IMG/VR virus record: IMGVR_UViG_3300037520_002383 | Location: 18,925-82,924 of that record | From: a virus | Length of the DNA: 64,000 nucleotides | Strand: one strand, 5' to 3' | In this document: positions 1-64,000 of the stretch, in pieces | How the letters are laid out: the number at the start of each line of letters is the position of its first letter | Position numbering within the stretch: the stretch's first letter is position 1 | The notes under the pieces: model-generated | Database searches by the model: none | Told to the model about the DNA's origin: nothing | Seen by the model: the letters and a program-made list of their open reading frames with translations, nothing else | Position numbers and translations under genes: made by a program

Positions 1-228
1 TCTGGCGGCCGCCGCAATATGGCCACGGGATGTTGGGTGATTGCGCAGCCGCGCCTCAACCGCCATCCGCATGATCAAAACACGGGGATGGCGATCGCCA
101 TTCGTTTGCCCGAAAACTACCTGTCATTGGAAGAAGCCACGCAACAGGCGACGTTGCTTGTACGTCTACAGCCACTACTGTTGCAGATCGTCAACGACTA
201 CCAAGATTTTCGAATCAAGGACGACTAA
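1..228 (+). CDS. Hypothetical protein, possibly 5'-truncated by the window edge
   Basis: Short protein of unknown function. The frame is open from base 1, so the gene may begin outside the window. The first ATG inside is at 19, giving 69 residues. The middle has an enzyme- or restriction-like small-domain look (AIAIRLP, then a helix with QQATLLVRLQ) but no motif I can name. Its TAA stop overlaps the ATG of the aminotransferase gene (TAATG), so the two are probably translationally coupled and may be functionally linked. Confidence 0.6.
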   Translation, partial: SGGRRNMATGCWVIAQPRLNRHPHDQNTGMAIAIRLPENYLSLEEATQQATLLVRLQPLLLQIVNDYQDFRIKDD

Positions 229-1205
229 TGAAAACCGACATGCTCCTGGCCAAAAGCGATGAACCGGGGGTCATCAATCTCGCCGTCGGCGAACCCGGCT
301 GTCTTCAAGACGCATTCAGCCTCTACGGACTATACGAATCCACCGACTTTATGCCAAAACAGTCATATCCGCCGTTGGCCGGTACACAGCCTCTGCTGGA
401 GGAGTTACGCCAACTGCACCCCCGAAGCCATATTGTAGTAGCCGTTGGCGCAAAACACGCCCTTCTCGCCGCCATCTACGCCTATCGCCTGATCAGGGCC
501 TCCGGCAACAGCCACATGACCGTTGTCCATCGCGCCCCCTACTGGCCCAGCCACAAGACGCTGGCGGAGTTCGTTGGCTGCTCCTTTGTCGCCAGCAGAC
601 CAGGCGCCGTCAACGAGATCCGCGTCAACACCAGCCCCAACAACCCCGACGGATCCATCGACCACACGCCCTGTGACATCTGGGATGCTGCCTATGCCCA
701 CGAAGTATACGGCTTTGACGCCAAGGACACGCCACTGCATGAAACCGCCGTCTACAGCGCCGCAAAGCTGTTTGGTATGTCCGGCGATCGCGTCGGCTGG
801 CTGGTTACATCCAATCCCGAAGTCGCCAGGATTGCCGCCGCCTATGTCGAGTCAACCACCAGCGGCGTCTCGATCTACAGTCAGCAGCGCGTTGCCGATG
901 TTCTGTGGCGGATCCATGAACACCCCCAGACGGCACAGGCGGCATACGAATACGCTAGTGGGCGTATGCGAGAAAACGCCTTGGATCTTGAGAATGTTTT
1001 GGATCAGGTGATCTTCTTCAACCGCGGCATGTTTGCGTGGCTCAAGGTCGACGAGGCCCTGCGTCGTCGCTTCGCCGCCGCCAAGGTCCGCTACCTGCCC
1101 GGCGAGGCCTGCGGCAAGCGGGGGTGGGCGCGCATCAACCTCGGCGCCAGCGATTTTATCTTCGATGCCGCTATCGTGAAGTTGACCAAGACACAAATGG
1201 CTTGA
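228..1205 (+). CDS. PLP-dependent class I/II aminotransferase-like protein
   Basis: Fold-type I PLP enzyme, 325 residues, shorter than the usual ~390. Visible motifs in order are NTSPNNPDG (about 134-142, substrate/PLP loop), DAAYAHEVYG (153-162, cofactor Asp and Tyr), SAAKLFGMSGDRVG (177-190, with K180 as predicted Schiff-base lysine and R187 as phosphate ligand) and ARINLG near 306 (carboxylate-binding Arg). All catalytic landmarks are present, so activity is plausible. The start is fixed by the overlap with the upstream stop. Substrate is unknown. In a phage it could serve amino acid or modified-nucleotide chemistry, which is inference only. Confidence 0.85.
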   Translation: MKTDMLLAKSDEPGVINLAVGEPGCLQDAFSLYGLYESTDFMPKQSYPPLAGTQPLLEELRQLHPRSHIVVAVGAKHALLAAIYAYRLIRASGNSHMTVVHRAPYWPSHKTLAEFVGCSFVASRPGAVNEIRVNTSPNNPDGSIDHTPCDIWDAAYAHEVYGFDAKDTPLHETAVYSAAKLFGMSGDRVGWLVTSNPEVARIAAAYVESTTSGVSIYSQQRVADVLWRIHEHPQTAQAAYEYASGRMRENALDLENVLDQVIFFNRGMFAWLKVDEALRRRFAAAKVRYLPGEACGKRGWARINLGASDFIFDAAIVKLTKTQMA

Positions 1206-1230
1206 CGACCGCCGCAGTCTCCTGTAGGCT
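1202..1230 (+). promoter_or_regulatory. Sigma70-like promoter, leaderless type
   Basis: TTGACG at 1202-1207, 17-bp spacer, TAGGCT at 1225-1230; the next gene's ATG is 7 nt further on (1238), where transcription should start. The -35 overlaps the stop codon of the aminotransferase gene. Confidence 0.8.
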
Positions 1231-1237
1231 GCGTGAC

Positions 1238-1486
1238 ATGAACACCACCAAGACCCTCGCCATCACCCAGTTCATTAGCGGCATCAAGGCCGAGGCCGTC
1301 CGTCGCATCCACGACGGCGCCATCGCCCTCATCGTCACGCGCCCCGCCGGCAACGGCATGGTTGACATTCATCAGGTGCCGTTCATGTCCGCCGACAGGG
1401 GAATGCAGGCCTACTACGATCTCGTCCAGTCCATCCGCAAGATGGAAGACGAGTTGATGCTGAGCAAGCGTCCGGAGGTTGTGTGA
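1238..1486 (+). CDS. Small hypothetical protein (leaderless start)
   Basis: 82-residue protein of unknown function starting MNTTKT. The frame is open further upstream, but the ATG at 1238 lies 7 nt after a TAGGCT -10 box and has no Shine-Dalgarno site, so it is the likely start on a leaderless transcript. It contains an RRIHDGAIALIV strand-helix element. It overlaps the next gene by 4 nt (GTGA), so it heads a four-gene coupled run to 2377. Confidence 0.8.
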   Translation: MNTTKTLAITQFISGIKAEAVRRIHDGAIALIVTRPAGNGMVDIHQVPFMSADRGMQAYYDLVQSIRKMEDELMLSKRPEVV

Positions 1487-1725
1487 AGAGAGTCGGCCAC
1501 TGCTTCATTGACAGCCGTGACGGCATCCGTCGCAACGAATACGAAATCCTGCGCGGAATCTACGGAGGGCTCTTCATTCGCTACATCGGCTACCGCCAAG
1601 GCGATCTGATTGTTGGGTTGCCACTCGCCGGCCCCAACGCCGCCCATATGCAGGTATTGCTTCATTATGAAGAACACCGCGGTCTGTTGTCTGATATCAC
1701 ATTTTTCGAAGAGGAAAAGCCATGA
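1483..1725 (+). CDS. Small hypothetical protein
   Basis: 80-residue protein with a GTG start overlapping the previous stop. A GGAGG Shine-Dalgarno at about 1474-1478 supports this start. The sequence has alternating hydrophobic stretches (GGLFIRYIGYRQGDLIVGLPL) consistent with a small beta-rich fold. It ends in an ATGA overlap with the next gene. Function not recognised. Confidence 0.78.
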   Translation: MKRVGHCFIDSRDGIRRNEYEILRGIYGGLFIRYIGYRQGDLIVGLPLAGPNAAHMQVLLHYEEHRGLLSDITFFEEEKP

Positions 1726-2189
1726 CGCAAGCGCAAGTTGATACTTTCAAGATCATCAAGGATGAAATCAATCTGCAGTCGGTTATTGCCGTCGTAGATC
1801 GATATCCAGAGGGTATTACACAGCGACAGGTTTTTGAAGTCATCTATCGAGGGCGGCCGTTGATGGCCACAGAGATCGGCGCCCTGTACCAGCTGGTGTC
1901 TCGCAATCTCTCGCTGGCGGCCAAAGAAGGGTTCTTGGACGACAGCGAGAGTATCCGCGTTGGCCGTGGGCGGCGCACTCTTTATCGTGTACCGGCTCAG
2001 CCGCTGCCGCCGCGAAAGACGAAGACGCAGAAGCTGCGGGAAGAAAACCTGAGACTTCAGCTCATCATTCAGCAGATGCGAGAGGATCAAGAAAAACAGC
2101 TGCTGAATCTCAAGGCAACGGCTGTAGAACTCGAATCCCTGTCCCGCAGCCTCAACACCATCAACTTCAACACCGCCTACGACGGATGA
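1722..2189 (+). CDS. Probable winged-helix DNA-binding protein with coiled coil
   Basis: 155 residues. Residues about 20-85 look like a winged helix: helices around ITQRQVFEVIY, and a wing-like basic turn RVGRGRRTLYRV. A basic linker (PPRKTKTQKLREE) is followed by a coiled coil from about 100 to 150 (LRLQLIIQQMREDQEKQL). The arrangement suggests a dimeric DNA-binding regulator, but no family is recognised. Both ends overlap neighbours by ATGA, so it is co-translated with the small genes around it. Confidence 0.7.
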   Translation: MTQAQVDTFKIIKDEINLQSVIAVVDRYPEGITQRQVFEVIYRGRPLMATEIGALYQLVSRNLSLAAKEGFLDDSESIRVGRGRRTLYRVPAQPLPPRKTKTQKLREENLRLQLIIQQMREDQEKQLLNLKATAVELESLSRSLNTINFNTAYDG

Positions 2190-2377
2190 GGCACGCCATG
2201 TTTCTGAATCCCGATCTCTGCGAGATTCTTCGACCCTTCACTTTCACTGACGTCTTCGCGGGTTGCCGCGAACTGACGCAAATGACCGAAGCCTATGACG
2301 TTGAAACGGGCCTGGGCGATGCCATTATAAATGGCGCCGCTGCCGTCATCTGCCCCGAAGACGTCTGCCCGGCTTGA
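2186..2377 (+). CDS. Small hypothetical protein
   Basis: 63 residues, last gene of the 1238-2377 transcription unit. Start at the ATGA overlap (2186); a second ATG at 2198 is possible. It has four cysteines including a C-terminal ICPEDVCPA, without a clear zinc-binding spacing. A strong terminator follows 9 nt after its stop. Confidence 0.7.
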   Translation: MRHAMFLNPDLCEILRPFTFTDVFAGCRELTQMTEAYDVETGLGDAIINGAAAVICPEDVCPA

Positions 2378-2385
2378 GTTTCACT

Positions 2386-2426
2386 AAATGCGGCAGTTGC
2401 ACACTACAGTCAACTGCCGCATTTTA
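2386..2426 (+). terminator. Rho-independent terminator
   Basis: A 14-bp perfect inverted repeat (2386-2399 with 2411-2424; core GCGGCAGTTG) has an 11-nt loop and a T-rich 3' side. It ends the 1238-2377 operon and, since it begins with an A-rich flank, could work in both directions. Confidence 0.85.
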
Positions 2427-2440
2427 TTCAACTCGCCCTC

Positions 2441-2470
2441 TTGACAGCCGCCTACGTCGCGTTTTAGGAT
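2441..2470 (+). promoter_or_regulatory. Sigma70-like promoter, leadered type
   Basis: TTGACA at 2441-2446, 18-bp spacer, TAGGAT at 2465-2470. Here the start codon is 19 nt after the -10, leaving room for an AAGGAGA Shine-Dalgarno. Confidence 0.8.
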
Positions 2471-2489
2471 GACGAGCAAGGAGACGACC

Positions 2490-2912
2490 ATGAACAAGAT
2501 CACTACCTGCCTGCCTCTGAACGACAACAACGGCAATAGCGTCATCAACGCCGTCAATACCGTTACCGATACCTTTGGCGCCATTGCGCAACAACTGACG
2601 GGCTTGCCGGGGAATGGGCTGTGGCGGAATCAAGCAGGGGTCGTGTTCAGTGACCCCGTGTTGGTGCTTACCGCCGTATTGCCCGAGGCAGCTGATGTCA
2701 ATCAAGCCCGAGCCTTGGCGGAGGCCGCACTTCTTCGCTATAAGGCAGAAGCGGCTCAGGAATCGGTAGTCATGGCCATCAACGACGATGGCATCTCCGG
2801 TGCCGTCGATGATTTACTGGCGGCGCACGGAGGCTGCACGCAGGTGACCATGGATGCAGAAGGCAATGACGTCGACATCGCCTTCTCCTTCAGCGCCCCC
2901 ATTTTCCTCTAG
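2490..2912 (+). CDS. Hypothetical protein
   Basis: 140 residues starting MNKITT. The ATG at 2490 has an AAGGAGA Shine-Dalgarno. The earlier in-frame ATG at 2469 lies inside the -10 box and cannot be the start. N-terminal half polar (NDNNGNSVINAVNTV), middle an alanine-rich helix (ARALAEAALLRYKAEAAQ). Its stop overlaps the convergent minus-strand gene by 4 bases (CTAG serves both stops). Function unknown. Confidence 0.8.
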   Translation: MNKITTCLPLNDNNGNSVINAVNTVTDTFGAIAQQLTGLPGNGLWRNQAGVVFSDPVLVLTAVLPEAADVNQARALAEAALLRYKAEAAQESVVMAINDDGISGAVDDLLAAHGGCTQVTMDAEGNDVDIAFSFSAPIFL

Positions 2913-5026
2913 TCTTCGTTTCTTTCGACGGTCACGCCGTCATACACCCTGAAGCCAACGGCGTCGGCATCCTCCGGCGCCTTGTCTTTGGGCTCTTCGT
3001 GTTGCGGACCACCGCTAGCCAGATATGTATCGCTGCCCATGCCAAACTTCCAGCCCGGCCTATCGTCCTCTAAAATCACTTCGGGAGTATCAATCATATA
3101 CACATTGTCGTAGCTACCGACGTCATCAGACGCCGTGCTGATGCCGCTCGATACCAATAGCTCAGTGGTAAATGATCTCATTCCAACGCCCTGAATGCCA
3201 CCTGAGTGATTGATCTGTTCGATGTGATAGATGCCGCCATCATACTCAATATTTGACCCCACACAGATGGGTTCTTGGATTCCCGTGAGCGTCAGGGATC
3301 CACTGAATCGTAGGTGTTGGGTTGTCACGAGATCGGCCATCAATGCAGTATAGTAGCCGGCTGGAGAATGGTCCAACCTAGCGAAGTTGGCGACATTCAT
3401 GTTCGTGCTCAGGCCCTTAGTGTATACGCTCAGGCCGTTGCGTTCAATGTCCTTGCGATCGACAAACGGCGGCGCCAAAACATACAGGGCGTTTTCATTC
3501 ATGTATGCGGAGTTGGAGGCTAAGGTAATGTCGGTTGCCGGCAAATGAATGTAGTTGAAGCGCACGGCGTCGCTTGATCCCAGGTTTTCCGTCTCCACAA
3601 GTTTCGGAGAAATCACCCATCGCGGCAAATCGACGAAAGCCGTCTGTCCGGTCTTGATGTTGGTGCCGGCAGTGGAGTTGTGATTGTCAAAGTATCGGCT
3701 GCTGAAGGGGGACTGTCGTGCAACGATCGTGGGGCGCACACAGCCATCAGACCCAACGTGCAAAGTCGTGTAAATCTCATTGATGGGCGCATTGAGATAG
3801 GTGCCGAGTATCCGCCAGATCGGGGCCTCATTGAAGTCCAGCGCCTGAGGCACATAGAGCCCCTCCAGGAAGTTGTCGTCGCCGACCACCGGCACCAGCC
3901 CGCTTTCAGCCGGCACTACACCGGCTTGGCGCCGTACTACATTGTCGTTTGCGTAACTCTGCAGGCCAATGAAGGCATGGGAGATGTCGCTGAAGTTGTA
4001 GCCCTCGGGCGACTTGACGCCATTCAGCAAAACGCCGACCGTCTGCGGCACGGCTACGCGCACGCCGCCCGTGGGGCTGGCTGTGGCGATTTGGTTTTCG
4101 GTGGGGGTGCTGGGTCGTAGACCAAACGTCCACTTCTCTCCCAACCCCCGCCCCAAACAGGCATTGAGCAGTGTCGCCACGGCCTTACCGGCGGGGATCG
4201 CTCCCTGACCGCCGGCCAAAATAAAATCATTGACCCCAGAAGCATCTAGGATGAACTGCAGGTCGTTCTGACCATAGGCGCCGCGGAAGGCGGGATTGAA
4301 ATGCACCTTGTAGGCAACTTCCCGGAAGGAAATGGCCGAGATCGCGTATTGGCTGGTGACGATGCCGCTATCGGGACGGCGCGATCGATATCGGCGAACC
4401 GACGCAACGCGGCCCACAAACTTCAAACCGTCGTGAAAGGAGTTGCAGGCGTTCTTTTGCTTATTCAAGCCATCAAAAGACATGGCATCATTCAGCACCG
4501 CATCTCGATCCTTGACTTGACGCAGAATACTGCGAATGCGAATGTAGTCTTCGCGGTTATCGAAGGCCCAAAACATAATCCAATCGCCACCCGCGACCTT
4601 GCGGCGCCAATCTATGCCGGTATTGGATAACGACATCGTCAGGGTACCCTGAGGATTGGTTTTGGAGTGCGACGTCGACCACTGAAAGATTTCATGCTCC
4701 CAAAGTATCTTGGGGCCTTCTCTCATACCATCGATCGATGGCAATGAAATATCCTGCTTGTAGGCACTGTTCTGGTCCAGAATCCGCATGCGGTCTGCCG
4801 TGACGCGATAAAAGAAGGGGACCACCAGAGCCAGCCAATAGGGGGTGATCTGATGGCTGTCGCCGGAGTTGGGTTCGAGGACGTAACGGAAGGCCATTGG
4901 CGGACTCGCGGCAAGAGAAAAAGGAGCTGGGTTGAGAAGGTTTTGCCCCTTGACCTCATAGCCGGGGCCTGCTACAAGATTGCAGGTCGCGGGTCTTCTG
5001 CTACCAATCGAGGGAGTGAGTATCAT
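2909..5026 (-). CDS. Large virion protein, tail-hub/baseplate-like
   Basis: About 705 residues. The C-terminal third carries a late-control-D/tail-hub style segment (CVGSNIEYDGGIYHIEQINHS), typical of proteins that cap the tail tube and hold the spike. This is a resemblance, not a firm match. The middle reads like a beta-rich virion protein. The start is uncertain. An upstream Met at 5065 would overlap the divergent plus gene; the Met at 5026 shares a CATG with it; the Met at 4897 gives no overlap. No strong Shine-Dalgarno is seen at any of them. It stands alone on the minus strand between two plus-strand blocks. Confidence 0.65.
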   Translation of the reverse strand: MILTPSIGSRRPATCNLVAGPGYEVKGQNLLNPAPFSLAASPPMAFRYVLEPNSGDSHQITPYWLALVVPFFYRVTADRMRILDQNSAYKQDISLPSIDGMREGPKILWEHEIFQWSTSHSKTNPQGTLTMSLSNTGIDWRRKVAGGDWIMFWAFDNREDYIRIRSILRQVKDRDAVLNDAMSFDGLNKQKNACNSFHDGLKFVGRVASVRRYRSRRPDSGIVTSQYAISAISFREVAYKVHFNPAFRGAYGQNDLQFILDASGVNDFILAGGQGAIPAGKAVATLLNACLGRGLGEKWTFGLRPSTPTENQIATASPTGGVRVAVPQTVGVLLNGVKSPEGYNFSDISHAFIGLQSYANDNVVRRQAGVVPAESGLVPVVGDDNFLEGLYVPQALDFNEAPIWRILGTYLNAPINEIYTTLHVGSDGCVRPTIVARQSPFSSRYFDNHNSTAGTNIKTGQTAFVDLPRWVISPKLVETENLGSSDAVRFNYIHLPATDITLASNSAYMNENALYVLAPPFVDRKDIERNGLSVYTKGLSTNMNVANFARLDHSPAGYYTALMADLVTTQHLRFSGSLTLTGIQEPICVGSNIEYDGGIYHIEQINHSGGIQGVGMRSFTTELLVSSGISTASDDVGSYDNVYMIDTPEVILEDDRPGWKFGMGSDTYLASGGPQHEEPKDKAPEDADAVGFRVYDGVTVERNED

Positions 5027-5423
5027 GACAAACACGAAACCGCATGTGACTGACATCTGGTTCACGCAGCATTGCCAAGAACGACTGCGTAGCCGCTATC
5101 CGCGCGCCGGCATCCGCGGTGCCCAGTCGATTTACGAGGAGGGGCTGGTGCTGAGCGCCGAGCAGGCCCACACGCTGATGGTACGACACCCTGCGTCAAT
5201 GGAAGGACGCCAAATCAAGTATGTAATCGATGCCGGACTCACGGGTGTCTTTGTTCTCGTAGCAAAATACGGAGAGCTGGAGGGCATGCTGCCCTATAGT
5301 GCCGTTACCTTCAAGCGCCTGACCGTGGATCAGAGCCAGCTGGCTAGTCAGATTTTGGGAGTAGAGCCGCGGCAACCGCGTGTTGGTCGCCAGACCTCAG
5401 CCTACGAACAACACGTTGCCTGA
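5025..5423 (+). CDS. Hypothetical protein
   Basis: 132 residues starting MTNTKPHVTD, with a GAGGGAG Shine-Dalgarno at about 5010-5016. The N-terminal motif TQHCQERLRSRYP followed by a beta-rich segment (KYVIDAGLTGVFVLV) is seen in small phage and toxin-like proteins, but I cannot assign a function. It is the first gene of the long plus-strand block. Its ATG and the possible ATG of the divergent structural gene share the same CATG. Confidence 0.78.
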   Translation: MTNTKPHVTDIWFTQHCQERLRSRYPRAGIRGAQSIYEEGLVLSAEQAHTLMVRHPASMEGRQIKYVIDAGLTGVFVLVAKYGELEGMLPYSAVTFKRLTVDQSQLASQILGVEPRQPRVGRQTSAYEQHVA

Positions 5424-5432
5424 GGAGCCGCC

Positions 5433-5948
5433 ATGCCCCAACCGCGTCCCCGACGTCGCCGCAAGGGCGAGGAAACCTACTACCTGACCGTTACCAGAAA
5501 GCAGGCGCAGGTCATCCAGCAGGCCTGCGAGGTCATCATGCGGTTGGGGCTGGGTCAGCTGGACTACATCACTGATCACATCCACCACCTGCCGCGGCTG
5601 AAGACGCCGAAGCAGCCGCATGACGAGGCACAGATGCAGGAGTGGTATGCGGCTAACCGCCGCGTCCGCGACCTGTTGGATGCCGTAACCTTTGCCGCCA
5701 GTGGATGGCAACCCGGCACCAGTTACGGCATCGGCAGCCCCGAACTGCCACCTGAAGCCACCATCGCCGCCGACATCCGCGACGTCATCCGCCACCGACT
5801 GGCACACGACCGACTGCAGCCGGGCGAGAAACGTGGCTGGACGGTCGATTTCGATGACCCCATGCACTGGGGCGTCGAGCCGCTACTTGACATCCGCAGA
5901 CCCAAGACGAGGAAAAAGACCAGTGAAGAAAAAACAAAGCCATCGTGA
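5433..5948 (+). CDS. Conserved phage hypothetical protein
   Basis: 171 residues, GAGGAG Shine-Dalgarno before ATG 5433. The sequence matches the pattern of a common small phage protein: a helix LTVTRKQAQVIQQACEVIMR, then MRLGLGQLDYI, and a C-terminal AADIRDVIRHRLAHDR segment after a glycine-rich turn. Function of that family is unknown to me. N- and C-termini are strongly basic. The next gene starts within its 3' end. Confidence 0.8.
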   Translation: MPQPRPRRRRKGEETYYLTVTRKQAQVIQQACEVIMRLGLGQLDYITDHIHHLPRLKTPKQPHDEAQMQEWYAANRRVRDLLDAVTFAASGWQPGTSYGIGSPELPPEATIAADIRDVIRHRLAHDRLQPGEKRGWTVDFDDPMHWGVEPLLDIRRPKTRKKTSEEKTKPS

Positions 5949-6147
5949 AAAGTGTTTGGAAGCCGCTCAGGTCATCCGCGCCAAGAGGTATCCGGGAGTG
6001 CTGGACTTTGAGGCCCTTGAGGGGCTGAGCGCCGCCCGCACCCTCATCGCCCTCCTCGGCGTCATCGAGAAGCAGGGCGTTGAGATCAAGCGCCTGCAGC
6101 GTCAAATGGCGTCGATGGACAATCGCAAAAAGGCCAAGAAGACATGA
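5923..6147 (+). CDS. Small basic helical protein
   Basis: 74 residues. The GTG at 5923 has a GAGGAAA Shine-Dalgarno and starts VKKKQSHREK, overlapping the upstream gene by 26 nt. A longer open frame exists upstream but would lie wholly over that gene. The middle is one long amphipathic helix (ARTLIALLGVIEKQGVEIKRLQRQ), likely a coiled coil, and the C-terminus is very basic. Function unknown. Confidence 0.72.
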   Translation: MKKKQSHREKCLEAAQVIRAKRYPGVLDFEALEGLSAARTLIALLGVIEKQGVEIKRLQRQMASMDNRKKAKKT

Positions 6148-6548
6148 GTGGCATCCCTGACCCCTACCTCGTCCATCTTACGTTATCCGTTGTTCGCGTA
6201 GACCTACGCGGCATAACGCCGCAGGGCCTAGAAGCCTTTCTGAAGAGCCACGACTGGAAAGCCGAGGAACCAGAACGGAGGCTGTGGTGGGGTCTTGACG
6301 GCTCCCCCACCGGTGCCTTCCGTGTCTGGACCAAGGGCCAATGGGAGGTCATGGTGCCGCTGCGGTCATCTCATACCGACTATTGCCGCCGTGTCCATGA
6401 GGTGCTGTTACGCATAGCTCAGGCCATGAATGTGACCGCAGGGCAAGTTTACTTTGACACGCTGATACAGCACATGAGCGACACGGCAAAGGAAGATGAC
6501 TATGAATCACCGATGGTGGGAACTAATGGAAGCAATCAAAGACACTGA
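6144..6548 (+). CDS. Hypothetical protein
   Basis: 134 residues, ATGA overlap with the upstream gene. Segments LWWGLDGSPTGAFRVWTKGQWEVMVPLR suggest a small beta-rich fold with several Trp residues. The last ~46 nt overlap the next gene's start. Function not recognised. Confidence 0.78.
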   Translation: MSGIPDPYLVHLTLSVVRVDLRGITPQGLEAFLKSHDWKAEEPERRLWWGLDGSPTGAFRVWTKGQWEVMVPLRSSHTDYCRRVHEVLLRIAQAMNVTAGQVYFDTLIQHMSDTAKEDDYESPMVGTNGSNQRH

Positions 6549-6870
6549 ACTGCCTCATGGCGCACTGGCATCGGCGACGGTTTATCGGCCGCAAAAGAAA
6601 GCCATCAATCGTGAGTCAGTAGCCCTCATCGCCTATGTGGCGGCGAAGGCGGCGGGGGAAGCGGGGCTGACGCGCACCGAGTTCATCGATCTCTGTAATG
6701 ACGAGTTCAGCAAGGCCGTTCCGCCGCCACCGCCGCCGAAGCCGTCTGAAGACAAGGATTTCAGCGAGGCCGACATCGTCAAGGCTCTCAGCGGCATGAT
6801 GGCGCCGGCCGTAGCCAAGGCCGTCGTGTCGCGCCTGAAGAACAAAGAGGCGAAGGGAGCCGACAAGTGA
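6502..6870 (+). CDS. Hypothetical protein with proline tract
   Basis: 122 residues. The ATG at 6502 (MNHRWW) has an AAAGGAAG Shine-Dalgarno at 6488-6495, better placed than the in-frame ATG at 6496. A run of six prolines (about residues 75-80) separates an N-terminal helical part from a C-terminal amphipathic helix (IVKALSGMMAPAVAKAVVSRLKN). Co-translated with its neighbours. Function unknown. Confidence 0.75.
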   Translation: MNHRWWELMEAIKDTELPHGALASATVYRPQKKAINRESVALIAYVAAKAAGEAGLTRTEFIDLCNDEFSKAVPPPPPPKPSEDKDFSEADIVKALSGMMAPAVAKAVVSRLKNKEAKGADK

Positions 6871-7157
6871 CGTACCCCGTCGACACCGAGGCGCCCTTGG
6901 ATAAGACGCTGGAGCTGGAGGCAATCGCCAAGGACCACGCCAATGCCCTTGCCCTTTGCCCTCCGGGGCTGCTGAAGGCCTACGGCGCCTCGGTGTCGCC
7001 GCTTTCTGATGCCGTGGCGGCCATGGCCGAGGTCCACAGACACCACCGGGAGTGGTCGGTGAATAAAGAACGCCGCCACGCCGCTGAGAAGCAGCTGCTG
7101 CGGGAAGAGATCGCGGTGCTGAAGAAGATGCTTGACGAAGCCAGTGGTGGCCGATAG
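6867..7157 (+). CDS. Small helical protein
   Basis: 96 residues, GTG start overlapping the upstream TGA. Almost wholly helical and charged, with a C-terminal coiled-coil segment (KQLLREEIAVLKKMLDEAS). The promoter for the next gene lies within its last 30 bases. Function unknown. Confidence 0.74.
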   Translation: MTYPVDTEAPLDKTLELEAIAKDHANALALCPPGLLKAYGASVSPLSDAVAAMAEVHRHHREWSVNKERRHAAEKQLLREEIAVLKKMLDEASGGR

Positions 7158-7160
7158 AGT
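7132..7160 (+). promoter_or_regulatory. Sigma70-like promoter, leaderless type
   Basis: TTGACG 7132-7137, 17-bp spacer, TAGAGT 7155-7160, then 6 nt to the ATG at 7167. It is embedded in the 3' end of the upstream coding region. Confidence 0.75.
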
Positions 7161-7166
7161 GGGCGC

Positions 7167-7577
7167 ATGAACAACACCGCCGCCAAGAAAGTCGCCGTCA
7201 CCGTCGTCACCAAGGGCATGTTCGGCATCCGCGTCACCGAGGGCTGGCTGCTGGACCACGGCACCCGCAAGTGGGCGCAGTACGACGCCGCGCCGTTCGT
7301 GATCTTCGTCCCCAAGGGCAAGCGCAAGGCCGTTAGCTTCATCGAAGGCTATAACCCCTACATCGTGATCCTCGCCGGCCACAACCTCGGCCTTCAGAAG
7401 GCCGTTGACGACCAGTTCGTGACTGAAGCCGGCGCCACTGCTGGTGTCGTTGTCAGCCGTAGCCGCTACCTGTCTTGTGACCCCCGCTATTCGACCGACT
7501 TCAACGCCGCCTTGGCGGCTCGCAGCGACCTGACGGTCATCGCCGACTACCGCCGAGAGAAGCGGCTGGCGGCCTGA
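7167..7577 (+). CDS. Hypothetical protein (leaderless start)
   Basis: 136 residues starting MNNTAAKKVAV. No Shine-Dalgarno; the ATG sits 6 nt after a -10 box. Beta-strand-rich sequence (KVAVTVVTKGMFGIRVTEGW, PFVIFVPKGKRKAVSFIEGY) with one Cys. No family recognised. Confidence 0.8.
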   Translation: MNNTAAKKVAVTVVTKGMFGIRVTEGWLLDHGTRKWAQYDAAPFVIFVPKGKRKAVSFIEGYNPYIVILAGHNLGLQKAVDDQFVTEAGATAGVVVSRSRYLSCDPRYSTDFNAALAARSDLTVIADYRREKRLAA

Positions 7578-7664
7578 CTCTCAACTTAGCCCCCTACGGC
7601 AGCCGCTTGTTTAGGCGGCGAGCGGCTGCCGAGAATCCCCATACCGCCACTAGGAAGATGATCC

Positions 7665-7913
7665 ATGTCCAAGAAGAAGCTTGCTGTCGCCATTTTTGTT
7701 GTCTCCTCTGCCCTCGTCGCCCTCTTGTTCGCCTCCAAGGCCACGGAGCCTCAGGCGGCGGAGGCGGCCCCGGCAACGGCAGCCGTGACGCCAGTGGTCG
7801 ACGGCGGCCCGGCGATTGTCGCCGAGGGCGAAGGTGACCCGAAGCCCATGGAGGCTGCGGCTACTACGGCCGCGGCAACAGAGGCTGCGGCTACGACGAA
7901 TACACAAAAGTAA
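7665..7913 (+). CDS. Small exported or membrane-anchored Ala-rich protein
   Basis: 82 residues. An N-terminal Lys run followed by one hydrophobic segment (residues about 6-24, LAVAIFVVSSALVALLFAS) reads as an uncleaved signal anchor or a signal peptide. The rest is a low-complexity Ala/Thr/Glu/Pro tail expected to be outside the membrane. It could be a spanin-like or superinfection-related protein, but nothing proves it. The stop codon is inside the first arm of a terminator hairpin. Confidence 0.7.
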   Translation: MSKKKLAVAIFVVSSALVALLFASKATEPQAAEAAPATAAVTPVVDGGPAIVAEGEGDPKPMEAAATTAAATEAAATTNTQK

Positions 7914-7935
7914 ACTCTAAGTTTACTTTTGTGTA
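7901..7935 (+). terminator. Terminator hairpin 1 of a tandem pair
   Basis: 16-bp perfect inverted repeat, arms 7901-7916 and 7920-7935, with a 3-nt centre. It overlaps the last codons of the upstream gene. The arm ACAAAAGTAAAC gives U-rich RNA on the 3' side. Confidence 0.75.
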
Positions 7936-7943
7936 AGCAATCG

Positions 7944-7973
7944 GGGGCGCCGCAAGTCGGCGCCCCTTATTTT
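7944..7973 (+). terminator. Terminator hairpin 2 of a tandem pair
   Basis: 9-bp GC-rich stem (GGGGCGCCG at 7944-7952 with CGGCGCCCC at 7958-7966), 5-nt loop, followed by TTATTTT. A classic intrinsic terminator that insulates the next promoter. Confidence 0.85.
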
Positions 7974-7977
7974 ACCC

Positions 7978-8007
7978 TTGACACAGGCACCGGTTTCTGA
8001 CTAGGAT
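7978..8007 (+). promoter_or_regulatory. Sigma70-like promoter, leaderless type
   Basis: TTGACA 7978-7983, 18-bp spacer, TAGGAT 8002-8007, 7 nt to ATG 8015. Confidence 0.8.
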
Positions 8008-8014
8008 GACGCCC

Positions 8015-8404
8015 ATGAATCCTCCGTTGTTTGTCAATCATCCCCAGCCCCTGACGCGCCTGCAGTATGCAGCCTGGCGTCGAGTCATCGATGGCCTCAA
8101 AGACATCCCCTGTCTCCTGATTCAGAGCAGCATGGGGGCTTATGGGCGACTGTACATCAGCGTTGCCGTTGGGCAAGACGCAGTTCACGTTCCTGACTTC
8201 AACACCAACGAGAGCCTGCAGGAGGGTACCGGCGTCTATCTCTTCTGGATCGGGCCGCGGGGCGCCGTCGAAAGCAACCGCTGGGGCTTTTTATTGGATG
8301 ACGCCCTGGGTCTGAAGGCCGAGGAGTATTTCTGCGCCTGCTTAGATGACATCGCGCAGACGGCCACGGAACTGTATCATCGACTCAAGGAGATTGCACA
8401 ATGA
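8015..8404 (+). CDS. Hypothetical protein (leaderless start)
   Basis: 129 residues starting MNPPLFVNH. The in-frame ATG at 8006 is inside the -10 box, so 8015 is the start. Features include an aromatic strand segment (GTGVYLFWIGPRG) and a C-terminal helix. It ends in an ATGA overlap and is the first gene of the unit 8015-9569. Function unknown. Confidence 0.8.
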   Translation: MNPPLFVNHPQPLTRLQYAAWRRVIDGLKDIPCLLIQSSMGAYGRLYISVAVGQDAVHVPDFNTNESLQEGTGVYLFWIGPRGAVESNRWGFLLDDALGLKAEEYFCACLDDIAQTATELYHRLKEIAQ

Positions 8405-8718
8405 CTAAGGCTGCAAATATCTGGACAGAAGCATATGAATCGGCGCGATCCGTGATGACTATCGATCGCGCTCTGGAGCGCGCAGACGCCGTCCTGTTGC
8501 ATCGCCTCAATCTGAGTCTGCAGTTCAGGGAGGAAAGCGGCTGTAGACTGCTAGTGACGCTGCGTCTACCCGATGACCGCATCATCACCCACGCCTGCGT
8601 TGGCTATCTGACGCCCACGATTCGCGTGCGAGTCACCAAGGCTATTTTGAGGCTAGTAACGCCAGCGGTTTTGGCTGCCGCAATCCCTACAGCCAGCGAA
8701 ACGGGGAGTGGGGAATGA
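8401..8718 (+). CDS. Hypothetical protein
   Basis: 105 residues, ATGA overlaps on both sides. N-terminal helical segment, then a beta region (LLVTLRLPDDRIITHACVGYL). Nothing recognised. Translational coupling suggests it works with the proteins at 8015 and 8715. Confidence 0.76.
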   Translation: MTKAANIWTEAYESARSVMTIDRALERADAVLLHRLNLSLQFREESGCRLLVTLRLPDDRIITHACVGYLTPTIRVRVTKAILRLVTPAVLAAAIPTASETGSGE

Positions 8719-9314
8719 CCAACTCAAAGCCTCTGAGATTGATGATTTACGATGCCACCGATCGCAAGGGCCTTACTCAGGCCTGGTTCTTGGGCGGCGC
8801 CTTGTATGAGGCCCTTCGGCGACTCGATACCTGCGCTGGCTTTGCGCGATGGGAAGACGCCCTGTCTTGGATCAATACGCAGGCCGAGCAAACGGGCCGT
8901 AAGATTGGTCAAATCCAATACTGGGGACACGGTAATCGGGGACTGGTGGCCATGAACGGCGCCGGCCTCAACGCCCATGCCTGCAGCCATCCCTACTGGG
9001 GCGGCTTCTTTCGCGACATCAAACGCCATCTCACCCCAGACTCCCTGCTATGGTTTCGCACCTGTGCGACGTTTGGCGGCGCCGCGGGCCAGCGGTTTGC
9101 CCGCAACTGGAGCAACGCTTTGGGCTGTCGCGTTGCCGGCCACACCCACATCATCGGCCCCCTACAGTCGGGCCTGCACTCCCTGGCCCCCGGTGACGAC
9201 TTCAGCTGGAGTCAGCAAGAGGGCTTAGATGGCCGGGACGGAGTCGCCGCCAGCAGCCCCTGGGCTCCCAACACCATCACCTGCCTGCATGGAAGCGTTC
9301 CCGCCGGCTGGTGA
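8715..9314 (+). CDS. Clan CD (caspase/CHAT/DUF4347)-like predicted cysteine peptidase fold
   Basis: 199 residues. The pattern strand-HG then strand-C of clan CD peptidases is visible: IGQIQYWGHGNRG (His72) and LLWFRTCATFGG (Cys117), 45 residues apart, each after a hydrophobic strand. A further element GCRVAGHTHIIGPLQ follows. This supports a caspase-haemoglobinase-like fold with an intact Cys-His dyad, but the assignment rests on motif pattern only. Three-gene coupled unit. Possible roles include host shut-off or counter-defence, which is inference. Confidence 0.55.
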   Translation: MTNSKPLRLMIYDATDRKGLTQAWFLGGALYEALRRLDTCAGFARWEDALSWINTQAEQTGRKIGQIQYWGHGNRGLVAMNGAGLNAHACSHPYWGGFFRDIKRHLTPDSLLWFRTCATFGGAAGQRFARNWSNALGCRVAGHTHIIGPLQSGLHSLAPGDDFSWSQQEGLDGRDGVAASSPWAPNTITCLHGSVPAGW

Positions 9315-9338
9315 CGCGACGAAGACTAAGGAGAATCT

Positions 9339-9569
9339 ATGCCCTTCAAGAGTACGCTTGCGATCGAAAAACAGGTCATTGCCAGGGTGACGATTCGTGA
9401 CTCAGATCCCCGCAAGGACTTATTGGCGGAAATCAACGATCTCGTGACTTCGTCGACATTCACCATCGAAGACTTGACATATGTCCTGGCCTGTGTCGTG
9501 GCCGTGAGCGAGAACGTCAACGAAAAGGACGTAAAAGTCAAGATCAAAACCGATGACCTACCATTTTGA
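9339..9569 (+). CDS. Small hypothetical protein
   Basis: 76 residues with a good AAGGAGA Shine-Dalgarno before ATG 9339. Starts MPFKSTLAIEKQVI; mixed alpha/beta. A terminator-like hairpin uses its last codons. Function unknown. Confidence 0.75.
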   Translation: MPFKSTLAIEKQVIARVTIRDSDPRKDLLAEINDLVTSSTFTIEDLTYVLACVVAVSENVNEKDVKVKIKTDDLPF

Positions 9570-9597
9570 GCCGCCCACCCCAGTCGTCTTCGGTTTT
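9546..9597 (+). terminator. Possible intrinsic terminator with long loop
   Basis: AAAACCGA (9546-9553) can pair with TCGGTTTT (9590-9597), followed by TT. The loop is about 36 nt, so folding is less certain. It sits directly before the next promoter. Confidence 0.45.
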
Positions 9598-9601
9598 TTA
9601 G

Positions 9602-9630
9602 TTGACGACCGGCGGCGGAGCCTGTAGGCT
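9602..9630 (+). promoter_or_regulatory. Sigma70-like promoter, leaderless type
   Basis: TTGACG 9602-9607, 17-bp spacer, TAGGCT 9625-9630, 6 nt to ATG 9637. Confidence 0.82.
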
Positions 9631-9636
9631 GTAGGC

Positions 9637-9978
9637 ATGAACTACTACGCCTCCTCCGCCGCCTTCAAGACCTTTTACCGCCGCGACCGCCGTCTCCGCA
9701 GCGAGTGGCTTGCGGGCGTCCGCTACGGAACCTTCCGCGTCCGCATGGGCGACGACGTCAATGACATGGACACCGTCTACCGCCTGACGCTGGTCCACGG
9801 CGTCGTCCGCGAGCAGGTTGCGGAGGCCATGGGCGTCTACAGCGCCAACCTCATCGGCAAGACCGTCGAAGAACTGCGTGAGATGATGCAGGCGGAGTCG
9901 GAGCCGCCCTACTGCTTCGGCTACGACCTTGTCAACCGCCACCGCGACTACGGCAACGGCCACGTCGTTGTCGACTGA
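9637..9978 (+). CDS. Hypothetical protein (leaderless start)
   Basis: 113 residues starting MNYYASSAAFK. Rich in Tyr and Arg. No Shine-Dalgarno; start defined by the promoter 6 nt upstream. Heads a run of coupled genes to 10896. Function unknown. Confidence 0.8.
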   Translation: MNYYASSAAFKTFYRRDRRLRSEWLAGVRYGTFRVRMGDDVNDMDTVYRLTLVHGVVREQVAEAMGVYSANLIGKTVEELREMMQAESEPPYCFGYDLVNRHRDYGNGHVVVD

Positions 9979-9985
9979 GGAGAGC

Positions 9986-10255
9986 ATGAACATCTTTGCC
10001 CGATTCATCCACCTGCTTGCTTCCTTCTTCGACGCCGATGGCCGCGAACTCTGGCGGCTGCGGCAGGAGGTCAAGCGCCTGCAGAAGCGCAACCGCCGGC
10101 AGCAGGCCATCATCGAAGACAGCCACCGCAACAACGCCCTTCTGCGGAGGGAGGTAGCGGCTCAGGGCAAGGCGCTGCGGCGCCTGAAGGCCGGAAAAAG
10201 GAAGCAGCCGACGCTGCTGGTCGTTCGCTACGACAACGCCGGAGGTCGCCAGTGA
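9986..10255 (+). CDS. Small basic coiled-coil protein
   Basis: 89 residues; ATG 9986 has a GAGGAGA Shine-Dalgarno. After a short amphipathic N-terminus (FARFIHLLASFF) there is a long basic helix (LWRLRQEVKRLQKRNRRQQ) likely to form a coiled coil, and a basic tail. It could associate with membrane and nucleic acid. The stop overlaps the next GTG. Confidence 0.75.
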   Translation: MNIFARFIHLLASFFDADGRELWRLRQEVKRLQKRNRRQQAIIEDSHRNNALLRREVAAQGKALRRLKAGKRKQPTLLVVRYDNAGGRQ

Positions 10256-10896
10256 CGCCCGAGGAGAAGCGCGAGGTCTGGCGGCGCGAAGTCGGCTACC
10301 TGCTGCCGTCGTACGATGCCGCGCTAGATCCTCAGGATGTCATTGACGCCGCCCAGCGACTGCTGGGTGTGGCTCATGCGTTGGCCGGCGTTGGCTGCCG
10401 GCGCTGTGACGGCCGCGGCTACCGCGCCTATGGCAGCAGCTCAACGTGGCGCGGCGGCGCGGGTGGTCAGGCCATCACCAGCGACGTCTGCGACCAGTGC
10501 TGGGGCAGCGGCCGCAGCGACAAGCCCCACGGCAGCCTCCGGCGCATTCTGCAGGCCGACGCCGCAGCCAAGGCGATGTTGGACCAGCTGCGTGAAGACA
10601 CCCGGCGTTGGCGTGACAGCGGCCTGTCGCTGGAGGCCATCCGCGACCTCGTCAACCGCTGGCAGTCGGAGGACATCAGCTTCGGCAAGCTGGTGGAGGA
10701 ACTGCGACTGGCGGCATCGGCGGCCGCCGCCGATCAGGCGCAGTCGGTGCTCGATGGCATCAGTCGGTCGCTGGTGGCTGCTGTCAAGGGTCACGAGCAC
10801 TATGACGCGCCGCCCCTGCACTGGAGTCAGGCGTTGAAGCTGGCCTGCGATGAGATCGAGGATCTGCGGCGTCAGATCAAGACGCGCCGGCGCTGA
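10252..10896 (+). CDS. Protein with DnaJ-type CxxCxGxG zinc motifs
   Basis: 214 residues, GTG start in a GTGA overlap. Two half-sites, CRRCDGRG (about 50-57) and CDQCWGSG (about 80-87), form a DnaJ-like zinc-binding module. The rest is helical with charged C-terminal coiled coil. Such modules often bind unfolded protein or nucleic acid; no wider family is recognised. A similar half-site occurs in the protein at 13882. Confidence 0.75.
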   Translation: MTPEEKREVWRREVGYLLPSYDAALDPQDVIDAAQRLLGVAHALAGVGCRRCDGRGYRAYGSSSTWRGGAGGQAITSDVCDQCWGSGRSDKPHGSLRRILQADAAAKAMLDQLREDTRRWRDSGLSLEAIRDLVNRWQSEDISFGKLVEELRLAASAAAADQAQSVLDGISRSLVAAVKGHEHYDAPPLHWSQALKLACDEIEDLRRQIKTRRR

Positions 10897-10958
10897 TATT
10901 GCTGTTGCATTCCCCGGCAGACGTGGTACAAGCGACACGGCCCAACCAAGGAGAAGAT

Positions 10959-11282
10959 ATGACGACTAAGAAGAAGCTGAAAGCCGGCGACTGGTACACC
11001 GACACCCTCAGCCAGCCCTGCGTGATGGTGGCCGACGGAACGGGTTACGGCAAGACGCTGGCTGTCGTTATTGGTAAAGACGAGCAGGCTATGGCTGATG
11101 CCCGGCTGATGGCGGAGGCGCCCAAACTCCTTGAAGCCCTCGTTCGTGTCCTCATGTGGCAGCCGCAGTCGACGGAAGCCGCCTGCGAACAGGACTACGC
11201 CTTCGCCCGCAAGGTGGTGATGAGGGCGCGCAAGGGGACTGGCTCCTTTGCCGCCGTCACTGGTGATAAGGAAAAGACATGA
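10959..11282 (+). CDS. Hypothetical protein with HTPGPW-family C-terminal helix
   Basis: 107 residues; ATG 10959 has an AAGGAGA Shine-Dalgarno. The segment ADARLMAEAPKLLEAL matches the conserved C-terminal helix of the HTPGPW-type phage proteins encoded just downstream, while the N-terminal HTPGPW motif is missing. So it is a divergent or partial member. Function of that family is unknown. Confidence 0.72.
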   Translation: MTTKKKLKAGDWYTDTLSQPCVMVADGTGYGKTLAVVIGKDEQAMADARLMAEAPKLLEALVRVLMWQPQSTEAACEQDYAFARKVVMRARKGTGSFAAVTGDKEKT

Positions 11283-11554
11283 GCAATCATACACCCGGCC
11301 CATGGCTATTGACTGACTGTGGCAAGCATCGCCCCGGCGAAAAAGCATGGAAAAGCTGCGCCCACATCGCGACAATCGATGGCCCACTACCAGTGACACT
11401 CGCCAATATGCAGCTGAAGGCTGCTGCGCCATTGCTTTTGGCTGCCTGCGAACAGGCTCTGCGGGAAAGCGGCTGCGATGGCGACTTGTGTTGTCATGAG
11501 TGGCATGATGTGGTGCGCAAAGCCATCGCCGTAGCCAAAGGAGAAGCCGAGTGA
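11279..11554 (+). CDS. HTPGPW-family phage protein
   Basis: 91 residues. It has the signature HTPGPW near the N-terminus (residues 4-9) and an alanine-rich helix (MQLKAAAPLLLAACEQAL), followed by a Cys-rich C-terminus (SGCDGDLCCHEW). This layout is very common in phage genomes, function unknown. ATGA overlap with the upstream gene; the next gene starts at GTGA. Confidence 0.8.
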   Translation: MSNHTPGPWLLTDCGKHRPGEKAWKSCAHIATIDGPLPVTLANMQLKAAAPLLLAACEQALRESGCDGDLCCHEWHDVVRKAIAVAKGEAE

Positions 11555-11718
11555 AGCCCCATGCCATCCCCTTCCAGAGCCTCGGCATTGACGCCGCCAT
11601 CGGCAGCGCGCCCTTGGAGCAGCACACGATCCAGCGACGTCTCCAAGCGAAGATGCTTCACGCCGTCGCCACCGCTTTCGAGGAACCCCGACACCTCTCG
11701 ACCCACGGAGACAAGTGA
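11551..11718 (+). CDS. Small hypothetical protein (55 aa)
   Basis: A short GTG-initiated frame (VKPHAIPFQSLGIDAAIGS) sits exactly between two genes. Its GTG overlaps the upstream TGA and its TGA overlaps the next ATG (TGATG). The perfect fit in a run of overlapping genes argues that it is translated. One amphipathic helix around EQHTIQRRLQAKMLHAVATAF. Function unknown. Confidence 0.65.
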   Translation: MKPHAIPFQSLGIDAAIGSAPLEQHTIQRRLQAKMLHAVATAFEEPRHLSTHGDK

Positions 11719-12077
11719 TGCCACGCTACAGCGTAACCGGGGCCGTCCATGCCTCGACCTACATCGGCGAGTACGACGCCAACACGCCCGAGGAAGCCAT
11801 CGAGCGAGCCTACCGCGATGCAGGCGTCAGCCTGTGCCACGAGTGCGCCCGCGAAGTGAGCGATCCCGAAGTCTGCGAGCTGGTCGCCGAGGACGTGGAG
11901 ACGGGCGACGCGACCAGCGAGGCGACGACGAACGATCAGATCGTGGAACAGGCTGCCGAGATCAAGCGCCTGCGCCGCGCCCTCACGCACATCGCGGATA
12001 CCTGCGTGCAAGACCCCGACACCGCGCAGTTCGCCGCGCGCGTGCTCGACGGGAGCGCCGACGTGGGGGAGCCATGA
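11718..12077 (+). CDS. Hypothetical protein with conserved N-terminal strand
   Basis: 119 residues; ATG 11718 within TGATG. The N-terminal pattern YSVTGAVHASTYIGEYDA followed by TPEEAIERAY and a CHECAREV pair of cysteines resembles small phage/actinobacterial proteins of unknown role. The C-terminal half is a helix (QAAEIKRLRRALTHIAD). From here to about 13.45 kb the base composition is clearly more GC-rich than before. Confidence 0.75.
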   Translation: MPRYSVTGAVHASTYIGEYDANTPEEAIERAYRDAGVSLCHECAREVSDPEVCELVAEDVETGDATSEATTNDQIVEQAAEIKRLRRALTHIADTCVQDPDTAQFAARVLDGSADVGEP

Positions 12078-12355
12078 AGCAAGCCGCCCCCGTCCGAGCG
12101 AAGCCGCCCAGCTCGCGCGCGGTCCTCGACTGCCCCGAGTGCTCGACGCCGCTCATCCCGGCGCACGGGCGCGGCAGGCACGACCAAGACGGCAACTACG
12201 TCGAGCACCGGGACGGCTGTCGCTGCCCGTGGTGTGACTGGGCGTGGTTCGACGACGCCGACCCCGTGACGTGCGCCTGCGGGGCCGTCGTCGGCGTGAA
12301 GTGCGACGAGGAGTACGCCTACGCGACCGTGATCGAGAAGAAAGGAACCCCATGA
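12074..12355 (+). CDS. Small multi-cysteine zinc-ribbon-like protein
   Basis: 93 residues, ATGA overlap. Pairs CPEC (about 21-24), CRCPWC and CACG in the C-terminal half are typical of one or two zinc ribbons. GC-rich coding (>70% in places). Likely binds nucleic acid or protein; not assignable further. Confidence 0.75.
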   Translation: MKQAAPVRAKPPSSRAVLDCPECSTPLIPAHGRGRHDQDGNYVEHRDGCRCPWCDWAWFDDADPVTCACGAVVGVKCDEEYAYATVIEKKGTP

Positions 12356-12582
12356 CCGCAGCATCGACGACCAGCTCCGCGCCCGAGCCTCGCCGTCTTT
12401 GGTGCCGCTGCCGCAGGAACACCGCTTGGCGAACCTCGCGGGGCTGGGTGCTCCGCTACCGCTGCGTGAACGGCGTGTGGGGCGGCGGCGGGGGCTACGG
12501 CAACGGCGCGAGCTTGAAAGAGGCGTACCGCTGGTGCGCTTCGTGTCGAGAGTGCCGCGACGCGGCGAAAGGAACGCCATGA
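12352..12582 (+). CDS. Small basic Cys-rich protein
   Basis: 76 residues, ATGA overlaps at both ends. Pattern WCRCRRNTAW and later CASCRECRD gives four or more cysteines that may bind zinc; a Gly-rich loop (VWGGGGGYGNG) and Trp residues lie between. Unknown function. Confidence 0.7.
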   Translation: MTAASTTSSAPEPRRLWCRCRRNTAWRTSRGWVLRYRCVNGVWGGGGGYGNGASLKEAYRWCASCRECRDAAKGTP

Positions 12583-13220
12583 CCGAGTGGAATATCGAAA
12601 CGGCGCTCAACCACCACGCCGGATGCAGCGTGTACGACGACGGTGCCTGCACCTGCGGCCTGCGGGCGCGGCGCGAGCAGATCGAACGCTCGCCGCTGGC
12701 CCCCGGCGAGGGGACGTGGAGTGTGTTCGCCCAGAAGGTCGTCGAGGAACGGGACGCGCTCAAGGAGGTCGTGCAGACCCTCAAGGCGCGGCTCGTCGAC
12801 GCGGAGCAAAAGCTGCTCGACGCCGAGTGCGAGCGTGACGCGAGCCGAGGCATGGAGAAGGCAGCCGAAATACGCGCTGAACGCCTCTACAGAGAGCGGG
12901 AGCGCCTGACCGAGTGCAACGAAGCCATGCGTGAGCCGATGCGAAGGCTGCGGGATGCGATGGGTATGCCCGCGCAAGGCGAAGGCTACGTCGTCGACTC
13001 GATCATCAAAGAACGCGACGAAGCCCTGCGCCTGTTGGCGACCCGCGTCGAGGCAAAGCGACTGGACGAGGCGCAAGAGGAGATCGAACGTCTGCGTGAA
13101 GCCGCGAAGCAGGCGCGGGAGGCGTTGCGAGACTGCTTGCGTTCGGCGTCGACCAATCGACTTGTCGACGTCATCGGTGACGCGATGACGGCGCTTGAAC
13201 AGGCGGGGGTGAAGCCATGA
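12579..13220 (+). CDS. Coiled-coil protein with N-terminal Cys/His motif
   Basis: 213 residues from ATG 12579 (an open frame extends upstream, but only across the previous gene). Residues 13-30 contain HHAGCSVYDDGACTC, a possible metal site. The rest is almost entirely charged coiled coil (VVQTLKARLVDAEQKLLDAE; ERLREAAKQAREALRDCL). A second paralogous style protein lies at 13444. Unknown function. Confidence 0.75.
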   Translation: MTEWNIETALNHHAGCSVYDDGACTCGLRARREQIERSPLAPGEGTWSVFAQKVVEERDALKEVVQTLKARLVDAEQKLLDAECERDASRGMEKAAEIRAERLYRERERLTECNEAMREPMRRLRDAMGMPAQGEGYVVDSIIKERDEALRLLATRVEAKRLDEAQEEIERLREAAKQAREALRDCLRSASTNRLVDVIGDAMTALEQAGVKP

Positions 13221-13447
13221 ACACCAACAGCGCGACCACGCTCCCCTGCGCCGGATGCAGCCGCTACCTCGGCGACGTCATGCAGCCGCTCGTCGTCGAC
13301 TTCGACGGCTTTCGCTACCGGGTCTGCGGGCGTGGTTGCCTCGTCAGGCTCATGGCGCGGCTCTCGCAGTCGTCGACGACCTCGACGAGCGCCACGAACG
13401 ACACGGTGAACTACTACCTGCTGGACGGGTACAAGAGGTTTCCATGA
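13217..13447 (+). CDS. Small zinc-finger-like protein
   Basis: 76 residues, ATGA overlap. CAGC (about 11-14) and CGRGC (about 37-41) form a CxxC...CxxxC arrangement. Ser/Thr-rich linker follows. Probably a small metal-binding protein; role unknown. Confidence 0.72.
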   Translation: MNTNSATTLPCAGCSRYLGDVMQPLVVDFDGFRYRVCGRGCLVRLMARLSQSSTTSTSATNDTVNYYLLDGYKRFP

Positions 13448-13872
13448 CCGACGAACGCCTCGACGAGATCAAGACCAAGTGGAACATCCCCGTGACGCTG
13501 CCCATGAGCGTGCCGTGGGGCAAGGACGACGTCGTGTGGCTGGTGCAGGAGGTCGAGCGCCTGCGCGAAGACCTGAAGAAGGCTCAGGAGAAGGCGGCCA
13601 TCTACGAAAGAGACTGGTATGAGGCCAAGTCAGAGTTCGGGACCGCCATCGCCAAGCTGAAGGCCGACATCGCCCAAGAGCGCCTGAAGTGGGAAGCCAC
13701 CCGTAGGTCGATGCTGCAGACGCGCGATGTCGCCGTGAAGGCTCGCGACGAAGTCTACGATCTCCTCCGCGGCCTCGGCTGGGAAAGCCACCTGCTGCAG
13801 GAAACGGCAGTGGAGTTCATCCAGCGGCTGCTGGCTTCAAACACTGTTGACAGACGTTGGGACTTGCCATAG
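13444..13872 (+). CDS. Coiled-coil protein
   Basis: 142 residues, ATGA overlap. N-terminal motif LDEIKTKWNIPVTLP then a coiled coil (VERLREDLKKAQEKAAIYERD) and a C-terminal helix. The promoter of the next gene overlaps its last 26 bases, so its final codons serve two purposes. Function unknown. Confidence 0.76.
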   Translation: MTDERLDEIKTKWNIPVTLPMSVPWGKDDVVWLVQEVERLREDLKKAQEKAAIYERDWYEAKSEFGTAIAKLKADIAQERLKWEATRRSMLQTRDVAVKARDEVYDLLRGLGWESHLLQETAVEFIQRLLASNTVDRRWDLP

Positions 13873-13875
13873 CCT
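13847..13875 (+). promoter_or_regulatory. Sigma70-like promoter, leaderless type
   Basis: TTGACA 13847-13852, 17-bp spacer, TAGCCT 13870-13875, 6 nt to the ATG at 13882. It is inside the end of the coiled-coil gene. Confidence 0.78.
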
Positions 13876-13881
13876 ATGGGG

Positions 13882-14238
13882 ATGAACATGACGCACACAC
13901 CGGGGCCGTGGTTGTTCAGGGGCAAATCCAGCAGCGTGCATGCGCCGCCGCAGAACGGGCCGGGGCAGAACTACCAATACGGCGATCAACTCTTCCGCTT
14001 TCGAGACGATGACGATGACGCAGCGAGCATCAGCGACGAGAATCTGGCGCTTGTCCTTGCTGCACCCGATCTACTGCAGGGGCTGGAGGACATGATCGGC
14101 CACTGTCAGGGCTGTAATGGCAGAGGGCGGTTCTACGGCCCCGTCCCCGGCAGCCCCGGCAGCTATGCGTCGAATCAGCCCTGCCAAGACTGCAACGACG
14201 CCCGCGCCGCCATCAAGAAGGCACGAGGAGAGCCATGA
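13882..14238 (+). CDS. HTPGPW-family protein with DnaJ-type zinc motif
   Basis: 118 residues. The promoter position selects ATG 13882 (MNMTHTPGPW) over the in-frame ATG at 13876. HTPGPW at residues 5-10, the helix LALVLAAPDLLQGLEDMI, then CQGCNGRGR and CQDC as a zinc module. It combines two motif sets seen singly in neighbours (11279 and 10252). Function unknown. Confidence 0.8.
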   Translation: MNMTHTPGPWLFRGKSSSVHAPPQNGPGQNYQYGDQLFRFRDDDDDAASISDENLALVLAAPDLLQGLEDMIGHCQGCNGRGRFYGPVPGSPGSYASNQPCQDCNDARAAIKKARGEP

Positions 14239-14642
14239 CCGAGCACACACCCGGCCCATGGCGTTGGGAACTGAACGTCAAGCATCATGGGCTAGAGCTA
14301 TGCGGCGGCCGGCCACGATACGACCTGACGGTGCTTGACTTCAAGCGCTGGGGTATGTCGTCGGCCATCGCCCGCTTCCGCACAGACGCCCATGGTCCAA
14401 ACACCCTGCAGAAGGCCACCGACTTCGCCCGCCCCATCCCCGGTCGCGAACACCACAGCAGCTGGCTGCAGGCCGTCGATCACCCGGATGCGCACTTGAT
14501 TGCGGCAGCGCCTGACCTGCTGGAGATGCTGGAGGAGATGGCGGCTCAGCACCACTGCGGCTGCCGTCACCCGGCGTGCAAGCGCTGCAAAGACGATGAT
14601 GCCTGCGCGGCCGTTATCGCCAAGGCAAGGGGTCGACGATGA
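14235..14642 (+). CDS. HTPGPW-family phage protein
   Basis: 135 residues, ATGA overlap. HTPGPW at residues 4-9; DAHLIAAAPDLLEMLEEM is the family helix; C-terminal CGCRHPACKRC is a Cys cluster. Second of two adjacent family members, so probably a tandem duplication that diverged. Unknown role. Confidence 0.82.
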   Translation: MTEHTPGPWRWELNVKHHGLELCGGRPRYDLTVLDFKRWGMSSAIARFRTDAHGPNTLQKATDFARPIPGREHHSSWLQAVDHPDAHLIAAAPDLLEMLEEMAAQHHCGCRHPACKRCKDDDACAAVIAKARGRR

Positions 14643-14902
14643 TTCAGTTCAAGCCCGAGGACTTCGCCCGAGACTACGTCTATGCCCCGACGACGGAAGA
14701 CGAGCGACGCCGCAACGCAGACCTCGTCAAGGCGCTGGTGGCGGAGGTGAAGCGCCTCGGCGGCCTGACGACGCTGGAAGGCGGCAAGCTGCTGGCCGTC
14801 GCCATCAACCACCCCGCCTACTGCCCCATCTACGACGGCCAGCGCTGCACCTGCGGCTACGGGCGCAGCGCTGGCGCCTACTGGCCGGCTTCAGACTATT
14901 GA
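14639..14902 (+). CDS. Small hypothetical protein
   Basis: 87 residues, ATGA overlap. Helical middle (NADLVKALVAEVKRLGG) and a C-terminal CPIYDGQRCTCGYG cysteine cluster like that at the N-terminus of the protein at 12579. The next promoter's -35 covers its stop codon. Confidence 0.76.
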   Translation: MIQFKPEDFARDYVYAPTTEDERRRNADLVKALVAEVKRLGGLTTLEGGKLLAVAINHPAYCPIYDGQRCTCGYGRSAGAYWPASDY

Positions 14903-14927
14903 CAGGCGCTGATGCCGCTGCTAGGAT
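14899..14927 (+). promoter_or_regulatory. Sigma70-like promoter, leaderless type
   Basis: TTGACA 14899-14904, 17-bp spacer, TAGGAT 14922-14927, 6 nt to ATG 14934. Confidence 0.82.
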
Positions 14928-14933
14928 CGAGGC

Positions 14934-15197
14934 ATGAATACCCTCATCCCCCAGAAGCAGGTCCAAGTCGCAGTCGAATCCGACGACCTGAGGCGCGACA
15001 AATACATGGTCGTCATACGCGACTCCGATGGCAGCCTCATCGGCATCCCCCTGCGTGGCGTTGAGCTGCGTGACGCCCAATATGCAGCGGCGCCGTTGAT
15101 GTATGCATTTGAATATGGCATGAGCTTTGCTCAGACCCATTTTCGGCGGCTGTTTTTAGCCAGCCACTTCAAGACAACACAAAAGATTGAACCCTGA
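14934..15197 (+). CDS. Small hypothetical protein (leaderless start)
   Basis: 87 residues, MNTLIPQKQ. A beta-rich centre (DKYMVVIRDSDGSLIGIPLRG) and an aromatic C-terminus. Stand-alone cassette with its own promoter. Unknown function. Confidence 0.78.
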   Translation: MNTLIPQKQVQVAVESDDLRRDKYMVVIRDSDGSLIGIPLRGVELRDAQYAAAPLMYAFEYGMSFAQTHFRRLFLASHFKTTQKIEP

Positions 15198-15212
15198 GGC
15201 AGAAGAAGGGGC

Positions 15213-15242
15213 TTGACGGCGGCCGTGAATCAATGCTAGGCT
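15213..15242 (+). promoter_or_regulatory. Sigma70-like promoter, leaderless type
   Basis: TTGACG 15213-15218, 18-bp spacer, TAGGCT 15237-15242, 7 nt to ATG 15250. Confidence 0.8.
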
Positions 15243-15249
15243 ACGGAGC

Positions 15250-15495
15250 ATGAATACACCCAGCCTCCGGATGCCGCCGCACAACCCCTTCTCAATGATC
15301 ATTCAGTCTTCAAGCAACGACAAGCTGCATCACGTCAAGGTCAGTGACGGCACAAAAACCATCGCTGAGTTTCTGCTGAAGGGCCAGCGGGTGCAGTCTT
15401 CTGTCGTCGCCGAGCCCCAGCGCATGCCGCGTTTCAAGCGGGCGGCGTTGAGCCTCATTGAGATGGGGGCTTGCGGCGGCAACTTCGACTTTTGA
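15250..15495 (+). CDS. Small hypothetical protein (leaderless start)
   Basis: 81 residues, MNTPSLRMP. Opening MNT and polar N-terminus resemble the product of the previous cassette (14934). No motif. First gene of a three-gene unit to 15997. Confidence 0.76.
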   Translation: MNTPSLRMPPHNPFSMIIQSSSNDKLHHVKVSDGTKTIAEFLLKGQRVQSSVVAEPQRMPRFKRAALSLIEMGACGGNFDF

Positions 15496-15509
15496 GGAGA
15501 AAACATACA

Positions 15510-15683
15510 GTGCGCGACCTCAAGATCGTTCCCGATTCATCGTGGTTCCAGGTATGGGAGGAGTCACGACACATCGCCACGTTCTACAACCAAGAAGACG
15601 CCTTGGCGTTTGTAGACGGCTTCGTATTGGTGGAAATGGTAAAAAGGTATCTGAAGTCGGATAAGGAAGGAGGCAGCCGATGA
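15510..15683 (+). CDS. Small hypothetical protein (57 aa, GTG start)
   Basis: The GTG at 15510 (VRDLKIVPD) has a GAGGAGA Shine-Dalgarno at 15494-15500. The upstream in-frame ATG at 15471 lies inside the previous gene and lacks one. Compact alpha/beta pattern (SSWFQVWEESRHIATFYN then QEDALAFVDGFV). Stop overlaps the next ATG. Unknown role. Confidence 0.7.
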   Translation: MRDLKIVPDSSWFQVWEESRHIATFYNQEDALAFVDGFVLVEMVKRYLKSDKEGGSR

Positions 15684-15997
15684 TCACCCTCAACTTCTAT
15701 ACCATCGCCGAACGACGACCAAGGCATGGCCAGGAGCTGGTGTATCTGCGACGCGGCGACAGCTTTGGTTTCGTTGCATTCGAGCCAGTGGAGGGCACGG
15801 CAGAATACTGCTGGTTTGGCATGGACGAATATGGCGACTTTGACGGCAACCAACTAATATACGAAGATGATGGGCAGCCGCCACCACCCGGCTACCGGCT
15901 GGAGATCATGTTTGGAAACCGTGTGATCGACGAAGAGAACTACTGGTGGTGCCCCATGGACGAGTACGACGCCGCCTTTCCCCAGCAACGGGAATGA
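15680..15997 (+). CDS. Small acidic protein, DUF551-like N-terminus
   Basis: 105 residues, ATGA overlap. The opening FYTIAERRPRHGQELVYLRRGD resembles the start of DUF551-type phage proteins (the W-x-S-x-x-E-R-x-P pattern with a DGQ-like turn). The rest is acidic and aromatic (EEGTAEYCWFGMDEYG-like). Similarity is limited to the first ~25 residues. Unknown function. Confidence 0.7.
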   Translation: MITLNFYTIAERRPRHGQELVYLRRGDSFGFVAFEPVEGTAEYCWFGMDEYGDFDGNQLIYEDDGQPPPPGYRLEIMFGNRVIDEENYWWCPMDEYDAAFPQQRE

Positions 15998-16000
15998 AGC

Positions 16001-16027
16001 AGACCCTGGAGCAATCCGGGGTCTTTC
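16001..16027 (+). terminator. Weak intrinsic terminator
   Basis: AGACCCTGG (16001-16009) can pair with CCGGGGTCT (16016-16024) around a 6-nt loop, followed by TTCATT. The T run is short, so efficiency is uncertain. Confidence 0.5.
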
Positions 16028-16038
16028 ATTGATAGATG

Positions 16039-16067
16039 TTGACAACTACCGAGGCTTCAGGTATCTA
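16039..16067 (+). promoter_or_regulatory. Sigma70-like promoter, probable leaderless type
   Basis: TTGACA 16039-16044, 17-bp spacer, TATCTA 16062-16067 (a weaker -10 than its relatives), 8 nt to ATG 16076. Confidence 0.65.
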
Positions 16068-16075
16068 TGCAGACC

Positions 16076-16264
16076 ATGAACGACACCATCACCATACCCG
16101 CTCGCGCCCTATCCGTTGGCCACATCCTCTGCACCCACGACGGCCGCCGGCTGTCGATCACGGGCGTCATCGTCGGCGCCATCGTGCAAGCCCAGGCCCA
16201 TCACGGCAACAGCCGCCACACCTTTTTCTTCCCCATCACCGCCTCTGTCACGGTGGCGGCATGA
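16076..16264 (+). CDS. Small hypothetical protein (leaderless start)
   Basis: 62 residues, MNDTITIPARAL. An in-frame ATG at 16067 touches the -10 box, so 16076 is preferred. All-beta looking sequence (LSVGHILCTHDGRRLSITGVIVGAIV). ATGA overlap with the next gene. Confidence 0.74.
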   Translation: MNDTITIPARALSVGHILCTHDGRRLSITGVIVGAIVQAQAHHGNSRHTFFFPITASVTVAA

Positions 16265-16737
16265 ATATCTTCATCCTCGACAGCGACCCGGTGGCGGCGG
16301 CGTGGGCGACGGTCGACAAGCATGCCGTCAAGATGCCGCTGGAGACGGCGCAGATGGCCTGCACCATCGCCCGCAGTCTCGGCGTCGACGACGTCGCCTA
16401 CCGCAGCACCCATGCAAGTCACCCCTGCACCCTCTGGGCGGCGGCCAGCGATGAGTCATGGCAGTGGCTGATGGCCCACGGCCTTGCCCTCTGCGAGACC
16501 TACAGCGCCCGCTACGGCCGCCAGCATGCGTCTGAGGCCATCCTGCGTCACGTCGCCGCCCTGAAGCTGCCGCTGCCTCGCCGCAGCATGCCCGCCTTCG
16601 CTCAAGCCATGCCCGACGCCTACAGGCGGCCTGACGCCGTCGCCGCCTACCGCGCCTACTACCGCGGCGACAAGGCGCGCTTCGCCGCTTGGCGACAGCC
16701 GGCTCAGACCCCCGATTGGTGGCAAGAGACTACTTGA
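16261..16737 (+). CDS. Conserved phage protein (MNIFxLDxDP family)
   Basis: 158 residues. Strong pattern of a widespread viral/phage family: MNIFILDSDP start, VDKHAVKMPLETAQM, STHASHPCTLWAAAS, ESWQWLMAHGLALCETYSARYG, then AMPDAYRRPDAVAAYRAYYRGDKARFAAW near the end. Conserved His, Cys and Trp suggest an enzyme. Family members are sometimes labelled pyrimidine-dimer glycosylase-like, which I cannot confirm. The -35 of the next promoter overlaps its stop codon. Confidence 0.82.
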   Translation: MNIFILDSDPVAAAWATVDKHAVKMPLETAQMACTIARSLGVDDVAYRSTHASHPCTLWAAASDESWQWLMAHGLALCETYSARYGRQHASEAILRHVAALKLPLPRRSMPAFAQAMPDAYRRPDAVAAYRAYYRGDKARFAAWRQPAQTPDWWQETT

Positions 16738-16763
16738 CAGCCGCCTTTGACTTCGTATAGGCT
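16734..16763 (+). promoter_or_regulatory. Sigma70-like promoter, leaderless type
   Basis: TTGACA 16734-16739 (covering the upstream stop), 18-bp spacer, TAGGCT 16758-16763, 6 nt to ATG 16770. Confidence 0.8.
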
Positions 16764-16769
16764 GACGAC

Positions 16770-16961
16770 ATGATTTACTACGCCTTCAATGACGACGATC
16801 GAGCCAATATCATGGGTAGATTCGAAGACGAAACTGAAGACGATTGTTATCGAGATGGCAGCCAAGATATTAGCCACGATATCATTTATCCAAATGACAC
16901 CGAAGAGGCGCTGACCCCGCAGCAGGCTCAGGACGAGATGCCTGACCTGCTGCCTTTCTGA
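16770..16961 (+). CDS. Small acidic protein (leaderless start)
   Basis: 63 residues, very acidic (NDDDRANIMGRFEDETEDD), a composition typical of small phage DNA-mimic or inhibitor proteins, though that role is only a guess. Own promoter. Unknown function. Confidence 0.74.
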   Translation: MIYYAFNDDDRANIMGRFEDETEDDCYRDGSQDISHDIIYPNDTEEALTPQQAQDEMPDLLPF

Positions 16962-17020
16962 GAGACTAAGCCAACCTTCTACGGGAGCCGGCAACGGCAG
17001 CCAGCAACCAAAGGAGCCCT

Positions 17021-18370
17021 ATGCCCCGCAAGCCCCGTTCGAAGGTCGCCCATCGCAAGATCTTTGTGCTCGATACCAATGTATTGTTGCATGATCCAAG
17101 AGCCATATTCTCTTTTGGCGACAATGATGTAGTCATCCCCATCTATGTTGTCGAGGAAATCGATACATTCAAGAAGGATGCCAGCGAGCTGGGGCGGAAT
17201 GCGCGGGAAGTTAGCCGCCACCTCGATGAACTGCGGGCCGCGGGCTCTCTGGCCAGAGGCGTGCCGTTGCCCAAGGGCGGCAGCCTGCGGGTGGCCACGA
17301 CGCACCTTGAGCTGCCCGAAGAGGTGACCACCGACCGCGGCCAAGACAGCAAGATCATGGCCGTGGCGTTAGACCTCAGCAGCTGCAGCGACCAGAAGGT
17401 CGTCTTCATCACCAAGGATACGAACCTGCGTATCCGCGCCGACGCCGTCGGCATCTATACCGAGGACTTTGAGCCCGAGCAGGTGGTTGCCATCGATGAC
17501 CTCTATCACGGCTGGCAGGAGATCGATGTCGCCGAGGAAGTCATCCACGACTTCTACACCGCCGGCGCCTGCCGCCTGCCTGATGCCGTCTACGGCCCCA
17601 ACCAGTACCTGTGCCTGAAGGCGCGTGGCAACCCCGGCTACAGCGCCATCGGCCGCGTCAAGCCGGCTGAGGGCGGTGGTTGGCTGCTGGCGCCCTTGGC
17701 TGCACACCCCGGCGGCGTCTGGGGCCTGAAGCCCAAGAACCGGGAGCAGTCGTTTGCCCTCGATGCGCTGATGGACGACGACATCAAACTGGTGACGCTC
17801 GTCGGCAAGGCGGGCTGCGGCAAGACGCTGATGGCCATCGCCGCCGGCCTCGCCAAGGTCACTGACAGCCACAGCTTCCAGAAGCTGCTGGTATCGCGCC
17901 CCGTCTTCCCGCTGGGCCGCGACATCGGCTACCTGCCGGGGACGGTGGAGGAGAAGCTGAACCCCTGGATGCAGCCGATCTTCGACAACGTCGAGTTCCT
18001 GATGGGGCTGACGACGAAGGAGAAGAAGAAGGGCCGCAGCCATAAGGAGTTGATTGATCTGGGTCTGGTGCAGATTGAGCCCCTGACATACATCCGCGGC
18101 CGCAGCATTCCGCAGCAGTACATGATCGTCGACGAGGCGCAGAACCTGACGCCGCATGAAGTCAAGACCATCATCAGCCGCGCCGGCGAGGGCACCAAGA
18201 TCGTGTTGACGGGCGACCCCTACCAGATCGACAACCCCTACGTCGATCAGACCAACAACGGCCTCGTCCACGTCGTCAACCGCTTCCGCGGCGAGAAGAT
18301 CGCGGCGCACGTCATGCTGACGAAGGGCGAGCGGTCGCCGCTGGCTGAGATCGCCACCAACCTGCTGTAG
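17021..18370 (+). CDS. phoH: PIN-PhoH fusion protein (PhoH-like ATPase/ribonuclease)
   Basis: 449 residues, AAAGGAG Shine-Dalgarno. Residues about 10-150 form a PIN nuclease domain with the acidic set FVLDTN (D18), VVEEID (E45/E46) and FITKDTN (D133). Residues about 235-449 form a PhoH ATPase domain with Walker A VGKAGCGKT (261-269), Walker B YMIVDEAQN (367-375), TGDPYQID and a C-terminal arginine region. PIN-PhoH (PhoH2) proteins act as ATP-dependent RNA unwinding nucleases. Full length, all key residues present. In phages the role is probably RNA turnover. Not preceded by a promoter of the leaderless class. Confidence 0.92.
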   Translation: MPRKPRSKVAHRKIFVLDTNVLLHDPRAIFSFGDNDVVIPIYVVEEIDTFKKDASELGRNAREVSRHLDELRAAGSLARGVPLPKGGSLRVATTHLELPEEVTTDRGQDSKIMAVALDLSSCSDQKVVFITKDTNLRIRADAVGIYTEDFEPEQVVAIDDLYHGWQEIDVAEEVIHDFYTAGACRLPDAVYGPNQYLCLKARGNPGYSAIGRVKPAEGGGWLLAPLAAHPGGVWGLKPKNREQSFALDALMDDDIKLVTLVGKAGCGKTLMAIAAGLAKVTDSHSFQKLLVSRPVFPLGRDIGYLPGTVEEKLNPWMQPIFDNVEFLMGLTTKEKKKGRSHKELIDLGLVQIEPLTYIRGRSIPQQYMIVDEAQNLTPHEVKTIISRAGEGTKIVLTGDPYQIDNPYVDQTNNGLVHVVNRFRGEKIAAHVMLTKGERSPLAEIATNLL

Positions 18371-18377
18371 AAACTGG

Positions 18378-18406
18378 TTGACGGCCGCCCCAGCCTCTTG
18401 TAGGCT
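18378..18406 (+). promoter_or_regulatory. Sigma70-like promoter, leaderless type
   Basis: TTGACG 18378-18383, 17-bp spacer, TAGGCT 18401-18406, 6 nt to ATG 18413. Confidence 0.82.
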
Positions 18407-18412
18407 GGGGCC

Positions 18413-18547
18413 ATGACGTATCTGCTGGCTGAACTCAAACATCTCAAGACCCATTGGTTTTCGTGCCTGATATCGTGTTTGGCCGCGCATATGGCCATGG
18501 AGGCGGCGGAATGGCTATTGGAAGTCATTCTTGGGGCAAAGATGTAG
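18413..18547 (+). CDS. Small hypothetical protein (44 aa, leaderless)
   Basis: Short frame MTYLLAELKHLKTHWFSCLI ending at TAG 18545-18547. A near-consensus promoter places its ATG at the expected transcription start, which is the main evidence that it is expressed. One hydrophobic stretch (WFSCLISCLAAHMAM) could be a membrane helix; two Cys lie in it. Unknown role. Confidence 0.65.
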   Translation: MTYLLAELKHLKTHWFSCLISCLAAHMAMEAAEWLLEVILGAKM

Positions 18548-18555
18548 TGGATCAC

Positions 18556-18584
18556 TTGACTTTTCTTGTTGACCCCCATACACT
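18556..18584 (+). promoter_or_regulatory. Sigma70-like promoter, leaderless type
   Basis: TTGACT 18556-18561, 17-bp spacer, TACACT 18579-18584, 6 nt to ATG 18591. A second TTGACC inside the spacer is too close to the -10 to serve. Confidence 0.78.
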
Positions 18585-18590
18585 CATCAC

Positions 18591-18845
18591 ATGACCAACA
18601 TCATAACACTCGACGCCGACGCCGTTCACATCCTGCACATGATCGCCGGCGGTCTGCGTCATGAAAATACCCTACGCCAATATCTACAGGATGACGCCGA
18701 GGGTCGCGAGATCCTGGCTCGCGACCTCCGCGCCCCCGGACGTCAAATCGATGAACTGCAGCGTCGGGGACTCATTGAAGTTGACGACAATGAGGCAATC
18801 ACGGTTGCGGATATCGTCAAATCTCTTATCATCATCGTTGAATAA
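18591..18845 (+). CDS. Small protein, possible winged helix (leaderless start)
   Basis: 84 residues, MTNIITLDADAV. The pattern of helices RQIDELQRRGLIEVDDNEAITV resembles the recognition helix and wing of a small transcription regulator, but the match is weak. It is followed at 23 nt by the next gene with a Shine-Dalgarno. Confidence 0.72.
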   Translation: MTNIITLDADAVHILHMIAGGLRHENTLRQYLQDDAEGREILARDLRAPGRQIDELQRRGLIEVDDNEAITVADIVKSLIIIVE

Positions 18846-18867
18846 ACCTAAGCCCCAGGAACCCGCA

Positions 18868-19107
18868 ATGATTGATACCAATGAAATCCAACAGAAAGTG
18901 CAGTCGATCTGCGACGCCCACAGTGGTCCGCATCTGTTCGAGGGCGGCTACGGCCTATCTTGCTTCGTATCGGTGTGCGTTGATGCAGATGGCGAAAAGG
19001 TGACGGTACGCAACGCCGCCTACGGCAATGGCCTGCAGCTGGGCGCAGCCTTTTCTGATGCGATGAAGGCGGCCGGGTTCAACGAGTTCGATGTAGTTTT
19101 GGATTGA
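18868..19107 (+). CDS. Small hypothetical protein
   Basis: 79 residues from ATG 18868 with a CAGGA Shine-Dalgarno; the frame is open upstream but overlaps the previous gene. Beta-rich middle (SCFVSVCVDADGEKVTVRNAAYG). The -35 of the next promoter starts just after its stop codon. Confidence 0.74.
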   Translation: MIDTNEIQQKVQSICDAHSGPHLFEGGYGLSCFVSVCVDADGEKVTVRNAAYGNGLQLGAAFSDAMKAAGFNEFDVVLD

Positions 19108-19109
19108 GC

Positions 19110-19137
19110 TTGACTTTTGTGGTTTTTTCTCTAGGAT
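19110..19137 (+). promoter_or_regulatory. Sigma70-like promoter, leaderless type
   Basis: TTGACT 19110-19115, 16-bp spacer, TAGGAT 19132-19137, 7 nt to ATG 19145. Confidence 0.75.
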
Positions 19138-19144
19138 GCTTGTC

Positions 19145-19846
19145 ATGACCCAAACAATCACTGCCGAAACTCGCCAGAGACTCACCGAAATCGTCAACGC
19201 CGGCCTCGTCAGTGGGCTCGGCGAAGCCAAGGCTGGAAGCCTTTGCATCGAGGCTGCGATCTGCCTCGCCATGGGTGAGCCGCACTCCGATCGCCCATCG
19301 TGCGTTGCGGAGCCGGATAGGGAGTTTGCGATCAGGATCAATGACGCGAAGTGGTCGTCGAAGGAGGCGAGAACGCAAGCACTGCTGCCGCTCGCCCTCG
19401 CTCAGCTAGGCACGGCTGGCAGCGATCGCACGGCTTGGGTGCAGCGAGTAGCCGAGGGGACGATCCGCCGAATCCTGCCGATTGCGCTGCGCGCTGCGGC
19501 AAGCATGCATCCCCACGAGCGACACCGTGCAGCACTGGAGGATGCCGCGCTGCGATGCGAGCAAGAGGGCACGAGGACCGCCGCCGCCTCCGCCGCCTCC
19601 GCCACCTACGCCGCCGCCTCCGCCGCCTCCTACGCCGCCCGCGCCGACGCCGCCTACGCCGCCGCCGCCCGCGCCGCCGCCTACGCCGCCTACGCCTACG
19701 CCGACGCCTACGCCGACGCCTACGCCGACGCCGCCGCCGACGCCGCCGACGCCGCCGCCGCCGCCTACGCCTCCTACGCCGCCGACGACGTACTGCGACT
19801 TGCGGTGCAGATCGCGCTCGATGCCTATGCGGCTGAGGTGGAGTGA
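19145..19846 (+). CDS. Alanine-repeat protein, paralogue of the gene at 63815
   Basis: 233 residues from ATG 19145 (the ATG at 19136 is in the -10 box). Three parts are visible. First, a conserved N-terminal domain, about 1-120, with RQRLTEIVNAGLVSGLGEA and CIEAAICLAMGEPHSDRPSC. Second, an alanine-rich low-complexity segment, about 145-212, built of AAYA/ADAYA units. Third, a conserved tail DDVLRLAVQIALDAYAAE. The same RCEQEGTRTAAA lead-in and tail occur in the gene at 63815-64000 with a far shorter repeat. Long helical Ala repeats recall immunity-protein-like families, but I cannot name one. GC-rich compared with its surroundings. Confidence 0.75.
   Translation: MTQTITAETRQRLTEIVNAGLVSGLGEAKAGSLCIEAAICLAMGEPHSDRPSCVAEPDREFAIRINDAKWSSKEARTQALLPLALAQLGTAGSDRTAWVQRVAEGTIRRILPIALRAAASMHPHERHRAALEDAALRCEQEGTRTAAASAASATYAAASAASYAARADAAYAAAARAAAYAAYAYADAYADAYADAAADAADAAAAAYASYAADDVLRLAVQIALDAYAAEVE
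19578..19790 (+). repeat. GCC-rich low-complexity tandem repeat in coding sequence
   Basis: About 210 bp made of short in-frame units such as GCCGCC, GCCTACGCC and GCCGACGCCTAC, including a 15-nt unit repeated three times near 19700-19730. Period is a multiple of 3, so length changes keep the frame. It produces long spurious Arg- and Pro-rich frames on other readings. Confidence 0.85.
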
Positions 19847-20127
19847 TGGCTAAAAGGTCACCCGTCGACAAAGATACATGGATCGAGTACGCGAGAGGCG
19901 GGCATTGTGGCCTGTGCGGAAACAGCGGCCTCATCAGCATGAGTGGCTTGACGACCCCTGCCGGTACATTATTGGCGGCGCTTGAGAAGGTTCCCTGCAT
20001 CTGTCCGAACGGCAGGACCATCAAGTACGCAAGGGACAAGGCGGCGCCGCCGGCTTCAGCGACTTCGACATCACCCTTGACTGAGGGCTTGACGGCGGCG
20101 GCGGAAGGCTGTAGGCTGGGGGCATGA
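19846..20127 (+). CDS. Small Cys-motif protein whose tail is encoded by a promoter
   Basis: 93 residues from ATG 19846 (TGATG overlap). HCGLCGNSG and CICPNG give a CxxC...CxC zinc-type pattern in the first 60 residues. The last ~13 residues (LTAAAEGCRLGA) are the translation of the next gene's promoter. So the natural end of this protein was probably upstream, or the promoter was inserted into it. Function unknown. Confidence 0.7.
   Translation: MAKRSPVDKDTWIEYARGGHCGLCGNSGLISMSGLTTPAGTLLAALEKVPCICPNGRTIKYARDKAAPPASATSTSPLTEGLTAAAEGCRLGA
20089..20117 (+). promoter_or_regulatory. Sigma70-like promoter, leaderless type
   Basis: TTGACG 20089-20094, 17-bp spacer, TAGGCT 20112-20117, 6 nt to ATG 20124. 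Fully inside the 3' end of the previous gene. Confidence 0.8.
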
Positions 20128-20273
20128 ACCGCAACAGCACCTCCCCAAACTTCTTCACCATCGCCTTCCTCGCCGCCCGCAGCCTCATCAGGCACCCGCG
20201 GTCGCAGTTCGCCGCCAACTGGCGCCGCGACCTCGCCTACGGCCTTGAAGGCTTCGACTGCCTGAAGGCGTAG
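20124..20273 (+). CDS. Small hypothetical protein (49 aa, leaderless)
   Basis: MNRNSTSPNFFTIAFLAARS to TAG at 20271-20273. Supported by a promoter that puts its ATG at the transcription start and by the ATGA overlap with the previous stop. Moderately hydrophobic N-half, Arg-rich centre (IRHPRSQFAANWRRDLAYG). Unknown role. Confidence 0.65.
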   Translation: MNRNSTSPNFFTIAFLAARSLIRHPRSQFAANWRRDLAYGLEGFDCLKA

Positions 20274-20279
20274 CCACGT

Positions 20280-20350
20280 CCCGGCTATCTGGCGACAATC
20301 ATCGCCACTCAAGCCGGTGTCTGGCGACAATAACCCGCACCATAGCCGGG
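20280..20350 (+). promoter_or_regulatory. Inverted repeat enclosing two direct repeats (possible operator or RNA element)
   Basis: CCCGGCTAT (20280-20288) and ATAGCCGGG (20342-20350) are a perfect 9-bp inverted pair 53 nt apart. Between them the 12-mer TCTGGCGACAAT occurs twice (20288-20299 and 20320-20331), 32 bp apart, about three helical turns. The element is in a non-coding gap just before the gene at 20386. Confidence 0.5.
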
Positions 20351-20354
20351 GGCC

Positions 20355-20375
20355 GAGGCCTCCGGCGCCTCTTTT
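20355..20375 (+). terminator. Possible short terminator
   Basis: GAGGC (20355-20359) and GCCTC (20367-20371) with a 7-nt loop followed by TTTT. Short stem, so weak support; the TTTT lies just before the Shine-Dalgarno of the next gene. Confidence 0.35.
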
Positions 20376-20385
20376 GGAGACCAAG

Positions 20386-20640
20386 ATGACTGCCAGAGAA
20401 CGCCTGCGACTGAAGGGGCCGGGGATTGCCCTGAGCCTCCGCGTGCCCGAAAACACCGTCCCCAGCTACGACCACGCCCTTGTCTCGACCCTCGACGGCC
20501 GCGCCGAGGCCCGCTACTACATGGCCATCGATGAGGGCCTGCTGGTGGCCGGCGGCGCCGAAGTCGATCTGACGCCGCGGCAGCTTTTGTGGCTGCTGGC
20601 TCAGGGGCGGGTGCTGGATAACGCCATTGAAAGTGCTTGA
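20386..20640 (+). CDS. Small hypothetical protein
   Basis: 84 residues, ATG 20386 (MTARERLRLKG) with a TGGAGA Shine-Dalgarno; the upstream in-frame ATG at 20317 would read through the repeat element and has none. C-terminal strand-helix VDLTPRQLLWLLAQGRVLD. No promoter of the common class upstream. Unknown function. Confidence 0.74.
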   Translation: MTARERLRLKGPGIALSLRVPENTVPSYDHALVSTLDGRAEARYYMAIDEGLLVAGGAEVDLTPRQLLWLLAQGRVLDNAIESA

Positions 20641-20665
20641 CGGCTTGCGACGTAGCTGGTAGGCT
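20637..20665 (+). promoter_or_regulatory. Sigma70-like promoter, leadered type
   Basis: TTGACG 20637-20642 (on the upstream stop), 17-bp spacer, TAGGCT 20660-20665. The ATG is 22 nt beyond, preceded by TAGGAG, so this transcript has a normal leader. Confidence 0.8.
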
Positions 20666-20687
20666 GCGACGCCATAGGAGTAGGCAT

Positions 20688-21245
20688 ATGCAAATCAACG
20701 AAGTCGTCGGTGACAAAAACACACGCACCTTCAGTATCGTCATCCGGCCCCAAGTGGGGGAGCGCCAGCGCCTACGCCACATCCGACTCAGCGAATCACT
20801 AGCCGACGACGACAGCCGCTGGGTCGTTTCCCGTTTCTGCAATGCACAGGATGCCGCATTCCGATGGCATACCCATGGCCTTGAACAGACGTCTTTCAAC
20901 AATGAAGAGGAGGCGATGGCGCTGTTCCAGTCTCTGGTGGCTGAGGCACAGGGCGGCAGCCAGCCGCGACTGGAGGTCATGCGCCGCCCCGTGGGAGTCG
21001 CCGATGATCGCGACATTGCCGCCTACATCCGCTGCCACCTGCAGCTGCTGGCGATGCGCGAAACCAAGCACTACCGCTGCCTCACCGTCACCGACGCCGT
21101 CTACCGGCGCCTTGATCGGCAGCCGCTGACGGAGACCGACATCAGGGTGCTGCGGGGCCTGCGATGGGGCCAAATCCACAACGTAGGCGTCGCCGCCGAC
21201 GGCCTGAAGGCCAACGTCCACAGCCAGTGCGACTCCGGCGACTGA
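20688..21245 (+). CDS. Hypothetical protein
   Basis: 185 residues from ATG 20688 with a TAGGAG Shine-Dalgarno. The first half is beta-rich (RTFSIVIRPQVGERQRLRHIRL), the middle acidic and helical, the end contains a helix-turn-helix-like stretch (CLTVTDAVYRRLDRQPLTETD). No known family. Own promoter. Confidence 0.76.
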   Translation: MQINEVVGDKNTRTFSIVIRPQVGERQRLRHIRLSESLADDDSRWVVSRFCNAQDAAFRWHTHGLEQTSFNNEEEAMALFQSLVAEAQGGSQPRLEVMRRPVGVADDRDIAAYIRCHLQLLAMRETKHYRCLTVTDAVYRRLDRQPLTETDIRVLRGLRWGQIHNVGVAADGLKANVHSQCDSGD

Positions 21246-21258
21246 TGCAGAACGATAC

Positions 21259-21287
21259 TTGACAACCGGCGACTCAGCCCATAGACT
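21259..21287 (+). promoter_or_regulatory. Sigma70-like promoter, leaderless type
   Basis: TTGACA 21259-21264, 17-bp spacer, TAGACT 21282-21287, 6 nt to ATG 21294. Confidence 0.82.
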
Positions 21288-21293
21288 TTGGTC

Positions 21294-21524
21294 ATGAACA
21301 AAAACATCGTCCTCGCCATCGGCACCAAGATCCACTACACGGGCGACATCGCCAATGACGCCGGTGAAGGCGAGATCACGGCCATTCACGCCAGCAAGTG
21401 GTATGGTCATGTCTTTGACGTAACACTCAATGACGGCCGGGTCTGTGCGGGTCTCACCGCCGGTTCCTTTGGGCCGCTGCGCCCCGGCAACTGCAGCGAC
21501 CGCTTTCAGGTTATTGATACTTGA
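21294..21524 (+). CDS. Small hypothetical protein (leaderless start)
   Basis: 76 residues, MNKNIVLAIGTKIHYTGD. Beta-barrel-like pattern: IGTKIHYTGDIANDAGEGEITAIH followed by HVFDVTLNDGRV resembles small SH3-like phage proteins. The next promoter's -35 overlaps its stop. Confidence 0.76.
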   Translation: MNKNIVLAIGTKIHYTGDIANDAGEGEITAIHASKWYGHVFDVTLNDGRVCAGLTAGSFGPLRPGNCSDRFQVIDT

Positions 21525-21549
21525 CATCCAGCTCGTATTCACTATACAT
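21521..21549 (+). promoter_or_regulatory. Sigma70-like promoter, leadered type
   Basis: TTGACA 21521-21526, 17-bp spacer, TATACA 21544-21549; ATG 20 nt later with an AAGAGGAGC Shine-Dalgarno. Confidence 0.78.
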
Positions 21550-21569
21550 CAAGCAAGAGGAGCAAACAC

Positions 21570-21929
21570 ATGAAGACGACCATCAAGATGACCATCGGCC
21601 TTAGCGAAGTTGCCAGCCAGCGCCTCAGTGGAAGGCGCTTCAGCATGAGCACGCCCTCAGGCGACGATGCCGTCCGCGAGGCCCTGAAGCGGGTCTTGGC
21701 TGAAGGCGCTATGGTGACCATCGGCGCCAGCGGCTTCCACAGCGGTAACCTCGCCGAGGCCATGGCCAGTGGCGTCTGCGGGGTCGTGGAGCCTATTCAC
21801 TCCGAGGTCTGGGATACGGACGTGCGTGACGGCATTCGCGGCTTCATCGAGGGGCTGCTGGATGGCCGCATGGAGAAGCCGCTGGGTGACAACCAGTGCC
21901 TGCAGCCGGGGCAGGCGGTCGTCATCTGA
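21570..21929 (+). CDS. Hypothetical protein
   Basis: 119 residues, strong AGAGGAG Shine-Dalgarno. N-terminal strand (TTIKMTIGLSEVASQRLSG), glycine turns (TIGASGFHSGNLAEAMASG) and an acidic helix (DGIRGFIEGLLDG). Not recognised. Confidence 0.76.
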   Translation: MKTTIKMTIGLSEVASQRLSGRRFSMSTPSGDDAVREALKRVLAEGAMVTIGASGFHSGNLAEAMASGVCGVVEPIHSEVWDTDVRDGIRGFIEGLLDGRMEKPLGDNQCLQPGQAVVI

Positions 21930-21971
21930 ACCCAGGGGGAATCTGTATGGGGAGCGCGCCGGGAGGTATTC

Positions 21972-22130
21972 ATGTTCCCCATCATTCCCCTTATCTTCGC
22001 CCTCCTCTTCAGCAGCCCCGTGGAAAGCGTCGCCTTTGCCCTCGCTGACTGCAAGATCCTGGTGACGCCCATCGAGGGGCCCATGGCTACGCCCAGGCCC
22101 GCGTCGGCCGTCAAATGGGTCTGTGACTAA
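21972..22130 (+). CDS. Small exported protein (52 aa)
   Basis: ATG 21972 with a GGGAGG Shine-Dalgarno 6 nt upstream; TAA at 22128-22130. Hydrophobic first 14 residues (MFPIIPLIFALLFSS) look like a short signal or membrane segment, then a small domain with two Cys (ALADCKILV, VKWVCD). Last gene of the plus-strand block before the strand switch. Confidence 0.65.
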   Translation: MFPIIPLIFALLFSSPVESVAFALADCKILVTPIEGPMATPRPASAVKWVCD

Positions 22131-22177
22131 TGCGCCGCCGTTTCGTCTGCGCCCTTCAGCCCCCCACAATAAACCAC

Positions 22178-22206
22178 TTGACGGCCGCCGCCAATGCCCA
22201 AAAGAC
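22178..22206 (+). other. Probable decayed promoter of the leaderless class
   Basis: TTGACG at 22178-22183 with the family-like GCCGCCGCC spacer start, then a 17-bp spacer to AAAGAC at 22201-22206, which does not match a -10. A start codon follows (22211) but opens only four codons. This gap (22131-22221) holds nothing else. Confidence 0.4.
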
Positions 22207-22221
22207 GACGATGCCGCGGCT

Positions 22222-22782
22222 CTAGTCGCTGGCCATCAGGCTCTCGATTTCCGGCGGCACCTTCCCCAGCTGCTGCATGGTGATAAGGCGCCGGGGACCG
22301 ACGATACCCGAGCCGATGATGTCGGGCCAACGACCAAGGCGTCGTGCCATCTCGTATTTCCAGAGGTAGGCGTTGGCGCGGCTAATGTAGAGGTCGGCGT
22401 CTCCTAGGCCCAGGGCCTTCACTAGCCTCAAACCGCTGCGTTCGGCATCCAGTTCACAGCGCTGAATGTAGCGGACGGCCGTCAGCAGTCGCCGAGCCGA
22501 TACCCTCAGGCCCCCTAGCCAGCCCTGAAAGGTATCCCAATGCTGGCTATCGCAGAAGTCACCGCGCAGGGTCTGTTCAACGTGTCCAATCTCATGCGCC
22601 AGTATCTGGGCCCAATCGCGGTGGTCCATGGCCACGCGCAGCGTCATCTCCGCCTCATCCCACTCTCCGAGGTTGCTGCCCTCGTCGTCAACATAGTCAT
22701 CGGGCACCAGCTGTAGGCTGGCGCCCAGTGGCTGCAGGCGACTTAGGGCGTGCTCGATCAGCTGGCTCTCGGCTGGCGTCAT
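22222..22782 (-). CDS. HExxH putative zinc metallopeptidase
   Basis: 186 residues, GGAGG Shine-Dalgarno. ILAHEIGHVEQ at about 61-71 holds the HExxH zinc motif (63-67), with RCELDAER (E110 or E114) as a possible third ligand in the following helix. Small single-domain metallopeptidase of the kind found in phage structural regions and mobile elements. Substrate unknown. It is the last gene of the minus-strand tape-measure module. Confidence 0.75.
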   Translation of the reverse strand: MTPAESQLIEHALSRLQPLGASLQLVPDDYVDDEGSNLGEWDEAEMTLRVAMDHRDWAQILAHEIGHVEQTLRGDFCDSQHWDTFQGWLGGLRVSARRLLTAVRYIQRCELDAERSGLRLVKALGLGDADLYISRANAYLWKYEMARRLGRWPDIIGSGIVGPRRLITMQQLGKVPPEIESLMASD

Positions 22783-22906
22783 CGGGGCCTCCGGGGCACA
22801 CCACTAAGGTACGGTGGCCCCTTCGGCTGCGAAATCTTCCGCAGACCAGTTCCCCAAACGGCTTCCTGAAGCCATTGCTTTGTCGTCAACTTTAGCGGCG
22901 GCGCCG

Positions 22907-23707
22907 TCAGTCAATAGAGTATTGGATGATGGCATCAATCGTCGAGTTGATGATCCAGATTCTTCGCCCGTCTGGACGCACAAAGACGTTGTTGTTGTTG
23001 GAGCCGATGGCAAGCTTTCGGTCATCATATGCCTGATTGCCGCCGCTGGTAAAGACATAGGGCGTAGACAAATAGAGCGAAGCCAGGCTACCAACGGTGG
23101 TATAAAATAGTCTCCGCCCTTCATCGGCCACAAACTGGCCACCCATATTGTATCCGGATATAGAAGTCCCCGCAGAGGCAGAGGATAAGTCAAAGGGGCG
23201 GCTCATGACGACGGTGCGCAGCAGGTTGCTGCCATTCGCCGCCACAGTCATCAGCCTTCCGTCTTCATGCAGCCAAAGACCGCCGTTATTGGAGCCCGTG
23301 CTGTAGATGTTAGTGGGCGTAGCGGTGAGGGTCGTGACATCCCAGCGCGTCGTCAGGAGATGCTGAGTGACGTAGCCGCCGGTGGAAAACGACAAAAAGG
23401 CCCATGTGCCGGTGGGATCGAAGGCCACACTGCGGGCGCTACCGTAGCCGGTGATGACGGGCGAAGAAGCGCCGATGGAACCCGTCGATAGATCCCAGGG
23501 CGTGGTGCAGGTAACCGTCCAGACCCTATTGCTGGCGGCGCCGGTATAGTAGAGACGCAGGCCATCAGCACGCCACCACAAACCCGTCGGATTTGTTTCT
23601 TGGCCCGCCGGTGAGACATCGAAGAAGGTTGCAGCGGCGGTGTATCGCGAGGGATACCAGATGCCGGCGGGGGTAGCTGCGTATGCGGCAGAGAGTTGTT
23701 GCGGCAT
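22907..23707 (-). CDS. Beta-propeller-like virion or tail protein
   Basis: 266 residues. About five repeats of the type GLWWRADGLRLYYTGAASNR-VW...PWDLST, each with an Asp-Gly turn followed by aromatic strands (for example WDLSTGS, WDVTTLT, FDLSSAS). This is the pattern of beta-propeller proteins carried by many phages as tail or baseplate components. It lies directly downstream of the tape measure, where tail-tip proteins are usual. The first residues MPQQLSAAYAAT are conserved-looking. Confidence 0.7.
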   Translation of the reverse strand: MPQQLSAAYAATPAGIWYPSRYTAAATFFDVSPAGQETNPTGLWWRADGLRLYYTGAASNRVWTVTCTTPWDLSTGSIGASSPVITGYGSARSVAFDPTGTWAFLSFSTGGYVTQHLLTTRWDVTTLTATPTNIYSTGSNNGGLWLHEDGRLMTVAANGSNLLRTVVMSRPFDLSSASAGTSISGYNMGGQFVADEGRRLFYTTVGSLASLYLSTPYVFTSGGNQAYDDRKLAIGSNNNNVFVRPDGRRIWIINSTIDAIIQYSID

Positions 23708-23724
23708 TGTCGTATCCTAATCCC

Positions 23725-26265
23725 CTACTTGGTGTTGACTTCAGATATCGGCCTGCCCTTTTGCAGGGGGCCCGACATCACCTGCACCACATACTGGTTG
23801 CCGGGCTGAAACTCGCCAGTGGCCATAGGCACGTTCTGCATGAACTTCTCTAGGCCCTTCTCAAAGCCGCCTTCTTTTTGGACTTGCCGATAAAGTTCCC
23901 TGATGTCTTCTTCGCCGCCCTTGCCCAGGAACCGGAGGATGGCCTTGGCCTGATTACCGACTAGTGACTCGGCGAAGTCGCCGTATTGCATCTTCTTGAT
24001 TTCTTCCGGATTCAGCTCCCTGGCCTTTGTAAAGACGCCGGCTTTGTTGAACTCCAGCATCGCCACCATCTGCCGAGAGACGTCCATCGAGTAGCCGGTG
24101 TTGGCAGTAATCGCCGCCGCCTTCTGCTCCAGGGACATCTGGCCGCCACCGCGGGCATAGGTGCTGAGGATGCCGCCGGCGGTATTTTGGAGCGTCTCCA
24201 TGCGCTGCTGGCTGGTAACGCCGGCTGCCGTCAGGAACTCATTGCCACCCAAGAGATCTGACATAGACGACATCTGCAGGGCGCGGGCCGCCAAGCCACT
24301 GCCTCCGGGCCCCAGGGCCTTCATCGCCGAGGCCGTTTGCAGCATATTGATGTAGGGGTTCTGTTGCGTCAGCTGATTGAGAGCACCCTGGGCCTGCGCG
24401 GCATTCTGGACATCGCGCATCGTCGCCTCTCGGCCCAAGGCATTGAAGCCGAGGCCCGAGGTGTAGGCTTCCAGGCGCTGACCGAAGCCGCCGACGGCAC
24501 CGCCGACGCCAAAGGCGCTTTCGTTCATGCCCTTGGCAATGGCTTCGCTAAATAGCGCCAGGGTCTTTTCGCTCTGAAAGCCCTTCTCCGTGCCACGGGC
24601 GAAGACCTCCATCAGCTGACGATAGGCGACCGAGGGCGCTGTTTCGCCTTTTTGAATGCCACCCGACATGATAGCGGCTTCACCTAAGCCCGTCAATGAG
24701 CCAATGGCTGCACTCTGGCTGAAGCCCATGCGCATGAGTCGATTGGCGTAATCCATGTAGCCGGATTGAGCCTTTTGGGTCTGGACTCTCTCCATTTCCA
24801 CCGGCTTCTTTGGAAAGGTGGTGCTGAACATCTCCGTCGCCTTTTCGGGACTGAAGATCGATGCTCCGGCGCCAGCCGCAATGGCCTGACCAAAGGCCTG
24901 CATTTGCATGACATCGTATCCGGAGTAGCCACCGGTGCCGGGCTTAGCGCGTTGTCCGAACTTAGCTCCGACGCCAAACGTCGCTTCCAGGTTACCGGTG
25001 GCTCTGAGGATCGATTCCGCCTGCGATACGGATTGACCGAAGTCAAGGCCATAGCCGGCGCCGATGCCCATGGCTCGAAATGCGCGACCCTGCAGAGCCT
25101 TTGCGCCGTGAATGCGTGTGCCGGCATGGGCCATGAGGCTCTGCATGGCCATGGTGCGGCCGGGACTGAACTGATTCTCCAACTGCAGTGCGGCTTCAAT
25201 CTGTGCCGCTTTCGCCGCGTCGATTGTACCCGCATCAACTGCGCCATATAGAGCATCGGCGCCATTTATGGCACCGGGTACCGCACCAACCACGCCGCCG
25301 ACGACGGCCCCCGGTACACCGCCGACGGCGCCGCCCACAGCGGCTCCCGTGACCGCGCCCTGCAGGGTCTGACCGGCGGCGCTCAATACCCTCTGCCCCG
25401 TCTGCAGGCCCGCTGGTACCCCCGTGCCGTAGCGGCCGAGAATGCGTTGGGCATTAGGCGTATACAGCTGCAGGAGGCCGCTGTAGTCGCCTTGCGCCAT
25501 TTGGCCCAGGATGCGGTTGCCCGTCATCATGGTCGTGGCTGTGCTGATATCGGCTCCGCGCATAACCGTCGTGGCTAGCCCCGCGCCGGCACCCGCGATG
25601 CGACTCAGGCCCTGAGCAACGCCGGCGGCAATCATCGCTACATCAGCGGCGTTTGGACCACCAAGTCGGCGCTCAGTGCGCTCCAAGTCAGCAATAGTCG
25701 CGCGCTGCTGTCCGGCCTCACCCAGGCGCTGGGTCAGCTGACCGAGGGTGCGTGCCTCGTATCTGCTCGCCAAATCCGCACGAGCACTTGCCTCGGGGTC
25801 ACCGCCGACGGCCGCGGCACGAAGCCTTGCTGCTTCGCGTGCCATATTATTATATCTTTTAGCTAGATCATCAATATCCTTGCCTGCATTACTCAGTTCC
25901 CGGCGCTGGTCCGCCAGGGCCATTTTGGTCACATTGACCATGGCCTTCATGGCATCTTTGGATCCCGAAGAGATGGCGGTTAGTGCCATCTGTTGACTGC
26001 GCAGGTTCTGAATGATGCCACCGCCGAGACCGGCGGCCGCACCTAAACCCGCTGCGGGAGCCGATGGGCGTCCGAAGCCGCCACCGCCACCGCCCATTGA
26101 ACCCGGAAAGAAAACTTGATTGCCGCCGACGCCCGACATCTGCTGTAGGGCCCGCGCCAGCTCTTTGACCTTGGGAATCAGGGACGAAAATGCGCCATCG
26201 ACTTGACGAAATGATGCCTGGTCAAGCCCCGCGCTAAATCGTATTTCCTTGTTTCCGTTGGCCAT
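23725..26265 (-). CDS. Tape measure protein
   Basis: About 846 residues from the ATG at 26265 (MANGNKEIRFSAGLD), which has AAAAGG just upstream; an earlier Met at 26334 is less likely. Long helical N-terminal part, a Gly-rich linker (GGGGGGFGRP), and a hydrophobic glycine-rich segment (about 320-350, GAAVGGAVGGVPGAVVGGV) typical of tape measure proteins. Then comes a long Ala/Gln/Met-rich helical region. It sets tail length and forms part of the ejection channel. Two chaperone-like genes lie upstream in the same direction, but a plus-strand island now separates them. Confidence 0.85.
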   Translation of the reverse strand: MANGNKEIRFSAGLDQASFRQVDGAFSSLIPKVKELARALQQMSGVGGNQVFFPGSMGGGGGGFGRPSAPAAGLGAAAGLGGGIIQNLRSQQMALTAISSGSKDAMKAMVNVTKMALADQRRELSNAGKDIDDLAKRYNNMAREAARLRAAAVGGDPEASARADLASRYEARTLGQLTQRLGEAGQQRATIADLERTERRLGGPNAADVAMIAAGVAQGLSRIAGAGAGLATTVMRGADISTATTMMTGNRILGQMAQGDYSGLLQLYTPNAQRILGRYGTGVPAGLQTGQRVLSAAGQTLQGAVTGAAVGGAVGGVPGAVVGGVVGAVPGAINGADALYGAVDAGTIDAAKAAQIEAALQLENQFSPGRTMAMQSLMAHAGTRIHGAKALQGRAFRAMGIGAGYGLDFGQSVSQAESILRATGNLEATFGVGAKFGQRAKPGTGGYSGYDVMQMQAFGQAIAAGAGASIFSPEKATEMFSTTFPKKPVEMERVQTQKAQSGYMDYANRLMRMGFSQSAAIGSLTGLGEAAIMSGGIQKGETAPSVAYRQLMEVFARGTEKGFQSEKTLALFSEAIAKGMNESAFGVGGAVGGFGQRLEAYTSGLGFNALGREATMRDVQNAAQAQGALNQLTQQNPYINMLQTASAMKALGPGGSGLAARALQMSSMSDLLGGNEFLTAAGVTSQQRMETLQNTAGGILSTYARGGGQMSLEQKAAAITANTGYSMDVSRQMVAMLEFNKAGVFTKARELNPEEIKKMQYGDFAESLVGNQAKAILRFLGKGGEEDIRELYRQVQKEGGFEKGLEKFMQNVPMATGEFQPGNQYVVQVMSGPLQKGRPISEVNTK

Positions 26266-26386
26266 CGCCTTTTCTTTCCCCTTCGTGATTCTCAAAGAAT
26301 CATGGGCAGAGGCTCCGATTGACAACCTAGTCAACGCAGGAGCCTAGAGGCGCCAGCAAGCACCTCCGGCAGGCGGAAGATTGGCA

Positions 26387-26415
26387 TTGACCACTGTCCC
26401 CTTGCCTGATAGCCT
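26387..26415 (+). promoter_or_regulatory. Sigma70-like promoter, leaderless type
   Basis: TTGACC 26387-26392, 17-bp spacer, TAGCCT 26410-26415, 7 nt to ATG 26423. Confidence 0.75.
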
Positions 26416-26422
26416 TAGTCGC

Positions 26423-26746
26423 ATGTCGATGCCAAGTATCCTAGCCACCAAGTACCTGACGGCTTTTGACGTCATTACCCTCATGTCCCTGCCCTCGGGG
26501 CGCGATCTTATCGGCCTACAAACCGACTACGGTTTTGACACAGCCTATGGCTTCATGTTGTATTCCGTTGCCGGCATCAGGTTATATTGGGTGTCGGGTG
26601 CGGCAACGGATGCGTTTGTGGTTGTACGTCACCACCTGGGCGTCGACGTACAGCTAGCCACGGCATCGACGGCCGCAGATGCCGCAGATGCCTTCAATGT
26701 CGCCGTACAGGCGGCGAGTAGTGCCACGGCCGCCTACGACTTCTGA
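26423..26746 (+). CDS. Hypothetical protein (leaderless start)
   Basis: 107 residues, MSMPSILATKYL; the open frame extends upstream to 26381, but the promoter places the start at 26423. Aromatic strands (FMLYSVAGIRLYWVSG) then an alanine/aspartate-rich helix at the end (TASTAADAADAFNVAVQAAS). First of two plus-strand genes inserted between minus-strand tail genes. Function unknown. Confidence 0.74.
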   Translation: MSMPSILATKYLTAFDVITLMSLPSGRDLIGLQTDYGFDTAYGFMLYSVAGIRLYWVSGAATDAFVVVRHHLGVDVQLATASTAADAADAFNVAVQAASSATAAYDF

Positions 26747-26764
26747 TAGGGGAGAGTGAGATCC

Positions 26765-27070
26765 ATGAAGACCAGCGATGAACCATTTGTCATCTTTTTG
26801 CCCCGCTACGGCTTTGCCATTAGTAAGCGGCGGAAGTTCGTGTACACAACCGATGTCAGTGAAGCCAGTATGTGGATCGATGCGCGGCTAGCGACTTTGG
26901 CTCTCGGCGACATCCGCCCCGAGGCCACTGACGAGCGGCGGGCGGTGGCTGAGGCGCGGGTGCTGCCTCTCTCCCAGGCCGTGGCGGCCTACGGCGAGTG
27001 GCGGCGACAGCTGGAGCTGATGCGCCGCGGCGCCCCGATTTCCTACCGCGACCGTGTCGAGGGCAGTTGA
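26765..27070 (+). CDS. Hypothetical protein
   Basis: 101 residues; ATG 26765 with an AGGGGAG Shine-Dalgarno about 10 nt upstream (the GTG at 26756 is too close to it). N-terminal PFVIFLPRYGFAISKRRKFVYTTD is a beta hairpin-like segment also seen in small phage proteins; the rest is helical and basic. Converges with the minus-strand gene, 4 nt apart. Confidence 0.76.
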   Translation: MKTSDEPFVIFLPRYGFAISKRRKFVYTTDVSEASMWIDARLATLALGDIRPEATDERRAVAEARVLPLSQAVAAYGEWRRQLELMRRGAPISYRDRVEGS

Positions 27071-27074
27071 CAGG

Positions 27075-27617
27075 CTAGCCCTCGTCCCACTTCTTCATCA
27101 GATCCTCGATCTCCTTTGGATCGTTGACGAAGTTGACGGTGAAGCCCTCGATGGGTTTGTTGCTGGATGGCGGTAGGTCGCCAGCCTGAGGCGGAGGCTT
27201 GACAGCGGGTTTGGCGACCGGCGTTTCTTCTTTCTTCGCCAGCCGCTCCTTTTCCTGCTGCTCAACGCGCCTCAACCAAGCCTCATCGGCATCGGCATCG
27301 GCTGCATTCTTCATCTCACGCAGTGCGCGCTCTTCTTCGGTCTCCACGAGACGCTTGATGACGTGCTCGCGTTCATCCGCCTCCATGTCCTCGTATTGAC
27401 TCTCCCAGTAGTGAGTCAATACGTCTTCAAGAGGCAGTTCATACACCTCATGTAGCGGCGTAGCGAAGTTTTTGCTATACCATCTAAATATGCGCCGTAG
27501 GTGATAATCGCCGTCGATGTCCAGTTTGCCATCAAACTCTGGCTGCGAAGCGGCGACGGCGCGCATGGCCGACACCTGCAGGCCGCGAAACCAGCCGATG
27601 TCGCTTCGCCGCTTCAT
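27075..27617 (-). CDS. Tail assembly chaperone-like protein, second gene
   Basis: 180 residues, acidic and helical, with RRIFRWYSKNFATPLHEVYELPLEDVLTHYWE in the first half and a Pro/Lys-rich linker before a short acidic tail. It is located just after a smaller gene (27629) upstream of the tape measure. That position and composition fit the second partner of a tail assembly chaperone pair. I found no canonical slippery site joining the two frames, so separate translation is assumed. Confidence 0.6.
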   Translation of the reverse strand: MKRRSDIGWFRGLQVSAMRAVAASQPEFDGKLDIDGDYHLRRIFRWYSKNFATPLHEVYELPLEDVLTHYWESQYEDMEADEREHVIKRLVETEEERALREMKNAADADADEAWLRRVEQQEKERLAKKEETPVAKPAVKPPPQAGDLPPSSNKPIEGFTVNFVNDPKEIEDLMKKWDEG

Positions 27618-27628
27618 AACATGCGCCT

Positions 27629-28036
27629 TCAGGTTTGGTCGTCGCCCAGGGTTCCGAGGCTACGCAAGTCGTCTTGCGCCTGCTGGGTCTTGGCTTTGTT
27701 TTTGGCTTCCGCCTTTTTGTCCATGTCAACGACTACTTCATAGAGAGCCTTCAGGGGCGTCATGTCCTCCAGATCCTGGCCATTACTCTTAGCCGTCCAC
27801 CAGTCGGGAGCCTTCAGGATCCTCACCCGCAGCTGAGAAAGGACCTCGGCGATCTCGATGACGCGCTGTGACGCATATTGAGGATTGGATTCACCAATAT
27901 AGAAGCGAAAGTAGTTATCCAGCTTCAAGCGATCCATCATCGACAGGCGCGTTTTGAAAACAAAGTCGCCGGTCCATGTTTCGCCCGTGACGTCGCCAAT
28001 GGCATGCAGGTGAAACGGAAGGGTATCGGGGGTCAT
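27629..28036 (-). CDS. Tail assembly chaperone-like protein, first gene
   Basis: 135 residues, GGAGC Shine-Dalgarno. N-terminal beta region with TWTGDFVFKTRLSMMDRLKLDNYFR, a pattern common in phage proteins encoded between the tube and tape measure genes, then helices and a charged C-terminal tail (DKKAEAKNKAKTQQAQDD). Probably helps tape measure folding. Its assignment rests mainly on gene order. Confidence 0.6.
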   Translation of the reverse strand: MTPDTLPFHLHAIGDVTGETWTGDFVFKTRLSMMDRLKLDNYFRFYIGESNPQYASQRVIEIAEVLSQLRVRILKAPDWWTAKSNGQDLEDMTPLKALYEVVVDMDKKAEAKNKAKTQQAQDDLRSLGTLGDDQT

Positions 28037-28082
28037 TGCTGCTCCATTCTGAGGTACTTAGGCTGACGATAGCATTTTGCGC

Positions 28083-28111
28083 TTGACGCTCGTAAAAACT
28101 TCCAGTAGACT
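28083..28111 (+). promoter_or_regulatory. Sigma70-like promoter, leaderless type (mini-ORF)
   Basis: TTGACG 28083-28088, 17-bp spacer, TAGACT 28106-28111, 6 nt to an ATG at 28118 that opens only nine codons. Confidence 0.8.
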
Positions 28112-28117
28112 AGGCGC

Positions 28118-28147
28118 ATGAATCAAACGCGAGCGGTTCTGTGCTAA
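28118..28147 (+). CDS. Nine-residue leaderless mini-ORF (leader peptide?)
   Basis: MNQTRAVLC then TAA. The ATG stands exactly where the other leaderless genes start and keeps the ATGAAT signature. The next gene follows 24 nt later with a strong Shine-Dalgarno. It may be a short leader peptide, a translation-coupling device or the remains of a gene. Confidence 0.45.
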   Translation: MNQTRAVLC

Positions 28148-28171
28148 GATGGTTGTCAGGAGGACAGTACC

Positions 28172-28408
28172 GTGACACTGAAGAGCTTTGAAGGCGATGA
28201 CGCCGAGACTAACCGCCGCCGACAGCGAGTAGCCGGCAAGCGGCAGCTGCACAACCTGCTTGAGGACCAAGAAGAGGAAGAGACTCCGGAGGAACGAGAG
28301 TATCGCCTCGAACAGGAAGAACTGCGGCGCCTCGATACTGACCTCAAACGCCTGCAATGGGTCGAAGCCGCCGTCGACATCTTAGCCCACGATGAAGAGG
28401 CGGCCTGA
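28172..28408 (+). CDS. Small charged helical protein
   Basis: 78 residues, GTG start with AGGAGG Shine-Dalgarno (about 28158-28164). Very rich in Glu and Arg (EDQEEEETPEEREYRLEQEE), likely a single long helix or coiled coil. Transcribed from the promoter at 28083, behind the mini-ORF. A terminator follows. Confidence 0.74.
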   Translation: MTLKSFEGDDAETNRRRQRVAGKRQLHNLLEDQEEEETPEEREYRLEQEELRRLDTDLKRLQWVEAAVDILAHDEEAA

Positions 28409-28446
28409 AGATAATCAAGGGAACTTACTTTTCCCGGCAGGGAAAT

Positions 28447-28477
28447 AAAGGGGGCTTTACTAGCCTCCTTTTCCTTT
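28447..28477 (+). terminator. Intrinsic terminator
   Basis: AAAGGGGGCT (28447-28456) pairs with AGCCTCCTTT (28462-28471, one G-U pair) around a 5-nt loop, followed by TCCTTTT. A wider pair TTTTCCCG (28429-28436) and CGGGAAAA (28479-28486) encloses it. Confidence 0.75.
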
Positions 28478-28500
28478 TCGGGAAAACGCAAAGATGGTGC

Positions 28501-28529
28501 TTGACGGTTGCCGCCGATTCTTGTAGGCT
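28501..28529 (+). promoter_or_regulatory. Sigma70-like promoter, leaderless type
   Basis: TTGACG 28501-28506, 17-bp spacer, TAGGCT 28524-28529, 6 nt to ATG 28536. Confidence 0.83.
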
Positions 28530-28535
28530 GAGGGC

Positions 28536-29216
28536 ATGAACAACACCAACGCCGTCGCTGAAACCACCACCGCCACCTTCTCCGTGCCCGAGAGCCGCCT
28601 TGAATGGCTGAAGGCCGAGCTTGCCAAGCTGGCAAAGCGCGCCAACAAGATCGGCTGCATCGCTCCGACGATGGTCGTCGGCGACAGCACACTGGTGAAA
28701 CACGCCAACGGCGACGGCGACGGCGAGAGCGTTGCCACCTTCATCCGCCATTTTGCCGTCACCGTCACCGGTCAGGCGCCGCGCATCAACGGCTGGACAT
28801 TCGTGGCCACCCTCGACCACGCCGACGGCGAGGTGGTCCTGCGCACGCACCCCAGTTTTGAGGGCCAGCTGCCGCCGCGCTTCCGCTGCGCCGACCCTCG
28901 CAACTGCGACCACTGCCACATGGTGCGTCAGCGCACCGAGACCTTTGTGCTGCGCAACGACGCCACCGGCGACTTTCAGCAAATCGGCCGCCAGTGCCTG
29001 CGCGACTTCCTTGGCCACGAGAACCCGATGTCGGTGGCCGCCACGGCCGAACTCCTCTGGGACCTGTGCGAGACCGCCGAGGCTTCGGAGCACGAGGCCG
29101 GCGGGAGTCACGCTGGCAACTACGTCGACGCCGTCGAGTTCCTGTCCTTTGTCGCCGCCGCCATTCGCATGGAAGGCTGGACCAGCCGCAAGGCGGCGCG
29201 CGAAGCCACCTTCTGA
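28536..29216 (+). CDS. N-terminal half of a split nucleic-acid-binding-type protein (zinc part)
   Basis: 226 residues, leaderless MNNTNAVAET. It starts with FSVPESRLEWLKAELAKLAKRANKIG, has HPSFEGQLPPRFR, then a zinc-type motif NCDHCHMVRQRTETFVLR with later QIGRQCLRDFLGHENP. I know this series from longer phage and actinobacterial proteins of ~400 residues in which it is followed by the segment encoded by the next gene. Here it ends at SRKAAREATF. Likely binds nucleic acid; the exact role is unknown. The two genes are separated by a terminator and a new promoter. Confidence 0.75.
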   Translation: MNNTNAVAETTTATFSVPESRLEWLKAELAKLAKRANKIGCIAPTMVVGDSTLVKHANGDGDGESVATFIRHFAVTVTGQAPRINGWTFVATLDHADGEVVLRTHPSFEGQLPPRFRCADPRNCDHCHMVRQRTETFVLRNDATGDFQQIGRQCLRDFLGHENPMSVAATAELLWDLCETAEASEHEAGGSHAGNYVDAVEFLSFVAAAIRMEGWTSRKAAREATF

Positions 29217-29233
29217 GGTAGGCCCGGTCAATA

Positions 29234-29275
29234 CCCGCAGGAAGTTACGCTGGGCGTGACTTTCGGCGGGCTTTG
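29234..29275 (+). terminator. Intrinsic terminator between the split genes
   Basis: CCCGC (29234-29238) with GCGGG (29266-29270), continued by GGAAGT/ACTTTC after a bulge and an inner ACGC/GCGT pair, then CTTTGTGCTT. A long stem that should separate the two transcripts. Confidence 0.65.
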
Positions 29276-29278
29276 TGC

Positions 29279-29307
29279 TTGACAGCCTTGGCCGTCTCCT
29301 GTAGGCT
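29279..29307 (+). promoter_or_regulatory. Sigma70-like promoter, leadered type
   Basis: TTGACA 29279-29284, 17-bp spacer, TAGGCT 29302-29307. The ATG is 24 nt later behind CGGAGT. Confidence 0.8.
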
Positions 29308-29331
29308 GCCTTCATCAACACGGAGTCGCAT

Positions 29332-30012
29332 ATGAAGACCGCCACCGCCGACCTCGCTATGACCGTCATGTTCAGCCGCAGCAAGGAGCGCCGCGAATGG
29401 CAGGAGGCCGGCTTCTTCCCCACCGACGACGACACCCAGATCGCCATCAAGGCGCTGGAGTGGGCGCGCGAGACCTTCGGCGCCAAGACCGCCGAGGAGC
29501 GCAGCGACTTTGAGCACAACATGTACGTCGCCAGCAAGGGCAACGTCATGAACCTCAAGAACAGCGGCCTCGCCGCCTACATCGTCGCCGGCTACCTCAA
29601 GGAGCAGGAGCGTCTGGCCCGCGCCAAGGCCTTCCGCGGCCGCGACATGACCGCCAGCCAGCACTTCGGCGTCGTCGGCGAGAAGCTGATGCTGCAGGCC
29701 GTGGTTGTGGGCGTCAAGAAGATCGAGGGCTTCTACGGCACGACGACGATCATCAAGCTGCTGACCGAAGACGGCAACGTGGGCGTGTGGTTCGCCAGCA
29801 ACGCCCCTGAGGCAATCGAGAAGGCTATGGAGACTGAGGAGCCGACGACCTTCACCCTCGTCGCCACCATCAAGGACCATGATGCCTATCAAGGTATCAA
29901 TCAGACCCAGCTGACGCGCTGCAAGCTGGTTGATGTCGCCGACATTGAGAAGGAAACCAAGAAGCTGGCCAAGGAGAAGGCGAAGAAGATGAAGGTGGCT
30001 AACGCCGCATAA
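29332..30012 (+). CDS. C-terminal half of a split nucleic-acid-binding-type protein (OB-like part)
   Basis: 226 residues. The first half contains ALEWARETF, SDFEHNMYVASKGNVMNLKNSGLAAYIV; the second half an OB-like barrel (GEKLMLQAVVVGVKKIEGFYG, TTTIIKLLTEDGNVGVWFASN, TLVATIKDHDAYQGINQTQLTRC). These elements continue, in order, the protein encoded at 28536 in the fused relatives I know. It ends in a Lys-rich tail. Probably works with its partner as one complex. Confidence 0.75.
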   Translation: MKTATADLAMTVMFSRSKERREWQEAGFFPTDDDTQIAIKALEWARETFGAKTAEERSDFEHNMYVASKGNVMNLKNSGLAAYIVAGYLKEQERLARAKAFRGRDMTASQHFGVVGEKLMLQAVVVGVKKIEGFYGTTTIIKLLTEDGNVGVWFASNAPEAIEKAMETEEPTTFTLVATIKDHDAYQGINQTQLTRCKLVDVADIEKETKKLAKEKAKKMKVANAA

Positions 30013-30039
30013 TCCGCGAGACTCCCGCCAGCAGCAAAG

Positions 30040-30063
30040 AGCCGCCCGAGGGCGGCTTTTTAC
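30040..30063 (+). terminator. Intrinsic terminator
   Basis: GCCGCC (30041-30046) / GGCGGC (30051-30056) around a CGAG tetraloop, followed by TTTTTA. Strong, compact terminator. Confidence 0.88.
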
Positions 30064-30127
30064 TTTGTCTTCTGGCTATGGGCGTGCTATCACTAGAACA
30101 ACAAAGCCGTCAAAGGGGAGGCAGGAC

Positions 30128-30727
30128 ATGAGTAAGAAAAAGACTTCCATCCGAAAGGTCATCATCGTCAAAGACCTTTCATTCAATCTCGTTGTAGCAA
30201 TGGAACGTGAGTTGTTGTACTATAGCGATCAGATTTTATACAATGCCGCAAAGCTCGCCGCACTCCGCGAGGACCTTGAGACGAAGCTGATGGCCTGGGA
30301 GGAGCTGGCGGAGATGGCGATTCGACACCAGGCCCTGCATCAACAGATCCTCGGCAGCATGCACATGGTTCAGGAGGAGCAGAAGGAAGTCGACGAGAAG
30401 GATCGCGAGAGCGCCGACAGCCGCAGCCTCGTCTGCCAGTTTCCTACCGAATACTTTGATGTCATTGCCCGAGCCTTCAATAGCCCCTTTCTGGCTCTGG
30501 AATCCAGCGATCATGAAATGAGCTATTGGCGGCACCTCAGGGAATCCGACCAGGAGCGGCAGGCGATGGAGGAACAGCATCGCATTCTCGTGAAGTGTCT
30601 GAAGGAAGGAGTTCAAAGGCAAGTTGAGGTAGAGGAAGACGAAGAAGACGAAGAAGACGAAGAAGATGCCCCTGATGCCTCGTTTGCCCGCCTCGCCACA
30701 ATGCCCATGCCCAGAATCCGGCATTGA
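30128..30727 (+). CDS. Helical protein with Asp/Glu repeat tail
   Basis: 199 residues from ATG 30128 (MSKKKTS) behind GGGAGG; an upstream in-frame start at 30065 lies next to the terminator. N-terminal basic strand, then long helices with coiled-coil character (ALREDLETKLMAWEELAEM), and an acidic run of EED units (about residues 170-183) written by a 9-bp DNA repeat. Function unknown. Confidence 0.75.
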   Translation: MSKKKTSIRKVIIVKDLSFNLVVAMERELLYYSDQILYNAAKLAALREDLETKLMAWEELAEMAIRHQALHQQILGSMHMVQEEQKEVDEKDRESADSRSLVCQFPTEYFDVIARAFNSPFLALESSDHEMSYWRHLRESDQERQAMEEQHRILVKCLKEGVQRQVEVEEDEEDEEDEEDAPDASFARLATMPMPRIRH

Positions 30728-30753
30728 CAACAGGCGCATATTTGCTGTAGAAT
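30724..30753 (+). promoter_or_regulatory. Sigma70-like promoter, leaderless type
   Basis: TTGACA 30724-30729 (covering the upstream stop), 18-bp spacer, TAGAAT 30748-30753, 6 nt to ATG 30760. The closest -10 to consensus in the set. Confidence 0.83.
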
Positions 30754-30759
30754 GCGGAC

Positions 30760-31074
30760 ATGAACACCAAGATAATGCACACGGCGTTTGCAAACTCCAT
30801 TGCCGGCTTCGCCATTCTCTTCCATCTACAGAAACATGGCCCCGATTCTCGAACCAATATCATCGATGCCGTATCGCGGCGGCTGGCGGGTATGGATCAG
30901 ACGTCGATCGCCGATGTGACGCGCGTCACATCGGCGGCCATTCAGTTGGCTATCGACTGTCGCTACGTCGATGGCCTTAGTGGCTATCGCCTGAGGATCA
31001 CAGAAGAAGGCGCGGCGATGTCAGAAAAACTGCAGTTTTTTTATGCTAGCATTTTGAAACCGACCCAACCTTGA
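30760..31074 (+). CDS. Small protein, possible winged helix (leaderless start)
   Basis: 104 residues, MNTKIMHTAFANS. Helices around NIIDAVSRRLAGMDQTSIADV and RVTSAAIQLAIDCRYVDG followed by a GYRLRITEEG strand suggest a small winged-helix regulator. No family match claimed. A hairpin (GGCGGC/GCCGCC, 31081-31097) without a T run follows before the next gene. Confidence 0.72.
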   Translation: MNTKIMHTAFANSIAGFAILFHLQKHGPDSRTNIIDAVSRRLAGMDQTSIADVTRVTSAAIQLAIDCRYVDGLSGYRLRITEEGAAMSEKLQFFYASILKPTQP

Positions 31075-31115
31075 AAATATGGCGGCGTTTTGCCGCCGTG
31101 AAAGGGGTGGGTATC

Positions 31116-31832
31116 ATGCAGCGACTGTGGTTTGCTCTGTCACTTCTCTCGACATCTCCTTCCCTAGATCACGAAGTGCCTTTGGTTCCGCCGCAGGCTG
31201 CCGCAACGGCAGCCGCCGCCGCCGCGCCGCCGGTCATTGACGCGAGTCCGCAGCTGAAGTCTTTGGTAATCGTGGATCGACCCACCAAGGTGGCTCAAGT
31301 CATCTTGGATGTTGCGCTGAATGACCGAACGACAGAGGCGCTGGAAAATACCTTGGAGTCGCTTCCCGCCGAAACTGAGTTTGTCGTGCTGGTGATTGAC
31401 AGCCCCGGCGGTTTGTTGACGGCCAGTCGCGATATCTCTCGTATCATCGAAAGCAGCCACAAAAAAATCGTCTGTGTTGTGGATGGCCTGGGGGCTTCCG
31501 GCGCTTATTATCTGCTGCAGAGCTGTGGTCTACGATTGATGACGGCGCGCAGCAATCTCATGCTTCATGAGGCATTCGTTCCCAGCCCCCAGGAGCCGGA
31601 GGCCAACGAGGCGCTGGCACTTTCTGCCGTCAACTCGTCCATGGCCTGGCAGCAATGTCATCGCCTGCGCATCTCCATTCCCGAATGCCATGCACAATAC
31701 AGCAACGGACGGGAGTGGTGGCTGACGCCGCAAGAGGCCGTGGCCGTGGGTGCCGTCGATGGCATTGTCGAGACGCCGATGCAGGTGATGCTGGATATAA
31801 GCGGCATAAAGCCCGAGGCGACCAATAAATAA
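31116..31832 (+). CDS. Exported ClpP/crotonase-fold serine peptidase-like protein
   Basis: 238 residues from ATG 31116 (MQRLWFALSLLSTS) behind AAAGGGG. A short hydrophobic N-terminus reads as signal peptide or anchor, then an Ala/Pro-rich linker. The ClpP/SppA-type core follows: VLVIDSPGGLLTASRDI (95-107), DGLGASGAYYLL with nucleophile candidate S128, and ARSNLMLHEA with H151. The order Ser then His matches ClpP. A secreted ClpP-fold protein from a phage is unusual; a host-envelope or protease-inhibitory role is conceivable. Confidence 0.78.
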   Translation: MQRLWFALSLLSTSPSLDHEVPLVPPQAAATAAAAAAPPVIDASPQLKSLVIVDRPTKVAQVILDVALNDRTTEALENTLESLPAETEFVVLVIDSPGGLLTASRDISRIIESSHKKIVCVVDGLGASGAYYLLQSCGLRLMTARSNLMLHEAFVPSPQEPEANEALALSAVNSSMAWQQCHRLRISIPECHAQYSNGREWWLTPQEAVAVGAVDGIVETPMQVMLDISGIKPEATNK

Positions 31833-31883
31833 GCCTTTGGCGGATGCTATTCAGCTACCTGACGGCAACACAGGAGGCCTTGC

Positions 31884-32216
31884 GTGGTGATGACTAGCAT
31901 CTTTGGTTGGCTGACATTGAAGCTGCGGCAACTGAGACACCTGCTGTCTCCTCAGCTGCCGTCGCTCTTACCCGTGGCGGCCGTAGCACAGTTGCCGCTT
32001 GTGAAGTGGAATGAACGCTGTGAACGAGAGGGCGATGTCGTGCGTTCCTGCTCTGTTGTGGAGGCTGTGGCGCGACAACGAGCCGCGGCGGCACGGCACG
32101 GTCACTGGTATGTCACAGATGAAGAGGCGCTGGAGGACTTTCTGGTGGTCCACTGGGCTTGGATAGAGAACCAGCTAGCGCCCTCAAAGCCTACCGACCC
32201 AATCCCTGGCCTCTAG
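31884..32216 (+). CDS. Small hypothetical protein (Rz/spanin-like layout?)
   Basis: 110 residues; GTG 31884 with AGGAGG 6 nt upstream; an in-frame ATG at 31890 is possible. N-terminal amphipathic/hydrophobic region (SIFGWLTLKLRQLRHLLSPQLPSLL), basic centre, acidic C-terminus. It follows the ClpP-like gene and converges with the minus-strand block, overlapping it by 33 nt. Role unknown. Confidence 0.65.
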   Translation: MVMTSIFGWLTLKLRQLRHLLSPQLPSLLPVAAVAQLPLVKWNERCEREGDVVRSCSVVEAVARQRAAAARHGHWYVTDEEALEDFLVVHWAWIENQLAPSKPTDPIPGL

Positions 32217-32402
32217 CGTCGTATGGCAGTTGCCGACTTTTTCCCAGTAATCGTCGTTCCAGGCCGTGGCGGGCTTCATCTCCCAGCAAGTGAAGGAGCC
32301 GCCAAGGAATGAGCGAATGGCCATGCGCCGCCGCCCTTCGTCGCTGCACTGATGCACTTCAACTGCACTGAAGGCCATTTCCATCATCTCGCGGTCACTC
32401 AT
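32184..32402 (-). CDS. Small hypothetical protein
   Basis: 72 residues from ATG 32402 (MSDREMMEMAF), overlapping the stop of the upstream gene by 8 nt; the longer frame to 32522 lies over that gene. Contains two Cys and several Trp near the end (FTCWEMKPATAWNDDYWEK). Co-transcribed with the membrane proteins upstream. Its 3' end overlaps the convergent plus-strand gene. Confidence 0.68.
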   Translation of the reverse strand: MSDREMMEMAFSAVEVHQCSDEGRRRMAIRSFLGGSFTCWEMKPATAWNDDYWEKVGNCHTTLEARDWVGRL

Positions 32403-32643
32403 CGTCTGCCGCCGCCTTCGACTGTCGCCGGCCGCCGACGAACTTGGCTCCAACATTCGATCCACTGTAAATCGCCAATGCCCCCAGTTGGCCGCCGACA
32501 AAGACTTCGTAGTTGGCGGCAAAGGCTGGGTAGTGAGCCGACAAGAGCCCGCCGCAGAGAATCAACACGGCTGTACCGACGGCGAACCACATTTTGCGGC
32601 TTTTGACACCGCCATCAAACGCAGATGACTTGACGTTGGCCAT
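32395..32643 (-). CDS. Small membrane protein, holin-like
   Basis: 82 residues, GGAG Shine-Dalgarno. Two hydrophobic segments (MWFAVGTAVLILCGGLLSA and VFVGGQLGALAIYSGSNVG) with a short linker and a basic/acidic C-terminus give the layout of small holins. It sits beside a coiled-coil membrane protein, as in lysis cassettes, but no endolysin gene is next to it. The muramidase-like module of the 56042 gene could be virion-borne instead. Confidence 0.65.
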   Translation of the reverse strand: MANVKSSAFDGGVKSRKMWFAVGTAVLILCGGLLSAHYPAFAANYEVFVGGQLGALAIYSGSNVGAKFVGGRRQSKAAADDE

Positions 32644-32660
32644 GGCCGCACTCCATCGGA

Positions 32661-33068
32661 TTATTTGCTGATTGCCGCCCAGAGAGCGTCACCAAACTTA
32701 GACGAAAAGGTACCGACAACGCCGCCGACGATGAACACGATGCCGGCGATGACCTTACGCTTGAAGGCGGCGATTGCGTGATCGCTTTCTTCCTTGACTT
32801 TTTCCAGATCCGCAACGCGCGTCGTCAAGGCCCTCAGGCCGACGTCCACGGACGCGAAGCCTTCGCGCGTCTTGTCGCCCACGCCCGCAACCATCAACTT
32901 CAGTTGCTGCAGGTCACGATAGACTTCTTCCTGCGACTCCTGTACATGCTGCATGTCGCCTTGCAATCGCGACAAGATGGCCTGCGTTTCCGTGCCCTGT
33001 GACTCCAGACTCTGAATCCGTGTCTCATGAGCCTCTAGGAAAGAAGCGGCAGTTACGTTAGGTGGCAT
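32661..33068 (-). CDS. Coiled-coil protein with C-terminal membrane segment
   Basis: 135 residues from ATG 33068 (MPPNVTAASF) behind GGGGGA. Residues about 15-100 are coiled coil (RIQSLESQGTETQAILSRLQ; RDLQQLKLMVAGV); residues about 108-128 are a single hydrophobic helix (VIAGIVFIVGGVVGTF). This layout is typical of small phage membrane proteins encoded next to holins, sometimes themselves holins (haemolysin XhlA-like). Function inferred from layout and neighbour. Confidence 0.65.
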   Translation of the reverse strand: MPPNVTAASFLEAHETRIQSLESQGTETQAILSRLQGDMQHVQESQEEVYRDLQQLKLMVAGVGDKTREGFASVDVGLRALTTRVADLEKVKEESDHAIAAFKRKVIAGIVFIVGGVVGTFSSKFGDALWAAISK

Positions 33069-33109
33069 TGCTGATCCCCCAGCTGCTGATAGGCTACCCA
33101 AAGATTGTT

Positions 33110-33904
33110 TCAGCAGCCAACGCAGTCAACGCAGCTGTCCATGACGCGATCGGCGATCGGCATCAGACTTTGGCGTAGATCTTCTAGACTGCCAAGGTTG
33201 TCGATGACCGCGCCATTGCGGCTGCAGAAATCCAACATCTCTGGCGTCTGCTGATCCTTCTCCGAGGCATGGCTGGGGGTAGTAGAGACGAGACCGGGGC
33301 GGCGAATGAGGAGAGGGAAGCCACGGGACTTCTCGGCTTCGTTGAAGAAGCGAGCGTCCGAAAGCACGATGACGTCGAAGTCTGAATCCGCGACCTGACG
33401 CTTGAGGCAGTTGATCCAGACATCGGCATCGAGCGCACGGCCCCACTCAGTGCCGAGAGTCTGCAGGGCTCGACGAGCACTAAGCCCGCGTTGGCGTTGC
33501 AGCTGACGCCGGCAGTCGACCATCTCCCACGACCACGGCACCTCGGCCATCAGTTCGTTGAACCAATGGTCCAGCTCTCGACGCGCCCTGAGCCAGAACT
33601 CGGGTGTGGCGTCGGGCCAGCACTCGCCGACGAAGGCGCTGCCGCAGACCTTCAGATATTCGCGAGCCGACTCCCAGGCCTCCATGTTCAGATAGGTCGG
33701 CATTTCTTCTTCACGCGCCGATGACGGGCCATAAACATTCTCAAAGCTGAAACCAAAGACACCGCGACAAAAGCGCTTGATGGGCGTCGCGAAGGCGGCT
33801 TGAGTCACTCTCAGGCCGCGTTTGTCCAGCAACTCGCAGAAGATGTTGGCGGCCGTTGACTTGCCGGCACCGGCAGTACCAATCGGAACGATGAGAAGGG
33901 TCAT
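33110..33904 (-). CDS. Deoxynucleoside monophosphate kinase-like protein
   Basis: 264 residues from ATG 33904 behind AAGGAGG. P-loop IGTAGAGKST (about 8-17), a CRGVFGFSFENVYG region, ALQTLGTEWGRALDADVWINCL and DVIVLSDARFFNEAE, the standard order of T4 gp1-type dNMP kinases (Walker B-like VLSDARF). Converts dNMPs to dNDPs for phage DNA synthesis; such kinases can also accept modified nucleotides. Together with ThyX it supports a phage-controlled dNTP supply. Confidence 0.85.
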   Translation of the reverse strand: MTLLIVPIGTAGAGKSTAANIFCELLDKRGLRVTQAAFATPIKRFCRGVFGFSFENVYGPSSAREEEMPTYLNMEAWESAREYLKVCGSAFVGECWPDATPEFWLRARRELDHWFNELMAEVPWSWEMVDCRRQLQRQRGLSARRALQTLGTEWGRALDADVWINCLKRQVADSDFDVIVLSDARFFNEAEKSRGFPLLIRRPGLVSTTPSHASEKDQQTPEMLDFCSRNGAVIDNLGSLEDLRQSLMPIADRVMDSCVDCVGC

Positions 33905-33977
33905 GATAAGCGCAGCCTCCTTGCGGCCGATGATAGCACACACATCGACAATAGGCAACTATCACGCGCTTCTGCAG

Positions 33978-34012
33978 AAAAACAGCGGCCCTCCGGTGTA
34001 GGAAGGCCGCTG
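33978..34012 (-). terminator. Intrinsic terminator (minus strand)
   Basis: On the minus strand CAGCGGCC / GGCCGCTG (34005-34012 with 33983-33990) closes a hairpin with an inner CTTCC/GGAGG pairing, followed by TTTTT. It ends the tail tube/sheath transcript. Confidence 0.8.
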
Positions 34013-34050
34013 CTCAAATGACGCTAAGCGTTAGGCTGCTGACGTAGACG

Positions 34051-34530
34051 TCAAGGCAATCGGCTTGCCGTGCCATCTTCAGACAAGTCGTTATCGGCCG
34101 TCTCGTCGCTACAGAGGATGCCCATAAAGCTGAAGCTCTGCTCAGTCAACTGTCGGCTAGCAATCGGCGTCTGGTAGCTCGTGGGGCGAACGTTCGAAAT
34201 CTTCGCAATCACCTTGTCGGGGTTCTGCCGATCGGTGATCACGAACTGCAGGTATTCATGGGTCAAAATCTCAGCCAGGGTCGGGAAAAGGGCCTGGACA
34301 TGGGGCCCTTGATCGATGATACGCCAACCGCTGGCGCTGATGCTCACTGGCTCCTGAGCCGTGTACTCGATGTCACGCGGCGCGTACGCCCCCAGAGTAT
34401 ATACGGGCGTAGCGTCATAGGCGACGCCATAGCTGATGGACGTGAAAATACCAACGGTCACTTTACGGCCATCATCGCTCGTGATCTCGACCTTCGCCCG
34501 CGCACCGGTTACGATCTTTGGAGGTGCCAT
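34051..34530 (-). CDS. Tail tube protein (candidate)
   Basis: 159 residues, GGGAGA Shine-Dalgarno. Beta-rich (KVEITSDDGRKVTVGIFTSISYGVAY; PVSISASGWRIIDQGP) of the size usual for contractile-tail tube subunits. It lies directly after the sheath gene, the standard sheath-tube order of myophages. Function is inferred from order, size and composition; sequence similarity is not obvious by eye. Confidence 0.7.
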   Translation of the reverse strand: MAPPKIVTGARAKVEITSDDGRKVTVGIFTSISYGVAYDATPVYTLGAYAPRDIEYTAQEPVSISASGWRIIDQGPHVQALFPTLAEILTHEYLQFVITDRQNPDKVIAKISNVRPTSYQTPIASRQLTEQSFSFMGILCSDETADNDLSEDGTASRLP

Positions 34531-34579
34531 GTTGATTTCTCCCTTTTATTGAATGCCCTTAGAATCTCGGGTGGCGGCA

Positions 34580-37126
34580 TCACGCCGACTGTTGAACCTG
34601 TGAGACGACGAAGCTGATGGGAATGAAGTAAATCGCACCCGCCAGCTTGATCTCAAGGCTAACGAGCATCACCGGTCCCGCAATCTGAACGACAGCATTC
34701 TTGTAACCCTTTGGGGCATCGCTGCTGGAGGCAATAAGCTTCAATCGCGAGAAGTCGGCCATGATGCTGTCCAGCGTCGCCTTCGCAATGGCCGCCGAGA
34801 CATCGGCGGTCGATTGACCGAGGAAGGCGATCTCCATGCGCTGAGCCGTCGACAAGGCAATCAGATCCGCGGCATACGTCGCCTGGATGCTGTTGTAGAC
34901 GAAGTTGTTGTCACGGCTGTAGGTTGTCTGATCGCTGACCCAAGCGAATCCACCCGTGGACTTGCGGGCCATCACCAAGAGACCCGAAGTCAACGCCTGC
35001 TCAGTCGCCGTCAGGTCGCGATCGTCGAAGTCGCGCGCCGCCTGCAATACGCCACTGCAGTTGACGCCCTTGTTGACAATCGCGCGATAGAAGCCGGCGG
35101 CCTGCATGCCGGCGGCCAACACCGAGGCCATCCAGGGCTGATACTGGGTGATGACGCCGGCGCCCGAAACCAACTTGACGTCTTGGAAGGCCAATGAGCA
35201 ACGGTAGGCAGCCAGGTTGGCTGCCGACTCACGCGCCGCAGCAAAGGTCGTGCGCTTGCTCAGGAAGCCCTGGCGGTGGCGACGGCGCTTCAGCGTCGAC
35301 ATCTTATTGACATGCGTCTTGACCACGGCATTCAAGCCATCGATGGTGTACGTCGAAGTTGCTTCCGTAAGGCCATCGGTGATGTCGGCGCCGACGGCAT
35401 CGCGGCTGAAGAGGGGGACGATGAAGTTCGTCGACACTTTCTCCAGGGCGTCAATCGCCGACGTCAAGTTGGCCGACGTCGTGCCGCCTTTAGTGCCACC
35501 GGCCAGGAAGCCGGCGGCTTGCGTCGCCGGCAATCCAGCGTTGGCGCGTACCACCGTTCCGCTGGTGTTCTGCAACTGCACCAGAGCCGATTCCTCGCTG
35601 ATCTTTTTGAAGAAATCGTAGGCGTCAACCTTGATGCGGCCGGCGCGCGTGCCATGCGTCGTGCAGATGCCAATCGTCGAAACGCGATCCAGCGCCGTAG
35701 AAGGCAACTGCCCGACAACCGCCGACTCGACGGAAGCAGAGTAGCCGGTTTGCGTATTGATATAAGCCGCCAAGTCTGCAACCGTAGCGAAGTCACTGAG
35801 GTTCAGGGTCAGGTTGGAGCCAGAACCACCAGACACCGTCGCCGTAAATACGCCGGCGCTGGAGATCGTCAGGAGGGCCAAGGTGCCGGTATAACCGACA
35901 TTCAAGACCACGCGGCCGCCAGACACCAAATCCTCGGAGATACCATCGGACTGACGACTAAGCGACAGCTGGGCGATGTACTCGGCAACCGATGTCAATC
36001 GAGCCGAGGCGGTGGACTTGGAAATCCAAGTCACTGGGGTGCTCGTGCCAAGCACATAGGCACAGCGCTCCAGCAAGTCCGTGCCGGTGGTCAACTGAGC
36101 AATCTCGATGACCTTGCCGACGCCGTCGATTGGGTTACCAGCCTCAAGTGTGATGACCGCCGGAGAGTACACAACCAAGTTATTGGCGGGAGTACCGCCG
36201 ACGGCAACCGAAGCGACATCGACGCAGTTGACTGGTCCGCCAACAACAGCGCCGGTCTGACCCGCATCCGAAAGTTTGGTGGCCGAGATGCTGTTCGATG
36301 AGGCGGCGGTGACGACATACGCACCGACGTTGTCGCCCGAAGCACCGCCGGCGCCCGTGAGGACCGAAGATACGCCAATCACCAACGTATCTCCTGCCGT
36401 CGGCACAACAGGAAAAGTCGCGGTCGTAGTGATGGTGATGTTTCTGCTAGTGCCAGAACCGCCAACAACACCCAACGCCAAGTTACCCGTCGTTGGGTGG
36501 GCTACGCGATCGACGCCACCGGTCGCCAAAGGCCCGGCGAGACCGTTGACTGTCGACACAAACGCCGTGGGTGTAGTGTTGGCAGTCAACGCCACCGAGA
36601 TGGCGGCACCGCCATTGACGCGCACTTCAAAGTTCACCGTTCCCACGCCGGGAATATAAGTAAACGAGCCCGTCGTCGGCAGGCTCTCGGCCTGCGAGGC
36701 CAAAAGCTGGCTCTGGATGAGGTTACCCAAGCGGCCATACGACTTATCGGCAATCACGCCGTAGGTCGTAGCGGCAAAGTTCACCAGGTTGCGCGTGGCC
36801 TTCGTCGAGGCGTTGGTCTTGACGAGGATGACGCGCGACGGTCCGCCGCTGATGTTGATGTCGTTGGCCGGCGAGGCGATTGCGCGCATGGCATCGACCA
36901 AGTTGCCGCTGCGGTACTTGGCGACGACTGCCGCCACCTGATCGACACCGAAGGCGTTTGCCTCCAGGTCATCTTCCAATGACCAGTCGGGACCGGCATC
37001 GGCTTCGCCTACCAGCGTCACGACGCCATTGGCCGCCAAGCCGCTTGTCTCTGCCGCCACCTTGACGGTAGAATAGGCGCCGGGGATGATGAGAGTGCCT
37101 TCGGTGGTGGTGTAAGAGAGAGCCAT
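34580..37126 (-). CDS. Tail sheath protein
   Basis: 848 residues, AAGGGG Shine-Dalgarno. The C-terminal half has sheath hallmarks: FIVPLFSRDAVGADITDGL, THVNKMSTLKRRRHRQGFL, YQPWMASVLAAGMQAAGFYRAIVNKGVN and the final beta-rich domain. Insert regions with Gly/Thr-rich beta repeats (about 170-420) make it longer than T4 gp18 (659 aa), implying extra surface domains. This is the main proof of a contractile tail. First gene of the sheath-tube transcript. Confidence 0.88.
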   Translation of the reverse strand: MALSYTTTEGTLIIPGAYSTVKVAAETSGLAANGVVTLVGEADAGPDWSLEDDLEANAFGVDQVAAVVAKYRSGNLVDAMRAIASPANDINISGGPSRVILVKTNASTKATRNLVNFAATTYGVIADKSYGRLGNLIQSQLLASQAESLPTTGSFTYIPGVGTVNFEVRVNGGAAISVALTANTTPTAFVSTVNGLAGPLATGGVDRVAHPTTGNLALGVVGGSGTSRNITITTTATFPVVPTAGDTLVIGVSSVLTGAGGASGDNVGAYVVTAASSNSISATKLSDAGQTGAVVGGPVNCVDVASVAVGGTPANNLVVYSPAVITLEAGNPIDGVGKVIEIAQLTTGTDLLERCAYVLGTSTPVTWISKSTASARLTSVAEYIAQLSLSRQSDGISEDLVSGGRVVLNVGYTGTLALLTISSAGVFTATVSGGSGSNLTLNLSDFATVADLAAYINTQTGYSASVESAVVGQLPSTALDRVSTIGICTTHGTRAGRIKVDAYDFFKKISEESALVQLQNTSGTVVRANAGLPATQAAGFLAGGTKGGTTSANLTSAIDALEKVSTNFIVPLFSRDAVGADITDGLTEATSTYTIDGLNAVVKTHVNKMSTLKRRRHRQGFLSKRTTFAAARESAANLAAYRCSLAFQDVKLVSGAGVITQYQPWMASVLAAGMQAAGFYRAIVNKGVNCSGVLQAARDFDDRDLTATEQALTSGLLVMARKSTGGFAWVSDQTTYSRDNNFVYNSIQATYAADLIALSTAQRMEIAFLGQSTADVSAAIAKATLDSIMADFSRLKLIASSSDAPKGYKNAVVQIAGPVMLVSLEIKLAGAIYFIPISFVVSQVQQSA

Positions 37127-37184
37127 TGTGTTTTGCCCCTTGCAAAGCCGTTACGGGTCCGAAGATTCAGTCACTTGTCGAAAG

Positions 37185-38513
37185 CTATTTCTTGTCTGCC
37201 GCACTAATCATTGCCGCCGACGACTTAGGCTTCAGTTCGCCTGCGGCCCCTCCCTGATTCTTCGGTTCTTCCGCCACAGTCGCGGGAGTAAAAGCTGATT
37301 CAGCCGCCAAGGCGCGTGCGGCATCTTCCGGCGAGGTACCCTTCTTGGCTTTTGCTGCCATCGCCATAATCGTCTCCGCGATTCCGGCCTTCATCAACGA
37401 CGGCGGCGAGATACGCTTCGGCGCGGCAGAAGGAAGAGACGCGCTGGGGCGCGACGATGCGGGCGGCGGCGTGGGCGGCTTGGGTTTGGCCGTCGATGGA
37501 GGTGCGGTCGGCTTCTTGCCGCTAGGCGGCTTGGCTTCCGAAACGCCGGCTTTTTGAAGCTCATCCTTGTTGACGGTCGCCCAGGCCCTCGACTCGGCTT
37601 CCTTCGGCGAGACGCCCTTGGACTCGTAGGACTCCTTGATGTGGGCAGCCTGCCGCTTTTCCTTCTCCGTGTGCGAGCCGGGCTTCTGCAGCTTCTCAGC
37701 CTTTTTGGTTTCAGACCAGGCAGCCTTACGGATTTCTTCCAGCTTACGGCTGTTGAGCTGACCGCCGCTGCCCGTCTTCTTGTCCGTCAGGTCTTTTGAC
37801 TTCTTGTCGCTGGGCAACACGGAATCCTTGTCGGCGGCATCAGGCACCGCCTTTTGATCAGGGACGGTCTTGCGGTCCTTCAGAGGCGCCGGATTCATCT
37901 TCGGCTCCTCCTTCTTGACCTCAGACTTGCCGGCGGCCATCTCGCCACACTTCTCAAGCGGCTGATGCATGTCGCCGCATTTCTGGCAGGCCTCGGCCTT
38001 CGCCAGACCCTGGTCACCCTTCATGTGCTGAAGGGCATACTGCGAGTTACGCCACATAATCCAGTCCAGATGCTGATTGAAGGCCTGGTGGGCGGGGCTT
38101 TGGCCCGATGATTCCATTTGTCGGCGCGACAAGGTTTCGATGTCTTTTCCATCGGATCCAATGTGGTGAACATCGATGGTTTTGAACTTGTTGGGCTTCA
38201 TATCGTGATTCACCATCAGCTTCTCACCCGCCTGCCGGGCTTGGGGAGAAAGAAGGTGGCTGTAATCGAATGACTCTTTGCCCTCGGCAGCCGGCATGGG
38301 TTTGCCAGAAATCGGTTCGGGACGCGCCGCTGCTTGTTCGGTATGAGCCATCAGCCGGCGATGCAGATCCGCGTACGGATCGCCTTCGGCCTTGCGAAGT
38401 TCACGCTCACGCAGATCCGCATAGTGCCCTTCCAGATCTTCAATGGTCTTTTTGAGCAGTGGCACGAGCCCCTGGCGAAGCTGAACTACCAAGTCCTGAG
38501 GGTTTTTAGGCAT
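37185..38513 (-). CDS. Lys/Pro-rich virion-associated protein with ChaB-like motif
   Basis: 442 residues. N-terminal helical part with LLKKTIEDLEGHYADLRERELRKAE, then FDYSHLLSPQARQAG (a nearly identical FDYNHLLTPEHRSQG phrase occurs in the giant protein at 56042), then CQKCGDMHQPLEKCG (zinc-type). A low-complexity Lys/Ser/Pro region follows, with a module KRQAAHIKESYESKGVSPKEAESRAWATVNK, the pattern found in ChaB-like/plasmid-stabilization proteins. Highly basic, so it may be packaged with DNA. Role unknown. Confidence 0.68.
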   Translation of the reverse strand: MPKNPQDLVVQLRQGLVPLLKKTIEDLEGHYADLRERELRKAEGDPYADLHRRLMAHTEQAAARPEPISGKPMPAAEGKESFDYSHLLSPQARQAGEKLMVNHDMKPNKFKTIDVHHIGSDGKDIETLSRRQMESSGQSPAHQAFNQHLDWIMWRNSQYALQHMKGDQGLAKAEACQKCGDMHQPLEKCGEMAAGKSEVKKEEPKMNPAPLKDRKTVPDQKAVPDAADKDSVLPSDKKSKDLTDKKTGSGGQLNSRKLEEIRKAAWSETKKAEKLQKPGSHTEKEKRQAAHIKESYESKGVSPKEAESRAWATVNKDELQKAGVSEAKPPSGKKPTAPPSTAKPKPPTPPPASSRPSASLPSAAPKRISPPSLMKAGIAETIMAMAAKAKKGTSPEDAARALAAESAFTPATVAEEPKNQGGAAGELKPKSSAAMISAADKK

Positions 38514-38640
38514 CGTACTACCTCTCCAAAAGCGATTTAGGGCAAAGATTCAGCAGCCGTCGTCTGATAGCTCATTGCAGCATGCAGAAACCGGGCTCGT
38601 CGCCCGGCAACTTGATTGCGCCTTATCTGTGGCCGGGCGC

Positions 38641-38805
38641 CTAGCCCTTCCAGATACCCGTTACCTTGAAATACAAGCGACAGGTCTTCCACGTCCCAGC
38701 GACTTTGAGCCAGACTACACACTGCTTCCACACTCCACCGACACGCAACCAGGTGACGACCGGCGGTGGCGCTGCGCCCTGATTGGATAAGAGAGTTAGA
38801 AGCAT
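38641..38805 (-). CDS. Small virion-type protein with G-x-W-K repeats (54 aa)
   Basis: ATG 38805 starts 4 nt after the stop of the upstream gene; TAG at 38643-38641. After a Pro-rich start (APPPVVTW) three repeats appear: VGGVWKQCVVW, VAGTWKTCRLY and VTGIWKG, about 12 residues apart. This V-x-G-x-W-K pattern is common in small phage tail/fibre-associated proteins. No own Shine-Dalgarno, so translation is probably coupled. Confidence 0.65.
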   Translation of the reverse strand: MLLTLLSNQGAAPPPVVTWLRVGGVWKQCVVWLKVAGTWKTCRLYFKVTGIWKG

Positions 38806-38809
38806 GGAG

Positions 38810-38974
38810 TTAGACTAATGTTCGCAGTTGATCGAGAGTCGTTTGAGTCAGGATGATCTGTCCGTCCAGAAACACGATCTGATTCAGATCGCCGATGTTC
38901 GTAGCCGAAGTCCGCGCTACATTTAGCGTCGTCAACTTCCTTTCCATCAAAACAATCAGCTCTTCCACCGTCAT
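38810..38974 (-). CDS. Small conserved phage protein (54 aa)
   Basis: MTVEELIVLMERKLTTLNVA from ATG 38974; an upstream in-frame Met (39034) would run into the terminator. Two helices separated by a turn (ATNIGDLNQIVFLDGQ), the pattern MTVEELI-x-x-LE...GDLN...LD..I..T..TLDQLR which I know from many tailed phages, function unknown. Coupled with the small W-K repeat gene. Confidence 0.68.
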   Translation of the reverse strand: MTVEELIVLMERKLTTLNVARTSATNIGDLNQIVFLDGQIILTQTTLDQLRTLV

Positions 38975-39025
38975 ACAGCCACCGCCGTTTCCTAAGCGGC
39001 TCCGACTAGCGAAGCCACAAAAGCT

Positions 39026-39065
39026 AAAAACCACTTCGACTGAGATGTCATCTCAGTCGAAGTGG
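39026..39065 (-). terminator. Strong intrinsic terminator (minus strand)
   Basis: A 35-nt near-perfect palindrome: 17-nt arms 39031-39047 and 39049-39065 (CCACTTCGACTGAGATG and its complement) with one central base, followed on the minus strand by TTTTT. Ends the transcript of the gene at 39076. Confidence 0.85.
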
Positions 39066-39075
39066 CCATCGATTA

Positions 39076-40683
39076 TTATACCAAAGGAATCAGTTCCTGC
39101 GAAATGGTTGACAAGTGCGATTGCAGCAGGACAATGCTATATTTATCGGTGCCGTCGATAGCACAATATGACGCCATTCTCCCCCCCAAAGCCGCAGTAC
39201 CAGCTTGGATGAAATCTGTTGGAGTATACGGCGAGAACACACGATGTTTTGCATCAAAGCGATAGATTTGATTGATTTGAGAAGCAACGTACACATTGAT
39301 ATAAGTATATCGCCCTTCTTCACTAAACGGCGAACAACAGCCCGTTGTTCCAGCACCAAATGAGGTGACGTTACCGTCATATGCCACTGCGCCAGTCCAG
39401 AGCCCCGTGGTTCCGCCCGCGATGTCGAGAACATCCAACGTCACCGCACCGCCGCGGAAAAAGAAGTTGAAGCTGTGACGGGCGTTGCGTGACGGATCGG
39501 GCTGGATGCCAAAAGACGGTGCCCAAAGGCAGCCGGCGGCATTGGCGGCCGGCGCAGTACCAAAAAATGTCGTACTCCAGGCATCGGCGGCAATCGTATT
39601 CGTGCCGTTGTTGATGGAAGCGTCGGTGTAGTTGTAGGTGTAGGTAGTGGTGTTGGCGGTTGTACGCAAGATAATGACATTGGGTTGTTCAATGACATAT
39701 TTTGCGGTCGCCGATGGCTGTGTCGTCCACGCGGTGCCGAGTGTATAGACGGGCGAGGCACCAGCAGTGTGACTGGCGATGATCCTACGTTGTCCAACTG
39801 CCGCCGGAGTGCCGGTGTCTTGTACGATTCTGATCTGAAAGTTGCGGTATTCATTGACGGCAACTACAGCATCGCCCCCCGTCGCCTGACCCGTAAGCGA
39901 GGAAGCGCCAGTTGCCGTAGCCGTCAGGCTGTTGAGGCCCGTATCATAGAGGAATGACCCCTTTACCATACCCTCGCCCGGCGCATGGTTATAGGGCACA
40001 TACAGCTCATCCAACACAAGCATCGCGGAATCGGTGCTCAGCGTCGCCGGCAAGCTGGTAGTGGTACGGTTGGCGAGTGTATTGCTGGCCGGCTCAAAGG
40101 TACGAAAAACGCCGGCGGCCACGGTACCCGAACCCAACATAAACAAGCGTCCGCACAGCAGCTCGTAACGGGCGCCGGTTGCGGGCGTAAATGTAAATGC
40201 AGCATCAACAGTAATAGTAGGCGTGGTGCCGGCAGTATTGCCAACAACCCAACGCTCTTCAACTTTGCCCGCCGTAGTATCGATGATACGGACTCGGAAT
40301 CCAAGCTCTCCGCTGCCGCCGCGATTCGCCAACATATTCACACCGACGGCTGTCGGCAGGGCGGTGCTAAGCGTAAAAGTCGTTGTCGTGGCACCGGCGG
40401 CGATCGTACCCACGGCACCAAAGCTAGGAGCAAAGGCGATAGCGGCGCCGGCGCCGAAAGTGCCGGCCGTCAACGGGTTAGCAACAGCCAACTGCCATGA
40501 CTTAGTAACGATATTGAATCGATTCAAGACCGCGTTGCTCACGAGAGTGTAAACGAAGGGATTCCGCGTCGAATCGTTACGCATATCTGCGCACATCTGC
40601 GTAGCCGCGGCATGGGCGTTGGGGGATGGTGCGATCTGAACCCACATCATCCTATCGATAACTTTTTTGAAGGTATTGGCCAT
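39076..40683 (-). CDS. Virion structural protein, fibre/adhesin-like
   Basis: 535 residues. N-terminal MANTFKKVIDRMMWVQIAPSPNAHAAATQMCADMRND is characteristic of a family of large phage surface proteins that I know only as virion or tail-associated. The rest is Thr/Ala/Gly-rich beta structure (GTIAAGATTTTFTLSTALPT; VIILRTTANTTTYTYNY). It is clustered with fibre genes, which suggests a host-binding or decoration role. Last gene before a strong terminator. Confidence 0.7.
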   Translation of the reverse strand: MANTFKKVIDRMMWVQIAPSPNAHAAATQMCADMRNDSTRNPFVYTLVSNAVLNRFNIVTKSWQLAVANPLTAGTFGAGAAIAFAPSFGAVGTIAAGATTTTFTLSTALPTAVGVNMLANRGGSGELGFRVRIIDTTAGKVEERWVVGNTAGTTPTITVDAAFTFTPATGARYELLCGRLFMLGSGTVAAGVFRTFEPASNTLANRTTTSLPATLSTDSAMLVLDELYVPYNHAPGEGMVKGSFLYDTGLNSLTATATGASSLTGQATGGDAVVAVNEYRNFQIRIVQDTGTPAAVGQRRIIASHTAGASPVYTLGTAWTTQPSATAKYVIEQPNVIILRTTANTTTYTYNYTDASINNGTNTIAADAWSTTFFGTAPAANAAGCLWAPSFGIQPDPSRNARHSFNFFFRGGAVTLDVLDIAGGTTGLWTGAVAYDGNVTSFGAGTTGCCSPFSEEGRYTYINVYVASQINQIYRFDAKHRVFSPYTPTDFIQAGTAALGGRMASYCAIDGTDKYSIVLLQSHLSTISQELIPLV

Positions 40684-40693
40684 CTTAGAATCC

Positions 40694-41110
40694 TCAGGTG
40701 ATTCGAGCGCGATGACAATCTGCCCACGCGCTAATGTTGGTTTGATTTATTAGCATTGCGCCGGGGCGGCTATCGATATTAGTCAATCCCGTGACTGTGG
40801 TGCACGTCGTAACGGTTGTAACAGTCGTAACAGCCGTAACGGTGCCAGATTCAACGATTACCGTACCCCTTTGACGACCAAGAGAACGGTCAAAGCCCAT
40901 GGGCGACATCAAGACCGACAAAATGCGATTGAGCAGCGACATTGCTCCGCTGCTTTCCTGCACCGGCAGTGGGTTCGTGCATGCGACGTCGCCTTCGTTG
41001 ATTCCATCGGCTCCTTGTACCAACTTCACCCTTTGATATAGGACGCCGCCGATGTCATCGGCGGCAACGCTGGCTCCAGAACCAGGAGTGTAGCCTACGT
41101 TATCGGGCAT
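40694..41110 (-). CDS. Virion structural protein, tail-surface type
   Basis: 138 residues. The opening MPDNVGYTPGSGASVAADDIGGVLYQRVKL and PLPVQESSG are typical of a small structural protein that accompanies fibre genes in many phages. The C-terminal half has a VTAVTTVTTVTTCTTVTGL low-complexity strand repeat, suggestive of a trimeric beta fibre. Lies between two fibre-type genes, 10-12 nt from each. Confidence 0.72.
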   Translation of the reverse strand: MPDNVGYTPGSGASVAADDIGGVLYQRVKLVQGADGINEGDVACTNPLPVQESSGAMSLLNRILSVLMSPMGFDRSLGRQRGTVIVESGTVTAVTTVTTVTTCTTVTGLTNIDSRPGAMLINQTNISAWADCHRARIT

Positions 41111-41121
41111 ACAACGACCTC

Positions 41122-44106
41122 TTATGTGTATTGCAAGTAAATGTCGCCATCGTTGCCGCCGCTTGGCGCCGCGGTTCCACTCGTCACAAGATTAGACCAA
41201 GTACCGTCGGCGCGCAGGAATGCCGTGGTGCCGCCACCAGAGGCTGGGGCCAAACCCTTCAGGCTGCTGGTGAAGACATCAAGGAGCGCCGTGGCCTGAG
41301 TTCCAGTCAAGTCCTCGGGTGAGCCGCTGCCGGCAGTCGTTCGCCCCTTGATTGTAGCCGTAGAAACATTAGCGAGTTTGGCATTGGTGACGACCGTGTT
41401 GTCGATTGTCCAGACGCTGCCGCTGGAGCTGACTGTGATATCACCCTTGTCGCCATCAGCAACGCTGGCGCTGGGGGCCGCCCAAGTGCCGTCAGCACGC
41501 AGGAAGTTGGCTGTGCCGCCACCAGAGGCTGGGGCCAGCCCCTTCAAGCTGCTACTAAAAACATCCAGAAGTGCCGTGGCTTGAGCACCAGTCAAGTCCT
41601 CAGGTGAGCCGCTGCCGGCAGTCGTTCGCCCCTTGATTGTAGCCGTAGCAACGTCAGCCAACTTGGCGTTGGTGACGACCGTGTTGTCGATTGTCCAGAC
41701 GCTGCCGCTGGAGCTGACTGTGATATCACCCTTGTCGCCATCGGCGATAGTAGCCGTAATCGTTTGCCAAGTTACTGATCCCGAGCCATTGGTTCGCAGA
41801 ACTTGATTGGCTGTGCCATCGGTAAGTGGCAGGGTGAACGCACCAATAGTGAATCCCGTGCTCGTTACCAACAGGCGCTGCGCGCCGGCAGTAGCAATCG
41901 CCAACTGATCTGCGGCGGGTCGATATACACCAGTACCCACGCTATTGATAAAGGCCAGGGATGGATTGGCTGCCGTACCGTCGGCTACCAGCGTCTGACT
42001 CAATCCATTGAGCCTCATGATATCGCCGGTATTATTGGTGACGCGGAAGGCGAATCTATCGGCTGCCGTACTTACGGGCGTTGAGACCAAAACCGACGTG
42101 CGATTGGCTGCCGCCGCCGCCGAACCCGTGATCGTGATGCCGTTGTCGGTTGATGTAGCAGTGGCGCTGGAAATAAAAAAGCCGCGGCTGCCGGCGCCAC
42201 TGGCCGCAGAGATAAACAGGTCGTTTGCCGAGGCAGTAGTCAGGGTCGGCGCAGTAAGCGACGGCGTGGTCTTGTTGATAGTCAGGGTATTGGTCAGCGG
42301 TCCATTGCTTGTGTCGAGCTTGAGATACAGCAGATCGGCGGCGGCTTGCGTGAATGATCCAGGAGGCGCCGCCCAGGTGCCGTCAGCGCGCAGGTAGTTG
42401 GCGGTGCCGCCTCCTGATGAAGGCGCCAGCCCCTTGAGGGTACTGGTGAAGACGTCAAGGAGCGCCGTCGCCTGCGTACCCGTCAAGTCTTCGGGTGAAC
42501 CACTGCCGGCAGTCGTACGACCCTTGAAGGTTGCTGTAGCAACGTTAGCTAACTTGGCGTTGGTGACGACGGTGTTGTCGATTGTCCAGACGCCACCACC
42601 GGAACTGACAGTGATATCACCCTTGTCCCCATCCGTGACGCCGCCGCCACCGGGTGGTACCGCCCAGGTGCCGTCAGCGCGCAGGTAGTTGGTGGTACCG
42701 CCTCCTGATGAAGGCGCTAGGCCCTTGAGTGTCGACGTAAAGACATCCAACAGCGCCGTCGCCTGAGCCGTAGTCAGGTCTTCGGGCGATCCCGTGCCGG
42801 CAGTCGTTCGCCCCTTGATCGTGGCCGTAGCGACGTTAGCCAACTTGGCGTTGGTCACTGCCGCGTTATCGATTGTCCAAGTGGCGCCGCTGGCCGAAAC
42901 CGTAATATCGCCCTTGTCGCCATCCGTAACGGGAATGATGTTGTCTAGGGCGTCCAGGGCAGATTGTACGGTGGTATTGGCCGACGACAGGATGTTATTG
43001 AAGTTAGTCGTAGAAGTATAGATGGCCGAAGCGGGGTGATCTAAGGCATCAAGATCCGAGAGATTGCTGTGGCTAGAAACCGACCCAAGGGGCAGCTCCC
43101 CCAGAGGCCGAAAATCCACATACGGCTGCCCCGTATCGGTGCTGCGAATGCGGGCATTGGGCACGTTGGTGTAGGAATCGGTTTGAAATATGACCGATCC
43201 CAGAGGCACGAACTCGCTAAAAGGCAGCCCCGTAACTGAAGAAATCTCGGAAGACGCACCGGTTCTGGCGTCGCTAATGCTGTTATATGAAGTAATGCCG
43301 TGGATGCCAACGATTGGCTCATTGATGTTGTTGGTGGCAAAGTAGTGCACCAAAACGTAGTTGAAGTTAGGCAACTCAGCAAGCGACCAAACGCCGCCGC
43401 TATTTTGATTGAATGGAAGTCGCCCATTGGGGCCCGTGTAACCGGCCGTGCCGCTATAGATCACGGGATAGGTATCAGCTGCTTTACGACGCCAAACGCC
43501 GGCTCCGCTGCCTGTTCGGTAGTAGATCGGAATCTGAGCTATCGGCGACAGGGTCTGCGGGGAGCCATTGACGGTGGTGTGCTGAAGATCTTCATCGTAA
43601 AACGTACCATTGGCGCATGACAACTGCGCATGCGACGCCAGACTCCCATTGTCGTCCACAGTAAAGTCGCCGAGCGCGTATCCCGAAAGATAAACGGCAC
43701 CAATGCTGTTATGAAGATATGAATGCGTAGCGCCATCCATCGTCAGGCCATGGCGCTCTTCTGCAAAGTAGATGGCGGCGGCGTTAGTCGCATCCCAATA
43801 GAGTGCAGCCACAAACGCATATTCTCTGATGATTGCTGAGGTAAAAACATTTGTGGCCTGAAGCGTGCCCGTGTTGTCAAAATAAAAATACCACAACCCT
43901 TCGGTGTTGGTGATTACGACGCTTTGTGTGGTTGATTTGATGTATTTTACGCCTACGACAAAAAACTCAAAAAATGATCCAGTCGGGGCGATGGAGAAAG
44001 TGCGCGAGCCGTTATTGAATGAAATGGTCGAATCAGTCCTATTGGGAAAGCCCGTGGGCTCCTTGGACATTCGACGTTCTTCGCGTAGAGTAGGATCGTA
44101 TGTCAT
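41122..44106 (-). CDS. Tail fibre protein with tandem ~95-residue repeats
   Basis: 994 residues; GGGAG Shine-Dalgarno. N-terminal half contains FNNGSRTFSIAPTGSFFEFFV and LWYFYFDNTG, a beta-sandwich used by fibre proteins of large myophages. Four copies of a ~95-residue module follow (starts near residues 395, 492, 789, 884), each DGDKGDITVSSSG-VWTIDN-VVTNAKLA-TIKGRTTAG-GSPEDLTG-ATALLDVF-LKGLAP-SGGGT-LRADGTWA. Between copies 2 and 3 lies a distinct ~200-residue domain. Likely receptor-binding fibre. Repeats make recombination-driven change likely. Confidence 0.82.
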   Translation of the reverse strand: MTYDPTLREERRMSKEPTGFPNRTDSTISFNNGSRTFSIAPTGSFFEFFVVGVKYIKSTTQSVVITNTEGLWYFYFDNTGTLQATNVFTSAIIREYAFVAALYWDATNAAAIYFAEERHGLTMDGATHSYLHNSIGAVYLSGYALGDFTVDDNGSLASHAQLSCANGTFYDEDLQHTTVNGSPQTLSPIAQIPIYYRTGSGAGVWRRKAADTYPVIYSGTAGYTGPNGRLPFNQNSGGVWSLAELPNFNYVLVHYFATNNINEPIVGIHGITSYNSISDARTGASSEISSVTGLPFSEFVPLGSVIFQTDSYTNVPNARIRSTDTGQPYVDFRPLGELPLGSVSSHSNLSDLDALDHPASAIYTSTTNFNNILSSANTTVQSALDALDNIIPVTDGDKGDITVSASGATWTIDNAAVTNAKLANVATATIKGRTTAGTGSPEDLTTAQATALLDVFTSTLKGLAPSSGGGTTNYLRADGTWAVPPGGGGVTDGDKGDITVSSGGGVWTIDNTVVTNAKLANVATATFKGRTTAGSGSPEDLTGTQATALLDVFTSTLKGLAPSSGGGTANYLRADGTWAAPPGSFTQAAADLLYLKLDTSNGPLTNTLTINKTTPSLTAPTLTTASANDLFISAASGAGSRGFFISSATATSTDNGITITGSAAAAANRTSVLVSTPVSTAADRFAFRVTNNTGDIMRLNGLSQTLVADGTAANPSLAFINSVGTGVYRPAADQLAIATAGAQRLLVTSTGFTIGAFTLPLTDGTANQVLRTNGSGSVTWQTITATIADGDKGDITVSSSGSVWTIDNTVVTNAKLADVATATIKGRTTAGSGSPEDLTGAQATALLDVFSSSLKGLAPASGGGTANFLRADGTWAAPSASVADGDKGDITVSSSGSVWTIDNTVVTNAKLANVSTATIKGRTTAGSGSPEDLTGTQATALLDVFTSSLKGLAPASGGGTTAFLRADGTWSNLVTSGTAAPSGGNDGDIYLQYT
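41180..41742 (-). repeat. Tail fibre repeat pair (copies 3 and 4)
   Basis: Two direct copies of a ~285-bp unit, starting at 41742 and 41457 on the minus strand, nearly identical in DNA across the GDKGDITVSSSGSVWTIDN and SPEDLTG parts. Confidence 0.85.
42360..42924 (-). repeat. Tail fibre repeat pair (copies 1 and 2)
   Basis: Two direct copies of the same unit, starting at 42924 and 42633 (291 bp apart), within the same fibre gene. Confidence 0.85.
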
Positions 44107-44121
44107 CGCGCAGACTCCCGA

Positions 44122-46362
44122 TCAGATAATCCAGTATGCACTACCGTCGGACTGCACGCGAACGGCTTCGTGCTGAGAATATAGCACATAGTTAGTTGTA
44201 CCATCGATGGTACCGGCGATCGTTACGGTATTGGAAGATGTATCGATTTTTTTGATGGTAAAATGATATTCATTCGCAGAAGCCGCCGACGGCAAAGTAA
44301 TGGTTACGGCCCCGGAAGCGGCATTGACCAAGATTGTTCCATCGAATGTAGTGACGAGGTAGTTGGCGGTTTTGGTTGAGATGGGCGTCTTGAGGGCCTG
44401 AGGCACTACCCAAGAGAGGTTGCCAGAAGCATCATTTGATAGGACTTGGCCATTCACGCTGGCCTGAGACGCCGGCCAGCTATAGGCAATATTATTGATG
44501 CGCGTCAGATTGCCAGAAGAGCTGACGCGAAACTGCGACGATGAGCCGACGGAAAAGAAATCAGTGGGGTTGCTCGTGCCAATACCGACGCTACCGCCTG
44601 CCGTAATCCTCATGCGTTCGGTGGCGGCGCTGGCGGCGCTGGTGGTGCCGAACGCCAAGTCCGCGGAAAGAGTTGAAACTCCGTGATTGGTAAATACCCC
44701 CCACAATGCCGCGCCTTGAACCAAGGAGCCGCCAGTGCCGTTGGAGGCAAGCGTCAGCGTGTAGTAGTTGTTGTTCGTTGTGTCGGTATTTGCGAGCACC
44801 ACGCCAGACGCATCGGCATTCAGCGTCGTGTTGCTTGACGCCTTTGTCGCGCGCAGGCCGTGAACGGTGTTGTCACCGACAATATGCGCGGTGGCGGCGG
44901 GCGTGTTGGTATTGATACCCAGCCGTTGATTCTTCGTGTCGATGCCGAGGATCGTGGTGCCCGTCGCGTTCTGCACCTGAAACGCGGTGGTGCTGTCTGA
45001 TGTGTTTCTCGCCGTAACGTAACCGCCGTCGGCGATCGTGAAGGCGGCCGTGCCGTTGTCGCGGGCCAGGAAAATCGAAGCCGCCTGCGGGCCGTTGTCT
45101 GCGATGAGCGCGGCATCGGTATTGACAAGCGACGCCGTGAAAGGCGAGGCGTCAGTGTACAGCGAGAAGTAGCCGCCGATGATGTTGTTGCTGCCAGCCG
45201 AACGGATCGAGCCGCCGTACACACCCACTGATTTACCGGCGTTGCCAAGCGAAAGCCCCTGAATACCGACACTCAAAGTCGATGATCCGCCCGAGTAGCC
45301 GAGTGCGCCGACGCGCGTGCCCGAACCCGTGGGGGTCGTGCCTGTCGTCGTGGCGACGCTTAGGATTGCGCCGAAGTTGGCCTTCAGGGCGCCAGTGAAC
45401 GGCGTGAATGCCAGGACGCCCGTGCCCTCGGCATTGTTCTGGGTAGAGAAACCGACCGTGCGCCCCACCCCGGTGTAGCCCGTAGCGAGTTCCGCCACCT
45501 GCGCAACGACGAATCCATCACTCGATCCCTGTGGAATGACGGAAAAGTAGTTGGCGGTTTCGTAGCTATTTGCAACCGGAGCCGCCAAAGTGGCCGTCGT
45601 CTTGAGCGCTTGCTGTCCGCTGGCAAGCGTACCAGCGACGACGTCTAGCTTATTTGCGGGTATGTTCGTGCCGAGGCCAAGCCTGTTGTCTGTATCGTTC
45701 CAAAACAGGTTGGCGTTGTCTTGTGCGTAGACGCCAGAAGCACCTGCGAAGACAATACTCCCCGATGTAAGGGCCGTGCCCGTGCCCGTGCCGCCGTTGG
45801 CAACCCCTAATATACCCGTCAGCGACGAAGTTGGGATCGTGGTCCATACGCCGTCAGCGCGCAGGTAGTTGGTGGTGCCGCCGCCCGACGCCGGCGCCAG
45901 GCCCTTCAGGCTGCTTGTGAAGACGCTAAGTAGGGCGGTGACTTGAGTTCCTGTCAAGTCTTCGGGGGCGCCAGTGCCAGCCGTCGTTCGGCCCTTTATG
46001 GTCGCCGTCGGCACAGCCGCCAACTTGGCGTTGGTGACTACGGCACTGTCGATCGTCCATGTAGTACCACCACCCGAGACCGTGATATCGCCCTTGTCGC
46101 CGTCTGTGGCTCCACCGCCACCGGTATCGATAACCCAAGTAAGGGGGCTGATCGCCGTGAGCTTATAGGCAAAGCCATCGGCTTGCACAGAAGCCCGCAT
46201 GCCGACCTTGAGTTTTTCCGTGGGGATCGCATCGCGCTCAGCGATGGTCGCCACGACCTGAAATCCACCCCAGATATCAGTGTCTTCAACGACGGGGAAG
46301 CTGAGGCCGTTTTTAGCCTTTACGGTATTGGCGACCTCAACGGGGCCGGGAATGGTAGTCAT
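44122..46362 (-). CDS. Tail fibre protein sharing the repeat module
   Basis: 746 residues; GGAGG Shine-Dalgarno. Starts TTIPGPVEVANTVKAKNGLSF, a short particle-attachment region. It contains one copy of the repeat module of the next gene (from residue 87, DGDKGDITVSGGGTTWTIDS), then long beta-helix-like sequence with Ala/Thr/Gly (residues 180-600), and ends with a small C-terminal domain (SKTANYLVTTFDGTILVNAAS). The last ~70 residues have the fold look of carbohydrate-binding fibre tips. Probably a second fibre subunit. Confidence 0.8.
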   Translation of the reverse strand: MTTIPGPVEVANTVKAKNGLSFPVVEDTDIWGGFQVVATIAERDAIPTEKLKVGMRASVQADGFAYKLTAISPLTWVIDTGGGGATDGDKGDITVSGGGTTWTIDSAVVTNAKLAAVPTATIKGRTTAGTGAPEDLTGTQVTALLSVFTSSLKGLAPASGGGTTNYLRADGVWTTIPTSSLTGILGVANGGTGTGTALTSGSIVFAGASGVYAQDNANLFWNDTDNRLGLGTNIPANKLDVVAGTLASGQQALKTTATLAAPVANSYETANYFSVIPQGSSDGFVVAQVAELATGYTGVGRTVGFSTQNNAEGTGVLAFTPFTGALKANFGAILSVATTTGTTPTGSGTRVGALGYSGGSSTLSVGIQGLSLGNAGKSVGVYGGSIRSAGSNNIIGGYFSLYTDASPFTASLVNTDAALIADNGPQAASIFLARDNGTAAFTIADGGYVTARNTSDSTTAFQVQNATGTTILGIDTKNQRLGINTNTPAATAHIVGDNTVHGLRATKASSNTTLNADASGVVLANTDTTNNNYYTLTLASNGTGGSLVQGAALWGVFTNHGVSTLSADLAFGTTSAASAATERMRITAGGSVGIGTSNPTDFFSVGSSSQFRVSSSGNLTRINNIAYSWPASQASVNGQVLSNDASGNLSWVVPQALKTPISTKTANYLVTTFDGTILVNAASGAVTITLPSAASANEYHFTIKKIDTSSNTVTIAGTIDGTTNYVLYSQHEAVRVQSDGSAYWII
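45834..46104 (-). repeat. Single copy of the fibre repeat in the neighbouring fibre gene
   Basis: ~270 bp unit encoding GDKGDITVSGGG to YLRADGVWT, the same module found four times in the gene at 41122. Dispersed copies offer targets for recombination between the two fibre genes. Confidence 0.8.
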
Positions 46363-47690
46363 AGGACCTCCACATTAGTGGTACCCAGACCCGCCTGAGC
46401 AGATCGATACACGCGATAAGAGACGCCATCCATGACGAGATTCGGGTTAGCGAGGATAAAGCCACCAACGACCTTTCCGACCTCGAATATGGCTTCGCCG
46501 TAGGCCACGGGGACTACAAACCAAATGTAGTATCCGGGATCAACGACGGTGGTAAACGAGGTTTGGCGGATGCCGGTGGCGCGGAATGCCAGGGCGCGAA
46601 CCTCGGACTCCCCCGTAATCTGCGTCGCTGCGCCAAAGAATACGCCGGGAACGGCGCCGGCGGCGGCGGGCGTGGGAGTCGGCGCGGCGCCAAAAGATAC
46701 TCCCAGCCCATCCAGGTCGCCGATCCACAACAAGTCATCCAGGGACTGAGTGTCGACATCGACAGGCACCCGCGCACCCCCGATGACGCGGATGCGATTG
46801 GTTACGGCCAAAATAGATGATTGAATATCCTTATTCCAAACTTGATGGATAATGCCCGTCAGTTGCAGGTATCTGCTGTAGCCCATTTCGGAGTCAAACT
46901 GGCTGTCGATATCAAGTTGCCCAGCAGATATAGAGGAGGCTTGAAATCCACGAGCCTCCAGATATCTTTCTCGATAACGCATCAGCGCATAGCGAATGGC
47001 CGCATACAGATACAGGGCATGTATTGGTTCGTGGTAACTATGACAGCCAACGCCGTAGAGTTCCCGCGAGACCTCCCCTTCCAATGGCATTAGGTATTTC
47101 TGGGGTGGCCAACGCAGGCGAAGATCCCTGAGGTCAATACGCAGCTGCTGGTTGTCAATCTTCACAACCTTCGACGACACCACCTCCGTTATCGGAAACG
47201 AACGGCCATTGCGTGTAAACAACACAACGCCGGAACTCAAGGGGGCTTGATAGGCGACATCGTCTGGAAGGGTAACGTAACCCGTCGTCCAATCAAAATC
47301 CCTAACCGTAAAGGGACGACTAAAAAATGGCTGTCCTCCATCGACCTTCTCGTATCCCGCCCAGTGGCTGTCACCTAATGTATTGTAAACTTCATCGCTT
47401 TTTTGGATTGCGATGGTAACAAACGTACCCTGACGAATGTTGTCGGGTACGCGAACGTTCGAAAATACCGGAATATCGGTATTCAAAAACCATTGTTTTG
47501 CCAGCTGAATCTGATTTTCGCCATACCCCGCGTGGTCGCGTGTCAGTTCATCCTGCGCCAAAGACGCCCAGATGTAATCCAGCTCATCGGGGCGCGCACG
47601 CAAGTCGGCAATAGCCGCCTCGATGGCGGTGCGAATGATGACGTCGCCCTGAAAAATACCGACGACTTCTGTTGAACGAACATCAGTCAT
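46359..47690 (-). CDS. Virion structural protein, baseplate/fibre-attachment type
   Basis: 443 residues from ATG 47690 (MTDVRSTEVVG) behind GAAGGGAAGG. Includes DELDYIWASLAQDELTRDHAGYGENQI, AKQWFLNTDIPVFSNVRVPD and a C-terminal YRVYRSAQAG. The pattern FLNTDIPV with a tube-like beta region is known from baseplate-associated proteins of large myophages. It overlaps the fibre gene by ATGA, so the proteins are made together. Confidence 0.7.
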   Translation of the reverse strand: MTDVRSTEVVGIFQGDVIIRTAIEAAIADLRARPDELDYIWASLAQDELTRDHAGYGENQIQLAKQWFLNTDIPVFSNVRVPDNIRQGTFVTIAIQKSDEVYNTLGDSHWAGYEKVDGGQPFFSRPFTVRDFDWTTGYVTLPDDVAYQAPLSSGVVLFTRNGRSFPITEVVSSKVVKIDNQQLRIDLRDLRLRWPPQKYLMPLEGEVSRELYGVGCHSYHEPIHALYLYAAIRYALMRYRERYLEARGFQASSISAGQLDIDSQFDSEMGYSRYLQLTGIIHQVWNKDIQSSILAVTNRIRVIGGARVPVDVDTQSLDDLLWIGDLDGLGVSFGAAPTPTPAAAGAVPGVFFGAATQITGESEVRALAFRATGIRQTSFTTVVDPGYYIWFVVPVAYGEAIFEVGKVVGGFILANPNLVMDGVSYRVYRSAQAGLGTTNVEVL

Positions 47691-47769
47691 CGCAGCCTTC
47701 CCTTCACTACACCCCTTTGCCCACGCCAAAGGCGCCAGGAAGCGGGGGAAAGATTCAGCGGCGAAGACG

Positions 47770-48621
47770 CTACTGGGCGTTTACCGACGTCAGGGCTTCA
47801 ATGATCTGAGGCAGGGCTTTCTCGGACCATTCTTTTTGCGCCCATTCTGCGGCCTCCTCAAAGAGGTGTTCCGCCGGCAGACCGGGATGAAACCAGCGCT
47901 TAGTGCCCGCATGTTTGGAGGAAACGATTCGAAACGTCATAACAGAGCGCTTCACCTTCTCCAACCCCGATTCTGTCTTGATGCGATGCTGATAGACGCG
48001 GACGCCATGCAGGAAGGGAATGCCCGTAGGCCCCTGACGAACTTGACCAATCTGTCCCCATCCCTGCCCCGCACCATGATGCGTCTTTAGGGGTTTCGAA
48101 GAGATGTCGAAGGCATGCAACATCCCCAATCGCGGACTGCCAGTGTCATCATTTTCGATTTTATTCCATGGAATCTTACGCTGAGCCATTTCCTTTTTGA
48201 TGGTGGAAATCAATGACTGCTGGGCTGGCGTCGTAGATGTCTGTCCTTTGCCTGGACCATGAGAAAAGGGAATCACGCGCCAACGATGGCCATCTTTAGA
48301 CGTATGAACCCGCATCTTGCCGCCCTTAGGCGTCAACAGGTCCTCAACCATGGAATGCGGTTCCAGGCCGTCATCAATCCAACGCACGCTCTTGTCGAGA
48401 ATCACAATCCAGGTATTATCATCTTCTTGAGCAAACGAAAGACCAGATAAGTAAGGTTTTAGGCGGGAGTGAAGCCGCGCGTTAGCGCCTTCAATGATGT
48501 GCGCATGTGCAGCTGCAGCGACATCGCGCGCCGCCCTCTGGACTAGCTGATTGATGACTTCCGGCTCCAGATTCTGCGCAAGGGTGGTCAACGCAGAGGT
48601 ATCCAAAAAGACGCGCAACAT
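47770..48621 (-). CDS. Virion structural protein, HK97 gp10-like neck/tail-completion candidate
   Basis: 283 residues from ATG 48621 behind AGGAGG (a GTG at 48627 is too close). N-terminal helix with LVQRAARDVAAAAHAHIIEGA and a long middle region, then FRIVSSKHAGTKRWFHPGLPAEHLFEEAAEWA. The H-x-G-T-x-x-W-x-H-P-G-L phrase is characteristic of gp10-like tail completion/neck proteins. The function is likely structural joining of head and tail. Order within the structural block supports this. Confidence 0.68.
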   Translation of the reverse strand: MLRVFLDTSALTTLAQNLEPEVINQLVQRAARDVAAAAHAHIIEGANARLHSRLKPYLSGLSFAQEDDNTWIVILDKSVRWIDDGLEPHSMVEDLLTPKGGKMRVHTSKDGHRWRVIPFSHGPGKGQTSTTPAQQSLISTIKKEMAQRKIPWNKIENDDTGSPRLGMLHAFDISSKPLKTHHGAGQGWGQIGQVRQGPTGIPFLHGVRVYQHRIKTESGLEKVKRSVMTFRIVSSKHAGTKRWFHPGLPAEHLFEEAAEWAQKEWSEKALPQIIEALTSVNAQ

Positions 48622-48637
48622 GGCCACCTCCTATATA

Positions 48638-49975
48638 TTATCTCCCACGGGGGTTACGGCTCGAAAGAGGGTGGCTGGCGTGACCAAGAATCGGTGGTGC
48701 ATTGCGGTCGGCGACTGAAGTCACCTGTCCTGCCCGCGCCTGAATCCATGACACTGTACCATCAGCATGCTTCACCTTGATCTTGCCGACTTTGCGTCGA
48801 TCGCCGGTTGGCCCGCCCTCAATCATCGTCCCCGGCGGCAGGTTCAGATGACGACGTTTGGCAAGTTCCTCTTTTTCCAAGGGCATGCAAGCTTCCAGAT
48901 CCGAGTAGTAGCGAGGAGATTCCTTCAAATGCGCAAGAGCGATCTTAGCGATCTCTTTGGCGTCGGTGCTGACGTCGGCGTGCTCGCGTTCATGCCTGAT
49001 GCCTTTCTGCCATTCCTCAGGAGAAATCACATCGAAGTCTACACCCAACTCTTCGCCCAGCCCCTGGGCTTCTGCCACCGAAACGCCATCCATGACATCA
49101 ACTTTTTCCGATTTCTTGACTTCGGACTTAGCTGGAAGCGCACGGGCCAGTTCAATGACGCCCTGAATCAGAGCCTCCACAGAGGCATAGGCCGCCGGAG
49201 AAGCTGCTTTGAGCTGTGCCAACATAGGCGCCTGTTGACGAACTTGCTGCAACACGCTCGCTATCTTCTTTTTGGTCTCAGTGAGTCTCTCGCTTTGTCC
49301 CTGATCTTGCTGTTCGTCGCCGGTGTCGGCAAGTTCATGCAGATCGTCGATGAGATCGGCGGCGTGCGTCATTTCTGGCGACGGTGGCGTCTCCGCACCC
49401 GCAATCGCCTCTGAAAGAGCCGCTTCGCCCTCGCTGTGTTCGCTGGCTTCCTTCATTGGCGACGCTGGCGCGGCGGCGGGCCGCGAACGCGAAAAGCCCG
49501 TAAAACCGCCGTGGGCACCCGGATTTTCCGATAAAGCCTTCTGAAGGTCTGGCTTGGCTCGACCGCCTTGTCCTTCGATGTCCTGGTCTAGCTTCGCCGC
49601 CACCTCTGCACTCCACAAAACAGGCGTGCCACCGCGATACTCAGCCGCATAGCGACGAGCCTGCAGAGCCTTTTCGATGCTGGAGCCAATACCTACAGCC
49701 ACACCCTTTTCATCCAGAGCCTCCTGAAATCGTTGTCGCTGTCGCATGACCTGAGGCAACGCCCGAGGCGGTACCGAAACCACGCCCTCGCTGCCCGAGA
49801 GCATAACTACGCCGCCACCCAGTGCCTGAGCCCACAACACCCAAGAATCTTGGGTTGCCTTTTGCATCAGCTGATGCAGTCGCTGCAATCCCTCAGAATG
49901 AGCCGCCGCCACCATCGGCGCCATGCGATGGCCCATGTGGCATTGCCAAGCAACGTACAGCTTTTGCTGGTTCAT
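48638..49975 (-). CDS. Large virion-region protein with nucleotidyl-cyclase-like N-terminus and DUF5661-like C-terminal part
   Basis: 445 residues. Residues about 5-130 (LYVAWQCHMGHRMAPM; GGGVVMLSGSEGVVSV; KGVAVGIGSSIEKALQARRYAAEYRGG) look like a degenerate GGDEF/cyclase-type fold without catalytic acidic residues. The middle is Glu/Ala-rich linker. Residues about 320-370 (WQKGIRHEREHADVSTDAKEIAKIALAHLKESPRYYSDLEAC) fit the DUF5661 pattern found in phage proteins. The final part has a strand-rich tail (KVKHADGTVSWIQARAG). Unknown function; possibly an internal virion protein. Confidence 0.6.
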   Translation of the reverse strand: MNQQKLYVAWQCHMGHRMAPMVAAAHSEGLQRLHQLMQKATQDSWVLWAQALGGGVVMLSGSEGVVSVPPRALPQVMRQRQRFQEALDEKGVAVGIGSSIEKALQARRYAAEYRGGTPVLWSAEVAAKLDQDIEGQGGRAKPDLQKALSENPGAHGGFTGFSRSRPAAAPASPMKEASEHSEGEAALSEAIAGAETPPSPEMTHAADLIDDLHELADTGDEQQDQGQSERLTETKKKIASVLQQVRQQAPMLAQLKAASPAAYASVEALIQGVIELARALPAKSEVKKSEKVDVMDGVSVAEAQGLGEELGVDFDVISPEEWQKGIRHEREHADVSTDAKEIAKIALAHLKESPRYYSDLEACMPLEKEELAKRRHLNLPPGTMIEGGPTGDRRKVGKIKVKHADGTVSWIQARAGQVTSVADRNAPPILGHASHPLSSRNPRGR

Positions 49976-50009
49976 GACGACCCCTTAGAACGCGAAGATT
50001 GCGGTAAGA

Positions 50010-51245
50010 TCAGCGCTTTAGTACCTGATCGGGATGCGTCAGGCCCATCTTGGCGCCCGCCTGATCGATCAAGCCCAAGGCCGTCTCCAGCGGCATCTTC
50101 TGCGTCGAAGGCACAAACCCCTCATCGGAGGGTTCGGTGAACTGGCCGGTGACGGCGCGATGAACGGCGTCATGCATCACCGTGTTGAGTTCCTTGTGAA
50201 AGACATCGTCGGGAATGTGCAAGCCGATCTTCTCCGACAACTCACGCTGCTTGTGAGCCGCCAGCCACTCCCAATGCACGGCCCGCTTAGCCTCGCGCAT
50301 GCTGCGATGAATGCCCAGTTTGCCGATGCGGCGCCCTTCCCCGTACATCTTGTTGAGTTCAGGATACACCAAGGCGTGAGACAGTTCGTGGATCTGACGC
50401 CAAGCATCGGTGTAGTCGCGATCGCCAAAATCGCCACCCGAAGCCGGCGTGGGATCGTAAACCATCAAGTGGTTCGTGTTGTAGTTGCGGTTGGCGAGAT
50501 CCGGCTTCCCGTGCTGGCCACCGGCATAGTAGGTCTGAAATCCGTGGTGGGCGACCAGATCACGAACTGCCGGCAGCTTGCCGCGGTAATCGTAGTGGAA
50601 GAGATCGCTCTTCGTCCCCGGACGAACTTCGCCGTAGGGCTTGGCGTAGTGGGCGTATGTCGACACCCCCACCCCCGCAGCCTGCTCGTTGGCGGACTTC
50701 GGCGGCGCATCCATATGAGGATGAGCGCCGGGCTTCGGCGGCGCCGGCGGATTGTCGGCCTTCGCCAGCCCCGCGAGGTGCATGCGCGTGTGGCCATCAT
50801 GCCACGGATAGGCGTGGGGGTGCGAGTAGCGTCCCCGCGGTGCCTCTGACTTCGCCAGAGCCTGCTCCTGCGGCAGGTGGCTGTCGGCGCCGTGGCCACG
50901 GAATCGATAAAGGCCTTTTTGATCCCGCAGACGCTGCGTGACTTCCGACGGCACGGGACCAATCGGCTCCATTCCCAAAGCCTTCAGGTGCTGCGAGTAC
51001 AGGGCGCCATGACGCTGTGCCTCTTCGATTGCACCCGCAGCCTTTGCCGTCCTGGCGCCCATCAGGTGATGGGCAGCAGCATTGAGGTGCTGCTCGCGGA
51101 CGTATTCGTCGTAGGTTTTGCGTTCGGCGGCTTCGCGCGTCAGGCCATGGCCGAACTCCAACACCGCCGCTCGACGATCGAGTTCGGCGGCATGTTTATC
51201 GTCAATCAGCCGTCGCCCCTGCCAAAGGCCATCATTCTTAGTCAT
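50010..51245 (-). CDS. HExxH metallopeptidase-like virion protein
   Basis: 411 residues from ATG 51245 (MTKNDGLWQG), overlapping the upstream stop (ATGACTAA). Helical N-terminal part with EFGHGLTREAAERKTYDEYVREQH, a His/Pro-rich linker (KPGAHPHMD), and a catalytic part with QIHELSHALVYPEL (HELSH about 286-290). It then has REAKRAVHWEWLAAH with acidic candidates for the third ligand. Located in the minus-strand virion block. Could be an injected or maturation peptidase. Confidence 0.68.
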   Translation of the reverse strand: MTKNDGLWQGRRLIDDKHAAELDRRAAVLEFGHGLTREAAERKTYDEYVREQHLNAAAHHLMGARTAKAAGAIEEAQRHGALYSQHLKALGMEPIGPVPSEVTQRLRDQKGLYRFRGHGADSHLPQEQALAKSEAPRGRYSHPHAYPWHDGHTRMHLAGLAKADNPPAPPKPGAHPHMDAPPKSANEQAAGVGVSTYAHYAKPYGEVRPGTKSDLFHYDYRGKLPAVRDLVAHHGFQTYYAGGQHGKPDLANRNYNTNHLMVYDPTPASGGDFGDRDYTDAWRQIHELSHALVYPELNKMYGEGRRIGKLGIHRSMREAKRAVHWEWLAAHKQRELSEKIGLHIPDDVFHKELNTVMHDAVHRAVTGQFTEPSDEGFVPSTQKMPLETALGLIDQAGAKMGLTHPDQVLKR

Positions 51246-52692
51246 GGCTTCGTACCCCATAGACATTATCCAAAAAAGCCAAGATGGCATTTTCTTTCCA
51301 TTTGCCACCGAAGGAAAGTAAGTACGAAGAATCCGTCTTTTCGAGTCTTACATCAGACGCCAGATCGCGGAAGCAATGGCATGCCTCAAAACGACCGTCA
51401 GCCGACAGCCGTTGACCATCGCAAACGCCACAGGCCGTAGACAGCTGTTTTTCTGAGAGACGTAGCGACGGCAACTTTATTGCAGTTGAATCCAGCTTAG
51501 GTTGTCGTGGCCGCAGTTTTGGGGGTTGACTCTGTTGGCGAGTAGGGGGATTGGGTGCCAATGGGCCACCCTGGGGGGTGGGTTTGTTGGCGGGCCCCGG
51601 CGCCTCCGTTCTTCCCTTGCCCGCCTTCTCTAGATCCGAGTGCAGTTGATTGAAGTCGAAGTAGTGCGTAAAAACACGACCGTCGGGAAGAATGGTATAG
51701 TAATCCTCAGGCTTTTGATTATGCCACTGAGTGCCTTGCCCCGGATGATATTTACCTACATTTTCACCATTGACCATCAACATCTTATGGCTAGCGCCAT
51801 CTGAATGAATAACCGATTCCTGTCCCAGATCTCGCGCCAGCCCCTCAATCAACTTCGGATTTTTGGGATTGTAAATGATGAGGGAGTTTTCGGGTCGGCC
51901 ATAGCTACCGACGGTCGGATGCGCGTCCTCTCCTGCATCCCGCAGATACTGAAGGGCCTGCTGATTGCTGAGATTTTTAGCTTGAGGGAACAGGGGGTTT
52001 TCAGCCGACATCAGGGTGTGGGGCGGCAGGGAAGATTCGTTCTTTTTCAAGGCTGAGGTCTTGTTCATCAAGCCAAGGAGTACATCCACCATCTTCTTTT
52101 CCAGCGTCGAGTATTTTGTGTCGATCTGCCAAGAATGAAGACGGAGATCGTCGGGTCGCACGCCCGTCAGCGTCAATACGCCAGCTTGGTGGTTGTTGCC
52201 ATCAAGAGCCCTGATGATGGTGCGCGGCGGCTCTTCCTGAACATCATATTCCTTTTCAAAAGAAAGGGTCTTTTCTGCGGCGCTTTTGCGCAGGACCGCA
52301 TGAGCCACCCGAGCCCGAACTAGCGCGTCTACGCTTTTGCCGAGACGATACAGATGATCGTCGCTCACGGCAACCGACACTCGCTGGCGCTCTAATCCAA
52401 GACCAACACCTAGCGCCGCCGCGACGTGCAACAGAGAAGCGTCTTGAAATGTATAGTTGATGTCGGCGACCGACATGCAGCCGCTAAAGCCGGCTTCTGT
52501 CTTTTGCAAGACCAGGCGTCCGCCGCCTCCCGGAATCTCACCGTCATAGCCGCGTCCAGCGAGGCTCAGCCACGCATATAGTGCGCGCGGCAGCATTGCG
52601 TTATCGAGATGCGGCAGCCTTTGGGCGGCCTTTTGCAGAGCCGCGGCCCCTTCCATCCCCACAAGCGCCGTCAAAATCTGATGTCGATCCAT
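51238..52692 (-). CDS. Large virion-region protein with C-terminal Cys cluster
   Basis: About 484 residues; start uncertain among GTG 52701, ATG 52698 and ATG 52692 (the last has the best spacing to AGG). The segment NSLIIYNPKNPKLIEGLARDLGQESVIHSDGASHKMLMVNGE is a fold also met in phage internal proteins. A Pro-rich linker is followed by CGVCDGQRL...CHCF. Function not recognised. Coupled to both neighbours. Confidence 0.65.
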   Translation of the reverse strand: MDRHQILTALVGMEGAAALQKAAQRLPHLDNAMLPRALYAWLSLAGRGYDGEIPGGGGRLVLQKTEAGFSGCMSVADINYTFQDASLLHVAAALGVGLGLERQRVSVAVSDDHLYRLGKSVDALVRARVAHAVLRKSAAEKTLSFEKEYDVQEEPPRTIIRALDGNNHQAGVLTLTGVRPDDLRLHSWQIDTKYSTLEKKMVDVLLGLMNKTSALKKNESSLPPHTLMSAENPLFPQAKNLSNQQALQYLRDAGEDAHPTVGSYGRPENSLIIYNPKNPKLIEGLARDLGQESVIHSDGASHKMLMVNGENVGKYHPGQGTQWHNQKPEDYYTILPDGRVFTHYFDFNQLHSDLEKAGKGRTEAPGPANKPTPQGGPLAPNPPTRQQSQPPKLRPRQPKLDSTAIKLPSLRLSEKQLSTACGVCDGQRLSADGRFEACHCFRDLASDVRLEKTDSSYLLSFGGKWKENAILAFLDNVYGVRSHD

Positions 52693-52697
52693 AGTCA

Positions 52698-53591
52698 TCA
52701 CCTGGGGCTAAATGTGCCGACACGCGGCGCTGGAGCTTGTCGCGGAGTTACGGGAGGCGACAGAGCGTCGCCTTCAACGGGCGCCGACTCCGACTCAAAC
52801 AAGTATTCTCTCTGAATAGCCAAACTCATGGGCATACGCTGAACGCGACTCGTCCCGTCTGGCATCTCGCCTCTCGCCACACGCACTTCGTGCATGAGCT
52901 GTGTCACATACCAATAGGGGCGATAGAGGTAGCGAATGCCACATACCACACCCCCATCGCCCGGTATCGGCCCCTTGGGTCGGCGGCGGTCATCCCACAC
53001 AATCATCCCATGATCAATAGTAAAATCTACGTTTTGTGCGTAGCGATTGCCGTCGCTATCGACAAGATCGACTACATACTCAACGGGAAAACTGCAACGG
53101 TCCTTGCCAGTGATGGAACACTCAAAGACCTCCCAGTTTGTCACAAAGATGCCGGGCTCAGTCAAATACAACCTATCATATTTCGTGGCATAAAACGGGG
53201 TTTGCGTACTATCATAAAATCTAGGAGTAGTGACTTGGGCTACGCCATCTCCCACCAAACCGCCGGTTGTCTGACGATCAACGGCGTTGTTGCCGGTAAA
53301 GATGGCGGTGATTTGACCGCCGAGAGTATACAAGAATCCGTGACTGCAACCAGGATGATTATCATGCATTTTGCGGATGTCGGTCGTCGTAGCTAGACCA
53401 ATCGGACAGCGCATGGCACGATAATGCAGGAACTGAACGCCGTGGCTGAAGATGGCGTTATCGAAAGCATCAGTATCAAAAGACGAGGCGTCGCGAGGGA
53501 AATCGGCGACTAGGGCCACAGCAGGCGGTGGCTCTGAAATCGTCTGACCGCCGATAATGGGATAAGTAGAAGTTTTGATGCCACTCGACAT
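52698..53591 (-). CDS. Virion structural protein
   Basis: 297 residues. Reads like a known large-myophage structural protein: FDTDAFDNAIFSHGVQFLHYRAMRCPIGL near the N-terminus with IRKMHDNHPGCSHGFLY. The middle has KYDRLYLTEPGIFVTNWEVFEC, and RYLYRPYWYVTQLMHEVRVARGE precedes the C-terminal Pro-rich tail. Probably neck or head-tail connection. Exact role not known to me. Confidence 0.68.
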   Translation of the reverse strand: MSSGIKTSTYPIIGGQTISEPPPAVALVADFPRDASSFDTDAFDNAIFSHGVQFLHYRAMRCPIGLATTTDIRKMHDNHPGCSHGFLYTLGGQITAIFTGNNAVDRQTTGGLVGDGVAQVTTPRFYDSTQTPFYATKYDRLYLTEPGIFVTNWEVFECSITGKDRCSFPVEYVVDLVDSDGNRYAQNVDFTIDHGMIVWDDRRRPKGPIPGDGGVVCGIRYLYRPYWYVTQLMHEVRVARGEMPDGTSRVQRMPMSLAIQREYLFESESAPVEGDALSPPVTPRQAPAPRVGTFSPR

Positions 53592-53594
53592 GGA

Positions 53595-53912
53595 TCAATA
53601 CCCCTGGCGGCCACGAACGGCGTTGGTGATGGCTTCCCACTTCGGTAGTAGATGACGAATGCAGTCTTCTCCAACGAACTCGGATTTATTGAGTTCCGTG
53701 AACTGAAGCCCCTTGGCTTTCTTGGAGGCCAACCACCGCGCCACAGCCTTATGGCTGCCGACGCCCAGGGTCTCTGTGCCTTTTTTGCGCGCCGCCAATA
53801 CCATATACAGACCGCCAACGGTCGAGACTTCATAGACAGCGTCTTCGCCGTCAACACCGATCTTTTTCTTGGATCGGACTTCTGAAGCGGGAATGGTTGC
53901 GGCTGTCGACAT
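53595..53912 (-). CDS. Small protein of the structural block
   Basis: 105 residues from ATG 53912 (MSTAATIPASEVRS) behind GGAGG. Short beta region (AVYEVSTVGGLYMVLAARKKG) then a basic helix with GSHKAVARWLASKKAKGLQF. Position between structural genes suggests assembly; no motif match. Confidence 0.7.
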   Translation of the reverse strand: MSTAATIPASEVRSKKKIGVDGEDAVYEVSTVGGLYMVLAARKKGTETLGVGSHKAVARWLASKKAKGLQFTELNKSEFVGEDCIRHLLPKWEAITNAVRGRQGY

Positions 53913-53951
53913 AATGGCCTCCAAGGGTCGTACTCGCCCTAAAAGATTGCC

Positions 53952-56045
53952 TCAGAGCCCAGCCCACAGACCATTTACGAATCGTCCGAGATCGCCGGCG
54001 GCATTTTTGATTTGACGGAGACGCATGATCTCGGGTCGGGGGTCGATATCGAATGACCTTAGCACGTCAGCCATGACATCTTCCGACAATCCGGCCAACC
54101 AAGACTTCATGCGCATGGCGGCCGCTGCTGGTAGATCGGGCATGACCGCCAGCTTGTCTTTCGGCGCAAAGGTGTTGAAAGTTGATCCAAAAGGCAACAT
54201 AAATCGCAGGTAGTAGGGGGTAAATGACTGGCGATCGTGTGCGGGATCAAAATGAACTCCCGCAAATGTCGAGCCATGATCGATCAATCGGATCTCGCCA
54301 TCTGGATTCATCAGCATGTTGTGGCCATGGCGATCGCCGTTGCCAGCCACCCAATCCAATACCGACCATTGCCATATTCGACCGCGCAAGCGATAGGACT
54401 CCAGCGCCGACAAAACTCGTCCGGCGTCGTCTTCGCGAATGTCAATCAGAGGACGGTATTCGGCGGGAAGAAAGAAAATAGCCGCATAAAGTTTGTCGCC
54501 ATCAACCCTCATCCATTCGGTGCGGGAGAGATCTGCAGCCAGCCCCCAAGAGCGCGCTAACTGCCAAAAGGCGCTCTCACGAGCGCTTGGCGGCGAAAGA
54601 TCATCCTCAATGCCCTTTATGGGCCCCGCACGACCACTACCCGGCTTCATGTACCAACTACCACTGGGCGTGTCGATAAAGAAAGAACCGGCGCTGTGTC
54701 GGCCATCAAGGTGAGCGGGTCGAGCTGAAAAGATGTTCTGGTTCAGAAGCTCAGCGACATCTTCTCCGCTTGAATGCATTGCCTCTACCCGTGACTGCGG
54801 GGTTACCGGTAGATCGGCAAGATGTTTTGAAGAATCCGATGCCCCAAGACGATCGCCTTGGTTTTTGATCAAGACTTCGGTTTTTACGAGTGGCATCATT
54901 TCGACAGCCGATTTCAGGATGTCGCGATTTTCCGGCGTATCAAGCCAATCAATAGCCGCCAAGGCCGTGGCCACGGGGTCAGCGTCATTCAGCCATGCAA
55001 GCTCACGAATATGTCGTAGAGTGTCGTCGTCGTCTCGTACCTTGCCGCCAGTCAACGATAATGCTGTGCGCCAATGCGCGTATATACTCGGTGGCAAAGT
55101 CAACAATGCGTCGCGAGCCGCTTCTGATTTATGCAGACGCGCGGTAGACATATAATCAGCAATCCGCTGAGAAATATCTAATGAGATATTACGCATCATC
55201 GCCAGATGACGCAATGCGTCCATATCATTTTCCCTAATCGCCGTTTCCATCCATTCTTCAGCGTCGTCTTCGGTGAGCGGCGCCGACAAGGGCACTCGAT
55301 ACCAGGCCTCTTGCGGCGTTACTAGTTGTTCCCAAAACTGCCGCCAGACATCTTCAGGCATCAGAGCCTGCACATCGGGGCTAGCGCCGTCAATGAACAA
55401 AAGCAAGGGATTCTCTTGGAACGGCAGATCGGCTGGCGAACGCTGCGCCAGATGACGATAAAGGGTGGGCACGAACTGCAGTGGCAGGGTCGGCTGCAGG
55501 GCATCCAATAAATGTTGGCCATCGCCTGCTGATTCTATATCTAGCCGCTTCAGCAACGCATCGCGCCCATCGTCCGTTCGCAGATGTCGGGCGTTGTATT
55601 CGCTGGCCGCGGGATGGCCGATGATATCAAGGAGTCGATGCAGCTGAACGTGTCGCACTACATCACACCAAGCCTTAGCGTCATGCAAATGATGAATGAT
55701 ATCCGATGCCGGCAAATCATTCACAACTCGGTTTACGATCGCCCGTGAAACATGTCGAGGGCCAAAGCCCGGCATCGTCGTCGCCAGCGCCCTCTCTCGC
55801 GCATCGGGGTCGGAAATGGCCCTGAAGGCATCCTCTTCTTCTTCGGGAGCAGGCTGAAACGGAACGACTTCCTCGCCCTTATGATTCAAAAACCACTCAT
55901 GGGCCGTTGCACGAATGGCCGCAGACGCCGCGGCGTTGTTGAGGTCGTCAACACTCGCCAAAGCGGAGGCAATCTCGCTGCGCCCCGATCTGGGGTTCAG
56001 TACGATTCTCTCGGCCGCCTTCAATGTCGCGATTACGTCGCTCAT
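53952..56045 (-). CDS. Large protein with C-terminal protein-kinase-like (HipA/PI3K-type) domain
   Basis: 697 residues. Residues about 1-430 are mostly helical with no recognised family. Residues 450-610 form a kinase-like core: SAGSFFIDTPSGSWYMKPG with candidate ATP-binding K467, SARESAFWQLARSWGL (E490, the pairing Glu), the catalytic motif VAGNGDRHGHNMLMN (D571, R572, H573, N576), and the metal-binding motif IRLIDHGSTF (D589). This order is that of HipA-like, PI3/4K-like and Fam20C-like kinases. All key residues appear present. ATGA overlap with the giant gene upstream suggests co-expression with virion proteins, so it might be injected. Confidence 0.75.
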   Translation of the reverse strand: MSDVIATLKAAERIVLNPRSGRSEIASALASVDDLNNAAASAAIRATAHEWFLNHKGEEVVPFQPAPEEEEDAFRAISDPDARERALATTMPGFGPRHVSRAIVNRVVNDLPASDIIHHLHDAKAWCDVVRHVQLHRLLDIIGHPAASEYNARHLRTDDGRDALLKRLDIESAGDGQHLLDALQPTLPLQFVPTLYRHLAQRSPADLPFQENPLLLFIDGASPDVQALMPEDVWRQFWEQLVTPQEAWYRVPLSAPLTEDDAEEWMETAIRENDMDALRHLAMMRNISLDISQRIADYMSTARLHKSEAARDALLTLPPSIYAHWRTALSLTGGKVRDDDDTLRHIRELAWLNDADPVATALAAIDWLDTPENRDILKSAVEMMPLVKTEVLIKNQGDRLGASDSSKHLADLPVTPQSRVEAMHSSGEDVAELLNQNIFSARPAHLDGRHSAGSFFIDTPSGSWYMKPGSGRAGPIKGIEDDLSPPSARESAFWQLARSWGLAADLSRTEWMRVDGDKLYAAIFFLPAEYRPLIDIREDDAGRVLSALESYRLRGRIWQWSVLDWVAGNGDRHGHNMLMNPDGEIRLIDHGSTFAGVHFDPAHDRQSFTPYYLRFMLPFGSTFNTFAPKDKLAVMPDLPAAAAMRMKSWLAGLSEDVMADVLRSFDIDPRPEIMRLRQIKNAAGDLGRFVNGLWAGL

Positions 56046-59000
56046 GTTTCACCGTAGGCTGCAGCAATGGCCTTGCCCTTCTGATACTCTTTCTGCGCCG
56101 TCTTCAGGTATTCGTCAAGATGTTTCGACGTACCGTCTGAAATCAGCCAGTCTTTCAGGTTGTCGTGCAGCGACTCATAACCCCTGTTCCAGCCCATGGA
56201 CGACTTCGGTTCCATGTCGTTGTTCATCATGATTAGGGAGATGATGTTGCCGAGACGCGCGTCCTCGATACCACCACCCCTTGACGGGCTGCGTTTGGCC
56301 AGCAGGGCATGGTTGACAACGGCGTTGTTGAGGCGTTCGTTGTCGCCATCGATTTCTCTTCGATGAGCAAAGGCGACGAGACGCGCAAACTGAGCACAGT
56401 TGTGCGTGTAGGCCATCGGGATCTTTGCGTCCACCTCGCCGGTGTCGGTGAAATGGAAGAAGTGCTTAGCCTCACGCCGCTTCTGATCTTCCTCGGCGGT
56501 TGCGGCTGGCGGCAGCATGTGGCTGAGGGCGACGTCGTGCGAGTAGTGACGAGCCGGGATCTCGGTCGTCGCCTCTTCCATCGCCGCCTGCGGTCTCATG
56601 CCCTTTCCACGCGACTCGTAGTCGTGATCGCGGTGTGAAACGCTGTGAAACAGTTCGTGCATCACCACAGACCAATGGTCGTGGTGGGCGTCGAGGTCGA
56701 AGGCTGCCGATCCGCCAAGAGACTCCATGAAGCGGCCGGCGTGGTTATCATGCACCTTGACGCCGCCACCGTCTTTGGCGACATAGACGCCGCCAACATT
56801 GGCGCCCAGCTGCTCGCCGCTGGCCCTGCCGACCGACGTCAACGGCAGCGACTGACCGCCTTCGTTGATACCGGTGACATGCGCTAGACCACGGCGTAGA
56901 CGCTGAAAGTGAGATAGGTTTCGGGCGTCGTCGAATGCTGCGCCCCACTTGCCTAATGTATCTGCATGCACCTGCGCTATCGCCTTGCTGCGCAGGTCAC
57001 CAGAGGCCGCGGAGGCCGCGCGCATGGCCTTGTTGTGGGCTGCACGGATGTCGCTGGGCTGATGCGGGAAGGCGAAGTCCTCGTGCTTGGGTATGAACGA
57101 AGGGTCGATCTTCGGCGGCGGCCGATTCACGAAGTCCATCTTCTTGAGGCGCTCAGCGGCGGCACCGGCGTGTGCCGGCTCCTGCCAGAACTCATCCTGA
57201 CCATAGGCGCGGACGACGCCCATCGGCTGCTTGGCTAGATGCGTGGGCTCCTTGGTCTTCAGGGCCTTCCAGAACTCGTGGTTGCCCGTCGGCTCGCCAA
57301 TCGGCTTCTCGGCCTTCAGGAGATAGGAATAGGCGCCGGCACCGTCGTCGTAGTCCGAGCCCAACTTCGCATTCGGCTTGTACTCCGGCTCGTAGGCCAT
57401 GCCATGTTTTTGCGCCAAGTGTTGATGGGTGCGCGAAGCCGCCGTTGAGTGCTCCTGACCCGCGACACTGCGCAGCCCCAAATGGTTCTTGGCATGGGCC
57501 AGAAGTGCCTCATACATTGCCACTCCCAGCCCCTGTCGCCTCAGAGCGCGATGTAGGAAGGTGTTCGTGATGTTGAGTGTCTTGCCGTCGACGCCACCGG
57601 AGGCAGTACCCACTTGCTTGCCTTCGCTGTTGTAGAGTCGCACATGGGGTGTACGGCCGCCTGACGCCTTGATATCCATCACGCGCAGCGACAGTCCCTG
57701 ACTGCGATGTTCAGGCGTCAGCAGATGGTTGTAGTCAAAGGTATTTGCGTCGATCCTCTGCCCAACGGGAATATCCTTGAGCGCCATCTTCTGGAGATCG
57801 ACCTGCGACTTCCGCAGGAAGGTCTCTCGGTACGGGCCGTAGGAATCCAGTGCCTCCTGAGCGTCGGTAACGTGAGGAATGTTGCCGCCAGCCACGGAAT
57901 AAAGGCGTGTGATGGGGCGACCGCTGAAGTCGTTCTCGGTGATGAAGCGCTTGTCGGGATTGTCAAGAGCCTCGTCGAGTTTGTGGAAGGAGTAGCCGTT
58001 CAGCGTCGTAGACGCCACGGGCTTCTCGTCCCAAACCTCAGACGTTTGTGCGTAGTGCCTCTCGGGAGTCTCTGGAGTCCCCTTAGCTCCAGTGACGCCG
58101 GGAGTCGCAAGGATCTTGTCCCAGACCTTGTTGGCTGTCGGCGAAACCGACGAGTCGCTGCGCATCGTCCCGTGGTACCGCAGCATGCGGCGGTAGAGCA
58201 GGGTGCCGTAGCCCGTGCCCTGGGCGCTGGCGTGCGTTGCCGTCTCGCCGTGTTCAACTGCGCCATCACCGCGAACTGTGGCTGCCGACGACGACACGGC
58301 GAACCCAGTGGGCTCCTTGTCGTAGGAGAGTATGTGGGTCACCGCATAGCCGCCGTGATCGTACGGCGTGTGCTTCACGACGTGATGGTACAGCGGCTTT
58401 TCGCGGGCATGTGACTGCTCGCCCGGCGGACGCTGATTGTGCGGAACCTGATATGTCTCGACACTCTGCAGCCCGCCCTCATACTCACTGGCGCGATGAG
58501 GCCTCATGGCCCCCTGCGCAACCTCATAAGCCATTTTCTTCAGCGTGCGGGGCTTGATCTGCACTTTCGCCGGCGCCTTCATGCCCTGCATCGTCTTCAT
58601 GTATTCTTTGACGTAGCCGGACTTGGCGATCTGTTGAGGCGTGGCCTTGAGGGCGGCACCGCGGCCCCAGCGCCAGCCATAGGCTGTGCGCTCTGGCGTC
58701 TTCAGCTTGTCCTTCAGCCACTGCCAGTGATCGGAGGCGACCTCGTTGTAGAACTTGGAATCATTGTGAAACTTAGCCGTAAACTCTTCTGGATCAAGTC
58801 CCGGATACTTGGCTTGCAGCGCCTTACTATTCTGATACTGATCGTATGCAGAAATAGGCTTCATACCCAGAGCACCATACGCTGTATGAAATACTCCCTT
58901 GGAGTGAGGCTCGTGGTGTACGTTTTTACCAAAAGAAGATTCTAGGTGCGCAACGGGATGGAGGCCCGGATGCAAACCCTCTGCCGTCCATTTGCTGGGG

Positions 59001-60010
59001 TCTGTTTTGGGTGGAGGCGCCGATAGAACTTGGGGCTGAGTAACCTCCACGGCCGCCGAGGGCGACAATACCGGACCATGTAGTTGGCTTCCCAAAGCAA
59101 ATCCGCCAAGGCCAATAGCCGCCGCCAGTGCCTTTTCCTTCAGCCCCTTTTCAAGCCGGTGGCTGTCGCCGAGGTGCAGTGTCGGCAGTGCGTCGGCAAC
59201 CAACTGCACATCAGCCTCAGTCGCCGGGCTTTCGGCGTCAGGCATCTTTTGGTGCTGGATGTCGACGACGCTGACGGGCTGATGAGTATGAATCTGCTCG
59301 TTGTTGAGCCACTTTCCGGCCCATTCGTTGGCTGCGTGGTCACCATAGGCGTCATGAATCGTGTTGCCAACACGAGCGCCGACGTGGTGAATGTCATCCC
59401 CCAGCTGAATGCCGACGAGCCTTGCCTCTGGATGCTTCTTTTGGATGGCCCTCGCCAGCAGATTGCAGCCGCCGGCGTGCCATGACGACCCCGCGGCGGC
59501 GGTCTGATCGAGTACGCCGTAGCTTTCGTTGGACCCGCACCACTCAGCGAGCCCCGAGCTTTTCACGAGATCGGGATCCCAATCCTGCATTCCCAGCAGC
59601 CTCAGGGTGACGTTGCGGGGGGAATGCAGGTGGTCGCCGATCTCCTTTGGCAGACCGTCGCTGACATTGACCCAGCGCCATTCGCTGCATTCGTTGTCGG
59701 GGTCTTCTTCTGTCGTCACCCGAGGCTTCTCGGCGTCGTGCAAAACAACTTGATAGGCATGAACAAGGATTCGGCGCTTGCCGGAGTCGACGACCTCGGC
59801 GCCCAAGGATTCCAAGACCTCCTGGGTCTGCAGGCCCGTTTCTTCCTGAAGTTCACGGACAGCGCCGTCGTAGGCATCTTCGCCTTCATCTAGATGGCCA
59901 CCCGGCAATGTCCAGCGGCCATTATCCCGGCGGCGACCCCAAAGCATATCGCCCGCATCATCAAAGACGGCAATGGAGGCGACTTCGACGGCATCTTTGG
60001 TATCAGCCAT
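56042..60010 (-). CDS. Giant multi-enzyme fusion: Nudix, muramidase-like, two GNAT-like and HExxH modules
   Basis: 1322 residues from ATG 60010 (MADTKDAVEV) behind AAGGA; a GTG at 60025 overlaps the upstream stop and is an alternative. Modules in order: Nudix hydrolase (about 5-145; complete Nudix box 38-60 with REL-EETGL). A Cys-His-Asp type segment (SWHAGGCNLL, IHHVGAR, DAYGDH; C182, H208, D220), possibly papain-like. A hydrophobic stretch about 293-315. Muramidase/transglycosylase-like part (about 350-435; HLESSFG with E357, then AYGALGMKP). GNAT-like 1 (about 550-635; AQGTGYGTLLY). GNAT-like 2 (about 775-875; RRQGLGVAMYEALL). Zinc metallopeptidase (about 1000-1180; VMHELFHSVSH with HELFH 1118-1122 and EE 1145-1146). 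Probably a virion-carried protein that acts during or after DNA entry. Confidence 0.78.
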   Translation of the reverse strand: MADTKDAVEVASIAVFDDAGDMLWGRRRDNGRWTLPGGHLDEGEDAYDGAVRELQEETGLQTQEVLESLGAEVVDSGKRRILVHAYQVVLHDAEKPRVTTEEDPDNECSEWRWVNVSDGLPKEIGDHLHSPRNVTLRLLGMQDWDPDLVKSSGLAEWCGSNESYGVLDQTAAAGSSWHAGGCNLLARAIQKKHPEARLVGIQLGDDIHHVGARVGNTIHDAYGDHAANEWAGKWLNNEQIHTHQPVSVVDIQHQKMPDAESPATEADVQLVADALPTLHLGDSHRLEKGLKEKALAAAIGLGGFALGSQLHGPVLSPSAAVEVTQPQVLSAPPPKTDPSKWTAEGLHPGLHPVAHLESSFGKNVHHEPHSKGVFHTAYGALGMKPISAYDQYQNSKALQAKYPGLDPEEFTAKFHNDSKFYNEVASDHWQWLKDKLKTPERTAYGWRWGRGAALKATPQQIAKSGYVKEYMKTMQGMKAPAKVQIKPRTLKKMAYEVAQGAMRPHRASEYEGGLQSVETYQVPHNQRPPGEQSHAREKPLYHHVVKHTPYDHGGYAVTHILSYDKEPTGFAVSSSAATVRGDGAVEHGETATHASAQGTGYGTLLYRRMLRYHGTMRSDSSVSPTANKVWDKILATPGVTGAKGTPETPERHYAQTSEVWDEKPVASTTLNGYSFHKLDEALDNPDKRFITENDFSGRPITRLYSVAGGNIPHVTDAQEALDSYGPYRETFLRKSQVDLQKMALKDIPVGQRIDANTFDYNHLLTPEHRSQGLSLRVMDIKASGGRTPHVRLYNSEGKQVGTASGGVDGKTLNITNTFLHRALRRQGLGVAMYEALLAHAKNHLGLRSVAGQEHSTAASRTHQHLAQKHGMAYEPEYKPNAKLGSDYDDGAGAYSYLLKAEKPIGEPTGNHEFWKALKTKEPTHLAKQPMGVVRAYGQDEFWQEPAHAGAAAERLKKMDFVNRPPPKIDPSFIPKHEDFAFPHQPSDIRAAHNKAMRAASAASGDLRSKAIAQVHADTLGKWGAAFDDARNLSHFQRLRRGLAHVTGINEGGQSLPLTSVGRASGEQLGANVGGVYVAKDGGGVKVHDNHAGRFMESLGGSAAFDLDAHHDHWSVVMHELFHSVSHRDHDYESRGKGMRPQAAMEEATTEIPARHYSHDVALSHMLPPAATAEEDQKRREAKHFFHFTDTGEVDAKIPMAYTHNCAQFARLVAFAHRREIDGDNERLNNAVVNHALLAKRSPSRGGGIEDARLGNIISLIMMNNDMEPKSSMGWNRGYESLHDNLKDWLISDGTSKHLDEYLKTAQKEYQKGKAIAAAYGET

Positions 60011-60021
60011 GGCTTGTTCCT

Positions 60022-60873
60022 TCACAGTGCGCCGACGACGATCTTCTTTCCGAAGATGTTTCGAAGATGCCCCATCAACGTCTTTTTCTGTTCCTGCAAC
60101 TCCATCACTCGCTGCTGGAAGAGATTGGCGCCGGCAACCGATACCGACTGCGAAAGACCATCGATGCCCAGACTATGGCTGCCGACCAAGGCAAATGTGG
60201 GCGCCAGAATCCCCAGGGTCTCTATGGCCGCGATGACGGCCACCAACTCATTGACCAAGGTCGGTAGCTGGCCATCCGGAAAGCCTGCTGTGTATTCAAT
60301 AGTCCAATAAGCGGGAATGCGTCCGGTCATCGTCATATGATGCATCATTGCCAGGCCATAAGGCGAGCCAGTGCCGAGTGCGGCGAATGTGGCGCCGGTG
60401 TTGGCCGGCGACAGCGGCAGGATGTAGACTTGACCACGAGCCAGGTAGCCGGGTTCAATCCATTGCGGCGGCACCGTCCAGACGTCGACGCCGTTGCTGT
60501 CTTGAATCGAAAGCTTATCGACGCTTGACGCCGGACGATTATCTAGGCGAAAATATCCATAGCTATCAAACTCCTGACGGTCAAACGCCTTGCGTTCACG
60601 AAACTTAGTGGGCATCAGCGTCAATCGCGTTTCGGTTTCTAGCATCATCACAGCGCGGCGGATGATGTCTTTCAGTAACTCATCCGTGATACGCGGCGCA
60701 GGATCGTTGGAACGAGCCTGACGCCAGGCGCTGTGCAGTGGCAGCCCCCAAAGCTTACGCATATGCAGCTGCTCTGGCGTTACCAGTGGCTCTAGCCGTT
60801 GCCACGCTGTTTCAATGGCATTGGGCAAATAAAGATCTTTACCAATAGACTTAGAGTTGCCATAATCAGCCAT
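60022..60873 (-). CDS. Virion structural protein, head-tail/neck candidate
   Basis: 283 residues. Helical start, then KLSIQDSNGVDVWTVPPQWIEPGYLARGQVYILPL (beta), AYWTIEYTAGFPDGQLPTLVNELVAVIAAIETLG and an ending helix EQKKTLMGHLRNIFGK. The EYTAGF..G..P..V...V...A pattern recurs in gp6-like connector and neck proteins. Role inferred from that and from its place at the head of this block. Confidence 0.66.
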   Translation of the reverse strand: MADYGNSKSIGKDLYLPNAIETAWQRLEPLVTPEQLHMRKLWGLPLHSAWRQARSNDPAPRITDELLKDIIRRAVMMLETETRLTLMPTKFRERKAFDRQEFDSYGYFRLDNRPASSVDKLSIQDSNGVDVWTVPPQWIEPGYLARGQVYILPLSPANTGATFAALGTGSPYGLAMMHHMTMTGRIPAYWTIEYTAGFPDGQLPTLVNELVAVIAAIETLGILAPTFALVGSHSLGIDGLSQSVSVAGANLFQQRVMELQEQKKTLMGHLRNIFGKKIVVGAL

Positions 60874-60881
60874 AAACCACC

Positions 60882-61280
60882 TCAGGGCATGATAAGCAGG
60901 GCCGCCAACAAACGTCCAGAAATAATACGAGATCCTTCTGTGAGGGTGTACTTCAATCCCACAGTTCCTCTTAGTTTTGTTGTGTCTTGAGACATCAGCT
61001 CAACTCGCCAAACAGAGGGGTCTTGAGCAAATGGCTGGCTAGCGATTTTCGTGACACGCTTGCTTTCGTCGATATTGTCAAATACAACCTGTAGGGTTGC
61101 TCCGGCTGCCGGCATATATCGAACGACGGGGCTGTTCAAGTCCCATGATAATCGCATGGCATTTACTAGCTGCAGATTGACGGTCAGTGGATCGCCGGCG
61201 ACGACCGAGATTTCAGTGGCGAGTTCCATTGAGTTGACGCTTTGAACGTCATCAAGGAGGCGGATTGCGATTTGAGGCAT
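60882..61280 (-). CDS. Small virion-region protein
   Basis: 132 residues, beta-rich throughout (TVNLQLVNAMRLSWDLNSPVVRY; TLQVVFDNIDESKRV; WRVELMSQDTTKLRG). Could be a minor structural/tail-completion protein. No Cys; no motif recognised. 8 nt from the next gene downstream. Confidence 0.68.
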   Translation of the reverse strand: MPQIAIRLLDDVQSVNSMELATEISVVAGDPLTVNLQLVNAMRLSWDLNSPVVRYMPAAGATLQVVFDNIDESKRVTKIASQPFAQDPSVWRVELMSQDTTKLRGTVGLKYTLTEGSRIISGRLLAALLIMP

Positions 61281-61308
61281 GGCTGAGGCTCCAAAAAGTG
61301 CGTCGGCC

Positions 61309-62241
61309 TCAAGATTGCGCCTCGACGGCCGGCGGCCACACGATTGAAAGTCCCTGGGGGGTTAGCTGAGCCGAAAAACGCCCCTGACCGGTTTCCAGCA
61401 GCAAACGCTCCGGCGTCTCATAATCGATCGACCCTTCAAATACTAGGTTGTTGGCGACGGAACGAACGCCGGCGTAGCCTACGATCATGCCCTCAATGCC
61501 GCGGATAGGCACCAAACGGCTATTTTCATCGCCCTCTGGACCATACACAATCCCCTGCACCGGAAATGTACGGGCTTGATCGATATCCATAACCCTGACA
61601 TTAGCCGGCAAGGCGCCGGGAATCTGAGCCGGCAAGGGGTCTGGTGGCTCCTCGTCAATACCCATAAAGGCCTCTGGCGATGGCCTGGGAACCTCAGAGG
61701 CCTCATGAAGCTTGGCTGTGGCCTCGGGAAGAGATCGCCCCATCCACGGGAGGCTGCTGCCCAGGGTACGGGAAGCGAGATAGAAGAGATCGCGAGCCAC
61801 TTCGGTATCCGACAGCCAGTGCTCGTGGGCCATGCGCACGACCTTAGCTACGACGCCATCCTCGGACGCCCTCAGCAGCCCCCAGGCCGCAGGCAGGCCC
61901 TTGATGTCTTCGTCACGGACGTCGTGCGACACCAGAAGCCAGCCAGTAAGTCGCTTGCTCTGTGGCAGCAGTTCCCATTTGCCGGCGCTCATGTCCTCGC
62001 GCCGCGCGTCGGCGCGGCTACCCTTCACCTCCACGATGTCGATCCGATATTGGTTGCCCTTCTTGGCACAACCAACGGCATCTGCCCGAAAAATGCAATC
62101 CAGGGGTGAGCAAAGTCTGCTACATAAGCCGGTGACGCCCACCTCATCTGCCATAACTCGACATTCCCGGCGCACCCAAAGCCAAGAAAAAGCCAGAGCC
62201 GTGAGGGCTCTGGTGGATTCCGCACGAGAAAAAATGGACAT
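61309..62241 (-). CDS. MmcB/PD-(D/E)XK nuclease-like protein
   Basis: 310 residues from ATG 62241 behind GGAGG; longer frame extends upstream but over the next gene. Residues about 5-100: RALTALAFSWLWVRRECRVMADEV, RADAVGCAKK, YRIDIVEVKGSRADARREDMSAGKWELL, LTGWLLVSHDV. The spacing D...E-V-K followed by R-x-D..KW is the core of MmcB-like PD-(D/E)XK nucleases. The C-terminal half (about 150-310) is unrelated beta-rich sequence. Possible role in phage DNA recombination, repair or entry; unproved. Confidence 0.68.
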   Translation of the reverse strand: MSIFSRAESTRALTALAFSWLWVRRECRVMADEVGVTGLCSRLCSPLDCIFRADAVGCAKKGNQYRIDIVEVKGSRADARREDMSAGKWELLPQSKRLTGWLLVSHDVRDEDIKGLPAAWGLLRASEDGVVAKVVRMAHEHWLSDTEVARDLFYLASRTLGSSLPWMGRSLPEATAKLHEASEVPRPSPEAFMGIDEEPPDPLPAQIPGALPANVRVMDIDQARTFPVQGIVYGPEGDENSRLVPIRGIEGMIVGYAGVRSVANNLVFEGSIDYETPERLLLETGQGRFSAQLTPQGLSIVWPPAVEAQS

Positions 62242-62245
62242 CACA

Positions 62246-62500
62246 TCAGCCTCCGGAGGCGTCATCCTCCTTATTGGCCATAGCACTGAACGCCTCTTCT
62301 TCCTTCTCGCGATCGACATCTGCCTCAACTTCGGTGCCCAGCAGGCGATCTATGACTTGACTAAGATGGCGACTCATCGGCCGCCCACTGCCAACCATCA
62401 TCTTCGATCCAATGACCTGTAGAGCCATTTTGGGTCGAAGGCCTTTTATTTGATGGCAGATTTCACACACGACGGAGTCCGTGTTGCTGATGGAAGTCAT
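62246..62500 (-). CDS. Small hypothetical protein
   Basis: 84 residues from ATG 62500 (MTSISNTDSVVCEICHQIKGL), overlapping the upstream gene's end by 38 nt. CEIC at about 12-15 is one half of a zinc site. Acidic tail (DVDREKEEEAFSAMANKEDD). Start uncertain. Confidence 0.6.
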   Translation of the reverse strand: MTSISNTDSVVCEICHQIKGLRPKMALQVIGSKMMVGSGRPMSRHLSQVIDRLLGTEVEADVDREKEEEAFSAMANKEDDASGG

Positions 62501-62774
62501 CCTGTTCGCGGTAAAACTGGTTGGGGCTGATAACCTCCCAATCCTCACTCAACTCCATCAGCGTCGGCAGATAGGCCCCACGCCCGCCTCGATGATCGGG
62601 CACCATCTTGAAGCGAACTGGCGCCTCGGCGTCAGGTACAAGGGCCTGTATGCCAGTCCACGACCTGGGACGCGCCCAGATAATACTGTCGCTATAAGAA
62701 ATGTCATGGTGCGCGCCATCGCGCATCGCCATAAAGGCAGCCTGTGCCTTCTTGAGGGCAGCGACAAAGTCCAT
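62463..62774 (-). CDS. DUF2829/Tad2-like small protein (divergent)
   Basis: 103 residues. Opens MDFVAALKKAQAAFMAMRDG and ends its domain with YLPTLMELSEDWEVISP. DUF2829 proteins open with an F-x-x-A-L helix and close with a D-W-x-V strand after an ED or S-x-x-D helix; both are visible here, with the usual ~100-residue length. DUF2829 includes Tad2, which binds the Thoeris signalling molecule. The middle of this protein is divergent, so the match is tentative. Directly downstream of ThyX. Confidence 0.5.
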   Translation of the reverse strand: MDFVAALKKAQAAFMAMRDGAHHDISYSDSIIWARPRSWTGIQALVPDAEAPVRFKMVPDHRGGRGAYLPTLMELSEDWEVISPNQFYREQDDFHQQHGLRRV

Positions 62775-63488
62775 TCAATCCTCCTTCAGCAGTGATGGTG
62801 ACCAGTGACTGAAATACCGCGGCATCTCAGGCTGGATGACTTGCCACATCTTTGTGACGAGAATGCGGAACTCCTTGTCGGCGACCTCAGCATCGCGGCG
62901 CGGGAACATTTGCAAAAAAGCCGCAGCGTTGCCGCTCCACGTCAGTCGCGTCTCGATGCCGTTCGGCAGGATGCGAGCCGCAGCGCCCTGAGCCGTTTTC
63001 CGGTCATGCCCCTTGGCCACCATGTGCTCCACGACGCCCCTGTAGGCGTTTCGCCAAGCGCTATCAAACTTCGCTAGTTTCTCGTGCAACTCAGGCGACA
63101 AGTCATCGAGATCTGGATGCATCATCACCCGCGACTCGGCCTCGGAAACGTAACGGGTGCTGCGTTGGCTGGGGCTGAAACCGACGTGATGCCGCACAAG
63201 CTCGTGGCTCAGATTGCGGGTAACGCCCGTGATCCACAGCACGAAGTGGCTGTGGTAAAGCACGTTTGGATGATAGTGCTCCAAGATATTTGCATGAAAG
63301 TCATCGCTGTTGCGGCCTCGGCCAAAGGAGTCGTAGCAACCGCGACCTGCAAACTCGGCGATTTTTTCGCCTTCCGTCCCTTGCATTTGATCGGGACGAC
63401 AACGCCGGAACTCCTCGATGTCATCGCCGACAAAAGAGGGTCTGGCAATCAAGCGAACGCTAATCGGAGAAGAATCAATCTGAGTCAT
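62775..63488 (-). CDS. thyX: Flavin-dependent thymidylate synthase ThyX
   Basis: 237 residues, a usual length. Signature ELVRHHVGFSPSQRSTRYV fits the ThyX motif RHRxxSxNxxSxR with RHH in place of RHR. Also present: CYDSFGRGRNSDDFHANILEHYHPNVLYHSHFVLWITGV, and ETRLTWSGNAAAFLQMFPRRDAEVADKEFR in the C-terminal half. Makes dTMP from dUMP with methylene-THF, FAD and NADPH. Phage ThyX raises thymidylate supply during replication. It partners functionally with the dNMP kinase at 33110. Confidence 0.92.
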   Translation of the reverse strand: MTQIDSSPISVRLIARPSFVGDDIEEFRRCRPDQMQGTEGEKIAEFAGRGCYDSFGRGRNSDDFHANILEHYHPNVLYHSHFVLWITGVTRNLSHELVRHHVGFSPSQRSTRYVSEAESRVMMHPDLDDLSPELHEKLAKFDSAWRNAYRGVVEHMVAKGHDRKTAQGAAARILPNGIETRLTWSGNAAAFLQMFPRRDAEVADKEFRILVTKMWQVIQPEMPRYFSHWSPSLLKED

Positions 63489-63491
63489 TTA

Positions 63492-63818
63492 CTATCCTTT
63501 GGTTGGTGTGATATCAGATTCGTCCTTCAGCTGCGTAGGCGTCGAGCGCGATCTGCACGGCGAGGCACAGCGCGTCGTCACCGACGGCGCGAGCGGCGTT
63601 GGCGTCGGCGGCGTCTCCTTCAAGTCGAGCACAAGCACTCCCGGCTCCGCTTCTTCGCTGTGGCGCTCGATGCCCCGGTTCACGTCGGCCACGGTGCAGC
63701 CGCAGCGCGGGCACTTGGCGACCTCGACGGGGTGCTCCAACTTCGTCTGCGCGATCCAAGCGGTGTAGAACTCATGGCCGACGACCATCGGCATCTGGCA
63801 TGGCAGGCACACGATCAT
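63492..63818 (-). CDS. Zinc-ribbon-type protein with scrambled C-terminus
   Basis: 108 residues from ATG 63818, overlapping the stop of the upstream gene (ATGA). CLPCQMP (about 4-10) and KCPRCGC (about 35-41) make a CxxC...CxxC ribbon in an otherwise aromatic domain. After the linker KETPPTPTPLAP the reading frame passes over DNA that, in another frame, encodes DDALCLAVQIALDAYAAE, the tail of the Ala-repeat family. So the C-terminus is probably out-of-frame sequence captured by rearrangement. Confidence 0.65.
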   Translation of the reverse strand: MIVCLPCQMPMVVGHEFYTAWIAQTKLEHPVEVAKCPRCGCTVADVNRGIERHSEEAEPGVLVLDLKETPPTPTPLAPSVTTRCASPCRSRSTPTQLKDESDITPTKG

Positions 63819-63885
63819 GGCGTCCTTCCTTCGGCAGCGTAGGCATCGAGCGCGATCTGCACCGCAAGTCGCAGTACGTCGTCGG
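63527..63885 (-). repeat. Two direct copies of the Ala-repeat protein tail (~55 bp)
   Basis: The DNA for the tail VQIALDAYAAE occurs near 63530-63585 and again near 63840-63885, highly similar base by base, and also at about 19795-19840 on the plus strand. Only the copies at 19.8 kb and 63.85 kb are in a coding frame. Confidence 0.75.
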
Positions 63886-64000
63886 CGGCGTAGGCGTCGG
63901 AGGCGGCGGAGGCGGCGGCGGCGGCGGTCCTCGTGCCCTCTTGCTCGCATCGGATCGCCGCGGCCTCCAGCGCCGCACGGTGCTGCTCCTTGGAATGCAC
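63815..64000 (-). CDS. Alanine-repeat protein, paralogue of 19145 (5' end outside window)
   Basis: Last ~61 residues of a gene read leftward; the frame is open to the window edge, so the start is probably outside. HRAALEAAAIRCEQEGTRTAAAA matches the lead-in HRAALEDAALRCEQEGTRTAAA of the plus-strand gene at 19145. It then has a short repeat (AAASAASDAYAADD versus ~70 residues there) and the same tail DVLRLAVQIALDAYAAE. It overlaps the zinc-ribbon gene by ATGA. Confidence 0.75.
   Translation of the reverse strand: MHSKEQHRAALEAAAIRCEQEGTRTAAAAASAASDAYAADDVLRLAVQIALDAYAAEGRTP

What the first reader, a model, noticed from the sequence alone, without database searches (positions are those of the whole stretch)
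19145..19846. Length-variable alanine-repeat paralogues at both ends of the window
The gene at 19145 and the partial gene at 63815 share RCEQEGTRTAAA and the tail DVLRLAVQIALDAYAAE, but the Ala-rich repeat between them is ~70 residues in one and ~10 in the other. The DNA repeat is in units of three, so slippage keeps the frame. This looks like phase-free length variation of a helical array, or a fast-evolving immunity-like protein.
Basis: partly seen in the sequence, partly recalled or inferred. Interest (0 to 1): 0.66.

Follow-up and report, generated by a model that had tools for sequence, protein, structure and literature searches.

The report
Phage protein with hypervariable alanine arm
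The gene belongs to an unnamed, widespread family of phage proteins whose ends are strongly conserved but whose alanine-rich middle is rewritten and resized without breaking the reading frame, even between almost identical phages; what the protein does is unknown.

Summary
Gene 19145-19846 has a conserved all-helical N domain, a 68-codon Ala/Tyr/Asp tract and a conserved C-terminal helix. The window is the end of an 82.9-kb virus contig; the "partial gene" at its right edge is cut by the contig end. A decayed third tail lies beside it. The N domain matches no Pfam, PHROGs, NCBIfam or PDB family, but 247 matching stretches occur in IMG/VR, eight in bacterial genomes, and one in an isolate phage (Cr30). 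In 85 complete genes the tract is 3-164 residues long. N and C parts evolve together (rho 0.61); tract length carries no ancestry signal (rho -0.006). Two sets of contigs identical over kilobases differ only by 78 or 96 bp inside the tract, between direct repeats. In one pair with 97-99% identical flanks the tracts are no more alike than shuffled ones. Within a tract nearly all Ala codons are the same, so it grows by DNA slippage or unequal recombination, while selection keeps Tyr/Asp and excludes Pro. AlphaFold puts the C helix in the N-domain core, making the tract an inserted helical arm. "Phase-free length variation" is supported; "immunity-like" is not. Function is unknown.

The parts
19145..19846 (+). 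Family gene, copy 1 (233 aa from ATG19145, or 236 aa from ATG19136; stop 19844-19846)
   Evidence: relatives
19145..19579 (+). Conserved all-helical N part (motifs GLxxGxG, C-x-E-A-A, H-x-D-x-P-x-C-V, N-D-x-x-W, QLG)
19580..19783 (+). Hypervariable Ala-rich tract, 68 codons; almost every codon ends in C (GCC, TAC, GAC, TCC, CGC)
19784..19843 (+). Conserved C-terminal helix DDVLRLAVQIALDAYAAEVE, modelled at pLDDT 86-96
19846..20127 (+). Downstream small CxxC ORF whose ATG overlaps the TGA of copy 1
63815..64000 (-). Copy 2, cut by the contig end: last part of the N region, tract, tail; stop 63815-63817
63884..63925 (-). Short Ala tract of copy 2, 14 codons
63492..63818 (-). CxxC/CxxCxC ORF whose ATG overlaps the stop of copy 2; its 3' end is out of frame with tail remnant 3
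63514..63615 (-). Copy 3: decayed remnant of tract plus tail (DAADANAARAVGDDALCLAVQIALDAYAAEG)

Best explanation
This is an uncharacterised phage accessory protein. A conserved all-helical domain (N part plus C-terminal helix) carries, between its last two core helices, an inserted arm of Ala-rich helix. The DNA of the arm is a coding mini-/microsatellite of 3-, 6- and 9-bp codon units. Replication slippage or unequal recombination between its direct repeats makes it grow, shrink and be rewritten much faster than the rest of the gene, always by whole codons, so the protein is never put out of frame. Selection on the protein keeps the arm helix-compatible (Ala; Tyr, Asp and Ser favoured; Pro almost absent) but not its length or order. 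Shown: family, architecture, hypervariability, frame keeping, codon homogeneity, residue bias. Inferred: slippage or recombination as the cause; the helical hairpin form of the arm. Guessed: that the protein acts early in infection through its conserved domain, with the arm as a surface extension that contacts a host or phage partner.
For: Family: 123 and 247 matching stretches in IMG/VR, 8 in genome contigs, 1 isolate phage. Architecture: in 85 complete genes the tract is 3-164 residues long; in the first 61 the N part is about 148 and the C part a median 35 residues. Variation: L013/L014 and L031/L033 have no mismatch over 4.4 and 7.7 kb of flank but differ by 96 and 78 bp in the tract, at 19- and 52-bp direct repeats. 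L161/L164 have 97-99% identical flanks but tract identity only at the codon-shuffled level (161 v mean 155, max 161). L043 carries a multi-codon block repeated exactly, with a longest exact repeat of 169 bp. N identity tracks C identity (rho 0.605) but not tract-length difference (rho -0.006). DNA level: Ala-codon entropy is 0.38 bit in tracts v 1.79 elsewhere, 68 of 68 genes. Protein level: 498 Tyr and 454 Asp v 1 Pro, although Pro is one step from every Ala codon and Tyr at least two. Fold: window protein pTM 0.84; short-tract member L025 pLDDT 95.8, pTM 0.89, with the C helices at 97-98.
Against: Only two near-identical pairs show a clean indel, and both are metagenome assemblies. Contacts between the C helix and the N domain were not measured, because no coordinates were available; they are read from confidence values. 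AlphaFold on poly-Ala is unreliable (pLDDT 60-70 over most of the tract). Nothing shows when the gene is expressed or what it binds; early-region context is seen only in part of the loci.
Confidence: 0.75

Rival explanations
1. Neutral spacer: the arm does nothing specific; the fold tolerates any helix-compatible insert at this loop, and the satellite DNA drifts freely.
For: Lengths from 3 to 164 with no ancestry signal; a few members almost lack the tract (L077, 7-9 Ala); different spacing classes (2, 3, 4) argue against one fixed helix face.
Against: Strong residue bias (Tyr, Asp and Ser kept; Pro, Gly and Val low although one step away) and persistence of a long tract in most members (median 62).
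Confidence: 0.4
2. Diversifying recognition or evasion arm: tract changes are selected because the arm meets a varying host or rival-phage factor (counter-defence or host takeover).
For: Complete tract turnover between phages with 97-99% identical flanks; loci often lie near early or recombination genes; Tyr/Asp-rich surfaces are common in binding interfaces (general knowledge).
Against: No partner, no defence or anti-defence match, no functional data; satellite DNA can turn over without selection.
Confidence: 0.3
3. Cassette exchange: tracts are swapped whole between phages by recombination in the conserved flanks.
For: L161/L164 and L171/L174 differ completely in the tract with conserved edges.
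Against: No long tract segment is shared between phages with unrelated N domains; such matches stay below about 56 bp of low-complexity sequence. Deletion pairs and the L043 repeat point to repeat-internal events.
Confidence: 0.15
4. Assembly artefact: length differences come from collapsed repeats in short-read assemblies.
For: 23 of 80 contigs end within 400 bp after the N domain v 1 of 80 within 400 bp before it, so the tract does trouble assemblers.
Against: Junction repeats are 19 and 52 bp, shorter than usual reads. Divergence of tract sequence, two lengths within one contig, and length scatter among distant genes are not explained.
Confidence: 0.06
5. Immunity-type protein (Imm5-like Ala-rich helical proteins) or DGR-diversified protein.
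For: Ala-rich helices; hypervariability.
Against: No Pfam or NCBIfam match; no RVT_1 reverse transcriptase in 11 carrier genomes, with positive controls; length varies, which DGR regions do not do.
Confidence: 0.02

Closest known systems
Caulobacter phage Cr30 gp001 (YP_009098759.1)
   Same: Same family: N domain 43% identical over residues 1-77, Ala/Asp/Tyr tract, C-terminal part
   Different: Large 156-kb phage; annotated only as hypothetical; tract sequence unrelated
Coding minisatellites with phase-free length variation (for example collagen-like repeats of phage tail fibres; general knowledge)
   Same: Tandem codon units, copy number changes keep the frame, arrays homogenised within a gene
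   Different: Not a virion fibre as far as seen; imperfect 3/6/9-bp units; arm inserted inside a conserved helical domain; loci often near early or recombination genes
Gordonia phage OneUp gp80 family, next to RecT
   Same: Foldseek prob 0.82, rmsd 2.6 over 95 columns; C-x(n)-G-x(n)-P-x-C-x(n)-ND motif aligned almost without gaps; near RecT
   Different: No Ala tract; profile match weak (E 0.01-0.08, probability 1-4%), so homology is a lead only
Diversity-generating retroelement targets
   Same: Hypervariable segment between conserved parts in a phage gene
   Different: No reverse transcriptase; length changes, codon homogeneity

Membership tests
Cr30-gp001-like phage family (defined here) | N domain with GLxxGxG, CxEAA, HxDxPxCV, NDxxW, QLG | tested here: met
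Cr30-gp001-like phage family (defined here) | Ala-rich tract followed by conserved C-terminal helix | tested here: met
Coding minisatellite / phase-free VNTR | Tandem codon units in the DNA | tested here: met
   TRF periods 6 and 9 in the window; strict hexamer and nonamer units in L013, L024
Coding minisatellite / phase-free VNTR | In-frame copy-number change between near-identical genomes | tested here: met
   L013/L014, L031/L033; not shown for the window phage itself, only between its two copies
Coding minisatellite / phase-free VNTR | Length change seen within one phage stock | not testable with these tools
   needs reads
Immunity proteins (Imm5-like) | Match to a curated immunity family | tested here: not met
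DGR target | Reverse transcriptase in the carrier genome | tested here: not met
   (virus contigs may be incomplete)
Known alpha-solenoid or other solved fold | Foldseek match to PDB | tested here: not met
   no hit at E<=0.001 for long- or short-tract models
OneUp gp80 family | Significant profile-profile match | tested here: inconclusive
Known defence or anti-defence proteins | Consistent PADLOC match | tested here: not met
   three single-member weak hits of 38 members; anti-defence libraries were not available

The most novel reading that the evidence does not exclude
A widespread phage protein family uses satellite DNA inside a gene as a built-in, reverse-transcriptase-free diversity generator: a helical arm on a conserved early protein whose length and sequence are rewritten continually to keep ahead of a host factor.
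Probability: 0.2. Interest if true: 0.82.

Novelty: new variant of a known kind. Interest (0 to 1): 0.57.

Why it matters
Phages are usually thought to diversify proteins by point mutation, recombination or DGRs. A large, unannotated family (247 matching stretches in IMG/VR, missing from Pfam and PHROGs) in which a coding satellite is resized and rewritten in near-identical phages offers an easy natural system for measuring how fast a virus can reshape a helical protein without losing frame, and whether that is selected. It also offers an explanation for why many virus contigs break at this gene.

Tried and rejected
DNA searches of the phage collection with the locus gave nothing, and an exact tail 41-mer is absent from other IMG/VR contigs. 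Pfam, NCBIfam, PHROGs and PADLOC give only chance-level or Ala-driven single-member hits. PDB sequence and fold searches give only Ala-rich helix-bundle noise such as the vinculin tail and dihydrodipicolinate synthase. DGR was rejected for lack of a reverse transcriptase. A conserved operon partner was looked for: the window's CxxC downstream gene is not general (11 of 67 loci have any CxxC downstream ORF). Donor cassettes were not found. A plasmid search was empty. Paper searches found nothing on such a family.

Full report
What is in the window. The gene 19145-19846 (+) encodes a conserved N part, an Ala-rich tract of 68 codons (19580-19783) and a 20-residue tail. The tract is not chance: its Ala-run score is 26 against at most 8.25 in shuffles and 8.25 for the next best real stretch. 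The window is bases 18925-82924 of an 82,924-bp linear virus record. The second copy, on the minus strand at 63815-64000, is therefore cut by the contig end. It has the same flanks with only 14 tract codons, and shares 55 exact bases across the tail. A third, decayed tail lies at about 63514-63615, out of frame behind a CxxC ORF.

The family. Searching with the N part, not the low-complexity tract, gave 3 relatives from one sequence, then 123 and 247 matching stretches in IMG/VR from alignments, 8 in bacterial genome contigs such as Devosia, Bradyrhizobium and Afipia, and one isolate phage, Caulobacter phage Cr30 gp001. Two scans overlap; after removing duplicates I worked with 121 distinct members, 85 of them complete. 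Every carrier genome checked with the profile has one N domain. The family has no consistent match in Pfam, NCBIfam, PHROGs or PADLOC. Among 121 N domains, G23, L24, G29, C37, E39, D52, P54, C56, V57, R62, N69, W73 and Q90 (numbering from 19136) are invariant; those inside the search patterns (C37, E39, N69, W73) are partly so by selection.

The tract is hypervariable. In 85 complete genes it spans 3-164 residues, median 62. In a first set of 61 the N part is about 148 residues long and the C part a median 35. N identity predicts C identity (Spearman 0.605) but not tract-length difference (-0.006), and nearest neighbours do not resemble each other in tract length (-0.12, not significant). L013 v L014 and L031 v L033 have no mismatch over 4.4 and 7.7 kb of flank, yet differ by exactly one in-frame deletion of 96 or 78 bp whose ends are 19- and 52-bp direct repeats. 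L161 v L164 have 99% identical upstream DNA, 97% N and C parts and 98% downstream, but their tracts are no more alike than after codon shuffling (161 identities v mean 155, maximum 161). L171 v L174 (98% in the first 360 nt) and L063 v L070 (91%) repeat the pattern. L043 was caught with a multi-codon block repeated exactly, giving a longest exact repeat of 169 bp. Assemblies break here: 23 of 80 contigs end within 400 bp after the N domain, 1 of 80 within 400 bp before it. Complete genes never hold an internal exact repeat over 76 bp, so the longest arrays are probably lost and the length range is a lower bound.

DNA process, protein selection. Within one tract almost all Ala codons are identical (entropy 0.38 v 1.79 bits in the rest of the gene, 68 of 68 genes), but the codon chosen differs between genes: GCC, GCT, GCA or GCG. 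Some arrays are strict hexamers or nonamers, for example (NNC GCA)n in L013. That is the mark of local DNA amplification. Yet the residues are not what mutation alone gives: Pro, Val, Thr and Gly are one step from Ala but give 1, 60, 62 and 35 residues, while Tyr (at least two steps) gives 498 and Asp 454. So the protein is under selection for a helix-compatible, Tyr/Asp-bearing tract whose order and length are free.

Structure. AlphaFold with the family alignment gives an all-helical model (pLDDT 86, pTM 0.84), with the tract as helices at pLDDT mostly 60-78 and the C helix at 96. The short-tract member L025 gives pLDDT 95.8 and pTM 0.89, with its C helices at 97-98. I infer that N part and C helices form one core and that the tract is an insertion between them; contacts themselves could not be read. 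No solved fold resembles either model.

Context and function. Neighbours in a minority of loci are Cro-like regulators and early recombination genes such as RecT/ERF-like, exonuclease-like and NinB-like proteins, judged from my own reading of the clustered ORFs rather than a family search. No single partner gene is conserved. A distant look-alike, OneUp gp80 of Gordonia phages, sits next to RecT, but the profile match is too weak to claim kinship. Function is therefore inferred only: an accessory protein probably acting early, with a surface arm.

Verdict. Repeat-driven coding variation is a known kind of process, but this family, and its use as an arm inside a conserved phage domain, appear undescribed in the libraries and papers I could search.

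Noticed in passing
window 41197-42931: Long tandem repeats of about 285-291 bp inside a 994-aa minus-strand ORF (41122-44106), probably a tail or fibre protein with duplicated domains.
   Followed up: no
window 17021-18370: Fused PIN plus PhoH-like ATPase gene shortly upstream of the family gene.
   Followed up: no
window 62775-63488: ThyX-type thymidylate synthase gene next to the second and third copies.
   Followed up: no
L043:4001-4768: Tract with a multi-codon block repeated exactly (longest exact repeat 169 bp), apparently fresh, running into the contig end.
   Followed up: partly
L115:3538-4050 (Gordonia phage OneUp 53538-54050): RecT-adjacent family of Gordonia phages (20 records) with a motif and predicted fold resembling the N domain but no Ala tract.
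   Followed up: partly
window 19846-20127 and 63492-63818: Both copies are followed by a start-stop overlapping small CxxC ORF, of different sequence; this is not general in the family.
   Followed up: yes

What the first reader, a model, noticed from the sequence alone, without database searches (positions are those of the whole stretch)
56042..60010. 1322-residue phage protein combining Nudix, muramidase-like, GNAT-like and metallopeptidase modules
One gene carries a complete Nudix box, a Cys/His/Asp peptidase-like segment, an ESSFG...GALG muramidase-like part, two acetyltransferase-type CoA loops (GTGYG, RRQGLG) and an HELFH zinc site. Its place among virion genes suggests a packaged, injected multi-tool acting on the cell wall, on nucleotides and on host proteins. 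I know of no described phage protein with this combination.
Basis: partly seen in the sequence, partly recalled or inferred. Interest (0 to 1): 0.88.

Follow-up and report, generated by a model that had tools for sequence, protein, structure and literature searches.

The report
Modular phage head-gene "multi-tool" protein
This phage gene encodes one long protein that strings together several unrelated enzyme modules, which related phages keep in the same gene slot but reorder, add and drop; it belongs to a known class of proteins thought to be carried in the virus particle and injected into the host, and it comes with a previously unreported linker signature that may mark where it is cut.

Summary
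The ORF is real: minus strand, 1322 aa, intact, conserved. Nudix (Pfam 2e-20) and one GNAT (Pfam 5e-10; 92 PDB fold hits) are solid. A second GNAT-like module and a YunG/papain-like Cys-His-Asp module have weak independent support. The "muramidase" segment is a genuinely conserved domain, but its lysozyme assignment rests on motifs. The HELFH "zinc site" is unproven: a shuffled protein gives 0.3 HExxH. The gene sits in a head-gene block syntenic with Myxococcus phage Mx1. In related phages the same slot holds the same modules in different order, plus ART-PolyVal, ParB-like and PI3K-like kinase modules. This is a polyvalent protein (Iyer et al. 2017, PMC5512222), so the kind is known and the exact architecture is new. 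New here: the tripeptide KSE (context [LVM]-x-K-S-E) is strongly enriched in head genes of these phages (Mx1: 17 in the head block, 2 elsewhere, p 8e-10) and absent from Mx1 tail genes. Looser L-x-K-[SAGMTQ] sites fall at module junctions (8 of 9 in this protein). Best model: a head-targeted polyprotein, cut at L-x-K linkers by the maturation protease and/or its own C-terminal module, whose enzymes are injected with the DNA. Packaging, cutting and injection are inferred.

The parts
56042..60010 (-). polyvalent protein gene, 1322 aa (frame open upstream to GTG 60025)
   Evidence: full-length ortholog L003:10001-14476, 77-79% identity
59588..59989 (-). Nudix hydrolase module, residues 8-141; Nudix box 59831-59899
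   Evidence: Pfam PF00293 1.9e-20; complete box, 0 expected by chance
59558..59569 (-). junction LVKS (residues 148-151), where the ortholog L003 carries an extra ART-PolyVal module between Nudix and the YunG-like module
   Evidence: alignment; ART-PolyVal 4.2e-16 in P0003, absent from G000
59201..59533 (-). YunG-like, papain-fold-like Cys/His/Asp module, residues 160-270 (C182, H208/H209, D220)
   Evidence: Phage_YunG-like E 0.006, below cut-off; predicted helix after Cys then strands carrying His and Asp (low pLDDT 56-72)
58559..58990 (-). transglycosylase-like helical module, residues 341-484 (E357 in LESSFG, GALGMKP, AYGWRWG)
   Evidence: conserved in 7 phages, invariant ES/GAxGxKP/AYxWRWG; helical, pLDDT about 80; assignment to SLT is motif-level only
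57941..58468 (-). probable divergent GNAT module 1, residues 515-690 (GTGYG 598-602)
   Evidence: predicted GNAT-like order of elements
57326..57778 (-). GNAT module 2 (RimI/SpeG-like), residues 745-895, RRQGLG
   Evidence: Pfam 5e-10; model pLDDT 59-89; Foldseek PDB GNATs
56045..57013 (-). C-terminal helical module, residues 1000-1322, with HELFH at 56645-56659: candidate zincin, unproven
   Evidence: HExxH helix followed by a Glu-rich helix in a low-confidence model; no profile support
53952..56045 (-). adjacent PI3/4-kinase-like gene, 697 aa; fused to the polyvalent protein in three relatives
   Evidence: Pfam PF00454 2.3e-6; fused in P0004-P0006 at 1.6e-8 to 3e-9; Mx1 'kinase' homolog
60022..60873 (-). 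upstream virion gene (tail fibre/head-tail adaptor PHROGs), directly before the polyvalent gene in all relatives compared
   Evidence: phrog_772 1.9e-21; synteny in Mx1, G004, G005, G002

Best explanation
The gene encodes a phage-type polyvalent protein of the Mx1-like phages. It is made late with the head proteins, directed into the prohead, and carries independent enzyme modules (Nudix; YunG-like thiol module; transglycosylase-like module; two GNATs; candidate zincin at the C-terminus). The modules are probably separated at L-x-K-[S/A/G/M] linkers by the phage maturation protease and/or the C-terminal module. They are then injected with the DNA to pass peptidoglycan, hydrolyse nucleotide-diphosphate signals (ADP-ribose/NAD-type) and acetylate host proteins. 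Shown: modules Nudix and GNAT2, head-block synteny, module reordering/gain/loss between orthologous slots, junction location of the linker motif, head-gene enrichment of KSE. Inferred: packaging, cutting, injection, substrates.
For: Nudix and GNAT profiles, GNAT fold. Full-length 77% ortholog with an extra ART-PolyVal. Mx1 slot has matching modules in another order: GNAT2-GNAT1-ART-Nudix-transglycosylase-like. Further relatives L005-L008 swap in ParB-like, kinase, HEAT and other GNAT modules. Gene order conserved with Mx1: terminase, portal, protease, MCP, then the connector gene, polyvalent gene, kinase, tail sheath. GNAT2 fused to a MuF-like minor head protein in L010. KSE is the most enriched tripeptide in Mx1 and G005 head genes (7.7e-10, 2.2e-11), also enriched in G002 and G004. 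It is order-specific and 4-6 fold over composition shuffles in those four, and absent from 6103 residues of Mx1 tail genes. L-x-K-[SAGMTQ] sites lie in junctions: 8 of 9 here, p 4e-5. Literature frame: PMC5512222, PMC9503650.
Against: No virion proteomics. The protein itself has no KSE, only degenerate L-x-K sites, and KSE enrichment in its own genome is weak (4 vs 2, p 0.02; 5 of 500 shuffles reach it). The zincin and transglycosylase assignments lack profile support. The looser junction motif was chosen after looking at the sequences, and domain borders are partly mine. The Mx1 homolog lacks the C-terminal module, so self-cutting cannot be general.
Confidence: 0.7

Rival explanations
1. The protein is mainly structural: a large inner-head or neck protein whose enzyme-like modules are decorations acting during assembly, staying in the particle intact and not injected.
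For: Slot is constant next to a tail-fibre/adaptor-like gene and before the tail sheath; a protein of this size could be a head or neck component.
Against: Module order and content change freely between relatives, unlike a structural protein; Nudix, ART and GNAT have no obvious assembly role.
Confidence: 0.15
2. It is a late-expressed intracellular enzyme polyprotein that is not packaged, used in the infected cell for nucleotide clean-up and host protein modification, next to nucleotide genes (ThyX, dNMP kinase) in the same block.
For: ThyX lies close by, and Mx1 has thymidylate synthase and dNMP kinase genes in the same block.
Against: Peptidoglycan-type module, MuF-GNAT fusion in L010 and head-specific KSE linkers point to particles.
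Confidence: 0.13
3. A rival on the linker only, compatible with the main explanation: KSE / L-x-K linkers are merely flexible or recombination-favouring linkers, without proteolysis.
For: Junctions are where modules are swapped; linkers are generally polar.
Against: KSE sites in Mx1 use many different codon combinations, so there is no DNA-level repeat; only the order KSE, not the other five permutations, is enriched; the gene upstream of MCP (scaffold position) carries 2-4 KSE.
Confidence: 0.4

Closest known systems
Polyvalent proteins (Iyer et al. 2017, PMC5512222), e.g. phage P1 DdrB, N4 virion RNAP fusions
   Same: Several unrelated enzyme domains in one chain, late virion gene context, RimI-like GNAT, lysozyme and MPTase themes, ART-PolyVal in the ortholog, MuF fusion of a module
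   Different: Nudix is present in every full-slot relative examined here although Nudix is mentioned only once in that paper (in the InPase section); YunG-like module; MPTase not confirmed; repeated reshuffling within one conserved gene slot; KSE/L-x-K linker signature
Myxococcus phage Mx1 'NUDIX hydrolase' WNM70333
   Same: Same gene slot, Nudix, two GNAT-type modules and transglycosylase-like module, 31-44% identity per module; YunG-like module proposed as shared
   Different: Different module order, extra ART and ParB-like modules, no recognisable C-terminal candidate zincin
Head-fused or late-cluster phage Nudix proteins (NudE-type; MuF/portal/protease fusions, PMC9503650; PHROG portal-Nudix phrog_15528)
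   Same: Nudix joined to head-associated proteins, proposed to be packaged and to act on ADP-ribose/NAD compounds
   Different: Here Nudix is one of about six modules in a stand-alone gene; NCBIfam matches are generic (RppH, NadM-Nudix), far below cut-offs
T7 gp16 N-terminal transglycosylase (injected)
   Same: Glu-Ser landmark and later AY(N/W)xG landmark align in the same order
   Different: Not significant (hhalign probability 2%, E 0.026); no shared family profile

Membership tests
Polyvalent protein (phage type) | two or more domains with disparate biochemical activities in one polypeptide | tested here: met
   Nudix plus GNAT by Pfam and fold search; ART, ParB-like and kinase in relatives
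Polyvalent protein (phage type) | encoded among late virion genes of a portal-terminase phage | tested here: met
   synteny with Mx1 terminase-portal-protease-MCP-connector-sheath block
Polyvalent protein (phage type) | domains drawn from the polyvalent domain network, with variable architectures | tested here: met
   ART-PolyVal in ortholog and Mx1; RimI-like GNAT; MuF fusion in L010; reshuffled order
Polyvalent protein (phage type) | packaged and injected with DNA | not testable with these tools
   needs virion proteomics and ejection assays
Zincin-like MPTase of polyvalent proteins | HExxH helix plus second helix with Glu on a zincin core | tested here: inconclusive
   HELFH 1118-1122 present, 0.30 expected by chance; no Pfam match; low-confidence model
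SLT / lysozyme-type muramidase | family profile match and catalytic Glu in a lysozyme-like fold | tested here: inconclusive
   ES and AYxWRWG landmarks invariant; no Pfam or PDB profile match; hhalign to T7 gp16 not significant
Nudix hydrolase | Gx5Ex7REUxEExGU box within the Nudix domain | tested here: met
GNAT acetyltransferase (module 2) | GNAT fold with R/Q-x-x-G-x-G/A CoA loop | tested here: met
GNAT acetyltransferase (module 1) | GNAT fold with CoA loop | tested here: inconclusive
   E 0.015; E 3e-4, probability 38%; weak
YunG / papain-fold thiol module | YunG profile match with Cys, His, Asp in order | tested here: inconclusive
   sub-threshold in three homologs; secondary structure fits

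The most novel reading that the evidence does not exclude
In Mx1-like phages, [LVM]-x-K-(S/A)-(E) is the recognition site of the head maturation protease. It trims scaffold, portal and major capsid protein, and it also cuts a cassette-built polyvalent polyprotein into separate enzymes inside the prohead, so any module that carries this linker can be swapped into the slot and be delivered.
Probability: 0.35. Interest if true: 0.72.

Novelty: new variant of a known kind. Interest (0 to 1): 0.52.

Why it matters
It shows a single conserved head-gene slot in which injected-type effector modules are reordered, gained and lost between related phages, giving a natural series for studying how polyvalent proteins evolve. 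The KSE/L-x-K linker code, if it is a protease site, would explain how such long chains become separate tools and would let packaged effectors be predicted from sequence in this phage group. Mx1 is an isolated phage of a culturable host, so the tests are direct.

Tried and rejected
(1) Large open frames on the opposite strand of the high-GC DNA (e.g. 955 aa antisense in L003) were treated as chance. (2) Full-protein search of bacterial genomes gave no relative, so a host origin could not be traced. (3) Searches with the C-terminal module alone found only the same ortholog; comparison with the HETQH modules of L005-L007 was negative. (4) A T4 gp32-like similarity of the transglycosylase-like module (E 0.014-0.027) was rejected as weak and partial. 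(5) Structure models of both halves are poor overall (pLDDT 49.5 and 45.0); fold search of the first half was uninformative. (6) Proline racemase (E 0.009) over the first GNAT segment was rejected: partial, below cut-off, while the GTGYG loop and the shared pattern fit GNAT. (7) NAD salvage as a constant partner of Nudix/ART: only Mx1 has NAMPT, not G000-G005. (8) Literature on Mx1 virion proteins or Lys-type prohead cleavage: nothing usable found.

Full report
Observation. The frame at 56042-60010 on the minus strand is intact and 1322 residues long; its plus-strand counterpart is full of stops. The window is part of an 82.9-kb virus record. A full-length ortholog (77-79% identity, 1491 aa) lies on a 131.6-kb viral contig.

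Modules in order. Residues 8-141 are a Nudix domain (PF00293 1.9e-20) with a complete Nudix box, for which shuffles give 0. Residues 160-270 are a Cys/His/Asp segment with sub-threshold matches to YunG-type families here (0.006), in the ortholog (0.002) and in the proposed Mx1 counterpart (1.6e-4). In the model a helix starts near Cys182 and strands follow that carry His208/209 and Asp220 (modest confidence). Residues 341-484 form a helical domain present in seven phages, with invariant Glu-Ser, GAxGxKP and AYxWRWG. The landmarks follow the order seen in lytic transglycosylases, but no profile search or hhalign comparison reaches significance, so 'muramidase-like' is a lead. Residues 515-690 are a probable divergent GNAT. 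Residues 745-895 are a confident GNAT (92 solved structures at E<=1e-3, the listed ones GNATs such as RimI and SpeG). Residues 1000-1322 are helical with HELFH; HExxH occurs 0.3 times per shuffled copy, and there is no profile support, so the metallopeptidase is unproven.

Surroundings. Directly upstream lies a gene matching tail-fibre/head-tail adaptor PHROGs (60022-60873); downstream lies a PI3/4-kinase-like gene (53952-56045), then further genes syntenic with Mx1, down to a contractile tail sheath (34580-37126, phrog_279 4e-33). Genes of this block have homologs in the same order in Myxococcus phage Mx1 and in 165-170 kb viral contigs.

Relatives of the slot. In Mx1 the corresponding gene (1479 aa, annotated 'NUDIX hydrolase') carries matching modules in another order, GNAT2 - GNAT1 - ART-PolyVal - Nudix - transglycosylase-like, then a ParB-like part; ParB-like there is from sequence pattern, a PHROG ParB match being found for the L007 protein. 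The close ortholog has an ART-PolyVal between Nudix and the YunG-like module. L005, L006 and L007 have Nudix first, then different combinations of GNAT, ParB-like, transglycosylase-like, HEAT-like and HExxH modules, and end with the kinase that is a separate gene in the window. L008 begins with the YunG-like module and places Nudix third. In L010 the second GNAT is fused to a MuF-like minor head protein. The first GNAT type also occurs in another multi-module protein, L053.

Linker signature. Reading the junctions suggested a recurring K-S-E. An unbiased test of tripeptides put KSE first in Mx1 head genes (17 versus 2 elsewhere, 7.7e-10; still first, 5e-8, without the polyvalent protein) and first in G005 (18 versus 1, 2.2e-11), with enrichment in G002 (10 vs 5, 7e-6), G004 (11 vs 9, 8e-4), G001 (6 vs 4, 3e-3) and the window's own record (4 vs 2, 0.02). 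Mx1 and G005 are related, so they are not fully independent. Only the order KSE is enriched, not its permutations; in Mx1, G005, G002 and G004 none of 500 composition shuffles reaches the count, whereas in G001 and G000 6 and 5 of 500 do. Codons differ between sites. In Mx1, six tail/baseplate/spike-region genes (6103 residues) hold none versus 17 in 10644 head-block residues (p 6e-4). The gene in scaffold position holds 2-4 copies in four genomes. The preferred context is [LVAM]-x-K-S-E. The looser L-x-K-[SAGMTQ] lies in module junctions in 8 of 9 cases in this protein, 9 of 11 in the ortholog, 7 of 9 in Mx1; this looser pattern was defined after seeing the sequences, so those p-values are optimistic. 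The major capsid N-terminus and the segment after the protease domain share a [LI]xKA[LM]xAG peptide. A protease site is the simplest reading, but no cleavage has been observed.

Mechanism. Most likely this is a head-directed polyprotein whose modules are delivered at infection: transglycosylase-like to pass the wall, Nudix to degrade NDP-X compounds such as ADP-ribose derivatives, GNATs to acetylate host proteins, and protease(s) to separate the parts. The delivery logic follows the polyvalent-protein proposal and the proposal that head-fused Nudix domains are packaged against NAD/ADP-ribose signals. Nothing here shows packaging, cutting or injection directly.

Verdict. What is new is this architecture family with a shuffled conserved slot, and the linker signature.

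Noticed in passing
Mx1 head block (OR576727.2 5500-42300), L015-L048: Tripeptide KSE, in context [LVM]-x-K-S-E, is a strong signature of head-block genes and nearly absent elsewhere in Mx1 and G005; weaker in G002, G004, G001, G000.
   Followed up: partly
Mx1 19703-21103 and 13002-16721; same pairs in G002, G004, G005: A [LI]xKA[LM]xAGxxxxxPSxLxxGxALQxE-type peptide is shared by the N-terminus of the major capsid protein and the stretch after the prohead-protease domain; only the protease copy was seen in G001 and G006.
   Followed up: partly
L010:7191-8453: MuF-like minor head protein fused to the same GNAT family as module 2 of the window protein.
   Followed up: partly
Mx1 13002-16721 (P0011): Annotated prohead protease is a 1239-aa protein with long extra C-terminal parts; its homologs in relatives differ in length (1062-1569 aa).
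   Followed up: no
window 41122-44106, 44122-46362, 48638-49975: Further virion-block genes are much longer in the close relative G001 (994 vs 1539, 746 vs 1440, 445 vs 611 aa), suggesting module gain or loss there as well.
   Followed up: no
window 51238-52701: Sub-threshold S-adenosylmethionine lyase match (E 0.024) in a virion-block gene that matches two Mx1 head-block genes.
   Followed up: no
window 62775-63488 and 33110-33958: ThyX and a homolog of the Mx1 deoxynucleoside monophosphate kinase lie within the virion gene region.
   Followed up: no
L053:2765-5374: Another multi-module protein (869 aa) with the GNAT1-type module and an HYSxxPGLxxLDPxFxGTG domain also seen in L005, L006 and L008.
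   Followed up: no
Mx1 119182-119679, 124119-124673, 126021-127421: Mx1 encodes macro-domain, NMN adenylyltransferase and nicotinamide phosphoribosyltransferase genes; the last was not found in the other phages searched.
   Followed up: partly
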